Positions 1-64,000 of a stretch of DNA of 64,000 nucleotides are shown in pieces. Position numbers and translations under genes: made by a program. Origin of the DNA: Clostridia bacterium. Lineage in GTDB: Bacteria; Bacillota; Clostridia; Oscillospirales; Acutalibacteraceae. The notes below the pieces were generated by a model. It ran no database searches, was not told where the DNA came from, and was given only the letters and a program-made list of their open reading frames with translations. The first letter of the stretch is position 1; every line of letters begins with the position of its first letter. Where the stretch lies: the NCBI GenBank assembly GCA_017452785.1, contig JAFTLT010000019.1, positions 1-64,000 of the forward strand. The letters run 5' to 3'.

Positions 1-29
1 TCCATTTGCTCATCTCATAGAAAAGTAAA

Positions 30-133
30 AGCAACACCTGCAGTTGGTGTCGCTTAGATGTGCCTTCAGGCACCGCTGGTATTGTTTACCCTTATAGGGT
101 TATTATCCAAACCACGTCCTTTCGGGCGTGGTT
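30..133. repeat. Cluster of four short hairpins
   Basis: Four consecutive inverted repeats lie downstream of the 3' end of the minus-strand gene at 143-1231. They are AGCaACACC/GGTGTcGCT at 30-54, GTGCC/GGCAC at 60-73, ACCCT/AGGGT at 88-100, and a 10-bp stem with a TTTC loop at 110-133. The last could help terminate the minus-strand transcript, although no long U-run follows it. The rest of the first 142 bases shows no gene. The function of the array is unknown. Confidence 0.5.
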
Positions 134-142
134 GGTGATTGT

Positions 143-1231
143 TTAATCTGCTTTGCCTGTTGACTTATAAACAAGCGGTGTTTCATAGTCAGCATACCCT
201 TTATCGGCGTTTTCTCTATTACTGCAATTATCTTTAAGCCACATATATCGTGAACCTGCTGAATCTTCATATATGTAACAGTAGTAGTTATCCATATCAT
301 ACCCGCCATCAGGTAAAGGATAATATGCTGTATAATCACCTAAAAACACTTTTTCTGCATCTTCGGGTAATCCTCCGTCAATTTTTACAAACACTTCATC
401 AAAACATACCACTGTCTGAAAATCTTCGGAAATAATAGTGTCAGGCTCGGAAGTCATTGCCCAAAAGCAAACACCTCCTAATATTAAAAGAACAATAAAA
501 ACTTTTATAATGCCGCTCAGGCAGCCTTTTTTCTTTCGCTTTCCGTTATTATTATTGTCTTCTTCGTAGATGAGCTCTTTTTCGGATAGAAGATTTCTTC
601 TTTCGTCTGCAGGTTTGCTGTAAAGAACTGTAAATAATTTTTTGATATAAAAGTGTGATGAAAAATATTTTATCGTGAGATATTCGGGAATAAAATAGAA
701 TAGGTCAACAAAGATAAGTCCCCAATGCATGAAAAGGAGAATATTTCGCACAAGTTTAAGAAATTTTTTGCGGTTGGTTGCTGTGGCATCCAAAACTCTT
801 ATCTGACCGTCTGTGGTCTCAGCACGGGAAAACACAATTTCGACAGGTAACAAATCAAGATAGTCAGCTATTTCTCCGTCACAGACAGAATATGCACCTT
901 CTGTTAAATCAACAATTATATTTTGAGATTTGAAGTCGCTTAATTCATATCTGACAGATGTGTCAAGCACTGCTTCGGGTATTTTTTCAGCAAATTTCTT
1001 AGTAAGTTTAAAAAGGATTCTGTCTTTTAAACTTTCATTCTCAATATCATTGCCTAATTCGTTTATTCCGTCAATGAGGTTATCAAAAGTAGCAGTTTGT
1101 GCAGTGAATTGAATAGGCTCCCCTTGACAGAACACTTCTGTAGTTTCTCCGGGATTTATGACATGCTTTTGATTGCCGACAGAAAGAAATACTTTATTGC
1201 TTGTGCTGTTGTTTTTGAAAGAAATATACAT
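143..1231 (-). CDS. Unrecognised two-domain membrane protein
   Basis: This is a 362-residue protein I cannot assign to a family. Its first 150 residues are soluble and beta-rich looking. A hydrophobic stretch follows around residues 160-190, then a cytoplasmic basic patch (GKRKKKG). A strong transmembrane segment sits around residues 240-258, and the last 100 residues are acidic and Tyr-rich, probably extracellular. The ATG is preceded by AAGAGG eight bases upstream. It ends beside the hairpin cluster and lies 23 bases downstream of the GH31 gene on the same strand, so the two may be cotranscribed. The function is unknown. Confidence 0.8.
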   Translation of the reverse strand: MYISFKNNSTSNKVFLSVGNQKHVINPGETTEVFCQGEPIQFTAQTATFDNLIDGINELGNDIENESLKDRILFKLTKKFAEKIPEAVLDTSVRYELSDFKSQNIIVDLTEGAYSVCDGEIADYLDLLPVEIVFSRAETTDGQIRVLDATATNRKKFLKLVRNILLFMHWGLIFVDLFYFIPEYLTIKYFSSHFYIKKLFTVLYSKPADERRNLLSEKELIYEEDNNNNGKRKKKGCLSGIIKVFIVLLILGGVCFWAMTSEPDTIISEDFQTVVCFDEVFVKIDGGLPEDAEKVFLGDYTAYYPLPDGGYDMDNYYCYIYEDSAGSRYMWLKDNCSNRENADKGYADYETPLVYKSTGKAD

Positions 1232-1254
1232 CTGTGTACCTCTTGGGTTTTTTA

Positions 1255-3657
1255 TCAGTCAAGTGCAAGAATTTCCTTAATTGGTCCCGCAAAATCATCA
1301 GAGATATTTGAGGGAATATCCTTATCGCCCTTGATGAAGCCGCCGAAAAGCATGCCCTTGTAGTCGGTTGACATCTGGAATTTTGAAATAACATTTGTCA
1401 GAGCTACTTTCTTGTTTTCATTGCTGAGATAGGTGCAGCCTTCAAGAGTGATTTCAATGTCGGCATCAGCTTTAGCACTGAGAGTGACTGTGAGAGTCTT
1501 GCCGCACTTGCCGATTTTGGCAGTTGCCTTTTTGCCGTCAACAGTGGCAGCAACATCACCGGAAACAACATCATTAAACTTAAGCACAAAAGTTCTCTTT
1601 TCGGGTACCACGTCTGCGGCGCCTTCGTTTTTATTTATGCTGAAAAGAACCTTGTCGCCGTACTGCTTGACAGTGAAGTCGGTTTTGAGATATGCGCCCT
1701 GCTGATATGAAAGGGTTTCGCCGTCGTCTTCATAAAGAGTGAATGTGTTGTTGCCTCTGTAAATGAGTACCTCAAGAGTTTCAGGGTTGGAGCAGTCGTT
1801 AGTTCTGTCGTTTTCGCTCATGGGGATAATTGCACCCTCTTTAGCAAGAACGGGAATCTTATCAATGTCACGGTACATCTTGACAAACTTGTTGCCTGAG
1901 TAAATTCTGCCGGTGAAAATGTCGGTGTATCTTCCCTTAGGCAGCCATACATTTACGCCTGCAAGGTTAGTGTCAAGGCTTGTGTGCTCTGTGATGGGAG
2001 CAACGATAAGCTCTGTGCCGAAGAAGAATTCGTTTTTGCAATTGTATGCATTTTCGTCTTCGGGATAAGCGTAGTACATAGGCTCGCAGATAGCTCTGCA
2101 GTCCATATGTGTGCGGTAATTCATTGTGTAGATATAGGGAAGGAGCTTATGTCTTAAACGAAGAGCATCTGTTGCAATCTTTTCGACGGGTGAGCTGTAA
2201 TTCCAAGGCTCTTTGCCTGCGAACTCATTGTTGGTTGAGTGAAGACGCATAACGGGGCTGTAAACACCGAGCTGTACCCAGCGCACATAAAGCTCGTCGT
2301 CCTTTTTGCCCATGCAGTGACCGCCTATATCGTGGCTCCACCAAGGGTAGGCAACGTTTGAAGCTGTTGCAGTGAAGGCAGGCTGGAAATCGAGACTCTT
2401 CCATGTCTGTGTTGTGTCACCGCTGAAGCCCAAGGGGTAACGCTGTGAGCCTGCACCGCAGAAACGTGAGAGAATAAGAGGTCTGTGGTTGTCCTTTGCA
2501 TTGTCAAGGAAGTGATAGTGATTGAGTGCCCATAAGGGGTCGAGTCCGGGTACATTTGTATGTGTGCCCTGCTGCCAGTCAATCCACCAGAAGTCAACGC
2601 CCTTCTTTTCATAGGGATGGTGAAGAATATCGAAATAGTTTTCGGTAAACTTTTTATCCGTAATGTCAAACTTGACAGCTTCCTTCTTTTTCGGGTCCAT
2701 ACCCATAGCCTTACACATATCTTCATACTGATCTTCAAACCAGCGCACGCCCATTGAGGGGTGAATGTTGAAGGTTACATGGTAGTTATCGTCCTTGAGC
2801 TTCTTAAGAAAAGCATCGGGGTCGGGGAAAAGGTCTGTGTTGAAGCTGTAGCCTGTCCAGCCTGTTGACCACACATCATAAACATATTCCATGAAGTTTT
2901 TGTGCATTGAGGGCTTGTGGCTGTCTTTACCGAACTTTGACTTGATGTCAACCCAGTGCCAGTCCATATCAACTGTTGCAACTGTAATGGGAATTTCGGC
3001 ATCCTTAAATTTATCCATAAGGGTGAGATATTCTTCCTGAGTGTAAGCCTTATATCTGCTCCACCAGTTTGAAAGAGCATATCTGGGAATGAGGGGTACC
3101 TTGCCTGTGAGCTTATAAAGGTCTGTGGTGGCACCTATGTAGTTGTTGCCGTAAGCGAAGTAGTAGATGTCACTTTCCTTATTGTCTCTTGGCAGGATTG
3201 TGCCGTCTGCTTTGAGTACGAGGGTATCGCTGTCATCGAGCAGGGCAACACCGCCACGGGAGCAGACACCGTCACCAAGAGTGATAATACCTGCAGTGAT
3301 GTCGAGAGTTCGGCAGGTACCCTTAAGGTTGCCTGCTTTATAGTCGGTTACTTCTCTGCCGTCACGAAGAGTTATGCGAATCATCTTTTTTGAAGTGAGA
3401 GAATAAAGGAAGTTAGCTTTAGTTGTTTTGATTTCAACAGTGCCCTTGCCGTCTGTAACCTCAAATGAGGGCTTGTCAAAATCACGGAACCATACACTTT
3501 GTGTGGGCTCATCGCAGAATTTACCTTTTGACTGAACCTCAACTCTTAAAAGGCAGGGGGTCAGAACGGTAAAACGTACATTTTTTCTGATGATCACGCT
3601 GCTTTCGTGAGCCACAGGTGAACAGTCGATTTTAAAACGCTGTGAAAAATTCATCAT
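1255..3657 (-). CDS. Glycoside hydrolase family 31 (alpha-glucosidase-like)
   Basis: An 800-residue GH31 enzyme, normal in length for the family, predicted to cleave alpha-linked glycosides. An N-terminal beta-sandwich covers about residues 1-190. The TIM barrel follows, with DMDWHW near 230, the likely nucleophile Asp360 in WWIDWQQG, and the likely acid/base Asp414 in GFSGDTTQTW. C-terminal beta domains fill roughly 560-800. No signal peptide is visible, so it should act inside the cell. AAAGGAG lies upstream of a double ATG (MMNF); either could start. The residues after the nucleophile differ from the common WNDMNE form, so the substrate is uncertain: alpha-glucoside, alpha-xyloside or another. 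Confidence 0.93.
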   Translation of the reverse strand: MMNFSQRFKIDCSPVAHESSVIIRKNVRFTVLTPCLLRVEVQSKGKFCDEPTQSVWFRDFDKPSFEVTDGKGTVEIKTTKANFLYSLTSKKMIRITLRDGREVTDYKAGNLKGTCRTLDITAGIITLGDGVCSRGGVALLDDSDTLVLKADGTILPRDNKESDIYYFAYGNNYIGATTDLYKLTGKVPLIPRYALSNWWSRYKAYTQEEYLTLMDKFKDAEIPITVATVDMDWHWVDIKSKFGKDSHKPSMHKNFMEYVYDVWSTGWTGYSFNTDLFPDPDAFLKKLKDDNYHVTFNIHPSMGVRWFEDQYEDMCKAMGMDPKKKEAVKFDITDKKFTENYFDILHHPYEKKGVDFWWIDWQQGTHTNVPGLDPLWALNHYHFLDNAKDNHRPLILSRFCGAGSQRYPLGFSGDTTQTWKSLDFQPAFTATASNVAYPWWSHDIGGHCMGKKDDELYVRWVQLGVYSPVMRLHSTNNEFAGKEPWNYSSPVEKIATDALRLRHKLLPYIYTMNYRTHMDCRAICEPMYYAYPEDENAYNCKNEFFFGTELIVAPITEHTSLDTNLAGVNVWLPKGRYTDIFTGRIYSGNKFVKMYRDIDKIPVLAKEGAIIPMSENDRTNDCSNPETLEVLIYRGNNTFTLYEDDGETLSYQQGAYLKTDFTVKQYGDKVLFSINKNEGAADVVPEKRTFVLKFNDVVSGDVAATVDGKKATAKIGKCGKTLTVTLSAKADADIEITLEGCTYLSNENKKVALTNVISKFQMSTDYKGMLFGGFIKGDKDIPSNISDDFAGPIKEILALD

Positions 3658-3746
3658 ATTGAACTCCTTTTATATTATTATGCTTTCATTATATAACCCG
3701 AAGAAGATAAAGTCAATGAATGAGAGTTTAAAAACAGATACATCTT

Positions 3747-4110
3747 TTAAAGTGCGATAACCTCACCGGGCTTATCAATGCTGCATTTATATTTCTTTGA
3801 GTAGTCCATGCCTGCACAGATAAGCATTGATTTTTCCGTGCAGTTATACACACTGCTCCAGAGGGTGATAACCTGATGCTTGAGAAGAGGATGCTCATAG
3901 TTAAGAGTGCAGCTTGAAAGAAGAGTCATTGCTTCATCCTTACTTGCACACTTGTCGAGGACAGCACGAAGGGCAACTGTGGTTATAATCGGCCTTTTTT
4001 TATTTCAAGCACACCGCAAGCAAAGCCTTTTTCGTTTATGCCGTCCATAGCCATATATTACTGTTAAGTTGTCTGAAGGTGCTCATAGTGTTGTAGATAT
4101 TGGCTTTGAT
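3747..4110 (-). pseudogene. Decayed linear amide C-N hydrolase (Ntn hydrolase)
   Basis: Three reading frames on the minus strand together spell a choloylglycine/penicillin V acylase or C45-like C-terminal half. They read APSDNLTVIYGY, then DGINEKGFACGVLEIKK, then PIITTVALRAVLDKCASKDEA continuing into TLWSSVYNCTEKSMLICAGMDY. The first two frames are separated by one extra base near 4048. The second and third are separated by a missing base at the A7 run near 4001. The catalytic N-terminal Cys region is not recognisable. Only the last 60-residue segment is an open frame. The flanks (3658-3746 and 4111-4312) show no other gene. Two frameshifts plus the missing N terminus argue for real decay. 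The family call comes from motif memory, not a search. Confidence 0.55.
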
Positions 4111-4312
4111 TTCTTTCTTTTTTAGCTTATCCGTTTTTTTGCCGTCTCCCTGTGTCTGATTTTATATAAATCAATAGTATCATTGTTTCGTCGGTGATGC
4201 AGTAATTCTGAAAAATCAGAACAGATAAAAACAAAATTTATCAAAAGAGTTGCAATTAAATGAGAAAAGCATTACAATTAAAGGGAAGAAATTAACAAAA
4301 GGAGAAATGAAT

Positions 4313-5407
4313 ATGGAAACACCAAGAACCTATATCCCCTTTAAGGATTGGAAGGAAAAGTCAAAGCAGACCGAGTACACCGAAAGCACCCCGCTTTTAG
4401 CACCTGACGGCACACTGCTTGCCAAGGGCTGGGCAAGACATAACGTTTTTGAATATAACAGAAACTATGTTAAACCCGGAAGCCCCATGAGCAAAAAGGA
4501 GTGGGATTTTTATCAGGTTGCTGACGACAGATATATGGTGCAGCTCAGCTTTGCAAATATCAGCATAGGCGGCTATGTTGCAGCTAAGTTGGTTGACATT
4601 AAAAACGGCAAGGTTATTGCGGACGCAACTCAGCTTTTCCTTGGGGGTAAAAAGCACGTTCCGCCACCAAAGGGAGACGTACCCAACCGCTATAAAGATA
4701 AGATAGGCAAGGCTGAATTTGATTTCGACACTAAAGAAACCACAAGAAGACTCTGGTTTAGGATGCCGCTTAAGGGCAAGATTGTTGAATGTGAGTTCAA
4801 TATGGATATTATGCCGGGTCTTGAAAATATCACAACCGTACTTCCCTTCCCCGGTGACGATAAGAAGTATTTTATGACCACAAAGCAAAACTGCATGCCT
4901 TGCGAGGGTACCTTTAAGTTTGGTGATGATGTCTACACCTTCTCAAAGGAAAAAGCATTTGCAACCCTTGACTGGGGCAGAGTCAACACACCTCACAAAA
5001 TGGTTTGGTACTGGGGTAACGGCTCACAGTTTATCACTGATGAAAAGGGTGAAAAGCATCTTTTCGGCTTTGAAATCACATGGGCAATCGGTGACGAAAG
5101 CAATGCAACTGAGACAGCTCTTTTCTATGACGGCAAGGCTCATAAGTTCGGCGCTGTTGACGTTGAAGTTTTCCCGAAGCCTGACAAGTATATGAACGAG
5201 TGGAAGTTTATCTCTGAGGATGGCAGATTTAATATGACAATGAAGCCTAATTATGATCACCATTCAGATATGAATTTAGGCATTGCAAGAATGCACACAC
5301 ATCAGGTTCACGGCATATGGAGCGGTGATGTAACCCTTGATGACGGCACAAAGCTTGAAATTAAGGATCTGCCTGCTTTCTGTGAATATGTTGAGAATAA
5401 GTGGTAA
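4313..5407 (+). CDS. DUF2804 family protein
   Basis: A 364-residue cytoplasmic protein with the DUF2804 pattern: a Trp/Gly-rich beta fold, TLDWGRVNTPHKMVWYWGNG near residue 220 (the family's conserved DWGR..W motif), and HTHQVHGIWSGD near the C terminus. The biochemical role of the family is not established. The start chosen is the second of two in-frame ATGs (4307 and 4313), because GGAG at 4301 lies eight bases before it and only two before the first. It stands alone and ends in a strong shared terminator. Confidence 0.85.
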   Translation: METPRTYIPFKDWKEKSKQTEYTESTPLLAPDGTLLAKGWARHNVFEYNRNYVKPGSPMSKKEWDFYQVADDRYMVQLSFANISIGGYVAAKLVDIKNGKVIADATQLFLGGKKHVPPPKGDVPNRYKDKIGKAEFDFDTKETTRRLWFRMPLKGKIVECEFNMDIMPGLENITTVLPFPGDDKKYFMTTKQNCMPCEGTFKFGDDVYTFSKEKAFATLDWGRVNTPHKMVWYWGNGSQFITDEKGEKHLFGFEITWAIGDESNATETALFYDGKAHKFGAVDVEVFPKPDKYMNEWKFISEDGRFNMTMKPNYDHHSDMNLGIARMHTHQVHGIWSGDVTLDDGTKLEIKDLPAFCEYVENKW

Positions 5408-5415
5408 GACATAAT

Positions 5416-5447
5416 AAAAATACCGCCTTTTGTAAGACGGTATTTTT
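5416..5447. terminator. Bidirectional terminator
   Basis: A 10-bp stem (AAAAATACCG with CGGTATTTTT) has a 12-nt loop. U-runs on both strands serve the convergent DUF2804 gene and the small gene at 5452-5700. Confidence 0.85.
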
Positions 5448-5451
5448 GCTT

Positions 5452-5700
5452 TTAATTAAAATATTCTGATGTGTCTGTTTTGTCGTTGTATTGCTTTCTG
5501 ACACGGATAATTATTGAACCGTCTTCCTGCTCTGCTTCGTCGGTAATTTGGTATTTTGTTTTTGAACGCTCAAGAACTGCTTTGTAATGCTCGATTTCTT
5601 CGTGGTTAAGCTGTAAAGAGCGTTCCTTGCTGTAACCGAGTTCAGGTTTCTGGGCAAAAATCAGTGTCTGAAAAATACAGGCGGCTTTCACACGTTTCAT
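5452..5700 (-). CDS. Small conserved-looking protein, 82 aa
   Basis: I do not recognise a named family. The 82-residue protein is basic at its start (MKRVKAACIF) and then charged and helical (LNHEEIEHYKAVLERSKTKY). It ends in a strand-like segment, GSIIIRVRKQYND. A very strong site, AAAGGAGGTG, lies six bases before the ATG, and a shared terminator follows, so expression is well supported. Its long leader (5701-5860) contains nested complementary segments. No signal peptide or membrane segment is visible. Confidence 0.8.
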   Translation of the reverse strand: MKRVKAACIFQTLIFAQKPELGYSKERSLQLNHEEIEHYKAVLERSKTKYQITDEAEQEDGSIIIRVRKQYNDKTDTSEYFN

Positions 5701-5860
5701 TAGGGCACCTCCTTTGGTAAATACATCACGGCAGAATAGATTTGACCGATAATGCAGAGAGGTGTTCGAGCGAAAACAATAAGGTTTGATGTGAAGCTGC
5801 CGTTAACACAACCCGCTGAAATGCACTCTCGTGGCAGATTTACTGCATAGAAATTATAAC
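5701..5860 (-). promoter_or_regulatory. Candidate structured 5' leader of the 82-aa gene
   Basis: On the minus strand a TATAAT box near 5850 is followed by about 145 nt of non-coding leader. GTAAAT near its start is complementary to ATTTAC just before the ribosome binding site. Inside that, CGGCAG pairs with CTGCCG, and GAGAG with CTCTC. The pairing near the binding site suggests control of translation initiation. It matches no riboswitch class I know. Confidence 0.35.
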
Positions 5861-5891
5861 ATATTTTTTTTAAAAAATCATGTAAATTTTT

Positions 5892-6050
5892 TTGACTTTT
5901 TTTAGAATGTATGATATAATTCACTAAAAATTAAATAGGGAAAATCAACGGCACATGTTGCATCTGAGGATGCGTAAATCTGATTACGGCACAGATTTGA
6001 GCATGGCGGTTTCTTCGGCAAGTATAACACATGCTCAGCATGTGTTTTTT
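5892..6050 (+). promoter_or_regulatory. Promoter and attenuator-like leader of the DUF2798 gene
   Basis: TTGACT (5892) and TATAAT (5915) are spaced 17 bases apart. The leader then contains a small GCATC/GATGC hairpin at 5960-5973. A 20-nt motif starts at 5970 and folds as AAATCTG/CAGATTT. A terminator-like hairpin with a T6 tail lies at 6026-6050, before the ribosome binding site at 6063. CACATG at 5953 can pair with CATGTG inside the terminator, offering an alternative antiterminated fold. The motif recurs in the leader of the next gene. Confidence 0.5.
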
Positions 6051-6077
6051 ATGTCCCTGAAAAAGGAGTTGTTTATT

Positions 6078-6659
6078 ATGCCGAGAAATCAGTTTCAAAG
6101 AATGGTGTTTGCTTTTATTACAGTTGTTATAACTGTGCACGCTTATGTGTTTTTCAGCCTTTATGTTGTGCATGGAAATATGTTTATGCAACTTACAGGT
6201 GAAAACTCTGTTATAGCCGCCATAAACAAAATGGGCGGTGTGCCTGTTTTTGGAAAACCTGTGCCTATATGGGCGGTGGTGCTGATTGAATTTGCGCTAG
6301 CTTATCTTCTTGAAAATTTAGTGGGTTCACCGCTTTCATTTAAGCTTGCATGCAAGAATTTCAAAATTACAGAAACCCATCCCGTGCTTTTTGAAACCGC
6401 TGTTATCTGTGCGACGGTGGGAATAATGTGTCCCGCTATGAGCTTTATAGCCGCTTTTCTTTACTACAATTATCAGTCAGGTTTTAATATGTGGACATTG
6501 CTTGCCGATTGGCTTAAGCTTATATGTTTTAACTTTCCTTTTGCATTTTTTACGCAACTGTTTTTTATTCAGCCTTTAGTAAGAACTGTTTTTAAATTTT
6601 TGTTTGCAAAGGACATTAAAACAAGGAATAGTGCAGAAACAACGCAAGCAGCCGCATAA
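6078..6659 (+). CDS. DUF2798 family membrane protein
   Basis: A 193-residue integral membrane protein with four hydrophobic segments (about residues 10-32, 65-85, 110-140 and 155-180) and the MPRNQFQRMVFAF start seen in DUF2798 proteins. The role of the family is unknown. In my recollection it often accompanies efflux pumps and MarR regulators. The ATG at 6078 has AAAGGAG eight bases upstream; an in-frame extension back to 5955 would run through the leader hairpins and is rejected. It is followed by the MATE gene with its own promoter and a matching leader motif. Confidence 0.85.
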   Translation: MPRNQFQRMVFAFITVVITVHAYVFFSLYVVHGNMFMQLTGENSVIAAINKMGGVPVFGKPVPIWAVVLIEFALAYLLENLVGSPLSFKLACKNFKITETHPVLFETAVICATVGIMCPAMSFIAAFLYYNYQSGFNMWTLLADWLKLICFNFPFAFFTQLFFIQPLVRTVFKFLFAKDIKTRNSAETTQAAA

Positions 6660-6678
6660 AATTTGTGCAAAAAGACCT

Positions 6679-6768
6679 TTGAAAAAATATTATCAGTCTG
6701 TTACAATTATAACAACGAGTAGCAGAAATGCGTAAGTCCGGTTATGGATTTACGCATTATTTTTTTGC
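6679..6768 (+). promoter_or_regulatory. Promoter, operator-like palindrome and attenuator before MATE gene
   Basis: TTGAAA (6679) and TACAAT (6702) have a 17-base spacer. The -10 box lies inside GTTACAATTATAAC, a near-perfect palindrome that could bind a regulator. About 15 bases past the expected start, a 13-bp stem (6727-6758) with a T-rich tail forms a terminator. Its 5' side carries ATGCGTAAGTCCGGTTATGG, 16 of 20 identical to the motif in the preceding gene's leader. It could also terminate the upstream transcript. Confidence 0.5.
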
Positions 6769-6792
6769 TCTTTTTTTCAGGAGGTTAGAAAA

Positions 6793-8214
6793 ATGGAAAC
6801 AAACAATCAGGCTTATCTTGTTACAGAAAAAGTAGGTAAACTTATGGGTAAATATGCTGTTCCCTGTATCATATCACTGCTTGTCGGTGCTCTATATAAT
6901 ATTGTTGACCAGATATTTATTGCTAATGCCACATATCTTGGTTCTTATGGTAATGCTGCCAACACAGTAGTTTTTCCTTTGACGGTTATTGCTCTCGGCA
7001 TTGCTGTTATGATAGGCGACGGTGCTTGTGCTTTTGTCAGCATTTCGCTAGGGGCAAACAATAAGGACGATGCACACAAAAGTGTGGGAAACGCAATTGT
7101 GCTTTGTGTTGTAAGCAGTGTAGTGTTGAGTGCAATTTATCTTGTATTTATGGAGCCCATTCTGACAATTTTTGGCGGCAGAGTAAACGAAGAAACCTTT
7201 GCTTATGCAAAAGAGTATTTTTTCTGGATTGCTCTCGGTATACCGTTTTATATGTTCGGTCAGGCAATGAATCCCATTATTCGTTCAGATGGCAGCCCTA
7301 AATTTGCCATGTTTGCCACAATAGCCGGTGCGGTGACAAATATAATTCTTGACCCTATATTTATTTTCCCGATGAAAATGGGAATGATGGGTGCTGCTGT
7401 TGCAACGGTTATCGGGCAGATGCTTACGGCGGCATTATCCCTTTGGTACATCTGCTGTATGAAATCAGTTAAGCTCACTAAGGGCAGCTTCGGCTTTTGG
7501 GGCGGCCTTATGAAAAAGTTTTTGTCTTTGGGCGTTACAAGTTTTCTTGCCCAGATTTCGCTGGTTATTTCTATGGCTGCCGTGCAGAATATGTGCACAA
7601 AGTACGGTGCAATGGATGAAATTTTCGGCAAGGCAGAATATGCACAGATACCCCTTGCAGTTCTTGGCATAGTAATGAAGTTTTTCCAGATAGCAATATC
7701 TGTTGCTATCGGACTTGCCGCCGGTTGTATTCCTGTTGTCGGATACAATATCGGTGCCAAACGCAAGGACAGAGCAAAGAAGCTGTTTACTTATTTGCTT
7801 GTTGCAGAAGCTGTTATAGGCATCGTTGCTTTGTTGTTTGTCGAGTTTTTACCTCATCAGCTTATAAATATTTTCGGCGCTGAAAACGAGAGTGTTTATT
7901 ATACCGATTTTGCTGTTAAAAGTTTTAGGGTTTATCTTTGCATGATGCCGCTTGCAATGATAAATAAGGGTACATTTATCTATCTGCAGGCACTCGGCAA
8001 GGCTGTTCTTTCAACAATAATTTCTCTCACTCGTGAAATTGTTTTCGGTGTGTTCTTGCCGATCATTCTGCCTAAATTCTTTAATCTTGACGGACTGCTT
8101 TATTCTTTTCCTGTGGCAGATGTTCTGACCTTCATTATTGCAGCGTTTATTATTCTAAAGACATACAGAGATCTAGGCTCTGATAAGTGTGATGACAGAT
8201 TAAACAGGGCATAA
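6793..8214 (+). CDS. MATE family efflux transporter
   Basis: A 473-residue polytopic protein with about 12 hydrophobic segments, normal in length for MATE cation antiporters that export drugs or metabolites using Na+ or H+. Two related halves are apparent, each beginning with a helix pair of the type YAVPCIISLLVGALYNIVDQ, and QAMNPIIRSDGSPKFAM is typical of the NorM/DinF-like branch. AGGAGG lies eight bases before the ATG. The position after a DUF2798 gene and an operator-like palindrome suggests regulated multidrug export. The substrate is unknown. Confidence 0.93.
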   Translation: METNNQAYLVTEKVGKLMGKYAVPCIISLLVGALYNIVDQIFIANATYLGSYGNAANTVVFPLTVIALGIAVMIGDGACAFVSISLGANNKDDAHKSVGNAIVLCVVSSVVLSAIYLVFMEPILTIFGGRVNEETFAYAKEYFFWIALGIPFYMFGQAMNPIIRSDGSPKFAMFATIAGAVTNIILDPIFIFPMKMGMMGAAVATVIGQMLTAALSLWYICCMKSVKLTKGSFGFWGGLMKKFLSLGVTSFLAQISLVISMAAVQNMCTKYGAMDEIFGKAEYAQIPLAVLGIVMKFFQIAISVAIGLAAGCIPVVGYNIGAKRKDRAKKLFTYLLVAEAVIGIVALLFVEFLPHQLINIFGAENESVYYTDFAVKSFRVYLCMMPLAMINKGTFIYLQALGKAVLSTIISLTREIVFGVFLPIILPKFFNLDGLLYSFPVADVLTFIIAAFIILKTYRDLGSDKCDDRLNRA

Positions 8215-8224
8215 ATATCATAAA

Positions 8225-8257
8225 AATCTCCGCCTGATTTTATTTCGGACGGAGATT
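8225..8257 (+). terminator. Terminator after the MATE gene
   Basis: AATCTCCG at 8225 pairs with CGGAGATT at 8250, with a 17-nt loop. The T-tail is weak. It sits between convergent genes and may work in both directions. Confidence 0.6.
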
Positions 8258-8266
8258 ATGTTATTA

Positions 8267-9028
8267 TCAGACGGCAACAGTTTCTTTTGGAGTCATATCA
8301 ATTACGATCTGTTTTTTCTCTTTGCGGTGAAGAAAAACGAGAAGAATAACTGCACCCATAACACTTGTCAGAAATGCACAGAGCATATCAACACAGGTGT
8401 CAAACACTGCCCATTGGTTTTCATTTTGTGCACCCGTGCCAAAGATTTTGAAAAACCAAGGGTCTCTGTCAGGATGAATATTGTAAGCCTGATTGCAGCT
8501 CTCCGGCCAGTAGTAGTCAACAAAAAATTCAAAAATTTCCCATATGACTATGGCAATGTTTGAAAAGCCGAAGGCTGTGAAGGTCTGAAGCAGAGGTGAC
8601 ATCTTATCGTCAGAACGCATAAACATTCTGAGAAGCTCATTGCCTATAAAAACGAAGAGGAAGCCTGTAAGCAGGTGCATAAGCTTATCCCAGCTTGCAA
8701 CATCGTGAATACAGTTCAGTCCGTGGCCACAGAAGGAGGCAAAGAAAATAAGTACATTAAGATAGGTCTGACTTCTGAAGGGCAATTTGCAAACAATCTT
8801 TTTAGGAATAAGGATAAGTCTGACAAGGGTAATGGTGAAGGATGCGAGCAAATTCAGCCCAAGCTGCAGAAGGGTCATATCGAAGCCCGGCCCCAGCTCT
8901 GTGCGCTTATAAATGAGAGCGCCGACCATTAACATCCTCAGCAGCCACCATGAGGCATATTCAAGCTTGCCCACGGAGCTTTTCAGGTCGGCAATTTCGC
9001 CTGAAAAGAAAGATTTAATTTTATTCAT
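8267..9028 (-). CDS. DUF2238/YjdF-like polytopic membrane protein
   Basis: A 253-residue protein with about six transmembrane segments. DKLMHLLTGFLFVFIGNEL, IWEIFEFFVDYYW and FDTCVDMLCAFLTSVMGA carry the spaced His, Glu and Asp residues typical of the DUF2238/YjdF group. No function is established for the family. AGAGGA precedes the ATG by about eight bases. It is convergent with the MATE gene and divergent from the secreted hydrolase at 9238. The family assignment is by motif only. Confidence 0.7.
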   Translation of the reverse strand: MNKIKSFFSGEIADLKSSVGKLEYASWWLLRMLMVGALIYKRTELGPGFDMTLLQLGLNLLASFTITLVRLILIPKKIVCKLPFRSQTYLNVLIFFASFCGHGLNCIHDVASWDKLMHLLTGFLFVFIGNELLRMFMRSDDKMSPLLQTFTAFGFSNIAIVIWEIFEFFVDYYWPESCNQAYNIHPDRDPWFFKIFGTGAQNENQWAVFDTCVDMLCAFLTSVMGAVILLVFLHRKEKKQIVIDMTPKETVAV

Positions 9029-9237
9029 AACACTGTTCCTCTGATATAAGTTTATTGAAAGGTATCATAGCACACTTCCGACAAAAAATAAAGGAAAAAG
9101 ACAAAACTGTAATATATTCTTAAGGTCTTTTAATGAAAAAGTAATTTTTTAAAGTTACGGTTTATTAATATTTCACAAATGTTTAATAGATGTTGCGGTG
9201 ATATTATTAGCGCATTAAAAGCAGAGGAGTAATATAT

Positions 9238-10869
9238 ATGAAAAAAGCGTTTTCGGTTATTCTTGCAATTTTGATTGCTTTCAGCTGTACCCTGCCGAGT
9301 TATGCCGTTCTGCCCGGAGCTGACAGTGTCGATGTCAGAGGAAAGGTTCCTGTTATACTTATAGCAGGTGACGGTGATGCTCTTTACAGCGGTGACGGCG
9401 AAAAGATTTTTCATTTCAGCGGTATGGCTGACTCATTGGGTGAGGGTGGCATTGAACTTGAAAATGTTGCCGAGTCGGTTGCCAATGTTATGCTTCCTTT
9501 TGTTATTGACGGTCTTGTCAAAGATGAATGGGATGCCTTTTATGAAAACCTTGAAAAAGAAATAGGCGATATTTTTGAGGAGTCACGCCTTGATAATAAC
9601 GCAAACCCAAAAGGCGGAAGCGGCATATCCGATGCACGAAAGGCTGAAATGGCTGAGAATATAGCTACGGATAAAAAAGCGGATGACGGTACATACAGCC
9701 TTTTTGATTACCGCTTCTGGTATGACTGGAGACTTGACCCTCTCACTGTTGCCGATGATTTTAACGATTATGTAAAAGCAGTTAAAAAGGTAACAGGTGC
9801 ACCTAAGGTTGCGGTTGTTGCAAGATGCCTTGGTTCTTCTGTTGTAACTGCATATATTGCAAAATACGGCACAAAGGATATAACAGGTGTCAGCTTTAAC
9901 GGCAGTGTTGTGGGCGGTGCTGAAATTCTCAGTGAGGTAATCAGCGGAAAATTCAGAATTGAAGGCGATGCACTTTCAAGAGTGCTTGCTGATACATCTG
10001 CAACGGGTATGATTGATATTGATTCTTTTGTTGTGGCAACTGTTGATTTGGTTATCAAAAGCGGAGTGGTTGACATGGCTATCACAGCTGTTGAAGAAGC
10101 ACTTTATGATAAGCTGATCAGAGGCATGACATCTGCTCTTGCTCTTTCAACCTTTTTTACATGGCCCGGTTATTGGGCAGCAGTGAAGGCTGAAGACTAT
10201 GACACGGCAATTGAGTATGTTTTTGGACCTGAGGGCAGCGAAAAGAGAATACAGTATAAAGGTCTTATTGAAAAGATTGAAAACTATGATAAGGTAGTGC
10301 GTCAGAATTTTGAAAAAATAATGAAAGGTATTCCTGAAAGCGGTGCAAATATCTGCGTTATTTCAAAATACGGTTTTCAGATTATACCTATTTGTGTGTC
10401 GGCTAATATAGTTGCAGATCAGTTTGCAACTGTTGCGTGCTCATCTTTCGGTGCAACAACCTCAACTATTTATGACACACTTTCAGATGAATATATTGCT
10501 GAAAAAACAGCTGAAGGTCTTGGCAGATATATTTCTCCCGATAAGAAAGTTGACGCATCAACCTGTCTTTTCCCTGACTATACATGGTTTGTCAAGGGCT
10601 CATCTCACTCTCTGTGGACCGAAGCAGAAAATATAATCTGCTACGCTGCCGCAGCGGCAGAAAAACAGATGACACCTTCAGATTTCCCTTACACGCAGTT
10701 TATGGTTTTTGATGATGAAACCGATACTATGTCGCCTATGACAACCGAAAACTGTAACACCGAGCTTTGGGAAGCTGAAAAGGCTGACACACCTTTTGAA
10801 AAGCTGACTGTATTTATCAAGTCGTTTGTTTTATGGATAAAGGAAGCTTTAAACAAAATATTCGGTTAA
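9238..10869 (+). CDS. Secreted alpha/beta-hydrolase with Cys at the nucleophile elbow
   Basis: A 543-residue exported protein; the signal peptide is about residues 1-23 (ending SYA). KVPVILIAGDGD near residue 37 resembles the oxyanion strand of LCAT/lipase folds. The expected GxSxG elbow reads VVARCLGSS, so Cys197 replaces the serine. It is paralogous to the protein at 33918-35789, which keeps a serine (APISQGGS) at the same place after a similar KKxTG..KV strand. The C terminus is a hydrophobic helix (FIKSFVLWIKEALNKIFG) with no sortase motif. The substrate is unknown; it may be a thiol hydrolase or an inactive binding protein. Confidence 0.7.
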   Translation: MKKAFSVILAILIAFSCTLPSYAVLPGADSVDVRGKVPVILIAGDGDALYSGDGEKIFHFSGMADSLGEGGIELENVAESVANVMLPFVIDGLVKDEWDAFYENLEKEIGDIFEESRLDNNANPKGGSGISDARKAEMAENIATDKKADDGTYSLFDYRFWYDWRLDPLTVADDFNDYVKAVKKVTGAPKVAVVARCLGSSVVTAYIAKYGTKDITGVSFNGSVVGGAEILSEVISGKFRIEGDALSRVLADTSATGMIDIDSFVVATVDLVIKSGVVDMAITAVEEALYDKLIRGMTSALALSTFFTWPGYWAAVKAEDYDTAIEYVFGPEGSEKRIQYKGLIEKIENYDKVVRQNFEKIMKGIPESGANICVISKYGFQIIPICVSANIVADQFATVACSSFGATTSTIYDTLSDEYIAEKTAEGLGRYISPDKKVDASTCLFPDYTWFVKGSSHSLWTEAENIICYAAAAAEKQMTPSDFPYTQFMVFDDETDTMSPMTTENCNTELWEAEKADTPFEKLTVFIKSFVLWIKEALNKIFG

Positions 10870-10890
10870 CAAAAAAATCCGTCAGGCAAA

Positions 10891-11191
10891 GGCGTTGTGT
10901 TCGTAAGGACACAACGCCAGTTTTATTCGCCATACGGCGAGTTGTATTGCTGTGCAGTGTTATTGTGCTTTCGCACAGTGTTATTGTCCTTCGGACAGTT
11001 CTATGCGAATAAAATAACACTGAAACCGCAAGGTTTCAATATTACTTTTGATTTATCAAAAATATCACTGCAAATTTTAATTTGCAATATCACTTATACA
11101 TACCGAAAACAGCTTGTTTTCAGACTGACATAATTGTTCTCAAAGTATACAACCCATTATGACACTTTCAATACGAAAGTGTCAATTTTTT
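10891..11191. repeat. Tandem hairpin array
   Basis: At least nine inverted repeats are packed into 300 bases. Stems include 10891-10918 (10 bp), 10927-10940, 10964-10977, 10985-10997, 11021-11038 (GCAA loop), 11046-11061, 11069-11086, 11105-11121 and 11161-11183 (9 bp plus a T-run). TTTTATTCGC at 10921 pairs perfectly with GCGAATAAAA at 11005, enclosing three hairpins in a multibranch fold. Several later hairpins are joined by AATATYAC linkers. The stems differ in sequence, so this is conserved structure rather than simple duplication. No ORF is supported here, and 11192-11337 holds only a promoter. The last hairpin can act as a terminator. Confidence 0.75.
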
Positions 11192-11337
11192 ATAAAAGAT
11201 TAAAAAGTGTCTCCCACGGGTCTGTTTTATCTGTTCTTAGCAACCCCGCTCAAACAGCCGACGGATTTTTTGTTGATTTGAAAGAGTGGTTGTGGTAATA
11301 TACTATAAGTAACACGAAACAAAAAGGAGTTGATTTT

Positions 11338-12084
11338 ATGGTTATATATTTCAGCGGTACGGGAAACAGCCGATATTGCGCCGAAAAAATTGCAAAGGCC
11401 CTCGATGATGAATTTATAAATGCAGCTGATTATATCAAGCATGGCAAGGCAGGTAATTTTGCTTCGCAAAAGCCGTGGGTTTTTGCTGTGCCCACTTATG
11501 CATGGCAGGTGCCGCATATATTTGAATCCTTTTTGAAGACAGCTACCTTCAGCGGCACCGAAGACGCGTACTTTATAATGACCTGCGGCGGTGATATAGG
11601 AAATGCTTCGGTGCACAACAAAAAGCTGTGTGATGAGGCAGGTCTTAATTATATGGGTACTCTTGAAGTGGTTATGCCTGAAAATTATATTGCTATGTTC
11701 GAGGTGCCTGATGAAGAGGAATCTGAAAAAATAGTTGCTGAGGCTCTGCCTGTGCTGGAAAAGGGTATAGAAGCAATAACTCAGAGAAAATCTTTGCCTG
11801 AGAGGAAGGTCAGCCTTGCAGATAAAATGAAAAGCGGGATTGTTAACACTGCTTTTTATGCTTTGTTTGTGAAAAGCAAGGCATTTTATGCAAGCGATGA
11901 CTGTGTTGCCTGCGGAAAATGTGAAAAGGTCTGCCCGACAAACTGTGTTACACTTAAAAACGGCAAGCCTGTCTGGGGTGAAGGGTGCACCCACTGCATG
12001 GCGTGTATATGCTTATGCCCCGCCAAGGCTATAGAGTACGGCAAAAATAGTGTTGGCAAGAGAAGATATTTATGTAATACTTAA
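11338..12084 (+). CDS. EFR1-type flavodoxin-ferredoxin protein
   Basis: A 248-residue cytoplasmic electron carrier of the EFR1 family. The N-terminal flavodoxin-like fold begins with an FMN phosphate loop, SGTGNSRYCA (6-15). The C terminus holds two [4Fe-4S] sites: Cys189/192/195/199 (CVACGKCEKVC) and Cys217/220/223/227 (CTHCMACICLC). Partner enzymes are not evident from the neighbours. AAAAGGAG lies before the ATG, and a TTGAAA/TACTAT promoter (17-base spacer) lies at 11278-11306. It is monocistronic between the hairpin array and a His-rich peptide gene. Confidence 0.92.
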   Translation: MVIYFSGTGNSRYCAEKIAKALDDEFINAADYIKHGKAGNFASQKPWVFAVPTYAWQVPHIFESFLKTATFSGTEDAYFIMTCGGDIGNASVHNKKLCDEAGLNYMGTLEVVMPENYIAMFEVPDEEESEKIVAEALPVLEKGIEAITQRKSLPERKVSLADKMKSGIVNTAFYALFVKSKAFYASDDCVACGKCEKVCPTNCVTLKNGKPVWGEGCTHCMACICLCPAKAIEYGKNSVGKRRYLCNT

Positions 12085-12147
12085 GATTGACAAAAAACAG
12101 AAATTTATGTTATAATTCGATATAGTATTAAAAAAGGAGCTATCAAA

Positions 12148-12369
12148 ATGAAAAAGAAACTGACTATGAAGCAGATATTTATCCCTGTCGCAATTGTTGT
12201 GGTTATCCTTGCAATTGTAGCAGTTATTCTGAGCAAAACAGGTGACACAGGTTCAAGCGACCTTGGCTATCATACACATGCAAACGGTGAAACACATTAC
12301 GACAGCACAACAACCACTCAGGAATATCATACTCACGCTGACGGTGAAACACACTACGGCGAGCACTGA
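12148..12369 (+). CDS. Membrane-anchored His-rich peptide
   Basis: A 73-residue protein with one N-terminal transmembrane helix (about 10-30). The exposed tail carries two imperfect copies of YHTHA(N/D)GETHY, giving seven to eight histidines in about 35 residues. This suggests surface binding of zinc, copper or nickel, an inference from composition only. It has its own promoter (TTGACA 12087, TATAAT 12111, 18-base spacer), AAAGGAG, and a terminator, so it is a real monocistronic gene despite its size. I know no named family. Confidence 0.75.
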   Translation: MKKKLTMKQIFIPVAIVVVILAIVAVILSKTGDTGSSDLGYHTHANGETHYDSTTTTQEYHTHADGETHYGEH

Positions 12370-12394
12370 TCATTGTGCAAATGAATAATTAATT

Positions 12395-12436
12395 ATTGCG
12401 GTCGCATTATAGTTTGATGTGACTGCAATTTTTTTT
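12395..12436 (+). terminator. Terminator after the His-rich peptide gene
   Basis: A stem of about 12 bp (TTGCGGTCGCAT with GATGTGACTGCAA, some G-U pairs) is followed by T8. Confidence 0.8.
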
Positions 12437-12502
12437 GCTGCATAGCAGGTGTTGACAAAGAGGTAATGTTGCTATATTATAAACTTAAAGGAGAGTGACA
12501 GT

Positions 12503-13003
12503 ATGAAACTGTATATAAGACAAAAGGTTTTTTCGTGGAATGATAAATTTACCGTTAAAGACGAATACGGGCGTGACAGATATATAGTTGAGGGAGAAAT
12601 ATTCTCCTTTGGCAAAAAACTTCATGTTTATGATATGGCAGGCAATGAGGTGGCGTTCATTCAGCAGAAAGTTTTCAGTTTTTTGCCGAGATATTATGTT
12701 TTTATAGGCGAAACACAGGTTGCTGAAATTGTGAAGAAAATGACCTTGTTTTTTCCTAAATATTATGTTGAGGGTCTTGATTGGGAGGTAACAGGAAGAT
12801 TTTTAGCTCACGATTATGAAATAACAAAAAACGGTGGGCACATTGTTACCATCAGCAAAGAATGGATGACATGGGGCGACTGTTATGAGCTTAATATTGC
12901 TCCCACTGCAGACGAAATAGTGGCTCTTGCAACGGTGCTTGCCATTGACTGTGCAACTGAAAACAATGGTGGCGGAGTATCAGTCTCTTTTGGAGGAGAC
13001 TGA
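12503..13003 (+). CDS. LURP-one-related (YxjI-like) protein
   Basis: A 166-residue protein of the tubby-like LURP-one fold: alternating beta strands such as LYIRQKVFSWNDKFTVKDEYG and LHVYDMAGNEVAFIQQKVFSF, then one C-terminal helix (DEIVALATVLAIDCA). Bacterial members have no settled function; the fold resembles lipid-binding scramblase-like domains. A consensus promoter (TTGACA 12452, TATTAT 12475, spacer 17) and GGAG support expression. The stop codon is ten bases from the left arm of an inverted repeat. Confidence 0.85.
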   Translation: MKLYIRQKVFSWNDKFTVKDEYGRDRYIVEGEIFSFGKKLHVYDMAGNEVAFIQQKVFSFLPRYYVFIGETQVAEIVKKMTLFFPKYYVEGLDWEVTGRFLAHDYEITKNGGHIVTISKEWMTWGDCYELNIAPTADEIVALATVLAIDCATENNGGGVSVSFGGD

Positions 13004-13012
13004 TTGAATGCA

Positions 13013-13305
13013 GAGTGCAGAATTGTGGTCGCAGGTTTACCGCCTACTGATAAATAAAATTATATCCGCAGAGAGAGTTGGCAGGAGATACCGACTCTCT
13101 TGATTTTTACTTCATCCGTCACTGCGTGACACCTTCCCCCCTTTTTAAAAGGGGAAGGCTAAAATATAAGCAGGTCACTACCGATTTTCAGTAGTGACCT
13201 GCCGTTTATTTAAGATTGCTAAAATTTCAAGTTTTTGAGCTTTATCTCTGCGGGAACAAGCATATTGTTGGTAGCAGGTAAATCTGCGACCACAATTCTG
13301 CACTC
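13013..13305. repeat. MITE-like element with 35-bp inverted arms
   Basis: Arms at 13013-13047 and 13271-13305 are inverted copies: the outer 29 bases match at 28 positions and the full 35 at about 31. Inside are three more hairpins (about 13069-13100, 13132-13158 and 13171-13201). The middle one, CCTTCCCC/GGGGAAGG after CATCCGTCACTGCGTGACA, resembles a dispersed repeat of gut Clostridia. The element fills the whole gap and abuts the stop codon of the next gene. No transposase or clear target duplication is visible. Confidence 0.65.
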
Positions 13306-13307
13306 AA

Positions 13308-14684
13308 TTAAGCGTATTTGATCATTCTGTAAACTTCAACAACGATTGTCCAGAGTCTTGTGCTCTTGAGTGCAAAGATAATCTTGTCGAAAAGTGAACA
13401 AAGAGTTTTTTCCTCTTCATATGTGAGCTTTTCACTGCCGTCGTCAATTACGAGAGCCTGAGTCAGGCAAATGCCGCCTTCTGAGAAAAGCTCTGCTCTG
13501 ACATATTGGAAGTTTTCTGCACCTTCGATTGTGTCAAGGTCAAGAGTTACATCCTCAGCACCGATAGCACCTTCTGCAATAATTTTGCCGTCAGCTATCC
13601 ACTGGATTGTGGAAGCATTTTCAGCGGCAACTGTAACTTTGTGACCTTCGGTTACAACCTTTGTGAAAACCGGGTAGGGAAGGTCAGTGTTGCGTGCATT
13701 GATTTCCTCTTTAGGTCCGATAATATCATTTGCACGAAGATTTCTTGTCACCATGAAGAATGCACCTGTCTGCATGGTTTCTTTGACATGCTCAACATCG
13801 TTTTCTTCCATCATAAAGATGCTGAATGAAGTGTCAATAGTGTCTCTGACATGAGCATCGGTGTTGCTGAAGCCGATAACATTTTTGCCGTAGGGGAGAG
13901 TGTACATAAGAATGTTATCCCAAAGGATACGGTCATAAGGAGTGGTTGAGTTCGTTTCGTTGAAAACCTCCATACCGAGACATGTGGGATATTTAAGAAG
14001 AAGCTCAGCGAAGAATTCAATGTTTTCAGGGTCGCTGACGGTTGTGATATCCTTGTTGCTTTCGAGCCAGTCGCCCGGATGGTTGATATGTGACAGACCG
14101 CCGTTTTCTTCAATGAAAGCAATAGCCTGTTCATAGCCGTTTTCGGTACCGCCGAAGCCGTTGCCCTTGTCATAGGGAAGGAAGTAGCCGTTGACATGTG
14201 CCTTTGTCAGAGTCAGGTTGTTAAGCTCGTTTGCTCCTGTAACACATACCATTTTCTTATTTCTTACAGTGCCGTCATAAAGAGGATATGTACCTGTTGT
14301 GATACCCTCAAACTCTTCGTCAGTGAGAGGACGAACATTGTTGCCGAGAAGCTTCTGATATGAATAAAGGAGCTGCTCGTCGGGAACTTCATTCCAAGGT
14401 GTGCCTGTAACACCATGGTCGGCATTTGCAAGGAAGTCATAGTCCTGCTCATAATATTCTTTAACCATAGTGGGCAGGTCTTCGTCTGCGTCACTGTAGG
14501 TTGTGTGTGAATGAGTAGTGCCTTTGTATGCGCCCCATGCATTTTCACCTGACCAGATAACATCTGCATAAGGTGAAACTATTGTGTAGTCCTTTTCATC
14601 TGCAGCTGATGCGCCAAAAGTGAAAAATGAGAGTGTGAGCATCAGGCAAAGGAGAAGGCTGATGAGTTTCTTTGTTTTTTTCAT
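13308..14684 (-). CDS. Secreted PHP-domain phosphoesterase-like protein
   Basis: A 458-residue exported protein (signal peptide 1-27, ending ASA). The PHP metal site starts with GTTHSHTTYSD (His58, His60), followed by DFLANADHG. Further candidate ligands are in HINHPGDW and GFSNTDAH. PHP domains hydrolyse phosphoesters with a polynuclear metal centre; secreted forms are usually of unknown substrate. A beta domain follows (about 335-415), then a hydrophobic C-terminal helix (IIFALKSTRLWTIVVEVYR). A GGAGG site precedes the ATG. The 3' end abuts the inverted repeat. Confidence 0.85.
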   Translation of the reverse strand: MKKTKKLISLLLCLMLTLSFFTFGASAADEKDYTIVSPYADVIWSGENAWGAYKGTTHSHTTYSDADEDLPTMVKEYYEQDYDFLANADHGVTGTPWNEVPDEQLLYSYQKLLGNNVRPLTDEEFEGITTGTYPLYDGTVRNKKMVCVTGANELNNLTLTKAHVNGYFLPYDKGNGFGGTENGYEQAIAFIEENGGLSHINHPGDWLESNKDITTVSDPENIEFFAELLLKYPTCLGMEVFNETNSTTPYDRILWDNILMYTLPYGKNVIGFSNTDAHVRDTIDTSFSIFMMEENDVEHVKETMQTGAFFMVTRNLRANDIIGPKEEINARNTDLPYPVFTKVVTEGHKVTVAAENASTIQWIADGKIIAEGAIGAEDVTLDLDTIEGAENFQYVRAELFSEGGICLTQALVIDDGSEKLTYEEEKTLCSLFDKIIFALKSTRLWTIVVEVYRMIKYA

Positions 14685-14799
14685 AGATTTTTCCTCCGTT
14701 AATGATTGTATGAATATATTTTATTACTCACATAAAGAAAAGTCAACAATTATATATACAATTTATATTGTGATTGCTCTGTATTTTTTGATTTTTCTA

Positions 14800-14828
14800 T
14801 TGACAAACCTGCTTTTATGCTTTAAAAT
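14800..14828 (+). promoter_or_regulatory. Promoter of the trpB T-box transcript
   Basis: TTGACA at 14800 and TAAAAT at 14823 have a 17-base spacer, placing transcription start near 14835, just before the T-box. Confidence 0.75.
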
Positions 14829-14834
14829 ATCACC

Positions 14835-15084
14835 ATAACAGAATATTAAACCGATGAACGAGAGTAGTAGTACACGAGAGAAGCTGACAGAGAGCCGCGG
14901 CGGTGGAAAGCGGTAGTGAAACAGTGTGTGAATGGACTCGTGAGGGCGGCCCGAAAAATGCTGAGTAGGCGCCGACGGAAACTCTAACCGTTATGATGAG
15001 AGCGCATGTCGGTGCGTGACAACCATTAAGGTGGCTTACAGTTGATTTATTACCTGTTCCTTTATGGGGCAGGTGTATTTTTTT
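14835..15084 (+). promoter_or_regulatory. T-box riboswitch, tRNA-Trp specific
   Basis: Stem I landmarks are present: GATGAACGAGAGTAGTA, the AGAGAG bulge at 14889, and the distal loop partner GGTGGAAAGCGG. The specifier loop reads GAA-TGG-A, placing the UGG (Trp) codon at 14933-14935. The antiterminator element AAGGTGGC at 15028-15035 pairs with the uncharged tRNA acceptor end. Its variable base C fits the G discriminator of bacterial tRNA-Trp. A 9-bp terminator (15052-15074) with T7 follows. Low charging of tRNA-Trp should therefore switch on the downstream trpB. Confidence 0.93.
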
Positions 15085-15100
15085 GAAAGAAGGTCTTGTT

Positions 15101-16345
15101 ATGAACAAGTATAGAGAATTTGACAACTATTTAAAGGAATATCCTACTAAGGACGGCTACTTCGGTGAGTTTGGCGGAGCTTTTCTGCCGCCTGAATTAG
15201 AGCCGGCTTTCAAAGAGGCCGACGACGCTTATGAGGCAATCTGCCATTCGGCTCAGTTTATCAACGAGCTTCGCAGAATAAGAAAGGAATTTCAGGGCAG
15301 ACCCACACCTGTTTATCATTGCGAGAGACTTTCAAAGATCTTCGGCAATTGCCAGATTTATTTAAAGAGAGAGGATCTCAACCACACAGGTGCTCACAAG
15401 CTCAACCACTGCATGGGCGAGGGTCTTCTTGCAAAATATATGGGCAAGACCAAGCTCATTGCTGAGACAGGCGCAGGTCAGCACGGTGTTGCCATAGCAA
15501 CTGCGGCCGCCTATTTCGGCATGGAATGTGATGTTTATATGGGTGAGGTTGATATTGCAAAGCAGCACCCCAATGTAATAAGAATGAAAATGCTCGGCGC
15601 AAATGTTATTCCCGTTACTCACGGACTCAAGACTCTTAAAGAGGCTGTTGACGCTGCATTTGAGGCATATCTTAAAGAATACGACCACGCAATTTATTGC
15701 ATAGGGTCAGCTCTCGGTCCTCATCCCTTCCCTAAAATGGTAAGAGATTTTCAGACTGTTATCGGCTATGAGGCAAGAGATCAGTTCCTTGAGATGACAG
15801 GCATCATGCCTGATGCTGTTTGTGCATGTGTTGGTGGCGGCTCAAACTCAATAGGTATGTTCACACCTTTCCTTGCAGATCCTGTTGAGATTTACGGCAT
15901 TGAGCCTCTCGGCAGAGGACACAAGATCGGTGACCATGCTGCAACTATGGCATACGGCACAAAGGGCAAGCTTCACGGCTTTGAAAGCTATCTTCTTCAG
16001 GATGAAAAGGGTGAGCCACTGCCTGTTTATTCCGTTGCAAGCGGTCTTGATTATCCCGGTGTAGGCCCTGAGCATGCATTCCTTCGTGACAGCGGCAGAG
16101 TACACTATGAAACTGTAAGCGACGAGGAAGCAATGGAAGCTTTCTTCCTGCTGTCAAGATATGAGGGCATCATCCCCGCAATTGAAAGCTCACACGCTGT
16201 TGCCTATGCAATAAGATATGCAAAGGAGCATCCGTCAGGCTCAATTCTCGTTTCACTTTCAGGCAGAGGAGATAAGGATATCGACTATGTTTATGAAAAT
16301 TACGGTTGTGGTGAGCAGTTTAAGCTCGACTATAAAATAGATTAA
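15101..16345 (+). CDS. trpB: Tryptophan synthase beta chain (standalone)
   Basis: A 414-residue PLP enzyme that joins L-serine and indole to make tryptophan. [13 protein letters not shown] holds the PLP lysine, [10 protein letters not shown] the catalytic Glu, and [10 protein letters not shown] the phosphate loop, followed by HEGIIPALESSHA-like and SGRGDKD segments. The ATG at 15101 with AGAAGG is preferred over an upstream TTG at 15083 inside the terminator U-run. No trpA or other trp gene adjoins it, so it may salvage external indole. Control is by the Trp T-box directly upstream, and a terminator follows. Confidence 0.95.
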
Positions 16346-16359
16346 TTTTCCACATTTTA

Positions 16360-16410
16360 CACAGCTTTTCCGCAGAGTTTTTAACACGGGAAAGGCTGTG
16401 TGATTTTTTT
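16360..16410 (+). terminator. Terminator after trpB
   Basis: CACAGC plus TTTCC pairs with GGGAAA plus GCTGTG across a long loop, followed by T7 at 16403. Confidence 0.8.
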
Positions 16411-16564
16411 GTGAAGTGCTTATTTACACTTTGTTTTCAACTGCCGGATTTTTCTCTCTTTTTATCCGTCAAAATAACCAATAAGCGGTTTTTTCTATTG
16501 ACTTAATAAGCTCAAAGTGGTATATTTAACCTGTCTCAAATTTTTTATAACGGAGGACAGAAGA

Positions 16565-18547
16565 ATGAAAAGTAATTTCAAAAAAGTAATGTCAATTGTT
16601 CTGACAGTGCTTATGGTTATGACTGTTGTACCTTTCACAGGTCTGGCTGCTGATTGTGAGCATGAGTATACTTATGCTTATGACAGTGATGGTTATCATA
16701 CTTACAGATGTACCAAGTGTACTGACAGAGGCTTTGAAAAATGTTCAGGTGGCACAGCAACCTGCAAGGATAAGGCTGTTTGTGAAAAGTGTGAAACTGC
16801 ATACGGCGAGCTTTCAACAGTTCACGGTGAAACAAAGATTGACACTAAAGAAGAAAACTTAAAATCAGCTGCTACTTGTCAGTCTCCTGCTATTTACTTC
16901 TATGTATGTAAGGTTTGCGGTGGCAACACAGAAGACACATTTGAGTTTGGTGATGTTGATCCCGACGGACATGTTTATGACAAAGCAACAAAAAATGAGG
17001 ATCTTCCCGGTACTCACAGCGCTGTTTGCTCACTTTGCCAAAATGATGTAAAGAGTGCAAACTGCTTTGATGAAGAGCCCAATGTGATTGCTCCTACATG
17101 TACAACTCCCGGCAAGACAGAAAATGAGTGTAATGCTTGCGGTTACAAATGGGATTCAGAGCCGACAGATGCTCTCGGACATTCCTTCACAGAGCAGATT
17201 AAAGATGAAGCACACCTTAAGAGTGCTGCTACTTGTACTGCAAAAGCTACATATTGGTATGACTGTGCTGCTTGTGATGTGATGGCAACAGAAGAAACTG
17301 CAGCTGATAAGTATTATGAAGACGGAGAAATGCTTCCTCATGTATACGACAAAGAGGTTGCAGAAGAAAAGTATATTGTAACAGCTGCTACTTGTCAGCA
17401 GAACGCTGTATATTACACGAGCTGTGTTTGCGGCAAGGCCGGCACAGATGTATTCACAGGTGCAAAAGGCACACACACATGGGGCACATATGTTTATAAC
17501 AATGACGCTAAGTGCGGTGTTGACGGTACAAAGACAGCGTCCTGCACAATTTCAGGCTGTGATAAAAAAGACACAATAACTGCTGAGGGCACAGCTCTTG
17601 AGCACATATTCACCGAGGAAATTGCAGACGAAACACATCTTAAGGATGCAGCTACATGCACAAAGAAGGCAACATATTGGAAAGAATGCTCACGTGAAGG
17701 CTGTGCAGTGCTTGCAAGTGACGAGACAGTTGCAGCTAACTATTTTGAATCAGGCGAGCTTGCAGCTCACTCATTCACTGAGCAGATTAAGGATGATGCA
17801 CATCTCAAAGCAGCTGCTACTTGTGCAACAAAGGCTGTTTATTGGTATGACTGTGCTTCTTGTGATGCTATCGCAAGTGATGACAAGGTAGAATCAAACT
17901 ACTATACAGACGAGGAAAGCGAGCTTCTTCCTCACAAATATGAGCTTCAGACAGTTAAAGAGGAATATCTTGCAGTTGCTGCAACATGCTCAACAAAGGC
18001 TATCTATTATAAGAGCTGTGCATGCGGTGCAAGCGGCAAAGATTCAGAGGTTGAAGTAGTATTTGAATCAGGTGAGGCTCTCGGTCACATCGTTGAAACA
18101 ATTCCCGGTAAGGACCCCACATGCACAGAAGACGGTTACACAGAAAGCCGTGTATGCAAGAGACCGACAGCTGACGGCAAAACCTGCGGTGCTGTTCTCA
18201 AGGCACAGGTTAAGCGCCCTGCAACAGGTCATAAGGAATATGTTTCAGTTGAAAAGGTTGAAGCTACCTGCGTAAAGGTTGGTCACTCAGAAGAAAAGAA
18301 GTGCGCAGTCTGCGAACAGCTTCTCACACTTCCCTCAATAACAAGCCCTGCACTCGGTCACACAGATGCAGACGGTGACGAGCTTTGCGACAGAGCAGGC
18401 TGCGGCACAATCATATCTGTGGATGACACTTGCTCATGCCTTTGCCACCAGACCGGCTTTATGAAGGTTGTCTATATCCTTGTAAGACTTATCTGGAAGC
18501 TTATCGGTGCAAATCCCTATTGTGATTGCGGTGTGGAGCACTATTAA
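16565..18547 (+). CDS. Secreted Cys-rich repeat protein
   Basis: A 660-residue exported protein (signal peptide 1-29, ending GLAA). It consists of about eight divergent modules. Each has a pattern such as HSFTEQIKDEAHLKSAATC, then a second block ending CAACD, with CxxC pairs suggesting zinc-ribbon-like or disulfide folds. Late modules use GHxxxxxxGKDPTCTEDGYTE. The C terminus is CSCLCH, a hydrophobic helix (GFMKVVYILVRLIWKLIG), then YCDCGVEHY. An upstream in-frame start at 16517 is rejected; ATG 16565 has GGAGG and a signal peptide. The role is unknown; surface or adhesin-like is a guess. Confidence 0.8.
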   Translation: MKSNFKKVMSIVLTVLMVMTVVPFTGLAADCEHEYTYAYDSDGYHTYRCTKCTDRGFEKCSGGTATCKDKAVCEKCETAYGELSTVHGETKIDTKEENLKSAATCQSPAIYFYVCKVCGGNTEDTFEFGDVDPDGHVYDKATKNEDLPGTHSAVCSLCQNDVKSANCFDEEPNVIAPTCTTPGKTENECNACGYKWDSEPTDALGHSFTEQIKDEAHLKSAATCTAKATYWYDCAACDVMATEETAADKYYEDGEMLPHVYDKEVAEEKYIVTAATCQQNAVYYTSCVCGKAGTDVFTGAKGTHTWGTYVYNNDAKCGVDGTKTASCTISGCDKKDTITAEGTALEHIFTEEIADETHLKDAATCTKKATYWKECSREGCAVLASDETVAANYFESGELAAHSFTEQIKDDAHLKAAATCATKAVYWYDCASCDAIASDDKVESNYYTDEESELLPHKYELQTVKEEYLAVAATCSTKAIYYKSCACGASGKDSEVEVVFESGEALGHIVETIPGKDPTCTEDGYTESRVCKRPTADGKTCGAVLKAQVKRPATGHKEYVSVEKVEATCVKVGHSEEKKCAVCEQLLTLPSITSPALGHTDADGDELCDRAGCGTIISVDDTCSCLCHQTGFMKVVYILVRLIWKLIGANPYCDCGVEHY

Positions 18548-18558
18548 TTAAACAGTTG

Positions 18559-18592
18559 AAGAGCTGTCTTTTCAGGCAGCTCTTATTTTTTG
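18559..18592 (+). terminator. Terminator after the Cys-rich repeat gene
   Basis: AAGAGCTG (18559) pairs with CAGCTCTT (18577), followed by ATTTTTT. Confidence 0.85.
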
Positions 18593-18721
18593 CTTTTTAA
18601 GGAAAAATAATATTGCTTAATAATTTTTAATAATATACTTGAATAAAGCAGGGGTCATGTGTTATAATTGAGTCACTTCAGTACATATTTGTATCAGAAC
18701 GAAAAAAGTGGAGGACTCAAA

Positions 18722-19081
18722 ATGTTAGTAACATCATTCAGACTTAAAAAAATTGAAAACCCAACAAACAGGCTTATTGCAAGATGTACTCTTACCTTTG
18801 ATGCAATGCTTGCAGTGAGCGATATCAAGATTCTTGTTAAAGAAGACGGCGAATACTATATGGGTATGCCCAGCAGAAAAACAGTTGCCGGCACATTCAA
18901 GGATGAGGCTTATCCCGTTAACAGCGATGTAAGACATGCTCTTGAAAGAATAATTTTCGGTGCTATGAAGCATGCGGAAGCTATGGAAGGCATTGTTTTT
19001 GACGGTGAAATCAAGCAGGGTCACGGCAAGGTGTCACTTCTTCAGCAGGACGTTGAGGATTTCACAATAGAAACTTTATGA
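18722..19081 (+). CDS. spoVG: SpoVG family regulator
   Basis: A 119-residue protein matching SpoVG: the N-terminal strand region LVTSFRLKKIENPTNRLIA, then DIKILVKEDGEYYMGMPSRK, and a C-terminal helix. SpoVG is a site-specific nucleic-acid-binding regulator that affects sporulation and septation in Bacilli and gene expression more widely. ATG 18722 with GGAGG is chosen over an in-frame start at 18668 that overlaps the -10 box. The promoter is TTGAAT (18639) and TATAAT (18663), spacer 18. The SDR gene follows 48 bases later and may be cotranscribed. Confidence 0.92.
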   Translation: MLVTSFRLKKIENPTNRLIARCTLTFDAMLAVSDIKILVKEDGEYYMGMPSRKTVAGTFKDEAYPVNSDVRHALERIIFGAMKHAEAMEGIVFDGEIKQGHGKVSLLQQDVEDFTIETL

Positions 19082-19129
19082 CAGTAAAACGTTCATAATA
19101 AAATAACATAAGAAAGCGAGGACAACACT

Positions 19130-19894
19130 ATGAAACGTTTACAGGACAAAGTCGCAATTATTACAGGAGGTAACTCGGGCGTTGGCGCTGCAACTGCAGA
19201 GCTTTTTGCAAAAGAGGGAGCTAAGGTAGTTATAAGCGCAAGAAGACAGGCTCAGCTTGAAGAAGTGGCTGCAAAAATTGAAGCTGCAGGCGGCGAGGTT
19301 ATGAGTGTCGTCAGCGATATTTCAAAACCTGAGGATGCTAAGGCTCTTGTTGAGGCAGTTATGGCAAAGTACGGCAGAATTGATGTGCTTATCAATAACG
19401 CAGGTGTGCTTGACAGCGGTCTTAAGGCTATCGACAAATTCACAGACGACGACATGAACAGAGTTATTGACATCAACACAAAGGGCACAATGTGTATGCT
19501 CAGAGAAGTTACTGCTGAAATGGCAAAGACAGGCAAGGGCGCAATAGTCAATGTTGCATCAGTTGCAGGTGTTATGGGCTGTGGCGGTGCTGCTTATGTT
19601 GCTTCAAAGGCAGCTATTGTGGGTGTTACACGCCACACTGCTATGCGCTTTGCAGGCACAGGTGTACGCTGCAATGCTATTTGTCCGGGTAATATTGCTA
19701 CTCCCATGGTAGCAGGTATGAAGCCTGAAAATATGGATATGGATATTTTCGGTCAGATGATGAAGCACAATGACCTCAAGGTCGGCATGTGTATGCCTGA
19801 GGATGTTGCAAACATCATTCTTTTCTTCGCTTCAGATGAATCAAGAGCTATCACAGGTCAGGCTATTGTCAGCGACTTCGGAAGCACACTATGA
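19130..19894 (+). CDS. Short-chain dehydrogenase/reductase
   Basis: A 254-residue classical SDR oxidoreductase. The NAD(P)-binding loop is TGGNSGVG (12-19), the structural motif NNAG (89-92), and the catalytic residues Ser144, Tyr156 and Lys160 (YVASK). The length and ordered motifs are complete. The substrate cannot be read from the sequence. GCGAGG precedes the ATG. It lies just downstream of spoVG on the same strand and upstream of a dispersed hairpin repeat and terminator. Confidence 0.93.
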   Translation: MKRLQDKVAIITGGNSGVGAATAELFAKEGAKVVISARRQAQLEEVAAKIEAAGGEVMSVVSDISKPEDAKALVEAVMAKYGRIDVLINNAGVLDSGLKAIDKFTDDDMNRVIDINTKGTMCMLREVTAEMAKTGKGAIVNVASVAGVMGCGGAAYVASKAAIVGVTRHTAMRFAGTGVRCNAICPGNIATPMVAGMKPENMDMDIFGQMMKHNDLKVGMCMPEDVANIILFFASDESRAITGQAIVSDFGSTL

Positions 19895-19958
19895 TCAATT
19901 ATGAATGACAGGGCGTAAAGTTAAAGAAATGACTTACCGTCCGCTGAATAAGTAAAGT

Positions 19959-20010
19959 TCTTTTGATTACTTTTCTTTCAAGAAAAGTAATGCCTGTCCG
20001 GCGAGGACAA
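19959..20010. repeat. Dispersed double-hairpin repeat, copy 1
   Basis: A perfect 11-bp stem, ATTACTTTTCT/AGAAAAGTAAT with loop TTCA (19966-19991), is followed by TGTCC/GGACA (19995-20009). An inverted-orientation homologue lies at 56539-56583. Confidence 0.6.
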
Positions 20011-20021
20011 AAGAAAAATAA

Positions 20022-20053
20022 CTCCACCTGTTTGCGTAGGTGGAGCTTTTTTT
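20022..20053. terminator. Terminator between convergent SDR and DUF4173 genes
   Basis: CTCCACCT pairs with AGGTGGAG and is followed by T7 on the plus strand. Confidence 0.85.
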
Positions 20054-20054
20054 A

Positions 20055-21980
20055 TTATGCTAATGTATCAACAGCTTCCTCAAAGCTGTTTACGGGTGGC
20101 AGAGGGAGTATGTCTATGCCGCCGTCAGCGCTGTCAACTATTTCAAAATAGTTGGTGTCACCCACAAGAATATCCGTTTCCCAACTGTAGCCCTTTGTTA
20201 ATTGCACAGTCAGACTGAACCATACGTCTTCTGCATTTTCGACATATAAATCATCAAAAGCGAACACAGCACCTTTTTCAGGCGACAGAACACCTTGCGA
20301 AGAAATGCCGTCATAGAGAGCCACTTCATTTATCGTTTTGACAGAATTGTTGCGGAAATAGATTTCTGAAATATAAGTTTCGGGTTCTGTGATTTCTTCC
20401 TCGGCCTCTTCCATGCCGCTATATATGTTATCAGGGTCAAGTAATGAGCCGAATTCATTGAAGAAAATCTCGAATTCATCAATGTTTTCTTCAACAAAGC
20501 GTTTTGCGGCATATCCGCTTATAGTGCGGGGAAAATAAGCTTCAGAAACTTTATAGTAGTCATCCAGCCTTGATTTTGCGACTCTGCCATAGTCTGGGTC
20601 ATCTTTCAGCTTATAAAGACTTTTTATGCTGCCATATCGATTAAGGTCATAGTCGAGCAAATCTATATCGATGCTCTCGTGCTTGCCCGAAAGATAAGCC
20701 CATGTGTTATATGAGCCTATAACCGAGTCTGCGCCAACGGTCATAAAAACAGTGACAACAACTATTGATATAACACTGATATACCTGAAATAAGGGAAAT
20801 CCTTTTTGAAGAGCCTTACAATGATAAATATAAAGGCAAGGAACATCACAATATTAAAAACTGAAACGGCTAGTCTCTTATGTGTCAGACCTAATTCACT
20901 GATATAAAGCACCATCTTTGACATGGCAGTTGTTATGAGTACCATTGTAAAAAGGCAAAGGAAAAGAGCAATTGCTTTGAATATCTTTGAGAAGTTTTCG
21001 CTTTGTCTTTTTGAAAAAACGGCACCTGTACCAATTAGGCAAAGATTGATGGCGGCAACGGCACTCATCTCAAAGAAGCCTCTTCTTGCGTACTCAGCAA
21101 GGCTTATCTCTGTGCCGTCGGGGAGCTTGCCGCCGAAGGCTGAGAAGAAATAGGCAGTCTGTGAAAGAAGATAGATAACATAGAGTAGGCAAACGGAGCC
21201 TAAAAATCCGCCGATAAAAGCATTAGAGGCAAAGCGGAGCTTGCTGATTCTTGCTCTGAGATTTTTTCCTTTTTCACTGTCAATGCCATGCTTGAAAGTG
21301 AAGAGCACGCTGACAATATAGGGGGTGAAGATGAAGGCTGCAAAGGCATAAAGGTCAAATTCAAAGCGTGGAAAAATATCCTCTAATTTGCTCATTATGC
21401 TGTCGGCAACGCTTTCAAAGGCGGCATCGCTGTTTATAAGCAGGAAAATCAGAAGTGCAAGCAGGGGTACGGCAAGAAGAAGACCTGCCAATAAACCAAA
21501 ATTGCGCTTGCTCTTTTTAAGCGATTTCACTGAACGGAGTATTGCCGTTAAGGGCAGAAACAGATTTGCAACCGGTGTCAGAAAGGCTTTTTGCAAAAGG
21601 TCAAAAGCATAGAGATAACTGCCTGAGGTGTGAAGGTTTGATTTTGCCAGTGTCAGGCAATAAAGTGCTGAAAAAGCCATAAGCAGGGGTATGATGTAAA
21701 AGCTGCCGTGAATGGCAAGAGCTGCAGTGAGCGTTAAGCAGCATCCGCCTGTGAGAAAGGCTTCACTGTGAAAAGCCTTTCTTTTAATGATTATATAAAC
21801 AGTTGCAATTATAAAAAATGAAAGATAAATAAGAGAGGTTTTGATGTAGTTTTCTTCGTCTATTATTTCTTTTGTCAGAAAATAAACGGTAAAAAATGAG
21901 ACAAAAGGAATTATAAAGTCAAAAATATCTGCTTTAAGAGTGGATTTAAGTGAATCGGTTTTAATGTTGTTGTCATTCAT
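20055..21980 (-). CDS. DUF4173 family membrane protein
   Basis: A 641-residue protein with about 12 transmembrane segments in its first 430 residues. The characteristic EYARRGFFEMSAVAAINL lies near residue 295, and a soluble region at about 450-640 contains LLDYDLNRYGSIKSLYKL. This is the DUF4153/DUF4173 pattern, of unknown function. The start overlaps the end of the preceding operon closely: GAGGTG lies in the HTH gene's tail and the spacing is about ten bases. It is the last gene of a DUF2975-HTH-DUF4173 operon, a combination also familiar from other Firmicutes. Confidence 0.87.
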   Translation of the reverse strand: MNDNNIKTDSLKSTLKADIFDFIIPFVSFFTVYFLTKEIIDEENYIKTSLIYLSFFIIATVYIIIKRKAFHSEAFLTGGCCLTLTAALAIHGSFYIIPLLMAFSALYCLTLAKSNLHTSGSYLYAFDLLQKAFLTPVANLFLPLTAILRSVKSLKKSKRNFGLLAGLLLAVPLLALLIFLLINSDAAFESVADSIMSKLEDIFPRFEFDLYAFAAFIFTPYIVSVLFTFKHGIDSEKGKNLRARISKLRFASNAFIGGFLGSVCLLYVIYLLSQTAYFFSAFGGKLPDGTEISLAEYARRGFFEMSAVAAINLCLIGTGAVFSKRQSENFSKIFKAIALFLCLFTMVLITTAMSKMVLYISELGLTHKRLAVSVFNIVMFLAFIFIIVRLFKKDFPYFRYISVISIVVVTVFMTVGADSVIGSYNTWAYLSGKHESIDIDLLDYDLNRYGSIKSLYKLKDDPDYGRVAKSRLDDYYKVSEAYFPRTISGYAAKRFVEENIDEFEIFFNEFGSLLDPDNIYSGMEEAEEEITEPETYISEIYFRNNSVKTINEVALYDGISSQGVLSPEKGAVFAFDDLYVENAEDVWFSLTVQLTKGYSWETDILVGDTNYFEIVDSADGGIDILPLPPVNSFEEAVDTLA

Positions 21981-21990
21981 TTATGTCACC

Positions 21991-22203
21991 TCATTCTTCA
22001 TCATCTGTAAATTCCAGTATATCCCCCGGCTGACAGTCTAAAACCTTGCAGATGCTCTCAAGAGTTGAAAAGCGGATAGCCTTTGCCTTGCCGGTTTTGA
22101 GTATGGAAAGATTTGCCTGTGTTATGCCTATTTTTGCTGCAAGCTCACCTGAGGAGATTTTGCGTTTAGCCATCATAACATCCAAATTAACTATAATTGA
22201 CAT
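21991..22203 (-). CDS. Small XRE/Cro-type HTH regulator (YozG-like)
   Basis: A 70-residue protein that is almost entirely one helix-turn-helix domain: KISSGELAAKIGITQANLS is the HTH and STLESICKVLDCQPGDILEF is the conserved C-terminal part. It resembles YozG, which is commonly encoded beside DUF2975 proteins, as here. It probably autoregulates the operon. GAGGAGGTG precedes the ATG, and the DUF2975 stop lies 11 bases upstream. Confidence 0.92.
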   Translation of the reverse strand: MSIIVNLDVMMAKRKISSGELAAKIGITQANLSILKTGKAKAIRFSTLESICKVLDCQPGDILEFTDDEE

Positions 22204-22214
22204 AGGGCACCTCC

Positions 22215-22658
22215 TCAGATAGTCAGTTCATTTTCACTTTTAATTTCGGTGGCCTTAGCCATAACATTTTTGAGTACTCTTAAGATAAGAGTCATAAAGG
22301 CAGCACCGAAAGAGAAAATGAAAAGCGGCATATAAAACAGTCCGCACACTGCAGCGGCAATTGCCACGAAGGCGCAGCACCATGAAAGATAGCGAAGATA
22401 TGAAACGGTGGTGCTTGTGAAAACTGTTTCTTTGAGGATGTTTCTGAGAATTTTCATAATAAAAATGAGAGCCAGCCAACCTGCAGGGCAGCAGACATAA
22501 AAGGCTGTGAGCATAATGCGAATGGTACTCTCACGCACTATATCACCGAAAAACCAGCCTGCTCCGGGTATAGCGACTATCATTAAAATGCCCAGCAGCG
22601 CCATAAAAGCGTATGTAATATAAAGGGTGAGCTTGGTGCTTTTTTCTTGTGTGTACAT
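22215..22658 (-). CDS. DUF2975 family membrane protein
   Basis: A 147-residue protein with four transmembrane segments (about 10-32, 45-66, 85-108 and 112-130). GWLALIFIMKILRNILKETVFT is typical of DUF2975. The family's function is unknown; pairing with a YozG-like regulator suggests a small sensor or modulator unit. The start is ATG 22658 with CGGAGG; a 35-residue in-frame extension lacks a binding site. It is the first gene of a three-gene operon. Confidence 0.88.
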   Translation of the reverse strand: MYTQEKSTKLTLYITYAFMALLGILMIVAIPGAGWFFGDIVRESTIRIMLTAFYVCCPAGWLALIFIMKILRNILKETVFTSTTVSYLRYLSWCCAFVAIAAAVCGLFYMPLFIFSFGAAFMTLILRVLKNVMAKATEIKSENELTI

Positions 22659-22913
22659 AAATTTACCTCCGTTTAACTGTTTTTGCAAGGCCAATATATC
22701 ATATAATTTATCGTTTGTCAATAAAAAATAAACGAAAAACATAAAATATTTTTCTTTTTTCAATTAAATTGCAGATTCTGTCAGGTGGATAATAAAGTTT
22801 GATTTTTCTGCAAAAACTATTGCAGTGAGCATATGAAATCTGATATTATAAAAATAACATCGACCTTTGTCGATGAAATAAATATTACAAACCGGAGAAT
22901 CGGAGAGGTAACT

Positions 22914-24662
22914 ATGGATATTTTTGATATTTTATCCCTTGTGGGCGGACTTGCACTTTTCCTTTTCGGAATGCAGACTATGGGCAATGCCCTTGAAAAG
23001 AAAGCCGGCGGTAAGCTGAAATCAGTTCTCAGCAAAATGACGAGTAACCCCTTAAGCGGCTTTTTGCTTGGTCTTGGTGTAACGGCAGTTATACAATCAT
23101 CATCAGCAACAACTGTAATGGTTGTGGGCTTTGTTAACTCAGGTGTTATGACCTTACATCAGGCAATCAGCATAATTATGGGTGCAAATATCGGTACCAC
23201 CGTCACGGCGTGGATACTTTCACTTGCAGGCATAAGCAGCTCAAACCCGTTCATCCAGCTTTTTAAGCCGGATTCCTTTGTGCCTGTGCTGGCACTGATT
23301 GGTATAGTATTCCTTATGTTTTCAAAGAACAACAAAAAGAAGGATACCGCAACCATACTTTTAGGCTTTGCCGTGCTTATGACAGGCATGAGTGCTATGT
23401 CGGATGCTGTGGCAGGTCTTAAGGATGTGCCTGAATTTACAAATATACTTACATTTTTCACTAATCCTATATTAGGTGTACTGGCAGGTGCGGTGCTCAC
23501 GGCAATTATTCAGTCATCCTCAGCCTCTGTCGGTATTCTTCAGGCTCTTTCCTCAACAGGTGCCATTACTTTCGGAGCCGCCATTCCTATTATAATGGGT
23601 CAGAATATCGGTACCACAGTAACAGCAATGATATCTTCACTCGGTGCCAACAAAAATGCCAAGAGAACGGCTTTTGTGCATCTTTATTTCAATCTTATCG
23701 GTACTGCTGTGTTGCTTGCTACCTTTTACGGTCTGGATGCAGTTATAGGATTTGCTTTCACTGAAAACACAATTGATGAGACGGGCATAGCCATTGTGCA
23801 CACGGCTTTCAATCTGCTGTGCACTATTGTGTGGGCTCCTTTCACCAAGGTGCTTGAAAAGCTTGCCGTAATCACTGTCAAAGACACAGAAGAAAAAGAG
23901 CATTACGAAATTCTTGACGAGAGACTTTTTGCAACTCCCTCAGTTGCAGTTGACCGTTCGAGAGCTGTAACGGAAAAGATGGCTGAAATTTCAGTTGAAG
24001 CAATAACTAAGGCTTTATCACTTCTCGGTGAATATAAGAGAGAATATTCTGAGGAAATAATAAAAGCAGAGAAAAAAGCCGATAAATATGAAGATAAGCT
24101 GGGCTCCTATCTTGTCAAGGTATCGTCTCTTGAGCTTTCGGATGAGGACAGTGTTGAGGCAACGAAGCTGCTTCATATTATCAGCGATTTTGAAAGAATT
24201 TCAGACCACGCCGTCAATGTGCTTACATCGGCAGAAGAAATAGAAGAAAAGAAGCTGGCTTTCTCTGAAAAGGCAAAGACTGAAATGATGACTCTTGTCT
24301 CAGCGGTTGAGGAAATCACACTTCTTGCATACAAGAGCTTTAAGGATAACGATTTGCATGCTGCCATTATGGTTGAGCCTCTTGAGCAGGTTGTTGATGA
24401 CCTGAGAGACAAAATCAAGAGCAAGCACATCAAACGCCTGCAGGAAGGCAGATGTACTATAGAGCTTGGCTTTATTCTCGGTGACCTTCTGACAGACCTT
24501 GAGAGAGTTTCTGACCATTGCTCAAATATTGCAGGTCTTGTGCTTGAAATGGAGCATAAGGGAATGGATATACACAAATATCTCAGACAGATGAAAAAGG
24601 CCCCTGAAAGTGACTATAACAGGCTTTATGATGAATACAGTGAAAAATACAGCATCGCCTGA
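22914..24662 (+). CDS. Na/Pi cotransporter (NptA/PNaS family) with PhoU-like tail
   Basis: A 582-residue protein. The membrane half (about 1-320) has the inverted-repeat signature QSSSATT (near 62) and QSSSASV (near 197), each followed by a GxNIGTT-type segment, typical of type II Na-dependent phosphate transporters. The C-terminal half (about 350-560) is helical and PhoU-like, with repeated ISDFERISDHAVN and LLTDLERVSDHCSN motifs. It imports phosphate and may be gated by the PhoU domain. ATG 22914 follows GGAGAGG. A CATCGAC/GTCGATG hairpin lies just upstream at 22857-22875. Confidence 0.93.
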   Translation: MDIFDILSLVGGLALFLFGMQTMGNALEKKAGGKLKSVLSKMTSNPLSGFLLGLGVTAVIQSSSATTVMVVGFVNSGVMTLHQAISIIMGANIGTTVTAWILSLAGISSSNPFIQLFKPDSFVPVLALIGIVFLMFSKNNKKKDTATILLGFAVLMTGMSAMSDAVAGLKDVPEFTNILTFFTNPILGVLAGAVLTAIIQSSSASVGILQALSSTGAITFGAAIPIIMGQNIGTTVTAMISSLGANKNAKRTAFVHLYFNLIGTAVLLATFYGLDAVIGFAFTENTIDETGIAIVHTAFNLLCTIVWAPFTKVLEKLAVITVKDTEEKEHYEILDERLFATPSVAVDRSRAVTEKMAEISVEAITKALSLLGEYKREYSEEIIKAEKKADKYEDKLGSYLVKVSSLELSDEDSVEATKLLHIISDFERISDHAVNVLTSAEEIEEKKLAFSEKAKTEMMTLVSAVEEITLLAYKSFKDNDLHAAIMVEPLEQVVDDLRDKIKSKHIKRLQEGRCTIELGFILGDLLTDLERVSDHCSNIAGLVLEMEHKGMDIHKYLRQMKKAPESDYNRLYDEYSEKYSIA

Positions 24663-24716
24663 GAATTAACCTAATGTATATATTAAATGAATAAAAAATA
24701 AAAATTGCTTTGTCTA

Positions 24717-24745
24717 TTGACTTTTATTTTAATATTTGTTATGAT
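24717..24745 (+). promoter_or_regulatory. Promoter of the 40-aa peptide gene
   Basis: TTGACT at 24717 and TATGAT at 24740 are separated by exactly 17 A/T-rich bases, 34 bases before the start codon. Confidence 0.8.
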
Positions 24746-24778
24746 AAATTTACAGAAAATACCGAGGAGGTGTAATTA

Positions 24779-24901
24779 ATGGATATCGTAGCAAACGTAT
24801 TTGCAAAGATCGAAGAAATCTTCAACATCGTTATCGATTTCATCAAAGGCCTTTTTGAGACTATTAAGCCCGAAGATGAAGAAACAACAGCCGAGGCATA
24901 A
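24779..24901 (+). CDS. 40-residue amphipathic helical peptide
   Basis: A small gene with a complete expression unit: promoter at 24717, GAGGAGGTG eight bases before the ATG, and a terminator 18 bases after the stop. The peptide begins MDIVANVFAKIEEIFNIVID, continues FIKGLFETIK, and ends in an acidic tail (PEDEETTAEA). Hydrophobic residues recur every three to four positions, giving a strongly amphipathic helix with no signal peptide. It resembles the C-terminal helices of several secreted proteins in this window. It could be a membrane-active peptide, a type I-like toxin or a membrane-shape protein; none is shown. Confidence 0.8.
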   Translation: MDIVANVFAKIEEIFNIVIDFIKGLFETIKPEDEETTAEA

Positions 24902-24918
24902 TTGAAAAAAAGCAATTA

Positions 24919-24950
24919 AAAACAGAAGTCGTTAAGGCTTCTGTTTTTTT
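24919..24950 (+). terminator. Terminator of the peptide gene
   Basis: AAAACAGAAG pairs with CTTCTGTTTT across a 9-nt loop and is followed by T7. Confidence 0.88.
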
Positions 24951-25008
24951 CTTGATTATTTTAAATACTTGTGCTACAATGTCTTCAATATATATGAGGA
25001 GAACGCTT

Positions 25009-25854
25009 ATGAATAAAATAACGCAGATAATATCAATTGTTATGGCTTTTTTTATGACGGTGTCAGCAAGTCTCAACTCACTGTTTAACGGGGATATTTA
25101 TCCTTTTGACAGTAACACAAAAACGGTGGGGCTTGAAACACTGACAAGAAGTCAGGGCGTAACAACAGACGGTAAGAGCTGGATTTTTTCAGGAAATAAG
25201 CAGCTGACAAAGGTGAGCCTTGACGGTGAGACGACAATAGCTGCAAATAAAAAGGCACTGCAAGACTTCGGGCAGTACGGCAGTGACCACATAGGCGGTA
25301 TAAGCTATTATGACGGCAAAATCTATGCCTCGATAGAAGACGGCGACAGCTTTTCTTACCCCATAGTTGCCATTTATGATGCAGAAACCCTTGAGTTTAC
25401 GGGTAAGTATAAGGTTGTTTCCACGGATATTCTTTTCAGAGGATGCCCGTGGGTGTGCTGTGACGGTGAAAGAGGAGTCTTTTATGTGGGTAACAGCAGA
25501 GCCTGCACCGAGCTTTACGCTTTCAGCCTTGACAGTATGGAATATGTCAGAACAATAGCTCTTGAAAGTGAGATTGAAAAAATCCAAGGTGCCGAAATGT
25601 ATGAGGGCTATATGATAGCAGCAACAAACGATGCAACAAGAGCTGTTTATAAAGTGGATATGGAAACAGGCAATTACACAAAAATGTTTGACAGAATAAT
25701 GTATGAGCCAAAGCTTATTGATAATTTTGGCGGTGAGGGCGAAGATATAACTGTGCTGCAAATGGAAGACGGAACACTCTTTCACGCACTTGATATAGGC
25801 GCACTGTTTATTGACTCAAATTTGCGACACTATAAACCTATAGAAGAAAACTAA
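25009..25854 (+). CDS. Exported beta-propeller-like protein
   Basis: A 281-residue protein with an N-terminal hydrophobic segment (ITQIISIVMAFFMTVSASL) acting as signal or anchor. Repeated strand units follow (GGISYYDGKIYASIED, YPIVAIYDAETLEFTGKY, TELYAFSLDSMEYVRTI, YKVDMETGNYTKMF), suggesting a beta-propeller. I recognise no family. ATG 25009 follows GAGGAG and is preferred over an upstream in-frame ATG at 24952 inside the previous terminator. It lies 11 bases upstream of trkA and is probably cotranscribed with it. Confidence 0.7.
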   Translation: MNKITQIISIVMAFFMTVSASLNSLFNGDIYPFDSNTKTVGLETLTRSQGVTTDGKSWIFSGNKQLTKVSLDGETTIAANKKALQDFGQYGSDHIGGISYYDGKIYASIEDGDSFSYPIVAIYDAETLEFTGKYKVVSTDILFRGCPWVCCDGERGVFYVGNSRACTELYAFSLDSMEYVRTIALESEIEKIQGAEMYEGYMIAATNDATRAVYKVDMETGNYTKMFDRIMYEPKLIDNFGGEGEDITVLQMEDGTLFHALDIGALFIDSNLRHYKPIEEN

Positions 25855-25865
25855 GGAGAAAAGTT

Positions 25866-27227
25866 ATGAACATTATTGTTGCAGGCTGTGGAAAAATAGG
25901 CAAGGCTGTTATAGCCACACTCTGTTCAGAGGGGCATGATGTAACACTTCTTGACAAAAATGCAGACCTTATTAATGAAATGACAAACATATATGATGTT
26001 ATAGGTGTTTGCGGCAACTGTGCTGACTGTGAAACTCTGGAGGAGGCTGCCATTGACAAGGCAGAGCTTTTCATTTGTGTAACAGGCTCAGATGAGATGA
26101 ATATGCTCTCTTGCTTTATTGCAAAGAAGATGGGGGCAAAGCACACTGTTGCAAGAATAAGAAACCCTGAATATAACGACCGTTCACTGGGATTTATGCG
26201 TCAGCAGCTCGATCTTTCAATGTCGATAAACCCTGAGCTTCTTGTGGCTCAGGAGCTCTATAATATACTTAAGCTGCCCTCGGCTTTTAAGGTGGAATAT
26301 TTTTCAAGAAGAAACCTTGAAATGATAGAGGTTAAGCTCAAAAACGATTCGCCTCTTTGCGGCAAAAAGCTCTCTAAGCTGCGTGAAAAACAGAATGTGG
26401 AATTTCTTATCGGTGCAGTGCTCAGGGGAGACAGAGTTATCATTCCCGACGGTAGCTTTGAGCTTGCAGCAGGTGATGAAATTTCAATTGCAGCGGCTCC
26501 GGCTGATATGCAAAAGCTGCTTAAGGGTCTGGGCATACTTAAAAAGCAGGCAAGAAGCGTTATGATTTTGGGCGGCAGCAAAACTGCCTATTATCTGTCA
26601 AAAATGCTTTTAGCATCAGGCAATGAGGTTAAGATAATTGAAAAAGACACTGCACGCTGTGAACAGCTTTCAGAGCTTTTGCCTAAGGCAGTGCTTATAG
26701 GCGGTGACGGCTCACAGCAGGAGCTTCTTTTAGAGGAAGGTCTGCGCTCACTTGATGCCTTTGTTGCACTGACAGGTATGGACGAAGAAAATATTCTTAT
26801 TTCAATTTTTGCTTCAAACCAGAATGTGCCTAAGGTAATATCAAAGGTTAACCGTGATGAAATGGCGAAGATGGCAGAAAATCTCGGCCTTGACTGCATT
26901 GTTTCAACAAAATCAATAACCTCGGATATTATTCTCAGATACACAAGAGCTCTCAATAATAGCCTTGGCAGCAGCATTGAGACTCTTTATAAGATTATGA
27001 ACGGCAAGGTTGAGGCTCTGGAATTCAAGGTGCTTAATGATTCTAAACTTCTTGGCGTACCTATTAAAGATTTGACAATCAAGCCCGGTATTCTTATTGC
27101 AGGTATTATCCGTGCAGGCAAAAAGACGATAATACCAAAAGGCGATGATGTGATTTTGCAGGGAGACAGAGTGATAATTCTTTCGGCAGAGTACCGCATA
27201 TCGAATCTTGCTGATATTTTGAGGTAG
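25866..27227 (+). CDS. trkA: Trk potassium uptake regulatory subunit TrkA
   Basis: A 453-residue cytoplasmic protein with two RCK repeats. The first Rossmann unit starts with IIVAGCGKIGKAV (residues 2-14) and binds NAD(H). The second begins near 222 with VMILGGSKTAYYL and has a degenerate glycine loop. RCK_C domains follow each, the second ending KPGILIAGIIRAGK. It gates the TrkH channel encoded four bases downstream. GGAG lies before the ATG. The two-RCK length is usual for TrkA. Confidence 0.96.
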   Translation: MNIIVAGCGKIGKAVIATLCSEGHDVTLLDKNADLINEMTNIYDVIGVCGNCADCETLEEAAIDKAELFICVTGSDEMNMLSCFIAKKMGAKHTVARIRNPEYNDRSLGFMRQQLDLSMSINPELLVAQELYNILKLPSAFKVEYFSRRNLEMIEVKLKNDSPLCGKKLSKLREKQNVEFLIGAVLRGDRVIIPDGSFELAAGDEISIAAAPADMQKLLKGLGILKKQARSVMILGGSKTAYYLSKMLLASGNEVKIIEKDTARCEQLSELLPKAVLIGGDGSQQELLLEEGLRSLDAFVALTGMDEENILISIFASNQNVPKVISKVNRDEMAKMAENLGLDCIVSTKSITSDIILRYTRALNNSLGSSIETLYKIMNGKVEALEFKVLNDSKLLGVPIKDLTIKPGILIAGIIRAGKKTIIPKGDDVILQGDRVIILSAEYRISNLADILR

Positions 27228-27231
27228 TAAA

Positions 27232-28674
27232 ATGAACAGAAGAATGGTTTTATATATGGTAGGCACCGTTATAAAGATTGAGGCGGCTCTGATGCTGCTG
27301 CCTCTGGCGGTTTCGGTTATATATAAGGAAAGCTGCACAAAGGATTTCCTTATTTCAATATTGATTGCCGTTGCGGTGGGATTTGCACTGACGCTTATTT
27401 TCAAACCCGGAAGCAAGGTCATTTATGCCAAAGAGGGGTTTGTTATAGTCTCATTGGCGTGGATTGCTTTGTCTGTAATTGGTGCTTTGCCTTTTTATAT
27501 CAGTGGAGAAATACCTTCATATATTGATGCTTTTTTTGAAACCGTCAGTGGCTTTACTACAACGGGTGCGTCAATTCTGACAGATGTTGAGTCAATGAGC
27601 AAGGGACTTCTTTTCTGGCGTAGCTTTACTCATTGGGTCGGCGGTATGGGTGTGCTTGTATTTGTGATGGCTGTTTTGCCCTCTGTTTCTGACCGGACCA
27701 TACACATCCTCAGAGCCGAAGCGCCGGGACCTGTAGTTGGCAAAATAGTGCCGAAAATGAAGCAGACAGCAAGAATACTTTATGTCATATATATTGTGCT
27801 TACAGTGGTTATGGCAATTTTTCTTCTGGCCGGGAAAATGCCGGTGTTTGACAGTATAGTTCATGCATTGGCAACAGCAGGCACAGGTGGATTCGGTATA
27901 AAAGCAGACAGCGTAGGGTCATACTCGCCGTATATTCAATGGGTACTTACAGTTTTTATGCTCATATTCGGCGTGAATTTTAATTTGTATTATCTGATTC
28001 TTTTAAAGAAAATAAAGTCGGTTTTAAAAAACGAAGAACTTATCGCTTATATAGTGATAGTTGTTATCAGCTCTGTGGCTATTACAGTAAACATTATGCC
28101 GATGTTTGAAAATTTGTCAGATAGCATAAGGCATGCTGCTTTTCAGGTGGCAACAATTATTACAACCACAGGCTATGCAACGGTGGATTTTAATCAGTGG
28201 CCGACATTTTCAAAAACAATTTTGCTGCTGCTTATGTTTACTGGAGGTTGCGCAGGCTCAACAGCAGGCGGCTTCAAGATGTCGAGGGTTGTACTTCTTA
28301 TCAAAAAAATCAAACGAGAACTGCAGAAACTTCTACATCCGAGATCGGTTAGTGTAATTCGTATGGACGGAAAAAGGATTGATGAAGCTACTATGGGATC
28401 GTTAGGTTCATATCTTGCTATATATGTGCTTTTCTTCTGCTTGTTTGTTTTTATACTCGGTTTTGAAACCTTTGATCTTGAATCGAACATATCTGTTGTT
28501 GCTTCTTGCTTTAACAATATCGGCCCCGCATTCGGAATAGCAGGACCTGCCTCAAGCTATGCAATGTATTCACCTTTTTCAAAGGTTGTGTTATCCTTTG
28601 CGATGCTTCTTGGAAGACTTGAAATATTCCCGTTAATACTGACATTCTCACCGTCAACATGGGTAAAGAAATAA
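27232..28674 (+). CDS. trkH: Trk potassium uptake channel TrkH
   Basis: A 480-residue integral membrane K+ translocating subunit. Pore-loop repeats are visible: SGFTTTGASILTD near 104, ATAGTGGFGIKAD near 213, ITTTGYATVDFNQWP near 308, and NNIGPAFGIAGP near 427. The binding site GAGGT lies within the trkA stop region. A strong terminator closes the operon. The pair supplies K+ uptake driven by membrane potential or cation symport. Confidence 0.96.
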   Translation: MNRRMVLYMVGTVIKIEAALMLLPLAVSVIYKESCTKDFLISILIAVAVGFALTLIFKPGSKVIYAKEGFVIVSLAWIALSVIGALPFYISGEIPSYIDAFFETVSGFTTTGASILTDVESMSKGLLFWRSFTHWVGGMGVLVFVMAVLPSVSDRTIHILRAEAPGPVVGKIVPKMKQTARILYVIYIVLTVVMAIFLLAGKMPVFDSIVHALATAGTGGFGIKADSVGSYSPYIQWVLTVFMLIFGVNFNLYYLILLKKIKSVLKNEELIAYIVIVVISSVAITVNIMPMFENLSDSIRHAAFQVATIITTTGYATVDFNQWPTFSKTILLLLMFTGGCAGSTAGGFKMSRVVLLIKKIKRELQKLLHPRSVSVIRMDGKRIDEATMGSLGSYLAIYVLFFCLFVFILGFETFDLESNISVVASCFNNIGPAFGIAGPASSYAMYSPFSKVVLSFAMLLGRLEIFPLILTFSPSTWVKK

Positions 28675-28709
28675 TAAAAAAGCGACTCTGTGAGGGTCGC
28701 TTTTTTATT
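28673..28709 (+). terminator. Terminator of the trk operon
   Basis: A 14-bp stem, AATAAAAAAGCGAC/GTCGCTTTTTTATT, overlaps the trkH stop codon. Confidence 0.88.
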
Positions 28710-28779
28710 GTTTCGGCTAAAGCCAAAGTTAAGTTTACCTGAGGGCAAGGTTCACAGAGACAAATATTCCCTATGAAAA

Positions 28780-28815
28780 GAAAAATGCTGTCGCCTGTGA
28801 GAGTGACAGCATTCT
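28780..28815 (-). terminator. Terminator of the GntP gene
   Basis: AATGCTGTC pairs with GACAGCATT. The minus strand continues into T5CT4, and the plus strand also carries a T-run. Confidence 0.82.
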
Positions 28816-28819
28816 TTTT

Positions 28820-30277
28820 TTAGTGGATAAACAGTGAGAGAATTACAAGAATGATTGAGCCGAAAGCGGGAACGAGAACAGAGGATACTGACCATGTTTT
28901 AAGGCTTGTCTTGAGATCCATGCCTGAGAAGTTAGTAACAACATGGAAGTAGGAGTCGTTCATATAGCTCGGACACATCGTTGTAAGGCAGAGTGCAAGA
29001 GCACAGAGATAAGGGTTGAGGCCAAGTGTTGACATCATGGGAGCAATAATTGCTGAGCCTGTAATCATAGCGGTTGTGCCTGAACCCTGAGGGAATCTCA
29101 TAATAACACCGATAATGAGAGGAATAAGAATTGCGGGAACACCTGCATCAACAATCCATTCAGCCATGATGCCTGCTGCGCCTGTTGCGTTGATAACTGC
29201 ACCGAGAGCACCGCCTGCTGCTGTGATGAAAGCGATGGGGCCTGCTTCACGGCAAGCTTCCTGCATCATATCAACACATGTTTTCTTGTCATAGCTTCTG
29301 CAAAGAAGGAATGCGCCCATGCAAAGTGAGATGAAGAGAGCCACGATAGGCTGACCGAGGAATGTAACTGCATTTGCAAATGCAGTGCCTGCAAGTGAAT
29401 CAATCTGACCAACAATAGTGTTAGCGAAGATAAGCACGATAGGAACAAGAAGTGTTGCAAATGAAAGGAATGCGCTGGGAAGCTTTTCAGCAGCAAGAAG
29501 CTCTGCAAAGTCTGCTGTTACAAGCTCTTCGCCCTTTTCCTGCTTTGCCTGTATTCTGTCGAGAACTGTAAGCTGTGCTTCTGTGTACTTTGAACGGTCG
29601 ATTTCATAAGGTACAACAAGGTCGGGGTACTTCTTGCCGAAGTAACGGAAAAGGAACACTGCGAAGATAAACAGAGGAATTGAAATTGCAATGCCGCACA
29701 TGATAAACAAGCCAAGGTCTACATTCAGTCCGTTTTCCTGGAAGGTTGAAACAACAGCGAGAGGACCGGGTGTGGGGGGTACCATAAAGTGTGTTATGTA
29801 AAGACCCATACCGAGAATACCGCCGAGACCTACCATTGACTTCTTTGTCAGACGGGAGAACTCTTTTGCAAGTGATGAGAGAATAACGAAGCCTGAATCG
29901 CAGAAAACGGGGATTGAAACAACGAAGCCGGTAAGACCGAGAACGATGTCACATCTCTTAACGCCGACAAGCTTTAAGATTGTCAGAGCCATACGTTTTG
30001 CGGCGCCGCTTTTCTCAAGGAAGATACCCATTATACAGCCGAAACCGATAACGATACCGATGCTGGTCATTGAGTTACCGAAGCCTTTGCTCACGGTGCT
30101 GACGCAAGCGGTGAGAGTGTCAACCACTGAACCGTCGGGACCGAAGGGCATTGCAAGAACTGCAATGAGAAGAGCTGAAATAACGAGTGAGGGGAAAGCA
30201 TGCATTTTTGTGAAGATAACAAGCAGCATCATAACAACGATACCGATTGCCATCGCCAACACGGGATGTAATGCCAT
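28820..30277 (-). CDS. GntP family permease
   Basis: A 485-residue protein with about 12-14 transmembrane segments. Family features include GFGCIMGIFLEKSGAAKRMA near 78, YITHFMVPPTPGPLAV near 160, and RFPQGSGTTAMITGSAI near 388. GntP permeases import gluconate or related hydroxy acids by H+ symport; the exact substrate here is unknown. GGAGG precedes the ATG. It is monocistronic, divergent from the GPH transporter at 30502, with no sugar kinase or dehydratase beside it. Confidence 0.92.
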   Translation of the reverse strand: MALHPVLAMAIGIVVMMLLVIFTKMHAFPSLVISALLIAVLAMPFGPDGSVVDTLTACVSTVSKGFGNSMTSIGIVIGFGCIMGIFLEKSGAAKRMALTILKLVGVKRCDIVLGLTGFVVSIPVFCDSGFVILSSLAKEFSRLTKKSMVGLGGILGMGLYITHFMVPPTPGPLAVVSTFQENGLNVDLGLFIMCGIAISIPLFIFAVFLFRYFGKKYPDLVVPYEIDRSKYTEAQLTVLDRIQAKQEKGEELVTADFAELLAAEKLPSAFLSFATLLVPIVLIFANTIVGQIDSLAGTAFANAVTFLGQPIVALFISLCMGAFLLCRSYDKKTCVDMMQEACREAGPIAFITAAGGALGAVINATGAAGIMAEWIVDAGVPAILIPLIIGVIMRFPQGSGTTAMITGSAIIAPMMSTLGLNPYLCALALCLTTMCPSYMNDSYFHVVTNFSGMDLKTSLKTWSVSSVLVPAFGSIILVILSLFIH

Positions 30278-30501
30278 AGGGAAACCTCCAATTATTAAAT
30301 TTGCTTAAAGTATAACAGAAGATATTTTCTTTGTCAACAATTTAACCTGATATGCAACTCGGAAGGACAAAATGTTTAATATTCTGACAAACTATTAAGC
30401 CTATACTATAAAAATATAAAATTATTTTAAAAAGTTGTTTATTTTATCTTGCCGATTTGTTATACTTGAAATAGTGAAGTATATAATGAAGGAGAAGAGT
30501 A

Positions 30502-32655
30502 ATGAACAACATTAAAGAAAAAGCATTTGATATTTTCAATACGGCAAAAAGCTATTGGTTTACTCCGGCAAAAGGAAACTATATTCCTTATAAAGAGGTT
30601 GCCAGCCTTAGCGGCGCAGGTTTCGGTGTGCATTGGACAACCCTGCTTGCAACCACTATTTTTCTTGATGCGTCCAATTTCCTTGTTGGTGCCAGCATAG
30701 GTCTTAAGCCTATGGATTTGCAGATTATGCTTATAGTTGCAAATCTTGTGGGTATACCCATGGGCATTTTCAGAGCATGGTACTATGACAATCACAGTCT
30801 TAAGGGAGGCAAGTTCCTGCCGTTTCTCAGGCGTACAGCTCTGCCCTTAGCAGTAGTGTCTCTTGTTTTTGTTTGGCTGCCTTATGAAAACTGGGGATAT
30901 ATAACAAAGGCCGTTGTAGTTGAAGCGATGTATCTGCTGCTTAATGTTTTTTTGTGCTTTTATAATGAGAGCTATACATATTTTCAGCAGATAATAACGC
31001 CGAATGCTCAGGAAAGAGCCAATGTAATGAGTATTTCTCAGGTGGTTTATTCCTTGGCTCCGACGATTACTAATCTGGTCATTCCTCTTGTTGCAGGGCT
31101 GACATGGGGTCTTAACAACATCTGGACATACAGAGTAATATACCCTGCTTTCACTGTGGTGGGGCTCATTCTCAACACTATCTTTTTCCGCAAGGTTAAA
31201 GAAAGGCTCATTCTGCCTAAAAAGAAGCCTGACCCAATAAGAATAATTGATGCTGTGCGTGAGGTTGCAAAAAATAAATATTACTGGATAGTTCAGGCAG
31301 CAGCGTGGGTGGTTTTCCTTGAGTCGGGCTATGGCGTAGTTCTCGGCTGGTCATTTGTTTATTCCCATGACGGTCAGTATGCGGCATCGTTAGGTCTTGC
31401 AAATACTATTATAGGAAATGCTGCTTTGTGGTCAATGCTGCTTGCACCCTTTGCCATAAAAGCAATGGGCAAAAGAAATCTGCTTATAACTGCAAACTCG
31501 ATAAACATCCTTGTTCTCATAGTTCTTTATTTTACATATAAAAATCTTATAGTTATCTGCGTCCTGTGGTACTTCAACACCTTCATAAACACCTTCTGGA
31601 ATATAGTGCAGCACAATATCAGTGCTGATATGAGAGACTATCATCAGTGGAAAACCGGCGTGAGAATTGACGGCCTTTTCGGCCCTCTTGGTATGATAGG
31701 CACTGTCATAGGTTTTTTCACAGGAATGTTCTATCCGTCAATTTATGAAAAGATGGGACTTTTAGAGGACTACAATGTTCTTTATGATGATGCAATGAGA
31801 AACAGCCTGTTTGAAGTACTCATTATCTGTTCTGCGGTTGGTGCTTTGCTTAATCTTATTCCTTTCCTCTTTTATGACCTGACGGAAAACAAGCATAAGG
31901 CATATGTTGATGTGCTTAAAATAAGGGCAATGTTTGAAAATTACGGTCTGGGTGTGCTTGAGGATGATGAGCTGGTTGAAGCTATGGAAATAATTCATAT
32001 GACAAAAGAGCTCGACGGCAAAGAAAAGCAGGCAGTTGATAAATCAGCACTTATTGCGGCAAAGCAGATGCCGAGGGGTACCGACGAAGAAAAGCAGCTC
32101 AGAGCTGAAGCTATAAGGCAGGCAAAAAGCGAAATTAAAGCTGTAAAGGAAAGAAATCTTGCAATAGAGCGAAACTATATAGTAATGGAAGACCTCAATA
32201 AGTTTTCGGGCGAAACAGCAAGAATAAGGCTGGCTCAGGCAAACAGAACCTTAGCCTTAGGTTCTGTATATATTTATGATAACGAAAAGCAGGAGCTAAA
32301 ACGGGCTAAGGCTATGCCAAAAAGCACCAAGCAGGAAAAAGAAATCCGTTCAGATGCAATAAACCTTGCAAGAATGAAAAAGGAAGCGGCTGCTCTAATA
32401 AGAAAATACGGCGAAGAATGCCTCAAGGCTCCCGATGAAAGGATGAAGGAAGAAATTATAAACAGAGAAACTTCATCTTTTGCAGACAGTCTAAGACAAA
32501 GACGAGAGCTCAGAAAATATATGAAGGCAGAGTCTGTCTATATGAGAGTTACCAAGCCCTGCAGAGAAGCTGCTAACCTTATTGCTCAGGCAAATAATTA
32601 CACACACGATGAAGAGCTTGAAGAAAGATATGCTCTTATATGTGAAAAAATATAA
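30502..32655 (+). CDS. GPH-type (MFS) transporter with long charged C-terminal region
   Basis: A 717-residue protein. Residues about 35-470 form a 12-helix MFS fold of the glycoside-pentoside-hexuronide type, with SADMRDYHQWKTGVRIDGLF as the conserved DYxxWKTGxR loop. The last 230 residues are highly charged and helical and contain repeated IRxDAI or LRAEAI segments, far longer than usual GPH tails. The cargo is probably a glycoside, an inference. GGAGAAGAG precedes the ATG. No glycosidase gene adjoins it. A terminator follows at 32668. Confidence 0.87.
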   Translation: MNNIKEKAFDIFNTAKSYWFTPAKGNYIPYKEVASLSGAGFGVHWTTLLATTIFLDASNFLVGASIGLKPMDLQIMLIVANLVGIPMGIFRAWYYDNHSLKGGKFLPFLRRTALPLAVVSLVFVWLPYENWGYITKAVVVEAMYLLLNVFLCFYNESYTYFQQIITPNAQERANVMSISQVVYSLAPTITNLVIPLVAGLTWGLNNIWTYRVIYPAFTVVGLILNTIFFRKVKERLILPKKKPDPIRIIDAVREVAKNKYYWIVQAAAWVVFLESGYGVVLGWSFVYSHDGQYAASLGLANTIIGNAALWSMLLAPFAIKAMGKRNLLITANSINILVLIVLYFTYKNLIVICVLWYFNTFINTFWNIVQHNISADMRDYHQWKTGVRIDGLFGPLGMIGTVIGFFTGMFYPSIYEKMGLLEDYNVLYDDAMRNSLFEVLIICSAVGALLNLIPFLFYDLTENKHKAYVDVLKIRAMFENYGLGVLEDDELVEAMEIIHMTKELDGKEKQAVDKSALIAAKQMPRGTDEEKQLRAEAIRQAKSEIKAVKERNLAIERNYIVMEDLNKFSGETARIRLAQANRTLALGSVYIYDNEKQELKRAKAMPKSTKQEKEIRSDAINLARMKKEAAALIRKYGEECLKAPDERMKEEIINRETSSFADSLRQRRELRKYMKAESVYMRVTKPCREAANLIAQANNYTHDEELEERYALICEKI

Positions 32656-32667
32656 TTCAATAATGAC

Positions 32668-32703
32668 AAAAACGCTCTACTGCATCATTGCAAGAGCGTT
32701 TTT
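32668..32703 (+). terminator. Terminator after the GPH transporter
   Basis: A 10-bp stem, AAAAACGCTC/GAGCGTTTTT, with a 16-nt loop. Confidence 0.85.
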
Positions 32704-32826
32704 GCTGTGGGTGAATATTGCACAGTTATGGTGGAAAAGTTAAAAATGTTAATAAAAAATTGACAAATGCCGACAAAAAATATATAATGGCACAAGACAG
32801 ATATATAAGAACGGAAGGTGTATAAC

Positions 32827-33855
32827 ATGAAAAAATTACTGTCTTTAACACTTGCAATTTTAATGATTGTGTCTTGCTTTATTTTTGCTGTCGGCGCAGT
32901 GAGTGAAAAGGCCGGAATTGCAGCTCTCAATGCTCAGTTTGTCAAACGTGAGGGCATAATGGACTATGTTTATTATTCACCTGTAAAGGGTGATAATGAT
33001 GACACGAAATATCCTGTTGTTGTGTGGCTTCACGGCAATTCATCGGGTGACTATCCCGGCCATCAGCTTGAAAACTGCGATATAGGCAGATGGTCCAGTG
33101 AAGAATATCAGAGCCGTTTTGAAGGTACCGGCGGAGCATTTCTTTTCCTGCCGAGATACCCCACAAACTCAGTTTCAATTGCATGGGAGGGTCCCACAAC
33201 AACCCTCAAGTCATCAATTGACTCTTTCCTCAAAATACACGAGGCAAATATTGACACAAACAGAATTTATATCGGCGGTTACTCAATGGGCGGCAAAATG
33301 GTGCTGAGAATGGCAAGCACATATCCTGAGCTTTTTGCAGCGGCATTCCCCTTGTCACCCGTTTATGCACCCACAACAGCAGAACTCAACAGCCTTGTTG
33401 ATATGCCTATATGGTTTGCGTGGTGCAAAAATGATACCTATGTCAGCCTTAATCAGGTTACTGTCAAGGGTAACTGGAATTATCTTATGAATATTTCAAA
33501 CTGCAAAGAAGACTGCAGACTCGTTACCTTTGATAAGATATACCGCTCAAACTATGCACTGAGAACTGCAGATGATGCAGGTGATACCCATAACACATGG
33601 GATGCGGCAACTCACGATTTCTTTATGGATGACGGTGCTCATTTTAAAGATGTAACAATAACTGACGGTAACGGTGAGGAAATCAGCCTTACCTATCCCA
33701 ACGGTCTCATTTCATGGCTTTCATCACAGAGCCTTGCAGAGGATGACGGCAACTCAACAAGAGGCAGCATTATAATTAAGCTCCTTTCAAAAATAGGCGA
33801 GTTCTTCTCAGATTTCTTTGTTGCACTTATGAATATTCTCACAGGTGCACTGTAA
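32827..33855 (+). CDS. Secreted esterase (CE1/PHB-depolymerase-like)
   Basis: A 342-residue exported alpha/beta hydrolase (signal peptide about 1-24). The fold starts VVVWLHGNSSGDYPG (65-79). The nucleophile is Ser153 in GGYSMGGKM, and a likely catalytic His is in HNTWDAATHDF. Similar enzymes act as feruloyl/acetyl esterases or polyester depolymerases. The C terminus is a hydrophobic helix, KLLSKIGEFFSDFFVALMNI. The promoter TTGACA (32760) and TATAAT (32783) has spacer 17. ATG 32827 with GGAAGG is preferred over GTG 32818. Confidence 0.87.
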   Translation: MKKLLSLTLAILMIVSCFIFAVGAVSEKAGIAALNAQFVKREGIMDYVYYSPVKGDNDDTKYPVVVWLHGNSSGDYPGHQLENCDIGRWSSEEYQSRFEGTGGAFLFLPRYPTNSVSIAWEGPTTTLKSSIDSFLKIHEANIDTNRIYIGGYSMGGKMVLRMASTYPELFAAAFPLSPVYAPTTAELNSLVDMPIWFAWCKNDTYVSLNQVTVKGNWNYLMNISNCKEDCRLVTFDKIYRSNYALRTADDAGDTHNTWDAATHDFFMDDGAHFKDVTITDGNGEEISLTYPNGLISWLSSQSLAEDDGNSTRGSIIIKLLSKIGEFFSDFFVALMNILTGAL

Positions 33856-33867
33856 ACCGCATTAATA

Positions 33868-33908
33868 AAAGACTGTATCAAACCGCATGGAATGATACAG
33901 TCTTATTT
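33868..33908. terminator. Bidirectional terminator between convergent esterase genes
   Basis: An 11-bp stem, AAGACTGTATC/GATACAGTCTT, with a 14-nt loop and T-rich flank. Confidence 0.85.
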
Positions 33909-33917
33909 TATTATACA

Positions 33918-35789
33918 TTATTTGAGTATATCGGAAAAGCCTTTGTTGCCAAAGAGCTTAAGCAGCAGATTGCTGAAGAATCCGAGAATGGCACTGAGAA
34001 TTTTAAGTAAGAAGTTTGTCTGGGCTTCTTTCTCTGCTTCTTCTTTTTCCTGATCAAGCTCAGCCTCGTCTTTACCGCTGTCAATGATTTTATCTACAGC
34101 AGCTTCAAATCTTTCTGCAGCAGCATTGAATTCCTCTGTAGGCATGCAGGTGCTGTCTATAGCTGCGCCGAGGACATCTCTTGCTGCTATGAACTCTGCC
34201 GCATCAGCTGCACTGAGACTTGAGGTGTCATAGTCTTTCCAGAGGTTATAGTGGGAAATGACAGTTCTTGATTTGCGTGCAAAGTTAAACTGAGGGAAGC
34301 CGGGGTCGGAATAAACACCCTTAAAGCTGTCGTCTGTGAGAATTCTTACTGCAAGGCGCATGATAACGTCATTGCTTGCTGTCTGTTCATGGTTCTGATC
34401 TTTGAAATAGAAGGTTGTTTCGCAAAGAATACCTGTTGAAGCATCAACTATTCTGTCTTTGTCAATGTGGTTGTGTGACGGGTCCGTGCAGTATGTGTTT
34501 GCCTGCTTATAATCTTCGGGCAAGGGGGTGTTGACATTAATGCTTGTTGCACCGAAGGATTCGGAATCCATATGAATAATGCCGTCAGCGTTAACGTCAT
34601 CCCATGAATCACAAATGCTGTAAAGAGGAACATTGTAATTTACGATGTCAAAGCATTCAATGCCTTTATCGATCATGTCAAGAATATTCTTTCTTGAGTT
34701 CACCTGAGCATCATAGTACCAATCGGTCTGTGCACGGATGTAAGTATCATCCTCGTCCATAAGGTACATTTCACGGCATTCTGGATAATGTGCTGAGGGG
34801 ATAAGAGCCCACAGGCAGGTTGAGCGTTCAAGATAGTCCTCAACTAAAATCTGAACGGCAGTGTCCAGAATATTGTCGAAATCTGCTTCAGGGAAAATTC
34901 TGAGAATAATATTGATAAGATAAGCAAGATATTCCTGACTGTCACCTAAAAGTGATGGGAACATATAGCCGTAAAGAGCATCCGGGTCATCTAAAAGACC
35001 GTAGTGATAAATGTCACCTATAACATTTGAGCCGTCTGCAGCAGGGATAACATAGCAGATTCTGTTGATATCGTCAGAAATGTCAAGACCCTTGTCTAGA
35101 TAAAGCTGCACAAGAGCGTTACAAATTGATCCGCCCTGGCTGATAGGTGCAAGGTTGACCTTAGCGTGACCTGTTTCTTTTTTAGCTATCTGAATAAGCT
35201 CGAAAAGCTCGTTGGCAATTTCCATAATATTGCCTGTTGAAAGATATGAGAAGAAGAAAAGGTGATCAAGACCTGCAGTTTCTGAGAATGCATGCAGAGG
35301 AATCTGATTTAAAGCATAGTTTCTTTCCTCAGCAGTGAGGTTTGCAAGGCTTGTTGTGTATCTGTCGGCACGGATGTTTTTGATGGGGTTACCTTTTTCA
35401 TCCATTGCAATATTGCCCAGAAGTGCTTCACCAAGCACACCCGCAATAGCCTCGGCACAGCGGTTTTCCTTGTCCTCCTGAGTTATGAGCAGGCTGCCCA
35501 GAGGAAGAAGTGCATCAGAAAGAGCGAGCTTGACAACGTCACTTGTTGCTTCCATAAAGAAGGGAGCTGCATAGGGCTGACCTTCGGAGTTGAGCATTTC
35601 GTTGCCGTTTTCGTCAAGATATCTCACCTTAGACTGGAAAAGACCGGGAATGATGATTGATGGACAGATTCCGCAATCACAGCTGTCTGAGTCTGCTGTG
35701 CTGAACTCTGCCGAAGCAGGGAGTACACTGCAGGAAAAAGCCATTATGAAAGCGAGTAAAACTGCAAGGGATTTTTTCAGTGTTTTCAT
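33918..35789 (-). CDS. Secreted alpha/beta-hydrolase, lipase-like
   Basis: A 623-residue exported protein (signal peptide 1-27). CDCGICPSIIIPGLFQSKVRY at 37-57 resembles the oxyanion segment of LCAT-like lipases. The likely nucleophile is Ser217 in NLAPISQGGS, a variant of GxSxG. It is paralogous to the 9238-10869 protein, which has Cys there. A Glu/Lys-rich coiled stretch (ELDQEKEEAEKEAQ) leads into the C-terminal hydrophobic helix ILSAILGFFSNLLLKLFG. AAAGGAG precedes the ATG. The substrate is unknown; the esterase fold itself is fairly secure. Confidence 0.72.
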   Translation of the reverse strand: MKTLKKSLAVLLAFIMAFSCSVLPASAEFSTADSDSCDCGICPSIIIPGLFQSKVRYLDENGNEMLNSEGQPYAAPFFMEATSDVVKLALSDALLPLGSLLITQEDKENRCAEAIAGVLGEALLGNIAMDEKGNPIKNIRADRYTTSLANLTAEERNYALNQIPLHAFSETAGLDHLFFFSYLSTGNIMEIANELFELIQIAKKETGHAKVNLAPISQGGSICNALVQLYLDKGLDISDDINRICYVIPAADGSNVIGDIYHYGLLDDPDALYGYMFPSLLGDSQEYLAYLINIILRIFPEADFDNILDTAVQILVEDYLERSTCLWALIPSAHYPECREMYLMDEDDTYIRAQTDWYYDAQVNSRKNILDMIDKGIECFDIVNYNVPLYSICDSWDDVNADGIIHMDSESFGATSINVNTPLPEDYKQANTYCTDPSHNHIDKDRIVDASTGILCETTFYFKDQNHEQTASNDVIMRLAVRILTDDSFKGVYSDPGFPQFNFARKSRTVISHYNLWKDYDTSSLSAADAAEFIAARDVLGAAIDSTCMPTEEFNAAAERFEAAVDKIIDSGKDEAELDQEKEEAEKEAQTNFLLKILSAILGFFSNLLLKLFGNKGFSDILK

Positions 35790-35957
35790 TGTGTTTTTCT
35801 CCTTTGAATGTTTTTATATATTTTAACACTTAAGTTAAATATTTACAATATAAAAGGAAATAAAAGTTTATTAAAGACGAAAAAGGTGCCGGCTGAAACC
35901 GTGTTGACATAAGTCTAAATAATTGATAAAATTAATAAAAAAGAAAAGGAGAAAATT

Positions 35958-37301
35958 ATGAAAAAGACAGTTCTTATTATTCTTGCTGTTATAGTGTGTG
36001 CAGGTGTTATTGCCGGGGCAGTGTTGCTGTTTGGCACAAGCAATTTCACAGGTGAGGACTATACTATTCCTGAACTCGATCTCAGTGTTATGCCTGAGGA
36101 GCTTGCCGGCAGCGAATATGAATATCTATATAGTCTTTCCGTGGTGGATAACTCAAAGGATTATATGGCTCATCCTGACAGCATCCTGCTCAAAGACGGC
36201 AATATCCTCACTGTGTACCCTGCCGGTCACGGTAAGGGAGCAGTGCTCAATAAGCTCAGCACTGACGGTGGTATCAGCTGGAGTGAAGCTGTTGAAAACA
36301 CTCCCGAAAGCTGGGTTAATTCGCAGGAAACCCCCACAGTTTACCGCCTTGAGTTTTCTGACGGCAGTGCTGATAAGCTTATTCTTATTTCGGCTAACCC
36401 CAAGTGGCCTTATTCTGATACGGTGGGCGGATTTGAATGCTCAATTTCTGAGGATGAGGGTAAGACATGGTCAGAGTTCAGACGCTTTTATGACCTTGAA
36501 AGTGAAAATCCCGTGGTGCCTATTGTGGCAATGTCAAGTCTGACAAGACTTAAGGAAAACGGCGAATTTACCGATAAGTGGATGGGCCTTTTCCATGATG
36601 CGGATTTCTATAATTATAAAACAATTCTCACCTTTGATGAAGATGGCAATATGCAGTGGAGTGTACCCGAAAAATACTTTGCCGAGCACAGAGAGATTGA
36701 GCAAAGCTCAAATATGTGTGAGGTTGAGGTTATACGCTCAGATATGGGGCAGGGTGATGAGCTTTGCCTGATAACGAGAAGCAACTCAAAGAAAATCAAC
36801 TCACTTATTTCTTTCTCTCAGGATGAGGGCAAAACATGGAGTGAGCCTGTAGAAGCACCTGCAGCCCTCAACGGTGAAAGGCACAAGGCTGAATACACCT
36901 CAGACGGCAGGCTGTTTATCACCTTCCGTTCAATTGAGAGAGGAAGCAAAGCGGCAGAGTACGCAAATAAAACAGATAAAGTCAAGGGCTGGATGAGTGA
37001 AGGCCTTGTTGCGTGGGTAGGCACATATGATGACCTTAAGCAGGGCACTGAGGGTGATTACAGAATTAAGCTGGCTCACATTTATTTTGACGATCAGACT
37101 GAGCCCGAATATTATGCGGGCTCAGACACGGGGTATTGTGGAAATGTTGTTTTAGAGGATGACACAATTGTTACCTGCGGTTACGGCAAATTCAGCCCCG
37201 ATGAAAAAGCTGAAGACGGCACACTCAGGACTTACATCTGTTCAAAGAGGATAAACCTCAGCGACACAGATGAACTGGTGGAAAGATATTTAAAAAAATA
37301 A
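35958..37301 (+). CDS. Membrane-anchored sialidase-like (BNR/Asp-box) protein
   Basis: A 447-residue protein with an N-terminal anchor or signal segment (3-25). Three Asp-boxes mark a six-bladed propeller: STDGGISWSEAV, SEDEGKTWSEFR and SQDEGKTWSEPV. Sialidase-superfamily propellers hydrolyse sialosides or other glycans, but Asp-boxes alone do not prove sialidase activity and the Arg triad is not certain. The promoter TTGACA (35904) and TAAAAT (35927) has spacer 17, and AAAGGAG is present. It is monocistronic with a terminator at 37315. Confidence 0.82.
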   Translation: MKKTVLIILAVIVCAGVIAGAVLLFGTSNFTGEDYTIPELDLSVMPEELAGSEYEYLYSLSVVDNSKDYMAHPDSILLKDGNILTVYPAGHGKGAVLNKLSTDGGISWSEAVENTPESWVNSQETPTVYRLEFSDGSADKLILISANPKWPYSDTVGGFECSISEDEGKTWSEFRRFYDLESENPVVPIVAMSSLTRLKENGEFTDKWMGLFHDADFYNYKTILTFDEDGNMQWSVPEKYFAEHREIEQSSNMCEVEVIRSDMGQGDELCLITRSNSKKINSLISFSQDEGKTWSEPVEAPAALNGERHKAEYTSDGRLFITFRSIERGSKAAEYANKTDKVKGWMSEGLVAWVGTYDDLKQGTEGDYRIKLAHIYFDDQTEPEYYAGSDTGYCGNVVLEDDTIVTCGYGKFSPDEKAEDGTLRTYICSKRINLSDTDELVERYLKK

Positions 37302-37314
37302 CAACTGAAAAAAC

Positions 37315-37346
37315 AAGAGTGAAGAACCTGAAAATTCTTCACTCTT
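37315..37346. terminator. Bidirectional terminator
   Basis: A perfect 12-bp stem, AAGAGTGAAGAA/TTCTTCACTCTT with an 8-nt loop, lies between convergent genes. Confidence 0.88.
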
Positions 37347-37351
37347 ATTCT

Positions 37352-39025
37352 TTAGAATTCACATCCTACTATGAGGGACCCTGAAACGGAAAGCTTGGCT
37401 TTGTCGCCTGCTTCAAGCAAAAGCATGTTTTCGTTTTCGGCAGCTCTTGCCTTATAGATATTGTCGTTTTCGTCTATGACATAAATATAGGTGTTGCCGT
37501 CAATATCGATATATTTTATTGAAGCTACAGTTACGGTTCTTTCTTTTATTTCTTCCTTTGGAGCAGTTTCGTTTATGCCCAGAACGGCCTTATATTTTGC
37601 AATGCATTCTTTTTGTGTTGCGGCTGTTGCAACAAGATTATACTGCTCAACATTAACTGCGGCATAGAGCTTTACAAGTCCGCCTGAGTCTTTGAGTACC
37701 ATAATATAAGTGGGTCTGCCATCAATATTTATCAGTGATGGGAATGATGCCTGATAGCCTTTTTCCTGCACTTCACCCTCTGCAGCTGCCATTGCGGATT
37801 TTTCATCTGCGCCTGCAACAGCATAGTAGCGGCTTTCGCCCGTTCGCTCGTTTGCAAGCAGGAAGCCTATGTTCGAGCTGTCACCGTTGACAGAGGTAAC
37901 TCCTGTGTAAATCCATATATCGCCGTCTTTGGAGATGTAGCCGTAATCGCTGATTGGCGTTTCGTCAAAGCTTTCTTCATCGTCTGAGGAGTAGGTAGTA
38001 ACCTGCTTGCAGTCCTTTTTGGCAAACAGACTGTTGAGATAGCCATTTTTGAGAGTACCGTACCAATTATACTGCTTGCATATAAGGTCCCCACTGAAAA
38101 CCACATCAATCCATCGGGGAATGTCTGACAGCTCATATTTCACCGTTTCACCTGTGACAGGGTCAAGAACTATGCAGCCCACAACGGTTTCGCCGCCGAA
38201 AAGAGCTACAGTGTGGTCAATTACGCAAGCCACATAATAAGGCTTGCCGTCTTCGTCAATTTCAAAGTGAAGGTTGCTGAGCATAAGCGTGGGGTACTCA
38301 AGACGAAGGTGCCTGAAAGCATCTTCGCTGAAATAAGCTGAGGGAACATATTTCATGCCTGATGTTTCATTAAAGGAAGCGGACATAGAAACAGGGTCTA
38401 CACTGACATAGCCTTTTACACCGCCTGATTTATTATTTGACCACTTAAAAAAGCCTGCATATTCAAGAGGTGAGACCTTTATGGGCTTGCCTTTATAGTC
38501 AATCTGTGTGTAATTATAAGAGACATCAAACTGGCTGACCACATCTGATAGGGTGCCTATTTCTCTGTCGCCCAGCATTTGTGCAGAGGCGGTGTCCATT
38601 AAAGCAATAGAGTCTGTGCCCACCGATTCTGATAAGTCGGCAGTGAAATCTGAGTCGGTCACTTTGAGAATTTCTGAGTGAGCAACCGCATTAAAGAAAG
38701 GACTGCTTATAAGAGCGATGAAAAGAAAAACAGCCGTAAAAGCAAGGGGTACGATATAAGGCTTAAGCGAGATATTAAATTTGGTCTGCTTTTTTGTTCT
38801 GCCCTTTGAGCCCTTTTTAATTGAAGTTGTAATATAGCCGAAATCTTTACAGCCTTTGGCAAGTCTTTCCACAATAACAAAGATAAATAAAGCGGTGTTT
38901 ATAAGAATCCACAGACCGGGATTTTTTGCGTTGAGAGCAGGGCACAGGGTATAAAAGCCCAGTGCGAGAAAAATCAGCGCAGAAATTGCACCTAATATGT
39001 AGGGGAAGGGTTTAATTTTTTTCAT
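37352..39025 (-). CDS. Large membrane protein with extracellular beta-rich domain
   Basis: A 557-residue protein with three N-terminal transmembrane segments (about 5-28, 35-55 and 85-107). A long extracytoplasmic part follows, including ALMDTASAQMLGDREIGTLS, LRLEYPTLMLSNLHFEID and WIYTGVTSVNGDSSNIGFLL. I recall similar proteins as widespread uncharacterised Clostridia proteins, but the function is unknown. ATG 39025 with GGAG is chosen over the in-frame ATG at 39058. It is not linked to obvious partner genes. Confidence 0.75.
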   Translation of the reverse strand: MKKIKPFPYILGAISALIFLALGFYTLCPALNAKNPGLWILINTALFIFVIVERLAKGCKDFGYITTSIKKGSKGRTKKQTKFNISLKPYIVPLAFTAVFLFIALISSPFFNAVAHSEILKVTDSDFTADLSESVGTDSIALMDTASAQMLGDREIGTLSDVVSQFDVSYNYTQIDYKGKPIKVSPLEYAGFFKWSNNKSGGVKGYVSVDPVSMSASFNETSGMKYVPSAYFSEDAFRHLRLEYPTLMLSNLHFEIDEDGKPYYVACVIDHTVALFGGETVVGCIVLDPVTGETVKYELSDIPRWIDVVFSGDLICKQYNWYGTLKNGYLNSLFAKKDCKQVTTYSSDDEESFDETPISDYGYISKDGDIWIYTGVTSVNGDSSNIGFLLANERTGESRYYAVAGADEKSAMAAAEGEVQEKGYQASFPSLINIDGRPTYIMVLKDSGGLVKLYAAVNVEQYNLVATAATQKECIAKYKAVLGINETAPKEEIKERTVTVASIKYIDIDGNTYIYVIDENDNIYKARAAENENMLLLEAGDKAKLSVSGSLIVGCEF

Positions 39026-39100
39026 AGTGTTCACTCCTTTGTGGGATAAGGATAGCATAAAAGTAAAAATAAATCAACTGAGTTCAAGGTGGGGAGAAAG

Positions 39101-39195
39101 TATCTATTATCTATTCTTTATTATTTATTATCTATTATTTTGTAAAGTCGCAGGGGAGAGAATAGATAATAGATAACAGATAATAAATAATAAAA
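39101..39195. repeat. AT-rich A-B-A'-B' inverted repeat
   Basis: Block A (TATCTATTATCTATTC, 39101-39116) and block B (TTTATTATTTATTATCT, 39117-39133) are followed by A' (39160-39175) and B' (about 39178-39194), their reverse complements in the same order. A-A' and B-B' pairing cannot be nested, so they form alternative hairpins or a pseudoknot. It lies between the tRNA terminator and the membrane-protein gene. Confidence 0.6.
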
Positions 39196-39197
39196 CC

Positions 39198-39234
39198 AAA
39201 AAGAAAAGCCACACTTTCGTGCGACTTTTCTTTT
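39198..39234 (-). terminator. Terminator of tRNA-Arg
   Basis: AAAAGAAAAG pairs with CTTTTCTTTT directly after the CCA end on the minus strand. Confidence 0.8.
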
Positions 39235-39309
39235 TGGCACCCCCTGCGGGAATCGAACCCACATCTAATCCTTAGGAGGGATTTATTCTATCCATTGAAC
39301 TAAGGAGGC
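39235..39309 (-). tRNA. tRNA-Arg (CCT anticodon)
   Basis: A full cloverleaf of 75 nt including an encoded CCA. The acceptor is GCCTCCT/AGGGGGT, the D-stem GTTC/GAAT, the anticodon stem AATCC/GGATT with loop CTCCTAA (anticodon at 39274-39276), and the T-arm GTGGG-TTCGATT-CCCGC. It reads AGG codons. A terminator follows at once. Confidence 0.96.
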
Positions 39310-39571
39310 GTATTCTGAAGTAATAAGCAAGAGGAAATAGTGAAGAAGTTTACAGGTGATTATTTTATCATTCTTTTTATTTAAAGTCAACCTCAGGTTG
39401 GCAAATTATACTTTTAGTGAAAAATCGCTATATTTTCTTCGGCAGAGTACAAAATAAAAGTGCCTAATCATTTGACAATCAGCTTAATTTGTATTATTAT
39501 ATAGTTTAGTCTAAATTTTTATTATAGATTATGGTTTTCAATTCATAATTCAACGAAGGGTAGTGTTATAT

Positions 39572-40387
39572 ATGAGTGAATGTTCAGGTAACTGTTCGTC
39601 ATGTGCTTCAGCTTCAGGCTGCAAGGATAAGGATCCGCATCTTAAGCAGAACGAATACAGTGACATTAAAAAGATTTATGCCGTTGTCAGCGGTAAGGGC
39701 GGTGTCGGTAAGTCCTCTGTGACTTCACTGCTTGCAACTGCTATGCAGCTTCGCGGCAAGCAGACAGCTATTCTTGACGCAGACGTTACGGGCCCATCAA
39801 TTCCCAAAATGTTCGGCATCAAGGGCAATGCAGAAACCAACAATGTTGTTATTTTCCCCAGAGAGTCCTCAGGCGGAGTAAGAATTATGTCAGTTAATCT
39901 GCTTCTTCCCAATCACGAGGATCCCGTTGTCTGGAGAGGTCCCGTTATCAGCGGCGTTATTCAGCAGTTTTTCACCGATGTTGCATGGGGCGACGTTGAC
40001 TATATGTTTGTTGATATGCCTCCGGGAACAGGTGATGTACCTCTGACAGTTTTCCAGAGCCTTAAGGTTGACGGCATTATTGTTGTCACCACACCTCAGG
40101 ACCTTGTTGGTCTTATTGTCAGCAAGGCTATGAAAATGGCTGAAATGATGAATATTCCTGTTGTTGGTCTTGTTGAAAATATGAGCTACTTCGAGTGCCC
40201 TGATTGCGGAAAGAAACACAGCATTTTCGGCGAAAGCAAAACTGAAGAGGTTGCTGCTAAGTTCGGTGTACCCGTGCTGGCTAAGCTGCCTATTGACACA
40301 AGAACTCCGGCACTTGCAGACAAGGGTGCAATAGAGCTTGCAGAAACCGATCCCTTGCAGAGTGTTATTGATAAGCTGCTGTCTTAA
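39572..40387 (+). CDS. mrp: Mrp/NBP35-family Fe-S cluster carrier ATPase
   Basis: A 271-residue P-loop ATPase of the Mrp/ApbC/NBP35 group, which holds and transfers [4Fe-4S] clusters. The N terminus has a Cys cluster (Cys4, 8, 11, 17). The deviant Walker A is SGKGGVGKSS (40-49), and the dimer-bridging CxxC is Cys209/Cys212 (FECPDCGKK). MPPGTGDVPLT is the Mrp signature. ATG 39572 with AAGGG is preferred over GTG 39563. The promoter is TTGACA (39472) and TATTAT (39495), spacer 17. 39310-39571 shows nothing else. Confidence 0.94.
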   Translation: MSECSGNCSSCASASGCKDKDPHLKQNEYSDIKKIYAVVSGKGGVGKSSVTSLLATAMQLRGKQTAILDADVTGPSIPKMFGIKGNAETNNVVIFPRESSGGVRIMSVNLLLPNHEDPVVWRGPVISGVIQQFFTDVAWGDVDYMFVDMPPGTGDVPLTVFQSLKVDGIIVVTTPQDLVGLIVSKAMKMAEMMNIPVVGLVENMSYFECPDCGKKHSIFGESKTEEVAAKFGVPVLAKLPIDTRTPALADKGAIELAETDPLQSVIDKLLS

Positions 40388-40404
40388 CAGTGCGTTTACA
40401 ATAA

Positions 40405-40464
40405 AAGTATATCGGTGCATAAAGAGTTTTACACAAGTTTTACATTGATATACTTGATTTTTTT
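40405..40464 (+). terminator. Terminator after mrp
   Basis: AAGTATATC pairs with GATATACTT across a 33-nt loop and is followed by T7. Confidence 0.65.
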
Positions 40465-40516
40465 GCTTGAGTTTAGTAGTCTAATAATTGAAGAATGAAA
40501 ATAAGGAGACTCCCCG

Positions 40517-41560
40517 ATGAAAAAAATACTCAGAAGAATATTTTTAAGCCTTCTTGTTGTGGTTGTGGTCTGTGTAGGTGTAGGTGTTTATTGGTTTACT
40601 CACGACCCTGAGGTGCCCACAAATTCCGACACATATCTCACAGATGCTCAGGGCTCGACATATCTTGCTGTTGTTGACGGTGACGGACACACCTATGCTG
40701 TTGTTACGGATGCAGACGGCAACCGCTATGCTGCAGAGTTTGACGGCAGTCAGGTCGGCAGCACAGTCGGTCAGATCAATGACGACATTTCTCTTGACGA
40801 GGTGCCGACAAACTTTACAGGTGAACACATGGATGTCACAGCAGGTAATAAATATGACGGTGATGTTGCAACAACTTTGCCTACTTTGCCTGAGGATACA
40901 ACAAAAGAAGATAAAACAACCACAAAAAAAGACGATAAAAACGATAACACAACAACCACGAAAAGGCCTGATAATAAACCCGGAAAACTGGAAGCTTACA
41001 GAATTGAAAAATATCAGAAGGTCTTTTCAAGCGGTACATATCTTATGGAAATCACAACAAATGACCCGGATTTAGGCGATATGCCTGTTACCATGGCAAT
41101 AAAAAACGGTAACATGTATGTGAAGATGACCATGAACCTTGAAAGCACAACCATGAACTGCAGTATGCTCTATCTCAGAAGCAAGGACACTATGTATCTG
41201 CTTTTCGATGACTGGAAGAAGTACAGCAAGATGCCCGAAAGCATGATGGGCGAGGATATGGATATGAGCGCTATGCTCAATGAAATGAATAAGAGTGATA
41301 TAGGTGAAATCACTGTTTCAGAGGTTGAGATCGGCGGTCAGAAGCTGATTATGGAAAGCTATAACAGCACTGTTGACGGCACAACAGTTAATTATTATTT
41401 CGACGGTGAAACACTTGTAAGAAGAGACGATATTTCACCAAGCGGTGTTGTTGACTCAACATATTTCACAAGAATAACAACAGATGTTCCCGATTCATAT
41501 TTTGAAATTCCCAAGGGCTACGGATATCTTAATCTCGGCTTCCTTGAGGCTATGATGTAA
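40517..41560 (+). CDS. Membrane-anchored protein with Thr/Lys linker
   Basis: A 347-residue protein I cannot assign. One N-terminal transmembrane helix (8-28) is followed by a small beta repeat region with duplicated TYLAVVDGDGHTYAVVTDADGN-like units (about 40-75). A low-complexity Thr/Lys/Asp linker spans about 120-155. The C-terminal domain (160-347) is Met-rich (MTMNLESTTMN, MMGEDMDMSAM) with a LolA/lipoprotein-like beta look. Met clusters can bind Cu(I), and csoR-copA follows, but a copper link is only suggestive. GGAG precedes the ATG. Confidence 0.72.
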   Translation: MKKILRRIFLSLLVVVVVCVGVGVYWFTHDPEVPTNSDTYLTDAQGSTYLAVVDGDGHTYAVVTDADGNRYAAEFDGSQVGSTVGQINDDISLDEVPTNFTGEHMDVTAGNKYDGDVATTLPTLPEDTTKEDKTTTKKDDKNDNTTTTKRPDNKPGKLEAYRIEKYQKVFSSGTYLMEITTNDPDLGDMPVTMAIKNGNMYVKMTMNLESTTMNCSMLYLRSKDTMYLLFDDWKKYSKMPESMMGEDMDMSAMLNEMNKSDIGEITVSEVEIGGQKLIMESYNSTVDGTTVNYYFDGETLVRRDDISPSGVVDSTYFTRITTDVPDSYFEIPKGYGYLNLGFLEAMM

Positions 41561-41622
41561 AATAAAATTTTTAAATTGCACTGATTTATTTCGGTGCAAT
41601 TTTTTTTGTATCCGATTTCCAC

Positions 41623-41651
41623 TTGACATATACCCCTATAGGGTATATTAT
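41623..41651 (+). promoter_or_regulatory. csoR-copA promoter with CsoR-type operator
   Basis: TTGACA (41623) and TATTAT (41646) are 17 bases apart. The spacer and the start of the -10 box are occupied by the palindrome TATACCCCTATAGGGTATA (41629-41647), the classic G/C-tract operator of CsoR repressors. Bound CsoR would occlude RNA polymerase, and Cu(I) would release it. Confidence 0.9.
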
Positions 41652-41669
41652 TTAAGAGAGGTGATAATT

Positions 41670-41966
41670 ATGGAATGTAAATATTGTCATGATAAGAAAG
41701 AGAGAAGTCAGGAAGAAATGAAAGCTCTCATAAACAGACTGAACCGTATAGAGGGACAGATAAGAGGCATAAAGGGTATGCTTGAAAAGGATGCTTACTG
41801 TGCCGATATTATAGTGCAGACTGCAGCCGTGTCTGCGGCACTGGGCAGCTTTAATAAGGAGCTTCTGGCTTCACATATAAAATCCTGCGTTGCTGAGGAT
41901 ATCAGGCAAGGCAATGACGAAACAGTGGATGAGCTTGTTTTGCTCATTCAAAAGCTTATGAAGTGA
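41670..41966 (+). CDS. csoR: CsoR copper-sensing repressor
   Basis: A 98-residue all-helical DUF156 protein. The Cu(I) ligands align as Cys44, His69 and Cys73, with exactly the Cys-x24-His-x3-Cys spacing of CsoR. The basic helix LINRLNRIEGQIRGIKGML is the DNA-contact core. An additional N-terminal CKYCH motif may bind metal. ATG 41670 with GAGGTG is preferred over GTG 41661. The operator lies directly upstream and copA follows 11 bases later. Confidence 0.95.
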   Translation: MECKYCHDKKERSQEEMKALINRLNRIEGQIRGIKGMLEKDAYCADIIVQTAAVSAALGSFNKELLASHIKSCVAEDIRQGNDETVDELVLLIQKLMK

Positions 41967-41976
41967 GGTGTAAGTA

Positions 41977-44475
41977 TTGAAGCAGTTTGATGTAACGGGT
42001 ATGTCGTGTGCTGCATGCAGTGCACGGGTTGAAAAGGCAGTGTCTGCTCTTGAGGGGGTAACACAGTGTAGCGTTAATCTTCTGACAAACTCAATGGGTG
42101 TTGAGGGCTCTGCCGATGAAAAAGAAATAATTGCCGCTGTTGAAAAGGCAGGCTACGGAGCAAGCGTGAAGGGCGGCAGTGTAAAAGAATCACAAAGCAA
42201 AGAAGACGCCTTCAAGGACAGGGAAACTCCGAAGCTGAAAAGAAGGCTGATATTATCCGTAGGCTTTCTTGCAGTGCTTATGTATGTTTCAATGGGACAC
42301 TCAATGTGGGGCTGGCCTTTGCCTATGCTTGAAGGCAACTATCTCGGCATAGGTCTTTTGCAGATGTGTCTTAGTGTAATTGTTATGCTCATAAACAAAA
42401 AGTTTTTTATCAGCGGAGTAAAAGGCGTAACCAACAAAGCTCCTAATATGGATACCCTTGTTGCAATGGGCAGCGGTGCATCTTTTCTTTGGAGTGTTTA
42501 TGTGCTGTTTGCTATGACCGCTGCAGCCACAAAGGGTGATATGCAGCAGGTTATGCACCTTAGTCACGATTTTTATTTTGAATCGGCGGCTATGATTGTA
42601 ACACTTATAACAGTGGGTAAAATGCTTGAAGCAAAAAGCAAGGGCAAAACCACAAACGCCCTTAAAGCTCTTATGGACTTAAGACCAAAAACAGCCAGAG
42701 TTATAAAAGACGGTGAAGAAACTGAAATCTCAGCCGAGGATGTAAAAAAAGGTGACATTTTTGTTGTACGCCCCGGTGAGAGCATACCCGTTGACGGAGT
42801 GGTGCTTGAGGGTCACAGTGCCGTTAATGAATCTGCACTAACGGGTGAGAGTATACCTGTCGATAAAAAGTCAGGGGATAAGGTCTCAGCTTCCACAGTC
42901 AATCAGTCGGGGCTCATAAAGTGTCAGGCTGTTGCTGTAGGTGAAGACACGACTTTATCACAGATAATAAAAATGGTAAGCGATGCTTCTGCAACAAAGG
43001 CACCTATTGCCAAAATTGCCGACAAGGTGTCAGGTATATTTGTGCCAACGGTTATCGCTATAGCTATAATTACAGGTATAGTCTGGCTTATTGCAGGTCA
43101 GAGTGTGGTTTTCGCACTTGCAAGAGCTATTTCGGTGCTTGTTATAAGCTGCCCTTGTGCATTGGGGCTTGCAACACCTGTTGCCATAATGGTTGCAAGC
43201 GGTATGGGTGCAAAGAATGGTATACTGTTTAAAACTGCCGAGGCTATTGAGAAAGCAGGCAAGATTCAGATAGTGGCTCTTGATAAAACAGGCACAATAA
43301 CCAAGGGTGAGCCTGAGGTGACAGATATTATCCCTGATGAGGGAGTAAGTGAAAAAGAGCTGCTGACTTATGCCTATTCTCTTGAAAGGGACAGTGAGCA
43401 CCCTCTTGCAAAAGCGGTGGTGAAATATGCTGATGGCAAGGTGGAAGCAGAAAAGGTCAGTGATTTTGCATCCTTGCCCGGCAAAGGCCTTGAAGGCTAT
43501 ATTGGTTCAGATAAGGTCTGTGGCGGTAATCTTAAGTTTATAGAGGAGCTCTGCGAAGTACCCCAAAAGATTAAAGATGATATTGAAAGGCTTTCTTTTC
43601 AGGGAAAAACCCCCTTGCTTTTTGCAAAAGGAAGAAGGTTTTTAGGTGCAGTGCTTGCTGCCGATGTTATAAAAGAAGAAAGCGAAAAAGCGGTAAGCGA
43701 GCTTAAAAATATGGGCATACATGTTGTTATGCTCACAGGCGATAACGAAAACACGGCGAAAACCATAGGTGAAATTGCAGGTGTTGATGAGGTTATTGCA
43801 GGGGTACTGCCTGACGGCAAAGAAAAGGTTATACGCTCACTTGCAAAGCGTGGTACAGTGGCAATGGTAGGTGACGGCATAAATGATGCACCTGCCCTGA
43901 CCAGAGCTGACATAGGCATTGCTATTGGCAGCGGAACGGATATAGCTATTGATGCAGGTGACATTGTGCTTATGAAAAGCAGCCTCAGCGATGTGCCGAA
44001 GCTGCTCAGACTCAGCAGATGCACCCTTAAGACAATTCATCAGAATTTATTCTGGGCGTTTTTCTATAATGCACTCGGCATACCTCTTGCAGCAGGTGCG
44101 TTTATACCGATTTTCGGTTGGACACTGACACCTATGTTCGGCGCAGCAGCGATGAGCCTTTCAAGCTTTTGTGTTGTGTCAAATGCACTAAGACTCAATT
44201 TTGCCGATATATCTTCATCAAAGCATGACAGGAAGATAAAAAATAAGCTCCCTGAAATAGATCAGGAAGCGGAAAATGAGAAGATTATCAGCGTTAAGGG
44301 TATGATGTGTGAGCATTGCGAAAAGCGAGTGAGGGAAGCTCTTGAAGCTCTCAGTGAAATAGAAAAAGCCGAGCCTGATTTTAAATCGGGTCAGGTCAGA
44401 CTCACACTGCTTGGTGAAGCAGATATGAAAAAAATCCGTAAAGCCATAAAGGATGCGGGATATAAGGTGAATTAG
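41977..44475 (+). CDS. copA: Cu(I)-exporting P1B-type ATPase
   Basis: An 832-residue copper pump. It has an N-terminal HMA domain ([10 protein letters not shown], Cys11/Cys14), eight transmembrane helices, the [11 protein letters not shown] metal site, the phosphorylated Asp in DKTGTIT near residue 435, and the [10 protein letters not shown] hinge. Unusually, a second HMA domain sits at the C terminus ([13 protein letters not shown]). The start codon is TTG with GAGGTG seven bases upstream, the only suitable start before the HMA domain. It is in an operon with csoR. Confidence 0.96.
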
Positions 44476-44544
44476 GAATTTGGAATTGTGGGAAGGTCTT
44501 GATAAAACAGCAATTTTTAATTCGCATATTAAATCACATAAAAA

Positions 44545-44590
44545 ATATCCACCTGTTCCTTGTTTAGTGAACAGGTGGATATAGCTTTTT
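44545..44590. terminator. Bidirectional terminator after copA
   Basis: A perfect 14-bp stem, ATATCCACCTGTTC/GAACAGGTGGATAT, with T5 after it and an A-run before it. Confidence 0.88.
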
Positions 44591-44637
44591 AAAAGAATTA
44601 CCTGATGTTAATTTTCTTTGCGGCAGCAGCCATCCTT

Positions 44638-45024
44638 TTACTGTGAGTCCGTCGGAATTCCGAATTCCCCCAAGTGTTTTCTTATTGCGTCGAAACTTTC
44701 GTCAGATAAAATGTGTTCGATTTTGCAGGCATCTTCAACTGCTGTATCTTTTGAAACGCCAAGACGCATAAGACACTCACTTAGGATTGTGTGTCTTGTG
44801 TAAAGCTTTTCGGCAATTTCCCTTCCCGGAGGTAAAAGAACAATACTGCCGTCGCCCATAACATCAATATAGCCGTTTTCTCTTAAGTTTTTCATTGCCA
44901 CACTGACACTGGGCTTTGAGTAGCCTAATTCGTTTGCAATATCAATTGAGCGTACACTGCCGTTTTTTGCAGTGAGCATCAATATTGTTTCCAGATAATT
45001 TTCTGCTGATTGCTGTATCTTCAT
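44638..45024 (-). CDS. DtxR-family metal-dependent regulator
   Basis: A 128-residue repressor with an N-terminal winged HTH (SIDIANELGYSKPSVSVAMKNL) and a dimerisation/metal domain. Likely metal ligands are His78, Cys100, Glu103 and His104 (EDACKIEH). The Cys corresponds to the Fe-type DtxR/IdeR ligand rather than the Glu of MntR, suggesting Fe(II) sensing. The C-terminal SH3-like domain is absent, as in short members. ATG 45024 with AGGAG is chosen over an upstream in-frame ATG. Confidence 0.9.
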   Translation of the reverse strand: MKIQQSAENYLETILMLTAKNGSVRSIDIANELGYSKPSVSVAMKNLRENGYIDVMGDGSIVLLPPGREIAEKLYTRHTILSECLMRLGVSKDTAVEDACKIEHILSDESFDAIRKHLGEFGIPTDSQ

Positions 45025-45178
45025 TTGTTTTCTCCTGTTAGTTGATGATAAAATTATAACATATTTGCATATGTTTTTCAAGTCTGTTGACCTATTAAGC
45101 TATTTATGGAAAAGCGAACAGAGAAATAAAATTTGCTTTTATGACTGTGCAGAAATTTTGCTTTGTAAGCGGCAAAAA

Positions 45179-45208
45179 AATTCGGCAATACAAATGTACC
45201 ACCGAATT
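45179..45208 (-). terminator. Terminator of the small secreted protein gene
   Basis: AATTCGG/CCGAATT stem followed by T7 on the minus strand. Confidence 0.75.
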
Positions 45209-45227
45209 AATTCAGTTTTGTTTAAAA

Positions 45228-45560
45228 TCAGAAGGGAAGGCTGCCGTTACCGAGAACCTTTGAAAGGAACTGGTCAACAAAAACTCTTAAGCCTCTGAGG
45301 AAATTATCAAGAGCGTCGAGAATTTTTGAGATTGTGCCGCTGAGACTTTCAATGCTGTCTGTTGCATCGTCAACTTCTTCCTGATTTTCACCGATTGCAG
45401 TTGAAATGAAATCACCGAGAACTTCTTCTGTTGACTGAGTTGTGGGAATAGCCTGAGTTGTGATAGGTTCAGCAACAACGCCGTCTGAAGCTGCTCCGAC
45501 ACCCATAACCATTGTGAAGCAAAGAATAATTGCCATTAAAGCGATAGAAATCTTTTTCAT
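45228..45560 (-). CDS. Small secreted protein with amphipathic C terminus
   Basis: A 110-residue exported protein; the signal peptide is about 1-24 (ending VGAAS). A Thr/Gln/Pro linker and an acidic segment (GENQEEVDDATDSIESL) lead to a C-terminal amphipathic helix, ISKILDALDNFLRGLRVFVD plus QFLSKVLG. No catalytic motif is visible; the mature protein is essentially linker plus helix. AAAAGGAG lies before the ATG. The promoter overlaps a perfect 12-bp palindrome at 45576-45606, implying regulation. I know no family. Confidence 0.8.
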   Translation of the reverse strand: MKKISIALMAIILCFTMVMGVGAASDGVVAEPITTQAIPTTQSTEEVLGDFISTAIGENQEEVDDATDSIESLSGTISKILDALDNFLRGLRVFVDQFLSKVLGNGSLPF

Positions 45561-45575
45561 TTTGCATAACTCCTT

Positions 45576-45624
45576 TTTGATATAATAGTGAATATATTAT
45601 ATCAAAGATTAACTCAATATGCAA
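45576..45624 (-). promoter_or_regulatory. Promoter embedded in a palindromic operator
   Basis: On the minus strand, TTGCAT (45619-45624) and TATAAT (45596-45601) have a 17-base spacer. The -10 box lies in one arm of the perfect inverted repeat TTTGATATAATA/TATTATATCAAA (45576-45606, 7-nt loop), which extends to the start-site region. A repressor site is the simplest reading. Confidence 0.6.
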
Positions 45625-45668
45625 CATTTAATTAAAATTTTAATTTTTTTAATAGTGAATCTATATAG

Positions 45669-45865
45669 GATAAGGCTGATGCGTAAGCAGCATAAATTCC
45701 GGAACTGACGCAAAAGCATGAGTTCCGGTATTTAAACTGTAAAGAGCAAACTGCAAAAACCGGCTGTTCACGGAAAGAATTGCTGTACCAGTGAAGGAGC
45801 GCAGCTTATCTCTCACCGATTTCCTTCACAGGAATTTGCACTCACAATTTTATTGTATGCAAAAA
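45669..45865 (+). other. Candidate structured RNA (unassigned)
   Basis: The 45607-45984 gap has no ORF with a binding site but much complementarity. GATAAG at 45669 pairs with CTTATC near 45806, with further CTG/CAG pairs, closing a long-range stem. Inside is CCGGAACT/AGTTCCGG with a GCAAAAGC apex. GTGAAGGA and CCTTCAC can alternatively pair, and TTTGCA/TGCAAA closes a final hairpin. I matched it to no known class (6S, c-di-GMP, SAM, cobalamin were considered). Strand and transcription are unproven. Confidence 0.35.
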
Positions 45866-45873
45866 AGCTCATA

Positions 45874-45903
45874 TTGACATAGAGGGATTTTATGGGATAT
45901 AAT
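45874..45903 (+). promoter_or_regulatory. Promoter of the MTA/SAH nucleosidase gene
   Basis: TTGACA at 45874 and TATAAT at 45898, spacer 18. Confidence 0.75.
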
Positions 45904-45984
45904 TATAATCAGTGAAATTTGTGCTTTCAGGGTTTTTCTGAGCCGATTTTAAATAAAAAAGATGTTGTGAAAGGAAAAATAAAA

Positions 45985-46695
45985 ATGAAAAAAACTGTAG
46001 GAATACTTTTTGCGGATACAATGGAATATGGTCCTTTTCTTCAGTGGGCAAAAGAGAATGTTCACTGTGAAAAAATAAGAAGAGGCAACGAAAGCTGCAG
46101 TGTGACCCTGACAAAGGGTGAAAACTCACTTGAGGTTATTGCTGTCAGATGCGGAATAGGCAAGGTAAATGCCGCCTCAGCCACAGCTTTTCTTATCAGC
46201 GACGACAATGCAGACTATATCCTCAATGCAGGACTTTCAGGTGCGGTGCAAAAGCTCAAGAGAGAGGATATGATTGCAGCCGAGAGCTTTGTTGAGTGTG
46301 ACTTTGATCTCACTGCTATAGGATATGGATTAGGGGTTAAGCCTGACGGTCAGGAATATATTTATTATCCCGATGAAAAGCTGCTGTCTTACGCTCTTAT
46401 GAGCAAGGGCATTATTAAGGCTAAGACGGGAACAGGTGACATTTTTCTGACAGATAAAGAAAGAAAAAATCTCTATAAGGAAACCTTCGGCATTGATTCC
46501 TTTGATATGGAAACAGCAGCAATTGCAGGTGTGTGTCACAAGTGCGGCGTACCCATGCTGTCTCTTCGCAAAATAAGCGACGATGCAGATGATTGCTCAG
46601 TTGAGGATTACCGTGAAATGAACGAGAGACAGGAAAGCTGTCTGACAGAGCTTCTTATAAATGTGCTGAGCAGAATTCTTGACGATATGGAATAA
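45985..46695 (+). CDS. MTA/SAH nucleosidase-family protein
   Basis: A 236-residue protein of the PNP/UDP phosphorylase superfamily. Features of 5'-methylthioadenosine/S-adenosylhomocysteine nucleosidase are visible: the catalytic Glu14 region (DTMEYGPF), GIGKVNAA (57-64), DMETAAIA with Met175/Glu176 binding the ribose, and a likely catalytic Asp199. It would cleave the N-glycosidic bond of MTA or SAH, recycling AdoMet by-products. Divergence from typical MTAN in GLSGAVQKL leaves futalosine-type or other nucleosides possible. AAAGGA precedes ATG 45985. Confidence 0.85.
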   Translation: MKKTVGILFADTMEYGPFLQWAKENVHCEKIRRGNESCSVTLTKGENSLEVIAVRCGIGKVNAASATAFLISDDNADYILNAGLSGAVQKLKREDMIAAESFVECDFDLTAIGYGLGVKPDGQEYIYYPDEKLLSYALMSKGIIKAKTGTGDIFLTDKERKNLYKETFGIDSFDMETAAIAGVCHKCGVPMLSLRKISDDADDCSVEDYREMNERQESCLTELLINVLSRILDDME

Positions 46696-46752
46696 TAATC
46701 GCAAAAAAAGAAAAAATATGCAAAAACTGCTGAATTTTATACGCTCAACCTC

Positions 46753-46781
46753 TTGAAAAAATAAAAATTGAATAGTATAAT
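46753..46781 (+). promoter_or_regulatory. Promoter upstream of the PHP gene
   Basis: TTGAAA at 46753 and TATAAT at 46776, spacer 17. A GACCTT/AAGGTC-type hairpin (46811-46841) lies in the leader. Confidence 0.7.
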
Positions 46782-46871
46782 AAATATGATTATTATTATT
46801 GAGGAAGTTTGACCTTTTTTTAAGGAAAAGCCTGAAAGGTCAACAAGAAAAAGGAAACGGGGAGTATTAAA

Positions 46872-47747
46872 TTGAAAGCAGATTTACATTGTCACACCAA
46901 ACTTTCAGACGGCACCTTGGGCATTGACGATATTATTATTCTTGCCAAAAACAGCGGTGTTACAACTCTGGCTATCACAGACCACGACTGCCTTGCGGGC
47001 ACAGTCAGAGCAAGCATAATCGGCGAAAGACACGGAATTAATGTTATTCCTGCCGTGGAGTTTTCTGCAACAGACAGCAAGAGAGGAGCAAAAGCGCACA
47101 TACTCTGCTATCTGCCCGACACTCCCGAAAGACTTGAAGGCCTTTGCAAGAGCAACACAGAAAAGAGAAAAAGAGCAGGCAGAATAATGATAGCTAAGGC
47201 TACATCAAAATTCCCCATAAGCACAGAGCTTATTATGAAATGTGCAACAGGCTCAACAAACATTTATAAGCAGCATATTATGCATGCTCTTATGGAGTGC
47301 GGCTATACAACAAGCATATTCGGCGATTTATTCAAAAAGCTTTTCTCCTCTGAGTCAAGAATGAATATATCAATGGAGGCTACATATCCCGAACCCTCAG
47401 AAATAATCGAAGCAATTCACGAGGCAGGCGGCATTGCCGTGCTTGCTCACCCCGGTTTCTATGATAATTTTGAGCTTTTGGAAGAGCTTATTCCTTTAGG
47501 ACTTGACGGTGTTGAGGTCTGGCATCCTGAGAATACTCCCGAACAGCAGGAAATGCTTATCAGAACAGCAAAAAAGCATGACCTTCTTATGACAGGCGGC
47601 AGTGATTTCCACGGTGCATATAATGCGTACCCCATTAAGCTTGGCGAATACGGTCCCGACGAGGAAAATGTAGCAAAGCTGCTTGCTTATAAGGCAAAGA
47701 AACGCAGAAAGCAAAAAAGAATGGCTGCTGCGGCTGAGGCAAAATAA
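46872..47747 (+). CDS. PHP-domain phosphoesterase (YciV/RNase AM-like)
   Basis: A 291-residue cytoplasmic PHP protein. Metal ligands begin with DLHCHTKLSDG (His6, His8), then TDHDCLAG, VEFSA, AHPGFYD and GGSDFHG, the full PHP set. This architecture matches nucleoside 3',5'-bisphosphate phosphatase/5'-3' exoribonuclease (RNase AM, YciV). The C-terminal end is strongly basic (AKKRRKQKRM), which could aid RNA binding. The start is TTG with GGGGAG; no ATG fits before the first metal motif. It heads a gene run leading to the hydrogenase operon. Confidence 0.88.
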   Translation: MKADLHCHTKLSDGTLGIDDIIILAKNSGVTTLAITDHDCLAGTVRASIIGERHGINVIPAVEFSATDSKRGAKAHILCYLPDTPERLEGLCKSNTEKRKRAGRIMIAKATSKFPISTELIMKCATGSTNIYKQHIMHALMECGYTTSIFGDLFKKLFSSESRMNISMEATYPEPSEIIEAIHEAGGIAVLAHPGFYDNFELLEELIPLGLDGVEVWHPENTPEQQEMLIRTAKKHDLLMTGGSDFHGAYNAYPIKLGEYGPDEENVAKLLAYKAKKRRKQKRMAAAAEAK

Positions 47748-47788
47748 CTTGTCCCCGAAGGGCTAAAATATTTTTAACGGAGAACTAT

Positions 47789-48376
47789 ATGAACGAAAAT
47801 GATGTAAAGATTTATGTCAGCGAAAAAGAAATGAATAAAAATGCAGGCGAGTTCAGCGGAAACTTTGAGCTTGTAATGGCTAACAGAGCAAACGGCAATA
47901 TTGATAAAGCCAGAAAACTGGGTGCCTCACTTGCAACAATTGCCCCCACAGATGTGGGCGATGAAGGAATTTATGTTGACATAAGAAATCACCTTGCACC
48001 TAAGTTTCTGATGCCGGATATACTTTATCAGATAAGGGTACTGTTGGTTTTTGCCTGCGAAACACTTTTGCAGATGGAAATTCCCATAGAGCTGCTGTCA
48101 ACAACGGCAATCGCCTCTATGTACAGTGAAATGGAAAAGGAAATGCCGGGCTTTTACAGCAATATATCAAACGGTGCAGCCTTTACCTTTTATTATCTTG
48201 CAATTCAGAAGGGCGGCGACCTTTCACGCAACATTGGTGAAGCCTTTGCCATGCTCTGCTCAGTTAAAAACAAAGAGGGCTTTGTGCTGGCAGGTCAGAC
48301 TGTGTGGAATATTGCTGTGGATGTTATTGAAAAAGAAATTGAAAAAGCAGGACTCAAAGAGATTTGTCCGGAATAA
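47789..48376 (+). CDS. Unrecognised helical protein, 195 aa
   Basis: I do not recognise this family. It is soluble and mostly helical, with IYVDIRNHLAPKFLMPDILYQ-like and AFTFYYLAIQKGGDLSRNIG-like segments, and no signal peptide or obvious motif. AACGGAG lies before the ATG. It lies 41 bases after the PHP gene and just before a short hairpin and the hydrogenase-linked operon, so a role in that pathway is possible but unproven. Confidence 0.75.
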   Translation: MNENDVKIYVSEKEMNKNAGEFSGNFELVMANRANGNIDKARKLGASLATIAPTDVGDEGIYVDIRNHLAPKFLMPDILYQIRVLLVFACETLLQMEIPIELLSTTAIASMYSEMEKEMPGFYSNISNGAAFTFYYLAIQKGGDLSRNIGEAFAMLCSVKNKEGFVLAGQTVWNIAVDVIEKEIEKAGLKEICPE

Positions 48377-48387
48377 ACAAAGAAGTT

Positions 48388-48408
48388 AAGCGGACATTGT
48401 GTCCGCTT
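48388..48408 (+). terminator. Short hairpin between the upstream pair and the hydrogenase operon
   Basis: An 8-bp stem AAGCGGAC/GTCCGCTT has a weak T-tail, and TATAAT follows near 48416. It may separate two transcripts or act as a leaky terminator. Confidence 0.45.
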
Positions 48409-48458
48409 TCTGCGTATATAATATTATTAATTGCCGTTTTCGGCATTGGAGGAAAACC

Positions 48459-48809
48459 ATGAAAGTCAGAGATATTCAGGAAATTTTAAATGCAGAAGTA
48501 ATTTGCAGAGACGACCTTCTTGACACAGAGGTCTATGCCGCTTGCGGCAGTGACATGATGAGTGATGTGCTTGCCTTTGTCAAAGAGCAGGCAGTTATGC
48601 TCACAGGTCTTGTTAACCCTCAGGTGGTACGCACAGCGGAAATGATGGATATGCATTGCATAGTTTTTGTCAGAGGCAAACGCCCTGACCTTAATATGAT
48701 TGAAATGGCTGAGGACAGAGACATGGTTATGCTCTGCACAGACTGCGAAATGTTTACCTCCTGCGGCAAGCTCTATTCAGCGGGACTGAGGGGAGGCAGC
48801 GCACAGTAA
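48459..48809 (+). CDS. DRTGG-type domain protein, operon gene 1
   Basis: A 116-residue protein resembling standalone DRTGG domains found beside Fe hydrogenase genes in Clostridia: KVRDIQEILNAEVICRDDLLDTEV, then an alpha/beta core with VMLTGLVNPQVVRTAEM and IVFVRGKRPD. It may bind a nucleotide or partner; the role is unproven. ATG 48459 with GGAGG is preferred over an in-frame start at 48399. Its stop overlaps the next ATG by one base (taATG), indicating translational coupling. Confidence 0.8.
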   Translation: MKVRDIQEILNAEVICRDDLLDTEVYAACGSDMMSDVLAFVKEQAVMLTGLVNPQVVRTAEMMDMHCIVFVRGKRPDLNMIEMAEDRDMVMLCTDCEMFTSCGKLYSAGLRGGSAQ

Positions 48810-49234
48810 TGGAAGATGTTATCAAGCTCCACTATGTTGTACCGGGGGACGATTTCACAAGAGCAGGTGCTGCGTCCGGTGATGTCAAGCGTACCCTTAA
48901 GCAGCTTGGAATTTCACCTGCCGTTATAAGAAATGTTTCCATTGCAATGTATGAGGGCGAAATTAATATGGTTATTCACGCCGGTGGCGGAGAAATAGAT
49001 GTTGAAATAACAGAGAATGGCATTAAAATGGCTCTGGCAGATAAAGGCCCCGGCATTGCGAATGTGGAGCTTGCAATGAAAGAGGGTTATTCAACTGCGC
49101 CTGACAATATAAGAAATCTTGGCTTTGGTGCAGGCATGGGTCTGCCTAATATAAAAAAGTATACAGATGATTTCAGAATAGAAACGGCAGTGGGAGTAGG
49201 TACGACACTGTTTCTGAACGTTAATATCCAATAA
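48809..49234 (+). CDS. HATPase_c anti-sigma-factor-like protein (RsbW-type)
   Basis: A 141-residue single GHKL ATP-binding domain. The N-box is near SIAMYEGEINMVIHA, the G1 box is ALADKGPGI, and a G2-like GFGAGMGLPNIKKY follows. This matches anti-sigma regulatory serine kinases. A target sigma or anti-anti-sigma factor is not encoded nearby. The coupling with DRTGG and hydrogenase genes suggests it relays the hydrogenase's redox state. Confidence 0.88.
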   Translation: MEDVIKLHYVVPGDDFTRAGAASGDVKRTLKQLGISPAVIRNVSIAMYEGEINMVIHAGGGEIDVEITENGIKMALADKGPGIANVELAMKEGYSTAPDNIRNLGFGAGMGLPNIKKYTDDFRIETAVGVGTTLFLNVNIQ

Positions 49235-49264
49235 AGCATAATAATATGAAGAAAGGAGGCAGCT

Positions 49265-50587
49265 ATGTCTATATTGTTTCATTCAGTGCGCCTTGATGCG
49301 GAGAAATGTCAGGGCTGCACAAACTGTATAAAACGTTGCCCCACAGAAGCTATAAGAGTAAGAAATAAAAAAGCATATATTATTTCAGACAGATGCATTG
49401 ACTGCGGTGAGTGCATAAGAGTTTGCCCCCATCATGCAAAATATGCCGTAAGTGAGCATTTTAATGAGCTGGTTAAATATAGATACAGAATAGCACTTCC
49501 TGCACCTGCACTTTACGGTCAGTTTAACAATCTTGAAAATGTTGACTATGTGCTGACAGGACTCAAAAAAATGGGTTTTGACGATGTTGTTGAGGTTTCA
49601 AAGGGTGCTGAAATCCTTTCTTCGGCAACGAGAGAAATGTTTGAAAGCGGCGAGCTTAAAAAGCCGGTTATATCCTCTGCCTGCCCTGCAGTTGTCAGGC
49701 TTATTAGAACAAGATTTCCAAATCTTCTGGGCAATTTGCTGCCCACTTGTGCGCCCATTGACCTTGCGGCAAAAATAGCAAGAGAAAAGGCTAGAAAAGA
49801 GACTGATTACAGTGATGAAGAAATAGGTGTTTTCTTTATTACTCCCTGCCCTGCAAAAAGAACGGCAATAAGCAATCCTCTCTGCCACGAAAATTACGGC
49901 ATTAGCGGTGCAATTGCAATAAAGGATATTTATCCCGTTCTTGTGCAGACTATGGATAAGCTTAAAACCGATGAAATAGAAAATATAAACGATTCAGGTA
50001 TAATAGGTGTTGGTTGGGCAAGCAGCGGCGGAGAGGCCGCAGGGCTTTTAAAAGAGAGGTATCTTGCTGCTGACGGCATTGAAAATGTTATCAATGTGCT
50101 TGAGGAGCTTGAAAACGAAAAGCTCAATGACCTTGATTTTATAGAGCTCAATTGCTGCACGGGCGGATGTGTCGGCGGCGTGCTGACAGTTGAAAACCCA
50201 TATGTTGCTAAGGCAAGACTGCAAAGGCTCAGAAAGTTTATGCCTGTTTCCTGCAACCGACTTGATGATTATTTCACTATTGACGACCTTGGATGGACAA
50301 AGGAGCTGACGGCATCACCTGCCATGAAGTTAGCTGACAATGTTATAACGGCAATGAGAATGATGTCAAGACTCAGAGAAATTGAAAGCTCACTGCCGGG
50401 TCTTGACTGCGGCATATGCGGTGCACCCTCCTGCAGAGCACTTGCAGACGATATAGTCAGAGGATATGCTCAGGAAACTGACTGTGTTTTACATAATATA
50501 CAAGTTGGCGGAAAAGACGATTGGCTTCCTGCGCCTTTCAGAATGAAGGTACAAAACGAAGAAAGCGGAGATAAAAATGACAGTTAA
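49265..50587 (+). CDS. Group D-like putatively sensory [FeFe] hydrogenase
   Basis: A 440-residue protein. Two N-terminal [4Fe-4S] sites are Cys15/18/21/25 and Cys44/47/50/54. The H-cluster domain keeps the four cluster ligands: Cys140 (SSACP), Cys195 (TPCPAK, with Lys198), Cys298 and Cys302 (CCTGGC). The usual proton-relay Cys of TSCCP is replaced by Ala139. The C terminus adds Cys382/385/390/407, exactly CX2CX4CX16C. This layout matches my knowledge of group D sensory hydrogenases such as Thermoanaerobacter HydS. AAAGGAGG precedes the ATG. Maturases HydEFG are not in the window. Confidence 0.88.
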   Translation: MSILFHSVRLDAEKCQGCTNCIKRCPTEAIRVRNKKAYIISDRCIDCGECIRVCPHHAKYAVSEHFNELVKYRYRIALPAPALYGQFNNLENVDYVLTGLKKMGFDDVVEVSKGAEILSSATREMFESGELKKPVISSACPAVVRLIRTRFPNLLGNLLPTCAPIDLAAKIAREKARKETDYSDEEIGVFFITPCPAKRTAISNPLCHENYGISGAIAIKDIYPVLVQTMDKLKTDEIENINDSGIIGVGWASSGGEAAGLLKERYLAADGIENVINVLEELENEKLNDLDFIELNCCTGGCVGGVLTVENPYVAKARLQRLRKFMPVSCNRLDDYFTIDDLGWTKELTASPAMKLADNVITAMRMMSRLREIESSLPGLDCGICGAPSCRALADDIVRGYAQETDCVLHNIQVGGKDDWLPAPFRMKVQNEESGDKNDS

Positions 50588-50903
50588 AGAATTAGCACAG
50601 AGGCTGCAGCTTAAAATACTCACAGAGATAGATGAAGATAAGGAAGTAACAGGATGTTACAGCGGTGACTTGCTTTCATGGGTCATGTCAAAGGCAAAGA
50701 TGGGCGATGTTTGGCTGACGGTTATGGGCAATGTCAATGCAGTTGCAGTTGCCGTGCTCACAGAGTGTGCCTGTATAGTGTTGACGGAAAATGCTGCTCT
50801 TGATGAGCAGGCAAAGCAAAAGGCTGAGCTTCAGGGCGTAACATTTTTACAGAGCGACAGAAATGCCTATGAGCTTTCTGTGGAAATAGCAAAGCTGATA
50901 TGA
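50577..50903 (+). CDS. DRTGG-type domain protein, operon gene 4
   Basis: A 108-residue protein similar in plan to the gene at 48459: KELAQRLQLKILTEIDEDKEV, then GCYSGDLLSWVMSKAKMGDV and ACIVLTENAALDEQAK. It overlaps the hydrogenase gene by 11 bases and the next gene by four, so translation is coupled. It may interact with the hydrogenase or the ATPase-like protein; no activity is established. Confidence 0.82.
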   Translation: MTVKELAQRLQLKILTEIDEDKEVTGCYSGDLLSWVMSKAKMGDVWLTVMGNVNAVAVAVLTECACIVLTENAALDEQAKQKAELQGVTFLQSDRNAYELSVEIAKLI

Positions 50904-51619
50904 TGAAGCTGTATTACGATTTGCATTTACATTCCTGCCTTTCACCCTGCGGTGACAATGATATGACACCTTATAATCTTGTCAATATGGCTAAGATTTT
51001 CGGTTATGATGTTATTGCACTTACGGACCACAACACCTGCAAAAACTGCGGCAGTGCCATAAAGGTTGGTGAGCAGACAGGCATAACCGTTGTGCCGGGA
51101 ATGGAATTGTGTACAAGTGAAGAAATTCACTGTGTGTGCCTTTTCCCTTCGCTAAAAAGTGCTGAGGCCTTTTCCGATCATATCTACGGTACTCTGCCGC
51201 CTATAAAAAATAAGGAGAAGATTTTTGGCGAACAGCTTATTATGGATAGTGAGGACGGCATACTGGGGAAAGAAGAAATACTTCTGACAACGGCAAGCAG
51301 TGTGAGCATAGATGCCTTGCCGTCTTTGGTGGATGAATACGGCGGAGTGTGCTATCCTGCCCATATTGACAGAAACTCTTACAGCATAATTTCATCTCTT
51401 GGTGATTTCAGCCCTGATTTAAAGGTCAGCTGCTTTGAGCTGACACCTCAGGCTGACGAAAGGCACTATCTTGAAAAGTACACAGCAACAAAGGGAAAGC
51501 TTATAATAAGAAGCTCGGATGCACACTATCTTGAAAATATGCGTGAGCCGGAGTTTTATCTTGAGCTCAGAGAGAATTCAGCCGAGGCACTTATAGATTA
51601 TCTCAAAGGAGAGGTTTAA
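50900..51619 (+). CDS. PHP-domain protein, operon gene 5
   Basis: A 239-residue PHP protein. YYDLHLHSCLSPCGDND carries His9 and His11; TDHN, a PGMEL glutamate, PAHIDRNSY and RSSDAHYL supply the other metal positions. It is usually found next to the DRTGG/hydrogenase genes in Clostridia, in my recollection. The reaction is unknown; a nucleotide phosphatase in a signalling circuit is plausible. The ATGA overlap with the upstream gene and the stop directly abutting the next ATG place it in the same operon. Confidence 0.87.
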   Translation: MMKLYYDLHLHSCLSPCGDNDMTPYNLVNMAKIFGYDVIALTDHNTCKNCGSAIKVGEQTGITVVPGMELCTSEEIHCVCLFPSLKSAEAFSDHIYGTLPPIKNKEKIFGEQLIMDSEDGILGKEEILLTTASSVSIDALPSLVDEYGGVCYPAHIDRNSYSIISSLGDFSPDLKVSCFELTPQADERHYLEKYTATKGKLIIRSSDAHYLENMREPEFYLELRENSAEALIDYLKGEV

Positions 51620-52072
51620 ATGACAGAAAAAGAAAGAGCGGGGGAGCTGTTCCTTGAAGGGTATAACTGTGCTCAGTCAGTGTTTACAGCATTTTCTCAC
51701 CGTTTCGGCTTAAATGAGGAAACTGCCAAAAAGGTTTCAGCAGGCCTTGGCGGCGGAGTTGGCAGAATGAGAGAGGTCTGCGGTGCCGTAAGCGGAGCAG
51801 CTATGGTTATAGGCAGCCTTTGTGCTGCAACAACGGGTGATGACACCGAAAGTAAAAAGCGAAACTATGAGTTAGTCCGTGAGTTCGCTGACAGATTCAA
51901 TGCCATACACGGCAGTGTTGTTTGCAGAGACTTATTGAAACTGGGAACAAAAATGGAAGACACAGCAAAACCTGACAGCAGAAATGCACAGTATTATAAA
52001 TCACGCCCTTGTCTTAAGGTTGTTGAGGATGCAGCAGGTATTCTTATGCAGATGATTGAGGAAAATGAATAG
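51620..52072 (+). CDS. C_GCAxxG_C_C family protein
   Basis: A 150-residue protein of the C_GCAxxG_C_C family (motif NCAQSV near 16, GGGVGRMREVCGAVSGA near 45, then later CRDLL and CLKVV cysteines). The spaced cysteines probably bind a metal or redox cofactor; no function is proven. It starts on the base after the upstream stop, with AAAGGAGAGG as its binding site. It is the last gene of the hydrogenase operon. Confidence 0.88.
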   Translation: MTEKERAGELFLEGYNCAQSVFTAFSHRFGLNEETAKKVSAGLGGGVGRMREVCGAVSGAAMVIGSLCAATTGDDTESKKRNYELVREFADRFNAIHGSVVCRDLLKLGTKMEDTAKPDSRNAQYYKSRPCLKVVEDAAGILMQMIEENE

Positions 52073-52076
52073 AAAA

Positions 52077-52109
52077 AAGCGACTTTGTTCACACTGAACA
52101 GAGTCGCTT
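52077..52109. terminator. Terminator of the hydrogenase operon
   Basis: A perfect 14-bp stem, AAGCGACTTTGTTC/GAACAGAGTCGCTT. It overlaps the last codons of the convergent YHYH gene and probably works in both directions. Confidence 0.85.
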
Positions 52110-52802
52110 CTTTACTTGTCGGTTTATTATAAATCTGCAAATGCATACCGCAATGTAACAAATCAGAGTGACGGCGATTATAATAATCAAATATATTTGA
52201 AGCTCAAGCAAAGGAAAGTTTACAATATCAAGAACTTTCATAGTCATAAGCTCGTCGGTCTCGGCTCTGATTATCAGTGACCCTGGAGTCAGGGGGTTAA
52301 CCTTGTTGTCGTCTTCAAGTGTGCCGTTTTGAACGGATATTTGAACAGTAGTGTTATCGCTGTCAGAGTCGTCTGTAACAACAGTGAAATAAATCGGCTT
52401 AGTAAGGCTGTAATAGCTTTTGCCGAAAAAGCTGACGGTCGGGACGGTTTCTATAATAAGGTCTATGCTTGAACAGTTCGGAAAGAGGGATGTTTCATCC
52501 TCTTTAAGTGTTGTCTTTTCCTGTTTTACCGATAGGGTCGGTTGACTATTTATAACCTCAGTGTTGTTGGTTGTCGGTTGTGTCTGAGAATAGGGGCAAG
52601 CTCCGTTTTCGTGAAGATGTGCCGGGTTACCGTTACAATGATAGTGGTAGCTTCCGAGTCCGCTGTCGTTTTCATTGTCATTGTGTCCGCCCTTGGAATC
52701 TGTGTTGCCCGGGTGCGCAAAGCATACTGTGAAAAAGGATAGGCTAATCAAAAGGGTAATAATGAGGGATAAAACGGTTTTAAGATGATTTTTGCGTGAC
52801 AT
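52089..52802 (-). CDS. YHYH-domain membrane protein
   Basis: A 237-residue protein with a signal peptide (about 1-28), then the YHYH zinc-type motif: GNTDSKGGHNDNENDSGLGS followed by YHYHCNGNPAHLH and CPY. An extracellular beta region (about 90-180) and a C-terminal transmembrane helix (LQIYLIIIIAVTLICYIAVC) with basic tail follow. YHYH domains are thought to bind metal. ATG 52802 with AGAGGTG is preferred over an in-frame ATG at 52847 that lies inside the leader terminator. An elaborate leader precedes it. Confidence 0.85.
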   Translation of the reverse strand: MSRKNHLKTVLSLIITLLISLSFFTVCFAHPGNTDSKGGHNDNENDSGLGSYHYHCNGNPAHLHENGACPYSQTQPTTNNTEVINSQPTLSVKQEKTTLKEDETSLFPNCSSIDLIIETVPTVSFFGKSYYSLTKPIYFTVVTDDSDSDNTTVQISVQNGTLEDDNKVNPLTPGSLIIRAETDELMTMKVLDIVNFPLLELQIYLIIIIAVTLICYIAVCICRFIINRQVKKRLCSV

Positions 52803-52819
52803 AAAAACACCTCTAAAAT

Positions 52820-53018
52820 AAAAAAAGTGTGCCCAAACAGGACACACCGAAAAATGTATCTCCTATTTGGTGTCACGCAAATATTAACCCACGAAAAAGA
52901 TATAAGTGAATTAAGAGATACACCTTTACCAAAGTGTTCTCTTTTCCGTGGGTGACTATTCAATTGAAAAATATTTACGTGACAGGTGAATAATACCACA
53001 CTTAGTCAAAAAAAGCAA
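52820..53018 (-). promoter_or_regulatory. Attenuator-like structured leader of the YHYH gene
   Basis: On the minus strand, TTGCTT (53013-53018) and TATTAT (52990-52995), spacer 17, start a leader of about 180 nt. GTCACGtAAATATT pairs with AATATTTgCGTGAC, enclosing CCCACGgAAAA/TTTTTCGTGGG. A terminator hairpin (GTGTGtCC/GGgCACAC, 52827-52847) with U7 sits just before the binding site. TGTATCTC in the core can pair with GAGATACA downstream, and ACACC with GGTGT of the terminator, giving alternative folds. This is the plan of a riboswitch. The class is unknown. Confidence 0.55.
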
Positions 53019-53120
53019 CCTGATTGAAATAAAATCTTAAGAAATAATGTAACAAAACAGCATTGTAACTTATCTTGTTTAGTGATATACTGATATAAAA
53101 TGCATTAAGAGGTTTTTAAT

Positions 53121-54452
53121 ATGAAAAACAAACGAAAGAAAATAGCATCTGCAGTTATGACCTGCCTTGTGGTGGTGCTTGCGGCAGCGATTGTCGGCTT
53201 CACGGTGCAAAATGATATGATTCCTTCACTCACCACCACTTCACCTGTGCCCTCAACCACGCTTCCCACAACCACAGAGCCAACTGAGCCTCCTGTGCCA
53301 ACTGTTGAAAAGACAGTCACTATCGGTTCGGCAGGAGATGTGCTCATACACATTCCCGTTTATCAGAATGCAAAGCAAAGTGACGGTACTTACGATTTCA
53401 GCCACCTTTTTACCTATAGTGAAAGTGAAATTAATGACTGTGACTATTTTGTGGCAAACCTTGAAACCACTCTTGCAGGCACAAACGGCAGAAGCTATAG
53501 CGGTTTTCCCCGATTTAACTCACCTGACTCTATTGTGGATGCACTGAAGGGTGCGGGTGTAGACTGCCTTCTCACTGCCAATAACCATAGCTATGATACA
53601 AACGGCCCCGGTGTGAAGCGTACTCTTGAGGTTATAGATAAAGCGAAGCTTGACCACACAGGCTCAAGACAAAGTGAAAACGAAAAGCAGTACCTTGTAA
53701 AAAATATCGAAGGCATAAAATTCGGATTTGCCTGCTACACCTATGAAACACCCACAACTGAGGGCAGAAAGGCTCTCAACGGACTCCTTGTTGACACCGC
53801 AACGGCACCTCTTATCAATTCATTTAACCCTGCAAAGCCCCAGAGCTTTTATGATGAGCTTGAAAGTAATATAAAGAAGATGAAAAAAGAGGGTGCAGAG
53901 GTTACTGTCATATATATCCATTGGGGTGAAGAATATCAGCTGACACAAAACGCCAAGCAAAAAGAAATTGCTCAGGAACTTTGCGATTTGGGCGTTGATG
54001 TGATAATCGGCGGACATCCTCATGTTGTGCAGCCTGTGGATCTTCTCACATCTACAGACGGTAAACATAAGACAGTTTGTGTCTATTCTCTCGGCAATTT
54101 CGTGTCAAATCAGAGACGAAACCTTATGGGCCTTAAAACGGGTCACACGGAAGACGGACTCATTTTTGAAATGACCTTTTCAAAATACAGCGACGGCACA
54201 GTTATATTTGACAGTGTTGATGCAATTCCCACATGGGTGCATCTCTATAATGAAAACGGCAAGAAGGTACATTCTATAGTACCACTTGAAGGAAATCTTG
54301 ACGAAAAAGCAGCTGAGCTCGGTCTTAACAAAACGGGTGACGGACTTGCTCAGGCAAAAGCATCAATGAAAAGAACAAATGCCCTTGTGTCTGAGGGCGA
54401 AAAGAAGTGCAACGACTATCTTAAAACAATTGTCAGACCTGATGAGGAGTAA
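53121..54452 (+). CDS. CapA-like metallophosphatase-fold protein
   Basis: A 443-residue membrane-anchored protein with an N-terminal helix (10-30) and a Thr/Pro linker (35-60). The CapA/PgsA fold shows GSAGDVLIH, VANLETTLAG, LTANNHSYD, IYIHWGEEYQ and IGGHPHVVQP in order. CapA proteins act in poly-gamma-glutamate or capsule export and cell-wall modification; this one has no capB/capC beside it. The YfhO-like membrane gene follows nine bases later, so the pair probably decorates the envelope. Confidence 0.92.
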   Translation: MKNKRKKIASAVMTCLVVVLAAAIVGFTVQNDMIPSLTTTSPVPSTTLPTTTEPTEPPVPTVEKTVTIGSAGDVLIHIPVYQNAKQSDGTYDFSHLFTYSESEINDCDYFVANLETTLAGTNGRSYSGFPRFNSPDSIVDALKGAGVDCLLTANNHSYDTNGPGVKRTLEVIDKAKLDHTGSRQSENEKQYLVKNIEGIKFGFACYTYETPTTEGRKALNGLLVDTATAPLINSFNPAKPQSFYDELESNIKKMKKEGAEVTVIYIHWGEEYQLTQNAKQKEIAQELCDLGVDVIIGGHPHVVQPVDLLTSTDGKHKTVCVYSLGNFVSNQRRNLMGLKTGHTEDGLIFEMTFSKYSDGTVIFDSVDAIPTWVHLYNENGKKVHSIVPLEGNLDEKAAELGLNKTGDGLAQAKASMKRTNALVSEGEKKCNDYLKTIVRPDEE

Positions 54453-54461
54453 GACTAAACA

Positions 54462-56489
54462 ATGAAAACTCTGTCAAAAGATAAAAAAATTAAATATCTT
54501 ATCCTTGCTTTTTCATTTGTTATTCCCTGCTTTGCAGTGCTCATAAGCTATATTATAAGAGGGATTGAGCCTTTCGGCGGCAGAACGCTCTGCTCAATGG
54601 ACGGCTTTTCGCAGTATTACCCAATGCTGATGAATATGGACGAAGCACTGTCAAAGGGAGAAGTGTTTTATTCCTTTCACGGTGCACTGGGGTTTAACCT
54701 CTGGGCTCAGAGTGCATATTACACCAACAGTCCCTTGTGGCTTCTTGTCTATATGATTCCTCACGAGTGGCAGATTGAGGCTATACATTTTCTCATTATG
54801 CTGAAAATCGGTCTTTCGGGATTTTTCTTCAGTTTGAGACTTCTGAGAAAATATGAAAACACAGATGAAAACAAGGCACTGAAATTCTTTCCTGCCCTGT
54901 CAACCGCATGGGCTCTTAGCGGCTATATGATTGCATTTATCAATCAGTTTATGTGGACTGATGTGATTATGCTTCTGCCTCTTGTTGTGCTTGGTATAGA
55001 GGAGCTTGTGAAGAATAAAAAGCTCACAGTTTACATAGTGAGTCTGTTTCTCAGCATATGGTCATGCTTTTATCTCAGTTTTATGGTCTGCATTTTCAGC
55101 GTGCTTTACTTTTTGTTCCTTATTCTTAAAGAGAAAATGGAAAACAAACAAAGATTTTCATACTGTCTTTGCTTCGGTGTGGGTTCGCTCACAGCAGGAG
55201 CTATGGCGGCAGTGAGCCTTATACCCACAGCTAAAGCGCTGAGTCTCACCCTTGCCAGTGAAGCAGGCTTCAATGAGGCTATAGAAATTAAATACACCCT
55301 CGGTAGGCTCCTTATGAGATTGCTGCCATTTCAGAAAATCTCTCTGGAATACGGTGAGCCTAATCTTTATTGCACCCTTATTGCAGTGGTGCTTATGCTG
55401 TTTTATTTTGCTTTCGGCAAAGCCTCAAAAAGAGAAAAGCTGCTTTACTTCGGCTTTGTCACATTTATGTTCCTGTCTATGTGTACTAATATAGGTGAGT
55501 ATCTGTGGCACGGTTTTCACTTTCCCAATCAGCTGCCTGCAAGACAGAGCTTTCTCGTTATATTCCTCATGCTGACAATTGCGGCTGAGGGGACTCAGAA
55601 ATTAGATTTTCGCAAAGGGGCGGCGACATTCTTGTCGGCTGTGATAATTTCAGGCGCGTCCCTGAGTGCAGTGTATCAGATAATATCTCAGGTCTGGGCG
55701 GCAAGAGTTGATTCGCTGCAAAGATATGAAAGCAGCATGGAGGAGTTTACCGCCCTTGACGATGAGGATATTTTCTCAAGGCTTGCATGGACAGATGAGA
55801 AGAAGAACAACTATCCTCAGCAGTATAACTATAACGGAATCTGCTATTATTCTTCAACAATGTCGGGGGATGCCTATGAGTTTTTTCAAAATCTCGGCAT
55901 GGAGCGTTATGCAAAAAACGTGAGCACACGCTATAATCAGTCGGATATACTCAACGCCATTTTCGGCATTAAGTATATTCTTGAAGAGGACGGCGAAACC
56001 ATAACCGTCAACGAAAACGCACTGCCCTTGGCTTTTCTGAGTGATGAAGCTGTGCTGGGTGTAAATCTCAGTGACTATAAAAAGGGCGAAGAAGCGCAAG
56101 AGGCACTGTGGGATAGTGTGGTGCTCAGTAAAAACGACTTTGACACTCAGGTCAGTGAGCTCAAGGCTAACGGCATAAACCTCACATATTTTGACACGGA
56201 TAAAATAAAAGGCAACATAACTTGTTACAGAGACGGAGTGCTTCTGACAAGTCTTCCATATGACGGTGGCTGGCGGATATTCATTGACGGTGAAGAAGCT
56301 GAAACAACCAAAGCGGCAGGCTATCTCACCTGTGCGGAGATAACAGAAGGCCGGCACGAGGTTGAGTTCAGGTATACAGTGCCGGGTATAGAGCTCGGTG
56401 CGGCACTCAGTCTGGTTGGAATTATATGCCTTGTAGTAATTATGAATTATGAATTAGGAATTATGAATTGGATTAAAAAGAAAATGTAA
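54462..56489 (+). CDS. YfhO-family membrane protein (GT-C-like)
   Basis: A 675-residue polytopic protein with about 12-13 helices, the family pattern IEPFGGRTLCSMDGFSQYYP near residue 33, and a C-terminal extracellular domain (GGWRIFIDGEEAE). YfhO proteins are thought to glycosylate lipoteichoic acid or other envelope polymers. It is translated just after capA. The last dozen residues are encoded by a run of ATTATGAATTA-type repeats, so the native C terminus may have been replaced. Confidence 0.9.
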   Translation: MKTLSKDKKIKYLILAFSFVIPCFAVLISYIIRGIEPFGGRTLCSMDGFSQYYPMLMNMDEALSKGEVFYSFHGALGFNLWAQSAYYTNSPLWLLVYMIPHEWQIEAIHFLIMLKIGLSGFFFSLRLLRKYENTDENKALKFFPALSTAWALSGYMIAFINQFMWTDVIMLLPLVVLGIEELVKNKKLTVYIVSLFLSIWSCFYLSFMVCIFSVLYFLFLILKEKMENKQRFSYCLCFGVGSLTAGAMAAVSLIPTAKALSLTLASEAGFNEAIEIKYTLGRLLMRLLPFQKISLEYGEPNLYCTLIAVVLMLFYFAFGKASKREKLLYFGFVTFMFLSMCTNIGEYLWHGFHFPNQLPARQSFLVIFLMLTIAAEGTQKLDFRKGAATFLSAVIISGASLSAVYQIISQVWAARVDSLQRYESSMEEFTALDDEDIFSRLAWTDEKKNNYPQQYNYNGICYYSSTMSGDAYEFFQNLGMERYAKNVSTRYNQSDILNAIFGIKYILEEDGETITVNENALPLAFLSDEAVLGVNLSDYKKGEEAQEALWDSVVLSKNDFDTQVSELKANGINLTYFDTDKIKGNITCYRDGVLLTSLPYDGGWRIFIDGEEAETTKAAGYLTCAEITEGRHEVEFRYTVPGIELGAALSLVGIICLVVIMNYELGIMNWIKKKM

Positions 56490-56495
56490 CAACAA

Positions 56496-56523
56496 AACCC
56501 GGCAGATTAATTTCTGTCGGGTT
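56496..56523 (+). terminator. Terminator after the YfhO gene
   Basis: AACCCGGCAGA pairs with TCTGTCGGGTT (one mismatch). Confidence 0.75.
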
Positions 56524-56538
56524 AGTATTTGTATTTTT

Positions 56539-56583
56539 GCCCTCGTCGGGCAGGCATTCTTTTTCCTGCCGTGGAAAAAGAAT
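56539..56583. repeat. Dispersed double-hairpin repeat, copy 2 (inverted)
   Basis: GCCC/GGGC and an 11-bp stem ATTCTTTTTCC/GGAAAAAGAAT. Read on the minus strand it matches the repeat at 19959, sharing TTTTGATT, the hairpin, and ATGCCTG(T/C)CCG(G/A)CGAGG. Confidence 0.6.
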
Positions 56584-56599
56584 CAAAAACGCATAGTTA

Positions 56600-57802
56600 T
56601 TAATAGTAAGGACGATTAGTTAAATATCTCCAAGCCGCAATATATTTCGATGGTGAGCGGGGAACTTGTGAGCCCAGGTCAAGGAAAATCTTGTCGTCAA
56701 CTAAAAGCACTGTGTCCTTGTTTGCAAGTGAAACCTGTTTAATTTCTGACATTTCCATTGTGATAGGCTCTTTGCCCTCACTTGTGATAATTTCAAACTT
56801 ATCTTTATAAAGATTAAGTGTGCCGTTTTCTGTGAGGATTTCCTCATTTTCGCCGTCAACTGTCTTTACAATCTGACCGCCTTCGCTGACGATAACTTCG
56901 CCGTCTTTTGCAGTGAGAAGCATTTCTTTCCACACATCTCTCTGCCATAAATCCCAGTCAAGCACATTGTCAAAGTGAAGTCCCTTGCCAATATCGTGGA
57001 AGAAGCCGTCTGACTTCATTTCTACCTCATAACCGCAATCACACTTCAAGTTGTTGCCGTGGCTGTGGAGTGTAGCCACCTTTTTACATTCGGGGCAGAC
57101 ATAGAGAATTCTTTCAACACATTCTGCAAGGTTTTCGCCGCTGTAATCCTGAGGATTCTTTCTTTGCTCCTCATAGGCGTTGACATATGTATCACGGCGG
57201 ATAATTTCCGTGATTTCCTTTACAGTGAGCCCGCTGAGCTCTTCTGCACTGTATTCATTCACAAAGTGACCTGTGATGGGGCCTTTTCTGGGGCTGTTTG
57301 CCCAACGGGGCTTTCTCAGGTACCCGCCGACGAATTTATATGTGACAAGTGCAACCCCGGCATCTTTGACAAGCTGGCCTGTGTGCTCTGAAATAAAGCC
57401 TGTCTGACCGTTGGTTGTCATTGCACCCTCAGCGTGAAGTCCCACGGGGATGCCTGCTCGGAGATTTCGTTTGATATCTTCATTGATAATCTCTGAGGGC
57501 TTATCTCTGTATTTGATGATAACACCGCCGATTTTAGTGAAAAGCCAGCTGACTTTCATTCTCAGCACATGGTCACTTGAAACATAGCGGATGTAGCGTT
57601 TCATCGCTGCCATTTCATAGCCCGGGTCAAAAGCTTCGGTGTGATTTGAAATGAGAATGAAGGTTTTGTGTTCAGGCTTGCGATATTCAAGATGAACATT
57701 GTTGTCGTTTATAACCTTCTTTTTGAGCAGGTTAATAAGAGTCATTGTTACTGTTGCATTAAAGCGATAGCCTTTTCTGGTTTTTCTTATTTCGCTGTTC
57801 AT
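56600..57802 (-). CDS. PlsC-type acyltransferase with zinc ribbon
   Basis: A 400-residue protein. The acyltransferase domain has the catalytic HX4D (His54, Asp59 in SNHTEAFD) and a block III glutamate, EGAMT (Glu125). A zinc ribbon follows (Cys236, 239, 254, 256), then a beta-rich C-terminal domain (about 300-400) resembling a PH-like fold. PlsC enzymes acylate lysophosphatidate; the extra domains are unusual and suggest a different acyl acceptor or regulation. It overlaps the upstream ligase gene by four bases (ATGA). Confidence 0.85.
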   Translation of the reverse strand: MNSEIRKTRKGYRFNATVTMTLINLLKKKVINDNNVHLEYRKPEHKTFILISNHTEAFDPGYEMAAMKRYIRYVSSDHVLRMKVSWLFTKIGGVIIKYRDKPSEIINEDIKRNLRAGIPVGLHAEGAMTTNGQTGFISEHTGQLVKDAGVALVTYKFVGGYLRKPRWANSPRKGPITGHFVNEYSAEELSGLTVKEITEIIRRDTYVNAYEEQRKNPQDYSGENLAECVERILYVCPECKKVATLHSHGNNLKCDCGYEVEMKSDGFFHDIGKGLHFDNVLDWDLWQRDVWKEMLLTAKDGEVIVSEGGQIVKTVDGENEEILTENGTLNLYKDKFEIITSEGKEPITMEMSEIKQVSLANKDTVLLVDDKIFLDLGSQVPRSPSKYIAAWRYLTNRPYY

Positions 57803-59508
57803 ACTGTTACCACCTCTTTTTCTGCTTCTTCTTTTTCAGCCTCTTCTTCAAGTGAGTGATAAGCAACCTTGCCTACAAGAGTTTTGGGCAGCTCATCTCT
57901 GAAGATAATCTCCTTGGGTCTTTCAAATACGTCAAGGTACTCCTTACAGTGCTCGAGAATGCTCTGCTTTGTTGTTTCACTCTTTTCTACACCGCTGTTC
58001 AGAACGATATATGCTCTTACTCTCTGCATTTTATAGGGGTCTTTTACGCCTATAACACAGCAGTAATCAACGCTCTCGTGCTTGTCAATCATATTTTCAA
58101 TATGTGAGGGATAAACATTGTAGCCGCTTGTAACTATCATACGCTTCATTCTCTGCTTGAAGTAAACGAAGCCTTCCTCGTCAATATAGCCTGCATCGCC
58201 TGTGAAAAGCCAACGCTTGCCGTTTTCGTCAATGCGCATTGTTTTGGCATTTTCTTCCTCGGCATCCTTATAGCCGAGCATAAGTGTGGGGCCTGAGATA
58301 ATGATTTCGCCCATTTCGCCTGCAGGCAGATAGTTGAAGGTACCCGGCTCAACTATGCGATAATCTGTGTCACGAAGGGGAAGACCGATAGAGCCGACCT
58401 TTGCTCTGTCTTTAGGTGTAACGCATGAAGCTGTTACGCACTCTGTAAGACCGTAGCCTTCACGAATCTGAAGATTTGCACCGTGCTCCTTAAAGAACTT
58501 ATCAGCTCTCTTTTTAAGCTCAGGGCTCAGAGCGTCACCGCCGCTGAAAACGCCGATGAGGAATGAAAGGTCTGCGCCGTCGAAGATGTCAACCTTAAGA
58601 AGTGCCTCAAAGAGGGTGGGTACACCTGCGATAAAATTAGGCTTATGCTTGAGCACGTCCTTTGCATAGCTCTCTTTGGTGAACTGAGGGATAAGAATAC
58701 ACATTGCACCGTTTTCAAGCACTGTGTGAATACCGATGCCAAGACCAAATCCGTGGAAAATAGGCATAACTGAAAGGAATTTGCAGCCGTAGTCAAGGTT
58801 GCAGCCTGAAATTTCGGCAACCTGCATACCAAGGCAGTTGAAGTTCCAATCTGAAAGATAAATTCCCTTGGGTGTGCCGCTTGTGCCGCCACTGTAAAGA
58901 ATAACGGCTGCTTTGTTTTTGTCAAACTCAACAGGGGGGAGCTCAACGCCTTTGCCTGTTTTGATAAATTCAGACCAAACAAGACCGCCTTTACCGGGGA
59001 ACTTCAGGTTCTGTCTGTTTTTGAGGTACTTGAAAGCGATAGCCTTAACCAAAGGAAGCTCTTCCTGAATTCTTGCAGTGATGATTTTAACATCGTTTTT
59101 AGCTTCACCTACAGCTTTTTCAACCTTCTCATAAAACTGGTCGAGGGTGAGAATCATCTTGCTTTCTGAATAGTCAAGATAAAAGGTGATGTTTTTGCCT
59201 GATGAAAGAGGGTGTACCATGTTTGCTATTGCACCTATTCTGTTAAGGGCATAAAGGCATATAACTCCCTGAGGAGTGTTGGGCATGCAGATAGTTACAA
59301 CATCATCTTTTTTGATGCCGGCTTTGAGAAAAGCACCGGCTGCAAGCTCGATTTTTTCCACAAAGGTTTTGTAGCTTGTGTATTTGCCCATAAAGTTAAG
59401 GGCGGGAGCATCGGGAACACGCTTTGCCGAAGCCGCAATAGCACCGAACATAGTTGTTTCGGGGTAGGGGTGGCTTACGGGTGTGAAGTTTATTTGTGGT
59501 AAAGTCAT
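57799..59508 (-). CDS. AMP-forming acyl-CoA ligase
   Basis: A 569-residue adenylate-forming enzyme (ANL family). The P-loop is YSGGTSGTPKG (205-215). Later motifs are YGLTECVT, WLFTGDAGYIDEEGFVYFKQR and a C-terminal lid with SGYNVYPSHIEN and the catalytic Lys in LVGKVAYHSL. It should activate fatty or related acids to acyl-CoA. It is translationally coupled to the PlsC-type gene, implying delivery of the acyl-CoA to that transferase. GGAGG lies before the ATG. 59509-59790 shows no gene. Confidence 0.93.
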   Translation of the reverse strand: MTLPQINFTPVSHPYPETTMFGAIAASAKRVPDAPALNFMGKYTSYKTFVEKIELAAGAFLKAGIKKDDVVTICMPNTPQGVICLYALNRIGAIANMVHPLSSGKNITFYLDYSESKMILTLDQFYEKVEKAVGEAKNDVKIITARIQEELPLVKAIAFKYLKNRQNLKFPGKGGLVWSEFIKTGKGVELPPVEFDKNKAAVILYSGGTSGTPKGIYLSDWNFNCLGMQVAEISGCNLDYGCKFLSVMPIFHGFGLGIGIHTVLENGAMCILIPQFTKESYAKDVLKHKPNFIAGVPTLFEALLKVDIFDGADLSFLIGVFSGGDALSPELKKRADKFFKEHGANLQIREGYGLTECVTASCVTPKDRAKVGSIGLPLRDTDYRIVEPGTFNYLPAGEMGEIIISGPTLMLGYKDAEEENAKTMRIDENGKRWLFTGDAGYIDEEGFVYFKQRMKRMIVTSGYNVYPSHIENMIDKHESVDYCCVIGVKDPYKMQRVRAYIVLNSGVEKSETTKQSILEHCKEYLDVFERPKEIIFRDELPKTLVGKVAYHSLEEEAEKEEAEKEVVTV

Positions 59509-59790
59509 TTTTGGCCTCCGTATATTTTAACTTAAAGTCTGAAACTGCTTAAAGAAAAATCAGTGTATCAAACATCTTTTCATTATATGCCTTAATTTTT
59601 ATTAATTTATTAACAGTGTTTAAATTTACATATCCGAATGAAAGAAAAACACTGACACTATCAGGATTATTTTATAGCTTATGCTTAAAAATACTGTAAA
59701 AATAAAAAATAAGTGGGAAATATACATTGATTGTTTACATTTGCTTGTTAAAATTAACGCAACTTAAAAATATTGAAGGAGAGATTATCA

Positions 59791-61122
59791 ATGAAAAAAA
59801 CTATCGCTTTTCTTCTTAGTTTAATGATGCTTGTTTCCTGCTTCACCCTTGCAGGCTCAGCAACATTTTCAAAAAATGAAGAAACTGACAAAACCCTTCG
59901 TTTCGGCGATGACGGAAAATTTAAAATTATGCAGATTGCAGACATTCAGGATGGCTTCTTTTTAAAGGCTCTGACAGAAGAGTTTATCACTGCAGTGCTG
60001 GATATGGAAAAGCCTGATTTAGTTGTGCTCACAGGTGACAATATAGGTCAGGGCTGGGGCATTACCTACGGCGCAATTAAGATGAATATCAATAACTTTA
60101 TGTCAATTTTTCAGCAGAGAGACATACCAGTTGCCATAGTTTACGGCAACCACGATGATGAAGACAATGTTCTGAGCAAGGAAATGCAGTGGAAAATATA
60201 TGAAAGCTATGACTGCTTTGTTGGTGTGCCTGACACTGAAGAAATGGCAGGCTTCGGCACATATAACATCCCTGTTTATTCATCGAAGGATGCTGAGAAA
60301 AAGGCTTTCAACCTCTGGTTCTTTGACTCACAGACCTATAATCACGAAAACGACCTTGGCGGCTACGGCGCTGTTGAAAAGGACCAGATTGACTGGTACA
60401 TAAAAACAGAAAAAGCTCTCACTGAGGAAAACGGCGGCACTCCCATTCCCTCATTTGCTTTTCAGCATATTATCATTCCTGAGGTTTACGGCGGCTCATA
60501 TAAAATGATTTACCGTCATCTCAGTGAGGAAGAGCTTGCAGAGCTCGATACGGAAAATCTTGATGAAAGCAAGTACCATATGAGTGAAAACGGCAAAGTC
60601 TATGAAATTGTAGGCGACGAGTCAATCTATAACGATAAGTATGATGTGCTGTGGAAGGATGACATTTATGTTATGCCGCCCGAATATATAGATGATGAAA
60701 CCTTTATAGGCGAAGACGGAGGTGCTCCCTTCTATTCAAACGGTCAGGCTGATGCTCTTGTTGATAACGGCAATGTGCTCGGTCTTGCTGTGGGACATGA
60801 CCATGTCAACTGCTTTGTTATGCCCTATAGAGGCATGGATATAGTTCAGACTCCGACAGGTGCTTTCGGCTCCTACGGTGACGAAAACAGAGGCATTAGA
60901 GTTATCGAGCTCGATGAAAAGGATCTGACAACCTATGAAACAGATATGATTTTCTTCAGAGATATTTTTGATGTCAGCGATCCGCTTATGGAAAACCGAA
61001 TTATTGCCAGCTCCACAAGCTCTACCTTCGGCGAAAAGGTTGTTGCCTTCTTTGCCGTGGGATATTATAAGCTGGTTTATGCTTTTGAAAAGTTTATTTC
61101 ACTTGTAAGACTTCCCGTTTAA
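59791..61122 (+). CDS. Secreted metallophosphoesterase (calcineurin-like)
   Basis: A 443-residue exported protein (signal peptide about 1-24). Dimetal motifs are ordered: Asp51 (ADIQDG), Asp83/Asn84 (TGDN), Asn120/His121 (YGNHDDE), FQHIIIPE and GHDHVN. This resembles purple-acid-phosphatase/PhoD-like secreted phosphatases that release phosphate. The C terminus is hydrophobic (FAVGYYKLVYAFEKFISLVR). ATG 59791 with GGAGAG is preferred over ATG 59773. It is followed by a long terminator and then the lipase gene. Confidence 0.9.
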   Translation: MKKTIAFLLSLMMLVSCFTLAGSATFSKNEETDKTLRFGDDGKFKIMQIADIQDGFFLKALTEEFITAVLDMEKPDLVVLTGDNIGQGWGITYGAIKMNINNFMSIFQQRDIPVAIVYGNHDDEDNVLSKEMQWKIYESYDCFVGVPDTEEMAGFGTYNIPVYSSKDAEKKAFNLWFFDSQTYNHENDLGGYGAVEKDQIDWYIKTEKALTEENGGTPIPSFAFQHIIIPEVYGGSYKMIYRHLSEEELAELDTENLDESKYHMSENGKVYEIVGDESIYNDKYDVLWKDDIYVMPPEYIDDETFIGEDGGAPFYSNGQADALVDNGNVLGLAVGHDHVNCFVMPYRGMDIVQTPTGAFGSYGDENRGIRVIELDEKDLTTYETDMIFFRDIFDVSDPLMENRIIASSTSSTFGEKVVAFFAVGYYKLVYAFEKFISLVRLPV

Positions 61123-61132
61123 TAAAGACTGT

Positions 61133-61176
61133 CACTCATTTGTCAATCTTCTCTATTGACAAATGAGTGATTTTTT
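61133..61176 (+). terminator. Terminator after the metallophosphoesterase
   Basis: A perfect 15-bp stem, CACTCATTTGTCAAT/ATTGACAAATGAGTG, followed by T6. Confidence 0.92.
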
Positions 61177-61231
61177 AATAAAATGTAAACACAAGCATTA
61201 AAAGACCTTATTAGGTCAGAAGGAGAAAAAC

Positions 61232-62521
61232 ATGAAAAAGGCAAAAAAAACAGTAGCGTTACTGCTTTCACTTGTGCTCGTTTTTTCTTTTGCTGTTTTA
61301 CCCGCTTCGGCAGAGGGTGAAGCTGCACAGGAAACAGCAACTCTTGACAAAACTTTATTCAAAACGGACTATCCCTATGTTTTCGTTCACGGTATGGGCG
61401 GCTGGTCTGACTATAACGGTGAAGCATATTGGGGCGGCTGGGCCAATTCTGAGGGCGATGTAATTAAGCTCTATAATGATAACGGAATAGAAGCCTATGC
61501 AGCTGTTGTGGGACCTCTCAGCAGTGCGTGGGACAGAGCTTGCGAGCTCTATGCTCAGCTTATGGGTACTGTTGTCGATTACGGTGAGGCTCATTCAAAG
61601 GCACACGGACACGACCGCTTTGGTTATGATTATAAGGGCAAAGAGCTTATGGGCAAGGCATGGGATATGAAAAGTCCCATAAACATTGTAGGACACAGCT
61701 TCGGCGGCCCAACAGTAAGACTGTTTGCTTCGCTTCTCGCTTACGGTGATAAGGACGAAATTGCAGCGTCAGGCAGCGATATTTCTCCTTTCTTCACAGG
61801 CGGACACAAAGAAGCTATACATGCTGTTATAACTTTTTCAGGGGTTCATAACGGCTCACCCGTTGCAAATCTCATAGTAGATAACGGTCTGCTTTATCTC
61901 ATAGGTGCCGGACTTCATCTTGCAGGCGTCTTTTTCGGCAGAAATCTTATGATGTGGGATCTTCAGCTGGGTCATTTCGGTGTTACACCTGTGCAGGGTG
62001 AAGAAAAAGCAAAATTCAGCCTGAAAACAATATTGAATTTCGTTAAGGCAAATGACAACTGCGGCTATGATATGACTCTTCGTGGTGCCAAAGAGCTCAA
62101 TGAAAAAATCAAGATAGTTGACAGTGCATACTACTATTCATATTCCTGCATTTCATCAGAGGAAACTAAATTCGGCACACAGAAGCCCATCGCTTCAAAC
62201 TTCCAGCTTTTCATTCCCACGTCACTTTATATCGGTGCTCTCGAAGGTAAGACAATCGACGGTGTTTATATGGATAAAAGCTGGGCAATAAATGACGGAA
62301 TTGTTCCTCTTGCAAGTGCTCTTTACCCTGCAGACGATGCCCAAACAGCAAAGAATTATGAGTCTGCAATTGAGGCAGGTGAAAAAATAGAAACCGGCAG
62401 ATGGTACTATATGACTCCCATGGTAGGCTTTGACCACTTTGACTTCTGCGGCACAATAGATTATCTGACCAGCTTTGAGGATTTCTATTACACACTGCTT
62501 GAAACTGTAAATGCAAGATAA
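61232..62521 (+). CDS. Secreted lipase (family I.5/staphylococcal-like)
   Basis: A 429-residue exported lipase (signal peptide 1-27, ending ASA). The fold begins YPYVFVHGMGGW (48-59). VGPLSSAWDRACELYAQL and HGHDRFGYDY are characteristic of the Geobacillus/Staphylococcus lipase family. The nucleophile is Ser156 (GHSFGG), with the likely Asp in the SWAINDGIVP region and His in GFDHFDF. It hydrolyses triglyceride esters. Unlike its neighbours it lacks a hydrophobic C-terminal tail. GGAG precedes the ATG. Confidence 0.92.
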   Translation: MKKAKKTVALLLSLVLVFSFAVLPASAEGEAAQETATLDKTLFKTDYPYVFVHGMGGWSDYNGEAYWGGWANSEGDVIKLYNDNGIEAYAAVVGPLSSAWDRACELYAQLMGTVVDYGEAHSKAHGHDRFGYDYKGKELMGKAWDMKSPINIVGHSFGGPTVRLFASLLAYGDKDEIAASGSDISPFFTGGHKEAIHAVITFSGVHNGSPVANLIVDNGLLYLIGAGLHLAGVFFGRNLMMWDLQLGHFGVTPVQGEEKAKFSLKTILNFVKANDNCGYDMTLRGAKELNEKIKIVDSAYYYSYSCISSEETKFGTQKPIASNFQLFIPTSLYIGALEGKTIDGVYMDKSWAINDGIVPLASALYPADDAQTAKNYESAIEAGEKIETGRWYYMTPMVGFDHFDFCGTIDYLTSFEDFYYTLLETVNAR

Positions 62522-62533
62522 AATTTAATAATA

Positions 62534-62560
62534 AATGCGAGGCCTGAAACCTCGCATTTT
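62534..62560. terminator. Bidirectional terminator after the lipase
   Basis: AATGCGAGG/CCTCGCATT with a 7-nt loop and T-rich flank, between convergent genes. Confidence 0.85.
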
Positions 62561-62561
62561 A

Positions 62562-62954
62562 TTATGTTTTTTTAATAAATTCCGTGCTGCAGTGAGGGCA
62601 GCTGATTTTGATTTTGCCTCTGCCTTTCGGTACCCTTAAGGTGTTGTGGCATTTGGGGCACTGATAATACTTGTGGTCTTTATCCTGAAACTGCTTGACT
62701 TTTTTGATGATGAACTGCCGCCACGGGGCACTGATTTTAAGAAACTTAAGGTTTTCCTGTTGTCTTTTTGCAATATTTTTTGACAGCATTCTGCAGGCTG
62801 CAACGATATAGGGGATAAGACCTAAATATCTTATGAAGGCTGCATCGAAAAAAGAAAGAAACAGTGTGAGCACACAGCCGAAAATGACTAATGCCAAATT
62901 AAGCTGGTCGTTACCGTACCTTCCATACATAAACTTTCTTAACTTATCTAACAT
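62562..62954 (-). CDS. Small membrane protein with zinc ribbon
   Basis: A 130-residue protein with two hydrophobic segments (about 18-36 and 40-57), then a basic helical linker and a C-terminal zinc ribbon, CPKCHNTLRVPKG ... CPHC. This organisation is common in small Firmicute proteins of unknown role. GGAG lies before the ATG. It is convergent with the lipase gene. Confidence 0.82.
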   Translation of the reverse strand: MLDKLRKFMYGRYGNDQLNLALVIFGCVLTLFLSFFDAAFIRYLGLIPYIVAACRMLSKNIAKRQQENLKFLKISAPWRQFIIKKVKQFQDKDHKYYQCPKCHNTLRVPKGRGKIKISCPHCSTEFIKKT

Positions 62955-63119
62955 AAAAATTACTCCTCACCTTTGATATCTGCCAATATATACCTGATAC
63001 TTTAATTATAGGTTAAAAAATTTCTTTGTCAACAACAAAGTATTTGGTTATTTTGCAGTTGATTATTCTTATTCATTGGACTATAATATTTAACAACATG
63101 ATGATAGGATGTGGAAAAA

Positions 63120-64000
63120 ATGATTAAGAAGTATCTCAAACGCTATTTTGTTGACGCCATGAGCTTTATGGCTCTGGGTCTTTTTTCGTCTCTGATTGTG
63201 GGACTCATTATCAGTCAGCTTTCAAAAATTCCTCACCTTGAAATTCTTGCAAGCTTTTCAGGTGTTCTGTCAGCTTCATCACCTGTGGTGGGCGGTGCAA
63301 TAGGTGCGGCAATAGCATACGGACTCAAGTCAAAGCCACTTGTTATTTTTTCGTGCATTGCGGTGGGTGCCTTCGGCTATGAGCTCGGCGGTCCGGTGGG
63401 CGCATATGTATCCGCAGTGGTTGCAAATGAAATAGCATCCCTTATTGCAGGCAAAACTAAAATCGATATAGTTGTCACACCCATAGTCTGCATAGTTACA
63501 GGCGGATTTGTCAGCACCTTTGTGGGCCCCTATCTCTCAGATTTTATGACCGGCTTCGGTGAGTTAATAAATAAAGCTACTCAGCTTCATCCGTTTCCTA
63601 TGGGTATCACCGTTTCGGTGCTTATGGGACTTGCTCTGACAGCTCCCATATCCTCGGCGGCTATTGCAATTATGCTTGGCCTTGACGGTATTGCCGCAGG
63701 TGCAGCGGCAGTTGGCTGTGCTGCGCAGATGGTTGGTTTTGCAGTAACTTCCTTTAAGGCAAACGGTGTTGGCGGTCTTATTTCTCAGGGTGTCGGCACG
63801 AGTATGCTTCAGTTCTCGAATATAATGAGACATCCCCAGATAGTTATTGCTCCAACCCTTGCAGGTGCAATTTTAGGCCCTGTGTCAACCTGCGTGCTTA
63901 AAATGACAAACATACCCACAGGTGCAGGCATGGGCACAAGCGGACTTGTGGGTCAGTTCGGTGCCTATTCGGCAATGAGTGACACTTTCGGCAGCACAAA
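63120..64000 (+). CDS. PTS_EIIC_2-family membrane protein (partial, runs off the edge)
   Basis: An open frame from ATG 63120 to the end of the window (293 full codons) with no stop. The start is MIKKYLKRYFVDAMSFMALG. Eight to nine hydrophobic segments and motifs GAFGYELGGPVGAYVSAVVA, LMGLALTAPISSAAIAIML and PTGAGMGTSGLVGQFGAY match the PTS_EIIC_2 group, related to sugar phosphotransferase IIC domains. The cargo is unknown and no EIIA/EIIB partner is visible. GGATGTGG upstream is a weak binding site. Confidence 0.85.
   Translation, partial: MIKKYLKRYFVDAMSFMALGLFSSLIVGLIISQLSKIPHLEILASFSGVLSASSPVVGGAIGAAIAYGLKSKPLVIFSCIAVGAFGYELGGPVGAYVSAVVANEIASLIAGKTKIDIVVTPIVCIVTGGFVSTFVGPYLSDFMTGFGELINKATQLHPFPMGITVSVLMGLALTAPISSAAIAIMLGLDGIAAGAAAVGCAAQMVGFAVTSFKANGVGGLISQGVGTSMLQFSNIMRHPQIVIAPTLAGAILGPVSTCVLKMTNIPTGAGMGTSGLVGQFGAYSAMSDTFGST

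Follow-up and report, generated by a model that had tools for sequence, protein, structure and literature searches.

A fixed-order cassette joining a group D [FeFe] hydrogenase to a SpoIIAB-like ATPase: a candidate H2- or redox-responsive regulatory operon in a Clostridia bacterium

The window, a 64,000-nucleotide stretch of a Clostridia bacterium contig, carries six open reading frames on the + strand (48459-52072) that surround and include the gene of a group D-type [FeFe] hydrogenase. The first five genes are a fixed-order cassette that recurs in many anaerobes. The operon is read here, with a probability of roughly 0.6, as a regulatory cassette in which H2 or redox state would be the input to a GHKL kinase controlling NAD/ferredoxin redox enzymes.

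Gene content and layout of the operon

A sequence-only reading had proposed an ATPase, two DRTGG proteins, a PHP protein and a C_GCAxxG protein around the hydrogenase. This content was borne out by the open reading frames and by Pfam matches above cut-off for all six.

48459..48809, + strand: DRTGG1, operon gene 1, a 116-aa DRTGG-domain protein (PF07085, 25.9 bits, cut-off 25.2)
48809..49234, + strand: HATP, a 141-aa SpoIIAB-like GHKL ATPase and predicted kinase (PF13581, HATPase_c_2, 39.2 bits)
49265..50587, + strand: [FeFe] hydrogenase assigned to group D (M2e), 440 aa (Fe_hyd_lg_C PF02906, 108.9 bits; Fer4; FeS PF04060, 44.6 bits)
50577..50903, + strand: DRTGG2, a 108-aa DRTGG-domain protein (PF07085, 27.2 bits)
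50900..51619, + strand: PHP-domain phosphoesterase, 239 aa (PF02811, 34.1 bits)
51620..52072, + strand: C_GCAxxG_C_C redox-type protein, 150 aa (PF09719, 124.4 bits)
48388..48408, no strand assigned: hairpin with a 9-bp stem, after the upstream gene and ahead of the operon
52077..52109, + strand: terminator-like hairpin with a 15-bp stem at the operon end

From the coordinates, DRTGG1 and HATP overlap by 1 nt, the hydrogenase and DRTGG2 by 11 nt, and DRTGG2 and the PHP gene by 4 nt; the PHP and C_GCAxxG genes abut exactly. The genes had been described as overlapping or abutting throughout, which is correct for these four junctions but fails between HATP and the hydrogenase, since these two are 30 nt apart and the gap contains a separate ribosome-binding-site-like stretch.

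The scan for terminator-like sites observed four where 3.0 were expected and is therefore no proof by itself. No sigma-70-like promoter was listed on the + strand between 48300 and the first operon gene, and Rfam gave no match at the gathering threshold within 44000-56000. Control of the operon by Rex was considered and rejected: a Rex-like pattern matched 170 times in the window against 140.6 expected, and none of the matches fell within 48300-48470. None of the six proteins had a PADLOC match, and the only PHROGs matches were two weak ones, both to the PHP protein.

Class and residues of the hydrogenase

The sequence supports assignment of the hydrogenase to group D (M2e), a known class. The domain plan consists of an N-terminal 2x[4Fe-4S] region, the H-domain and a C-terminal cluster motif. 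The diagnostic positions are as follows.

49679..49684, + strand: codons of A139, at the proton-relay position where group A has Cys, and of C140, an H-cluster ligand, from sequence and alignment
50033..50035, + strand: codon of E257, equivalent to TamHydS E252, the group D proton-pathway entry (Glu in 82 of the 85 hydrogenases aligned)
50150..50152, + strand: codon of N296 at the CpI M497 position (N 37, Q 25 and L 12 of 85)
50408..50485, + strand: C-terminal [4Fe-4S] motif C382-C385-C390-C407 (each Cys in 84 of 85 rows, the remaining row having a gap)

As had been noticed from the letters, the four H-cluster Cys ligands are all kept (C140, C195, C298 and C302, in sequence and alignment), Ala replaces the proton-relay Cys, and the spacing C382-X2-C385-X4-C390-X16-C407 is exactly the CX2CX4CX16C of group D. 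Across the 85 aligned hydrogenases the relay position (CpI C299) is Ala in 67 and Ser in 12. The group D proton pathway, as defined in TamHydS of Thermoanaerobacter mathranii (PMC10407848), is present as E257, E294, S254 and D270 (TamHydS E252, E289, S249 and D265), with the same residues in 82, 84, 43 and 80 of the 85 rows, respectively. The conserved charged landmarks R30, R32, D378, E392, D393 and D403, taken from PMC13104023, correspond to R31, R33, D381, D395, D396 and D406, with D395 being an Asp where 73 of the 85 rows have Glu.

Pfam matched no PAS domain, the criterion for group C, in the 440-aa protein, and the NCBIfam cut-offs for group A (TIGR02512, 97.0 against 405.95 bits) and group B1 (TIGR04105, 146.8 against 450 bits) were both missed. 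In a tree composed of rows other than TamHydS and the HydDB references, the 43 D-type rows fall together in one supported clade, which is separate from the 13 trimeric-type HydA rows and from a B1 enzyme; five other rows lie on the D-type side, three of which look sensory. With the published landmarks present and this separation in the tree, the earlier group D-like description held up. Neither placement in the catalytic groups A/B nor absence of HydEFG was found; HydG (930.1 bits), HydF (545.9) and HydE (584.9) are all encoded on contig C18 of the genome, outside the operon.

TamHydS shares the domain plan, the lack of a PAS domain and Ala for the relay Cys, together with a hydroxyl residue at the M353 position and Glu at the E252 and E289 positions. 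The two proteins differ at the M497 position, which is Leu in TamHydS and Asn in the operon hydrogenase. Because an amide (Asn or Gln) occupies this position in 62 of the 85 rows, the Leu-bearing TamHydS may be a poor stand-in for the majority of group D enzymes. The TamHydS gene is reported to be flanked by the ATPase and an AraC-family regulator (PMC8163306), whereas no AraC-family neighbour was recognised at the operon here, which lies away from hydABC and ends with the C_GCAxxG gene. The same paper notes that group D is without the PAS domain on which group C relies, and raises the question of how the signal is then transduced. In a published test, the C-terminal cluster of TamHydS was not reduced by H2 (PMC13104023).

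The cassette in relatives

The order DRTGG1-HATP-hydrogenase-DRTGG2-PHP was complete in 80 of 102 loci, 42 of which came from a hydrogenase search (34 complete) and 60 of which were drawn from ATPase matches (46 complete). Because the five-gene order recurs to this extent, the gene set is not a chance one. A phylum-level sample of 398 genomes yielded the ATPase in 169, the hydrogenase in 157 and both in 155, such that 155 of the 157 hydrogenase-bearing genomes have the ATPase (counts that ignore kinship). The C_GCAxxG gene is a clade-specific addition, being near the cassette in 8 of the 102 loci, all nearest relatives.

Natural fusions join DRTGG1 to the ATPase at 10 loci and a CBS pair to the ATPase at 11 (kinship ignored in both counts); the hydrogenase is fused to DRTGG2 at one locus (L126) and the PHP protein to a second ATPase, likewise at one locus. 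When a natural DRTGG1-ATPase fusion was modelled (pTM 0.49), two folded domains resulted, with no defined interface. An alignment that mixed fused with separate DRTGG1/ATPase rows was left out, given that the DRTGG1 fragments were misaligned.

The group D enzyme might instead be a slow catalytic hydrogenase, with neighbours that serve its assembly or quality control, or that of HydABC. The enzyme keeps every H-cluster ligand and the proton pathway of group D, TamHydS interconverts H+ and H2 (PMC8163306), and DRTGG1 has a weak, sub-threshold Pfam match to the HydF dimerisation domain. However, hydrogenase-less cassettes keep the ATPase and the DRTGG proteins, with the PHP protein kept in some, and their ATPase is CBS-fused in 8 of 14 loci against 3 of 97 hydrogenase-bearing loci (counts uncorrected for kinship). 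This suggests a regulatory, not an assembly, role, and the catalytic explanation is considered unlikely.

A search with the HATP family profile against the PDB identified anti-sigma F SpoIIAB (E 6.5e-11) and RsbW (5e-4). The ATPase had been called RsbW-like; it is a GHKL ATPase of the SpoIIAB/RsbW kind coupled to a hydrogenase, but is closer to SpoIIAB than to RsbW. The residues of the ATP-binding boxes, E49, N53, D78, G80, G82, G105, G107, G109 and G111, are each conserved in 96 of 96 rows. HATP is presumed to be an active kinase. While sequence and ATP-binding boxes relate it to the SpoIIAB/RsbW anti-sigma kinases, HATP differs in that no STAS partner was found near the cassette and that its relatives are fused to DRTGG1 or CBS pairs.

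This bears on whether HATP is an anti-sigma factor freed by a STAS protein upon H2, in a dedicated partner-switching control of the kind that the sequence-only reading had held plausible. The matches to both SpoIIAB and RsbW models and the intact ATP-binding boxes agree with such a function. In a search with STAS (PF01740), 58 ATPase-bearing genomes had at least two matches in 27 cases, which speaks for the switch, exactly one in 29 and none in 2 (87% and 94% complete); the same two were still without a match when STAS_2 (PF13466) was searched. In this genome (89.8% complete) the sole match is SpoIIAA within spoIIAA-spoIIAB-sigF. Neighbourhoods were examined only in single-STAS genomes, 21 of the 29 with this one included, and in 21 of 21 the match was SpoIIAA beside SpoIIAB and SigF. 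No PF01740 match lay within 10 kb of the ATPase genes. Judged on these STAS searches and neighbourhoods, there is no general dedicated STAS partner and a dedicated STAS/sigma switch is unlikely. Cross-talk of HATP to SpoIIAA may occur.

A different association is seen with redox enzymes. Complete cassettes lie near hydB/hydA in 56 of 80 cases, of which 40 share the strand with these genes and 16 are on the opposite one. The hydABC genes of this genome are on a contig other than that of the operon, and none were found in the examined stretches of its ten nearest relatives (L005-L014); the local link was therefore lost here. In hydrogenase-less genomes, a reading of the open reading frames placed DRTGG1-ATPase near rnf- or nfn/rnf-type genes. 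The output of the cassette appears better tied to redox enzymes (hydABC, and Rnf/Nfn-type enzymes in some hydrogenase-less versions) than to a sigma switch.

Proposed role

The small proteins have conserved features of their own. In DRTGG1, S35 is found in 91 of 91 rows, D32 in 90 of 91 and C102 in 86 of 91; in DRTGG2, D31 and S34 are each found in 90 of 90. The PDB relatives of DRTGG1 are AF_1212 and the CBS-DRTGG pyrophosphatase of Clostridium perfringens (3l2b, 3l31). The latter resembles the present system in its DRTGG domain and in the CBS domains that occur in relatives' systems too; however, the DRTGG and CBS domains of cassette relatives sit on a GHKL ATPase instead of a pyrophosphatase. 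The invariant Ser (DRTGG1 S35, DRTGG2 S34) was considered as a phosphosite, but none is proposed, for the alignment shows a nearby Ser in AF_1212 too, and the residue may therefore be structural. The PHP protein was predicted with a pLDDT of 97.4, its best solved relative being Endonuclease Q. Residues H9, H11, H44, E69, H77, H155, D207 and H209, which we take to be the PHP metal ligands, are conserved wherever a row has a letter (84-86 of 87 rows).

In the proposed H2/redox-input cassette, the group D hydrogenase would bind H2 at its H-cluster and turn it over slowly, by analogy with TamHydS, and with slow turnover it would therefore report H2 or the ferredoxin redox state. The signal would pass via the small DRTGG proteins to HATP, with DRTGG1 as its likely regulatory partner. 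The PHP phosphoesterase would act within the cassette, and a nucleotide or nucleic acid is a likelier substrate for it than a protein. The enzymes controlled at the output would be NAD/ferredoxin redox enzymes, mainly the trimeric HydABC, and Rnf/Nfn in other lineages. We infer the sensor role of the hydrogenase, the direction of the signal and this output. Counting against this reading are the TamHydS C-terminal cluster that H2 did not reduce, the distance of the operon from hydABC here and in the nearest relatives, the AraC-family gene reported beside TamHydS but not recognised here, and the fusion model that had no defined interface. A nucleotide route, where DRTGG and CBS domains bind an adenine nucleotide that the PHP protein degrades and the hydrogenase modulates, is doubtful: the ligand is putative and a PHP gene was not detected in some cassettes.

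Group C cassettes (R. albus HydS; T. saccharolyticum HfsB with HfsC), likewise co-encode a putative H2 sensor with a Ser-phosphorylation enzyme. They have a PAS domain and a PP2C/SpoIIE phosphatase, in contrast to the SpoIIAB-like ATPase and DRTGG/PHP proteins of the operon cassette. Contig C30 of the same genome encodes a SpoIIE-type phosphatase together with two hydrogenases, one of type B1 and one that is incomplete and has a PAS match below threshold; this set resembles a group C cassette, and one seems to be present in the genome. As an obligate counterpart, the group C phosphatase cassette was rejected, given that 79 of 169 ATPase genomes are without a SpoIIE-type protein; 90 of 120 genomes with a SpoIIE-type protein also have the ATPase (kinship again ignored).

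A broader possibility, put forward tentatively, is that the cassette forms a novel kind of Ser/Thr kinase switch whose sensor can be exchanged. In it, a GHKL kinase under the control of DRTGG or CBS domains, and having no dedicated STAS partner, would act on a DRTGG protein or directly on HydABC, Rnf or Nfn. The group D hydrogenase would be its H2 plug-in, replaced in other lineages by a CBS pair that senses adenylates, and group C SpoIIE-type cassettes could form the opposing arm. In the literature searched, whose coverage stopped short of a 2010 clostridial hydrogenase survey, proximity to a kinase is described and no description of a DRTGG/PHP cassette was found. The hydrogenase class is already known; the full cassette, the fusions and the sensor swap are absent from that literature.

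The cassette ATPase is common in the sampled phylum (the 169 of 398 genomes above), and the nearest named relatives were sampled from the ruminant gut, a setting in which methanogens live on H2. The fixed five-gene cassette and its natural fusions point to likely partners for group D H2 signalling, and the H2-signalling question is therefore testable with defined proteins.

Operon layout and hydrogenase class

The plus strand between 48459 and 52072 encodes six ORFs, each of which has a Pfam match above the cut-off.

Features of the operon
5' of the operon: hairpin, 9-bp stem
48459-52072, +, six genes in the following order:
DRTGG1, +, 116 aa, DRTGG-domain protein, first gene
HATP, +, 141 aa, SpoIIAB-like GHKL ATPase
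[FeFe] hydrogenase, +, 440 aa
DRTGG2, +, 108 aa, second DRTGG-domain protein
PHP, +, 239 aa, PHP-domain phosphoesterase
C_GCAxxG protein, +, 150 aa, last gene
52077-52109: terminator-like hairpin, 15-bp stem, closing the operon

The sequence-only reading had described these genes as overlapping or abutting. This is correct at four junctions (in order, overlaps of 1, 11 and 4 nt and an abutment) and incorrect at the second, where a 30-nt gap separates HATP from the hydrogenase. Just upstream of the operon are a gene for a TrpH/RNase AM-type PHP-domain protein (46872-47747) and a 195-aa gene without a match in Pfam and NCBIfam searches (47789-48376), each found in 8 relatives. A YHYH-domain protein is encoded directly downstream on the minus strand (52089-52847), convergent with the operon.

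Judged by published landmarks, the hydrogenase is a group D enzyme, as had been proposed from its motifs. All four Cys ligands of the H-cluster are kept (C140, C195, C298, C302), the proton-relay position is occupied by Ala, the C-terminal CX2CX4CX16C motif is exact, and the protein scores far under the cut-offs of the NCBIfam group A and B1 models. Also present are the Arg and Asp residues described as landmarks near the accessory clusters (PMC13104023, excerpt). For comparison within the group, an alignment of 85 rows was used, consisting of the window hydrogenase and 84 ORFs scoring >380 bits among 102 loci; D395 lies where 73 of the 85 rows have Glu. The proton pathway of TamHydS, the studied group D (M2e) enzyme of Thermoanaerobacter mathranii, is composed of E252, E289, S249 and D265 (PMC10407848, excerpt). 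The equivalents by alignment are E257, E294, S254 and D270, and the same residues are found in 82, 84, 43 and 80 of the 85 rows, respectively. At the position of M497 in the reference enzyme CpI, TamHydS has Leu (PMC8163306, excerpt) and is therefore of a minority type, since the aligned proteins have N in 37, Q in 25 and L in 12 rows.

In a tree of 62 rows, from which TamHydS is absent and in which several branches are long, 43 D-type rows (the window and about every second of the 84 aligned ORFs) formed one supported clade, from which 13 rows of trimeric-type HydA and one B1 enzyme were separated. Five other rows share the D-type side of the split: a hydrogenase fragment from the window's own genome with a sub-threshold PAS match, a hydrogenase-histidine kinase fusion, a hydrogenase-chemotaxis receptor fusion and two unclassified partial ORFs.

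Recurrence of the cassette and its neighbors

The first five genes recur as a cassette of fixed order. A collection scan with patterns derived from the window protein, and thus favoring near relatives, returned 42 loci, of which 34 contained the five genes complete and in order. The remainder consisted of one locus cut by its contig (L038) and seven weak matches with no cassette gene (L040-L046). A survey was also made of 398 genomes sampled from the phylum, with cut-offs of E <=1e-20 for HATP and E <=1e-90 for the hydrogenase, the latter with four candidates scored per genome. As raw counts that ignore kinship, HATP was found in 169 genomes, the hydrogenase in 157 and both in 155. From the listed matches, 60 stretches around HATP in 57 genomes were picked for family spread; 46 had the complete five-gene order, nine had the hydrogenase with some cassette genes undetected or cut off, and five had a cassette without the hydrogenase.

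In four complete cassettes out of the 80 (L035, L100, L116, L134), the hydrogenase ORF is divided over two reading frames. The group D hydrogenase of L095 is likewise split; these cases may represent assembly error or real decay.

Genes of the trimeric hydrogenase HydABC are frequent neighbors. Among the complete cassettes, 56 of 80 share their stretch with hydB or hydA, which lies on the same strand in 40 and on the opposite strand in 16, and 62 are accompanied by a second ATPase gene, as seen in hydABC clusters. No hydABC genes were found in the examined stretches, some of them short, of the window's ten nearest relatives (L005-L014), eight of which have the C_GCAxxG gene. Published locus tags are available for six organisms in which a group D gene neighbors a trimeric A1 cluster, and there the tag number of the group D gene is exactly five away from that of the closest cluster gene (PMC3561251, excerpt). 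Going by tag numbers rather than sequence, this spacing fits DRTGG2, PHP, hydC and the second ATPase as intervening genes, in agreement with the cassette order. The AraC-family neighbor named for TamHydS (PMC8163306, excerpt) is not accounted for by the cassette.

Loci without the hydrogenase and natural fusions

All 14 genomes with HATP and no hydrogenase match were examined. Eight have hydrogenase-less cassettes: G321 (L127/L128), G090 (L142), G117 (L163/L164), G150 (L193) and four genomes of one genus (L191, L192, L194, L195), in which PHP was undetected and hydA is nearby at three loci. Two have nothing but the DRTGG1-HATP pair (L161, L162), two turn out to have a hydrogenase divided over two frames (L116, L134), and in two the locus is at a contig end (L158, L159). 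In the two genomes with a hydrogenase and HATP undetected, the hydrogenase is close to a contig end (L196, L198); one of them has a second copy (L197), for which no HATP was found although 2.3 kb lie upstream.

The DRTGG1-HATP pair precedes a 2Fe-2S-like protein and an Rnf-type operon in L127 and L163, and is near Rex-, Nfn- and Rnf-type genes in L161 and L162. Rex is a match to a Rex query; the other redox-gene names at all four loci come from ORF reading. The ATPases of L127 and L163 carry CBS domains.

Natural fusions offer hints at partners within the cassette. In 10 loci DRTGG1 and HATP form one protein; a hydrogenase-DRTGG2 fusion occurs in L126 and a fusion of PHP with the second ATPase in L106. 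A CBS pair is fused to HATP in 11 loci, with queries built from four of these and Pfam confirmation for two. The CBS fusion was found in 8 of 14 hydrogenase-less loci versus 3 of 97 hydrogenase-bearing loci, rows that are not independent, with L159 omitted as an edge case and L195, among the 14, having a truncated ATPase. The CBS pair thus tends to occur in loci that lack the hydrogenase, as though one took the place of the other as input.

Two further fusions involve other [FeFe]-hydrogenases. On the stretch with the hydrogenase-DRTGG2 fusion cassette, L126:11969-14272 (minus) joins a hydrogenase to a region matching sensor histidine kinase models. L111:5534-7447 (minus) joins a hydrogenase domain to a region matching methyl-accepting chemotaxis models and is possibly an H2-taxis receptor.

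Genomic setting and proposed signaling

A search of the window's genome for HydEFG located all three, encoded together with a TM1266-type regulator on contig C18; from this maturase gene content, the genome can build the H-cluster. Four hydrogenase-domain matches were identified: the operon enzyme, one on contig C42 and two on contig C30. The C42 HydA, classed by NCBIfam as NADH-dependent group A6, is in a cluster of hydC, second ATPase, hydB and hydA. The C30 set (L149:5532-9324, minus) presents a SpoIIE-type phosphatase between a B1 hydrogenase and an incomplete hydrogenase. Since the latter is at the contig end, contains two in-frame stops within its match and has a PAS match of 19.8 against a cut-off of 22.6 bits, its group C label is inferential. 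A phosphatase also adjoins the group C hydrogenase of R. albus (PMC6776011, excerpt).

The sequence-only reading had envisaged a sigma-factor switch, for which a STAS partner was sought. The only STAS match in the window's genome is SpoIIAA, in spoIIAA-spoIIAB-sigF. Among 58 ATPase-bearing genomes, 29 had one STAS match, two had none and 27 had two or more. In all 21 single-STAS genomes checked (the window's own and 20 others), the match was SpoIIAA beside SpoIIAB and SigF, and no STAS match was within 10 kb of the ATPase in the ATPase-bearing genomes searched. HATP therefore does not, as a general rule, have a STAS partner of its own, which weakens the proposed sigma-factor switch; cross-talk between HATP and SpoIIAA may occur.

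The hydrogenase itself belongs to an established class, and a nearby kinase-like gene and a sensory label for group D are already in PMC3561251 and PMC8163306 (excerpts). No description of the full five-gene cassette, of its fusions or of the swap between CBS pair and hydrogenase was found in the literature searched on group D hydrogenases and DRTGG. Composition, order, motifs, fusions and linkage in relatives are directly supported; as to sensing, kinase activity, target and direction, we infer the following. The group D hydrogenase would report H2 or the ferredoxin state. Redox signaling through its C-terminal cluster is counted against, since that of TamHydS is not reduced by H2 (PMC13104023, excerpt). 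Together, the two DRTGG proteins and HATP would convert this report into a phosphorylation event or a different switch driven by ATP, and what the switch controls may be redox enzymes of the HydABC type and related ones.
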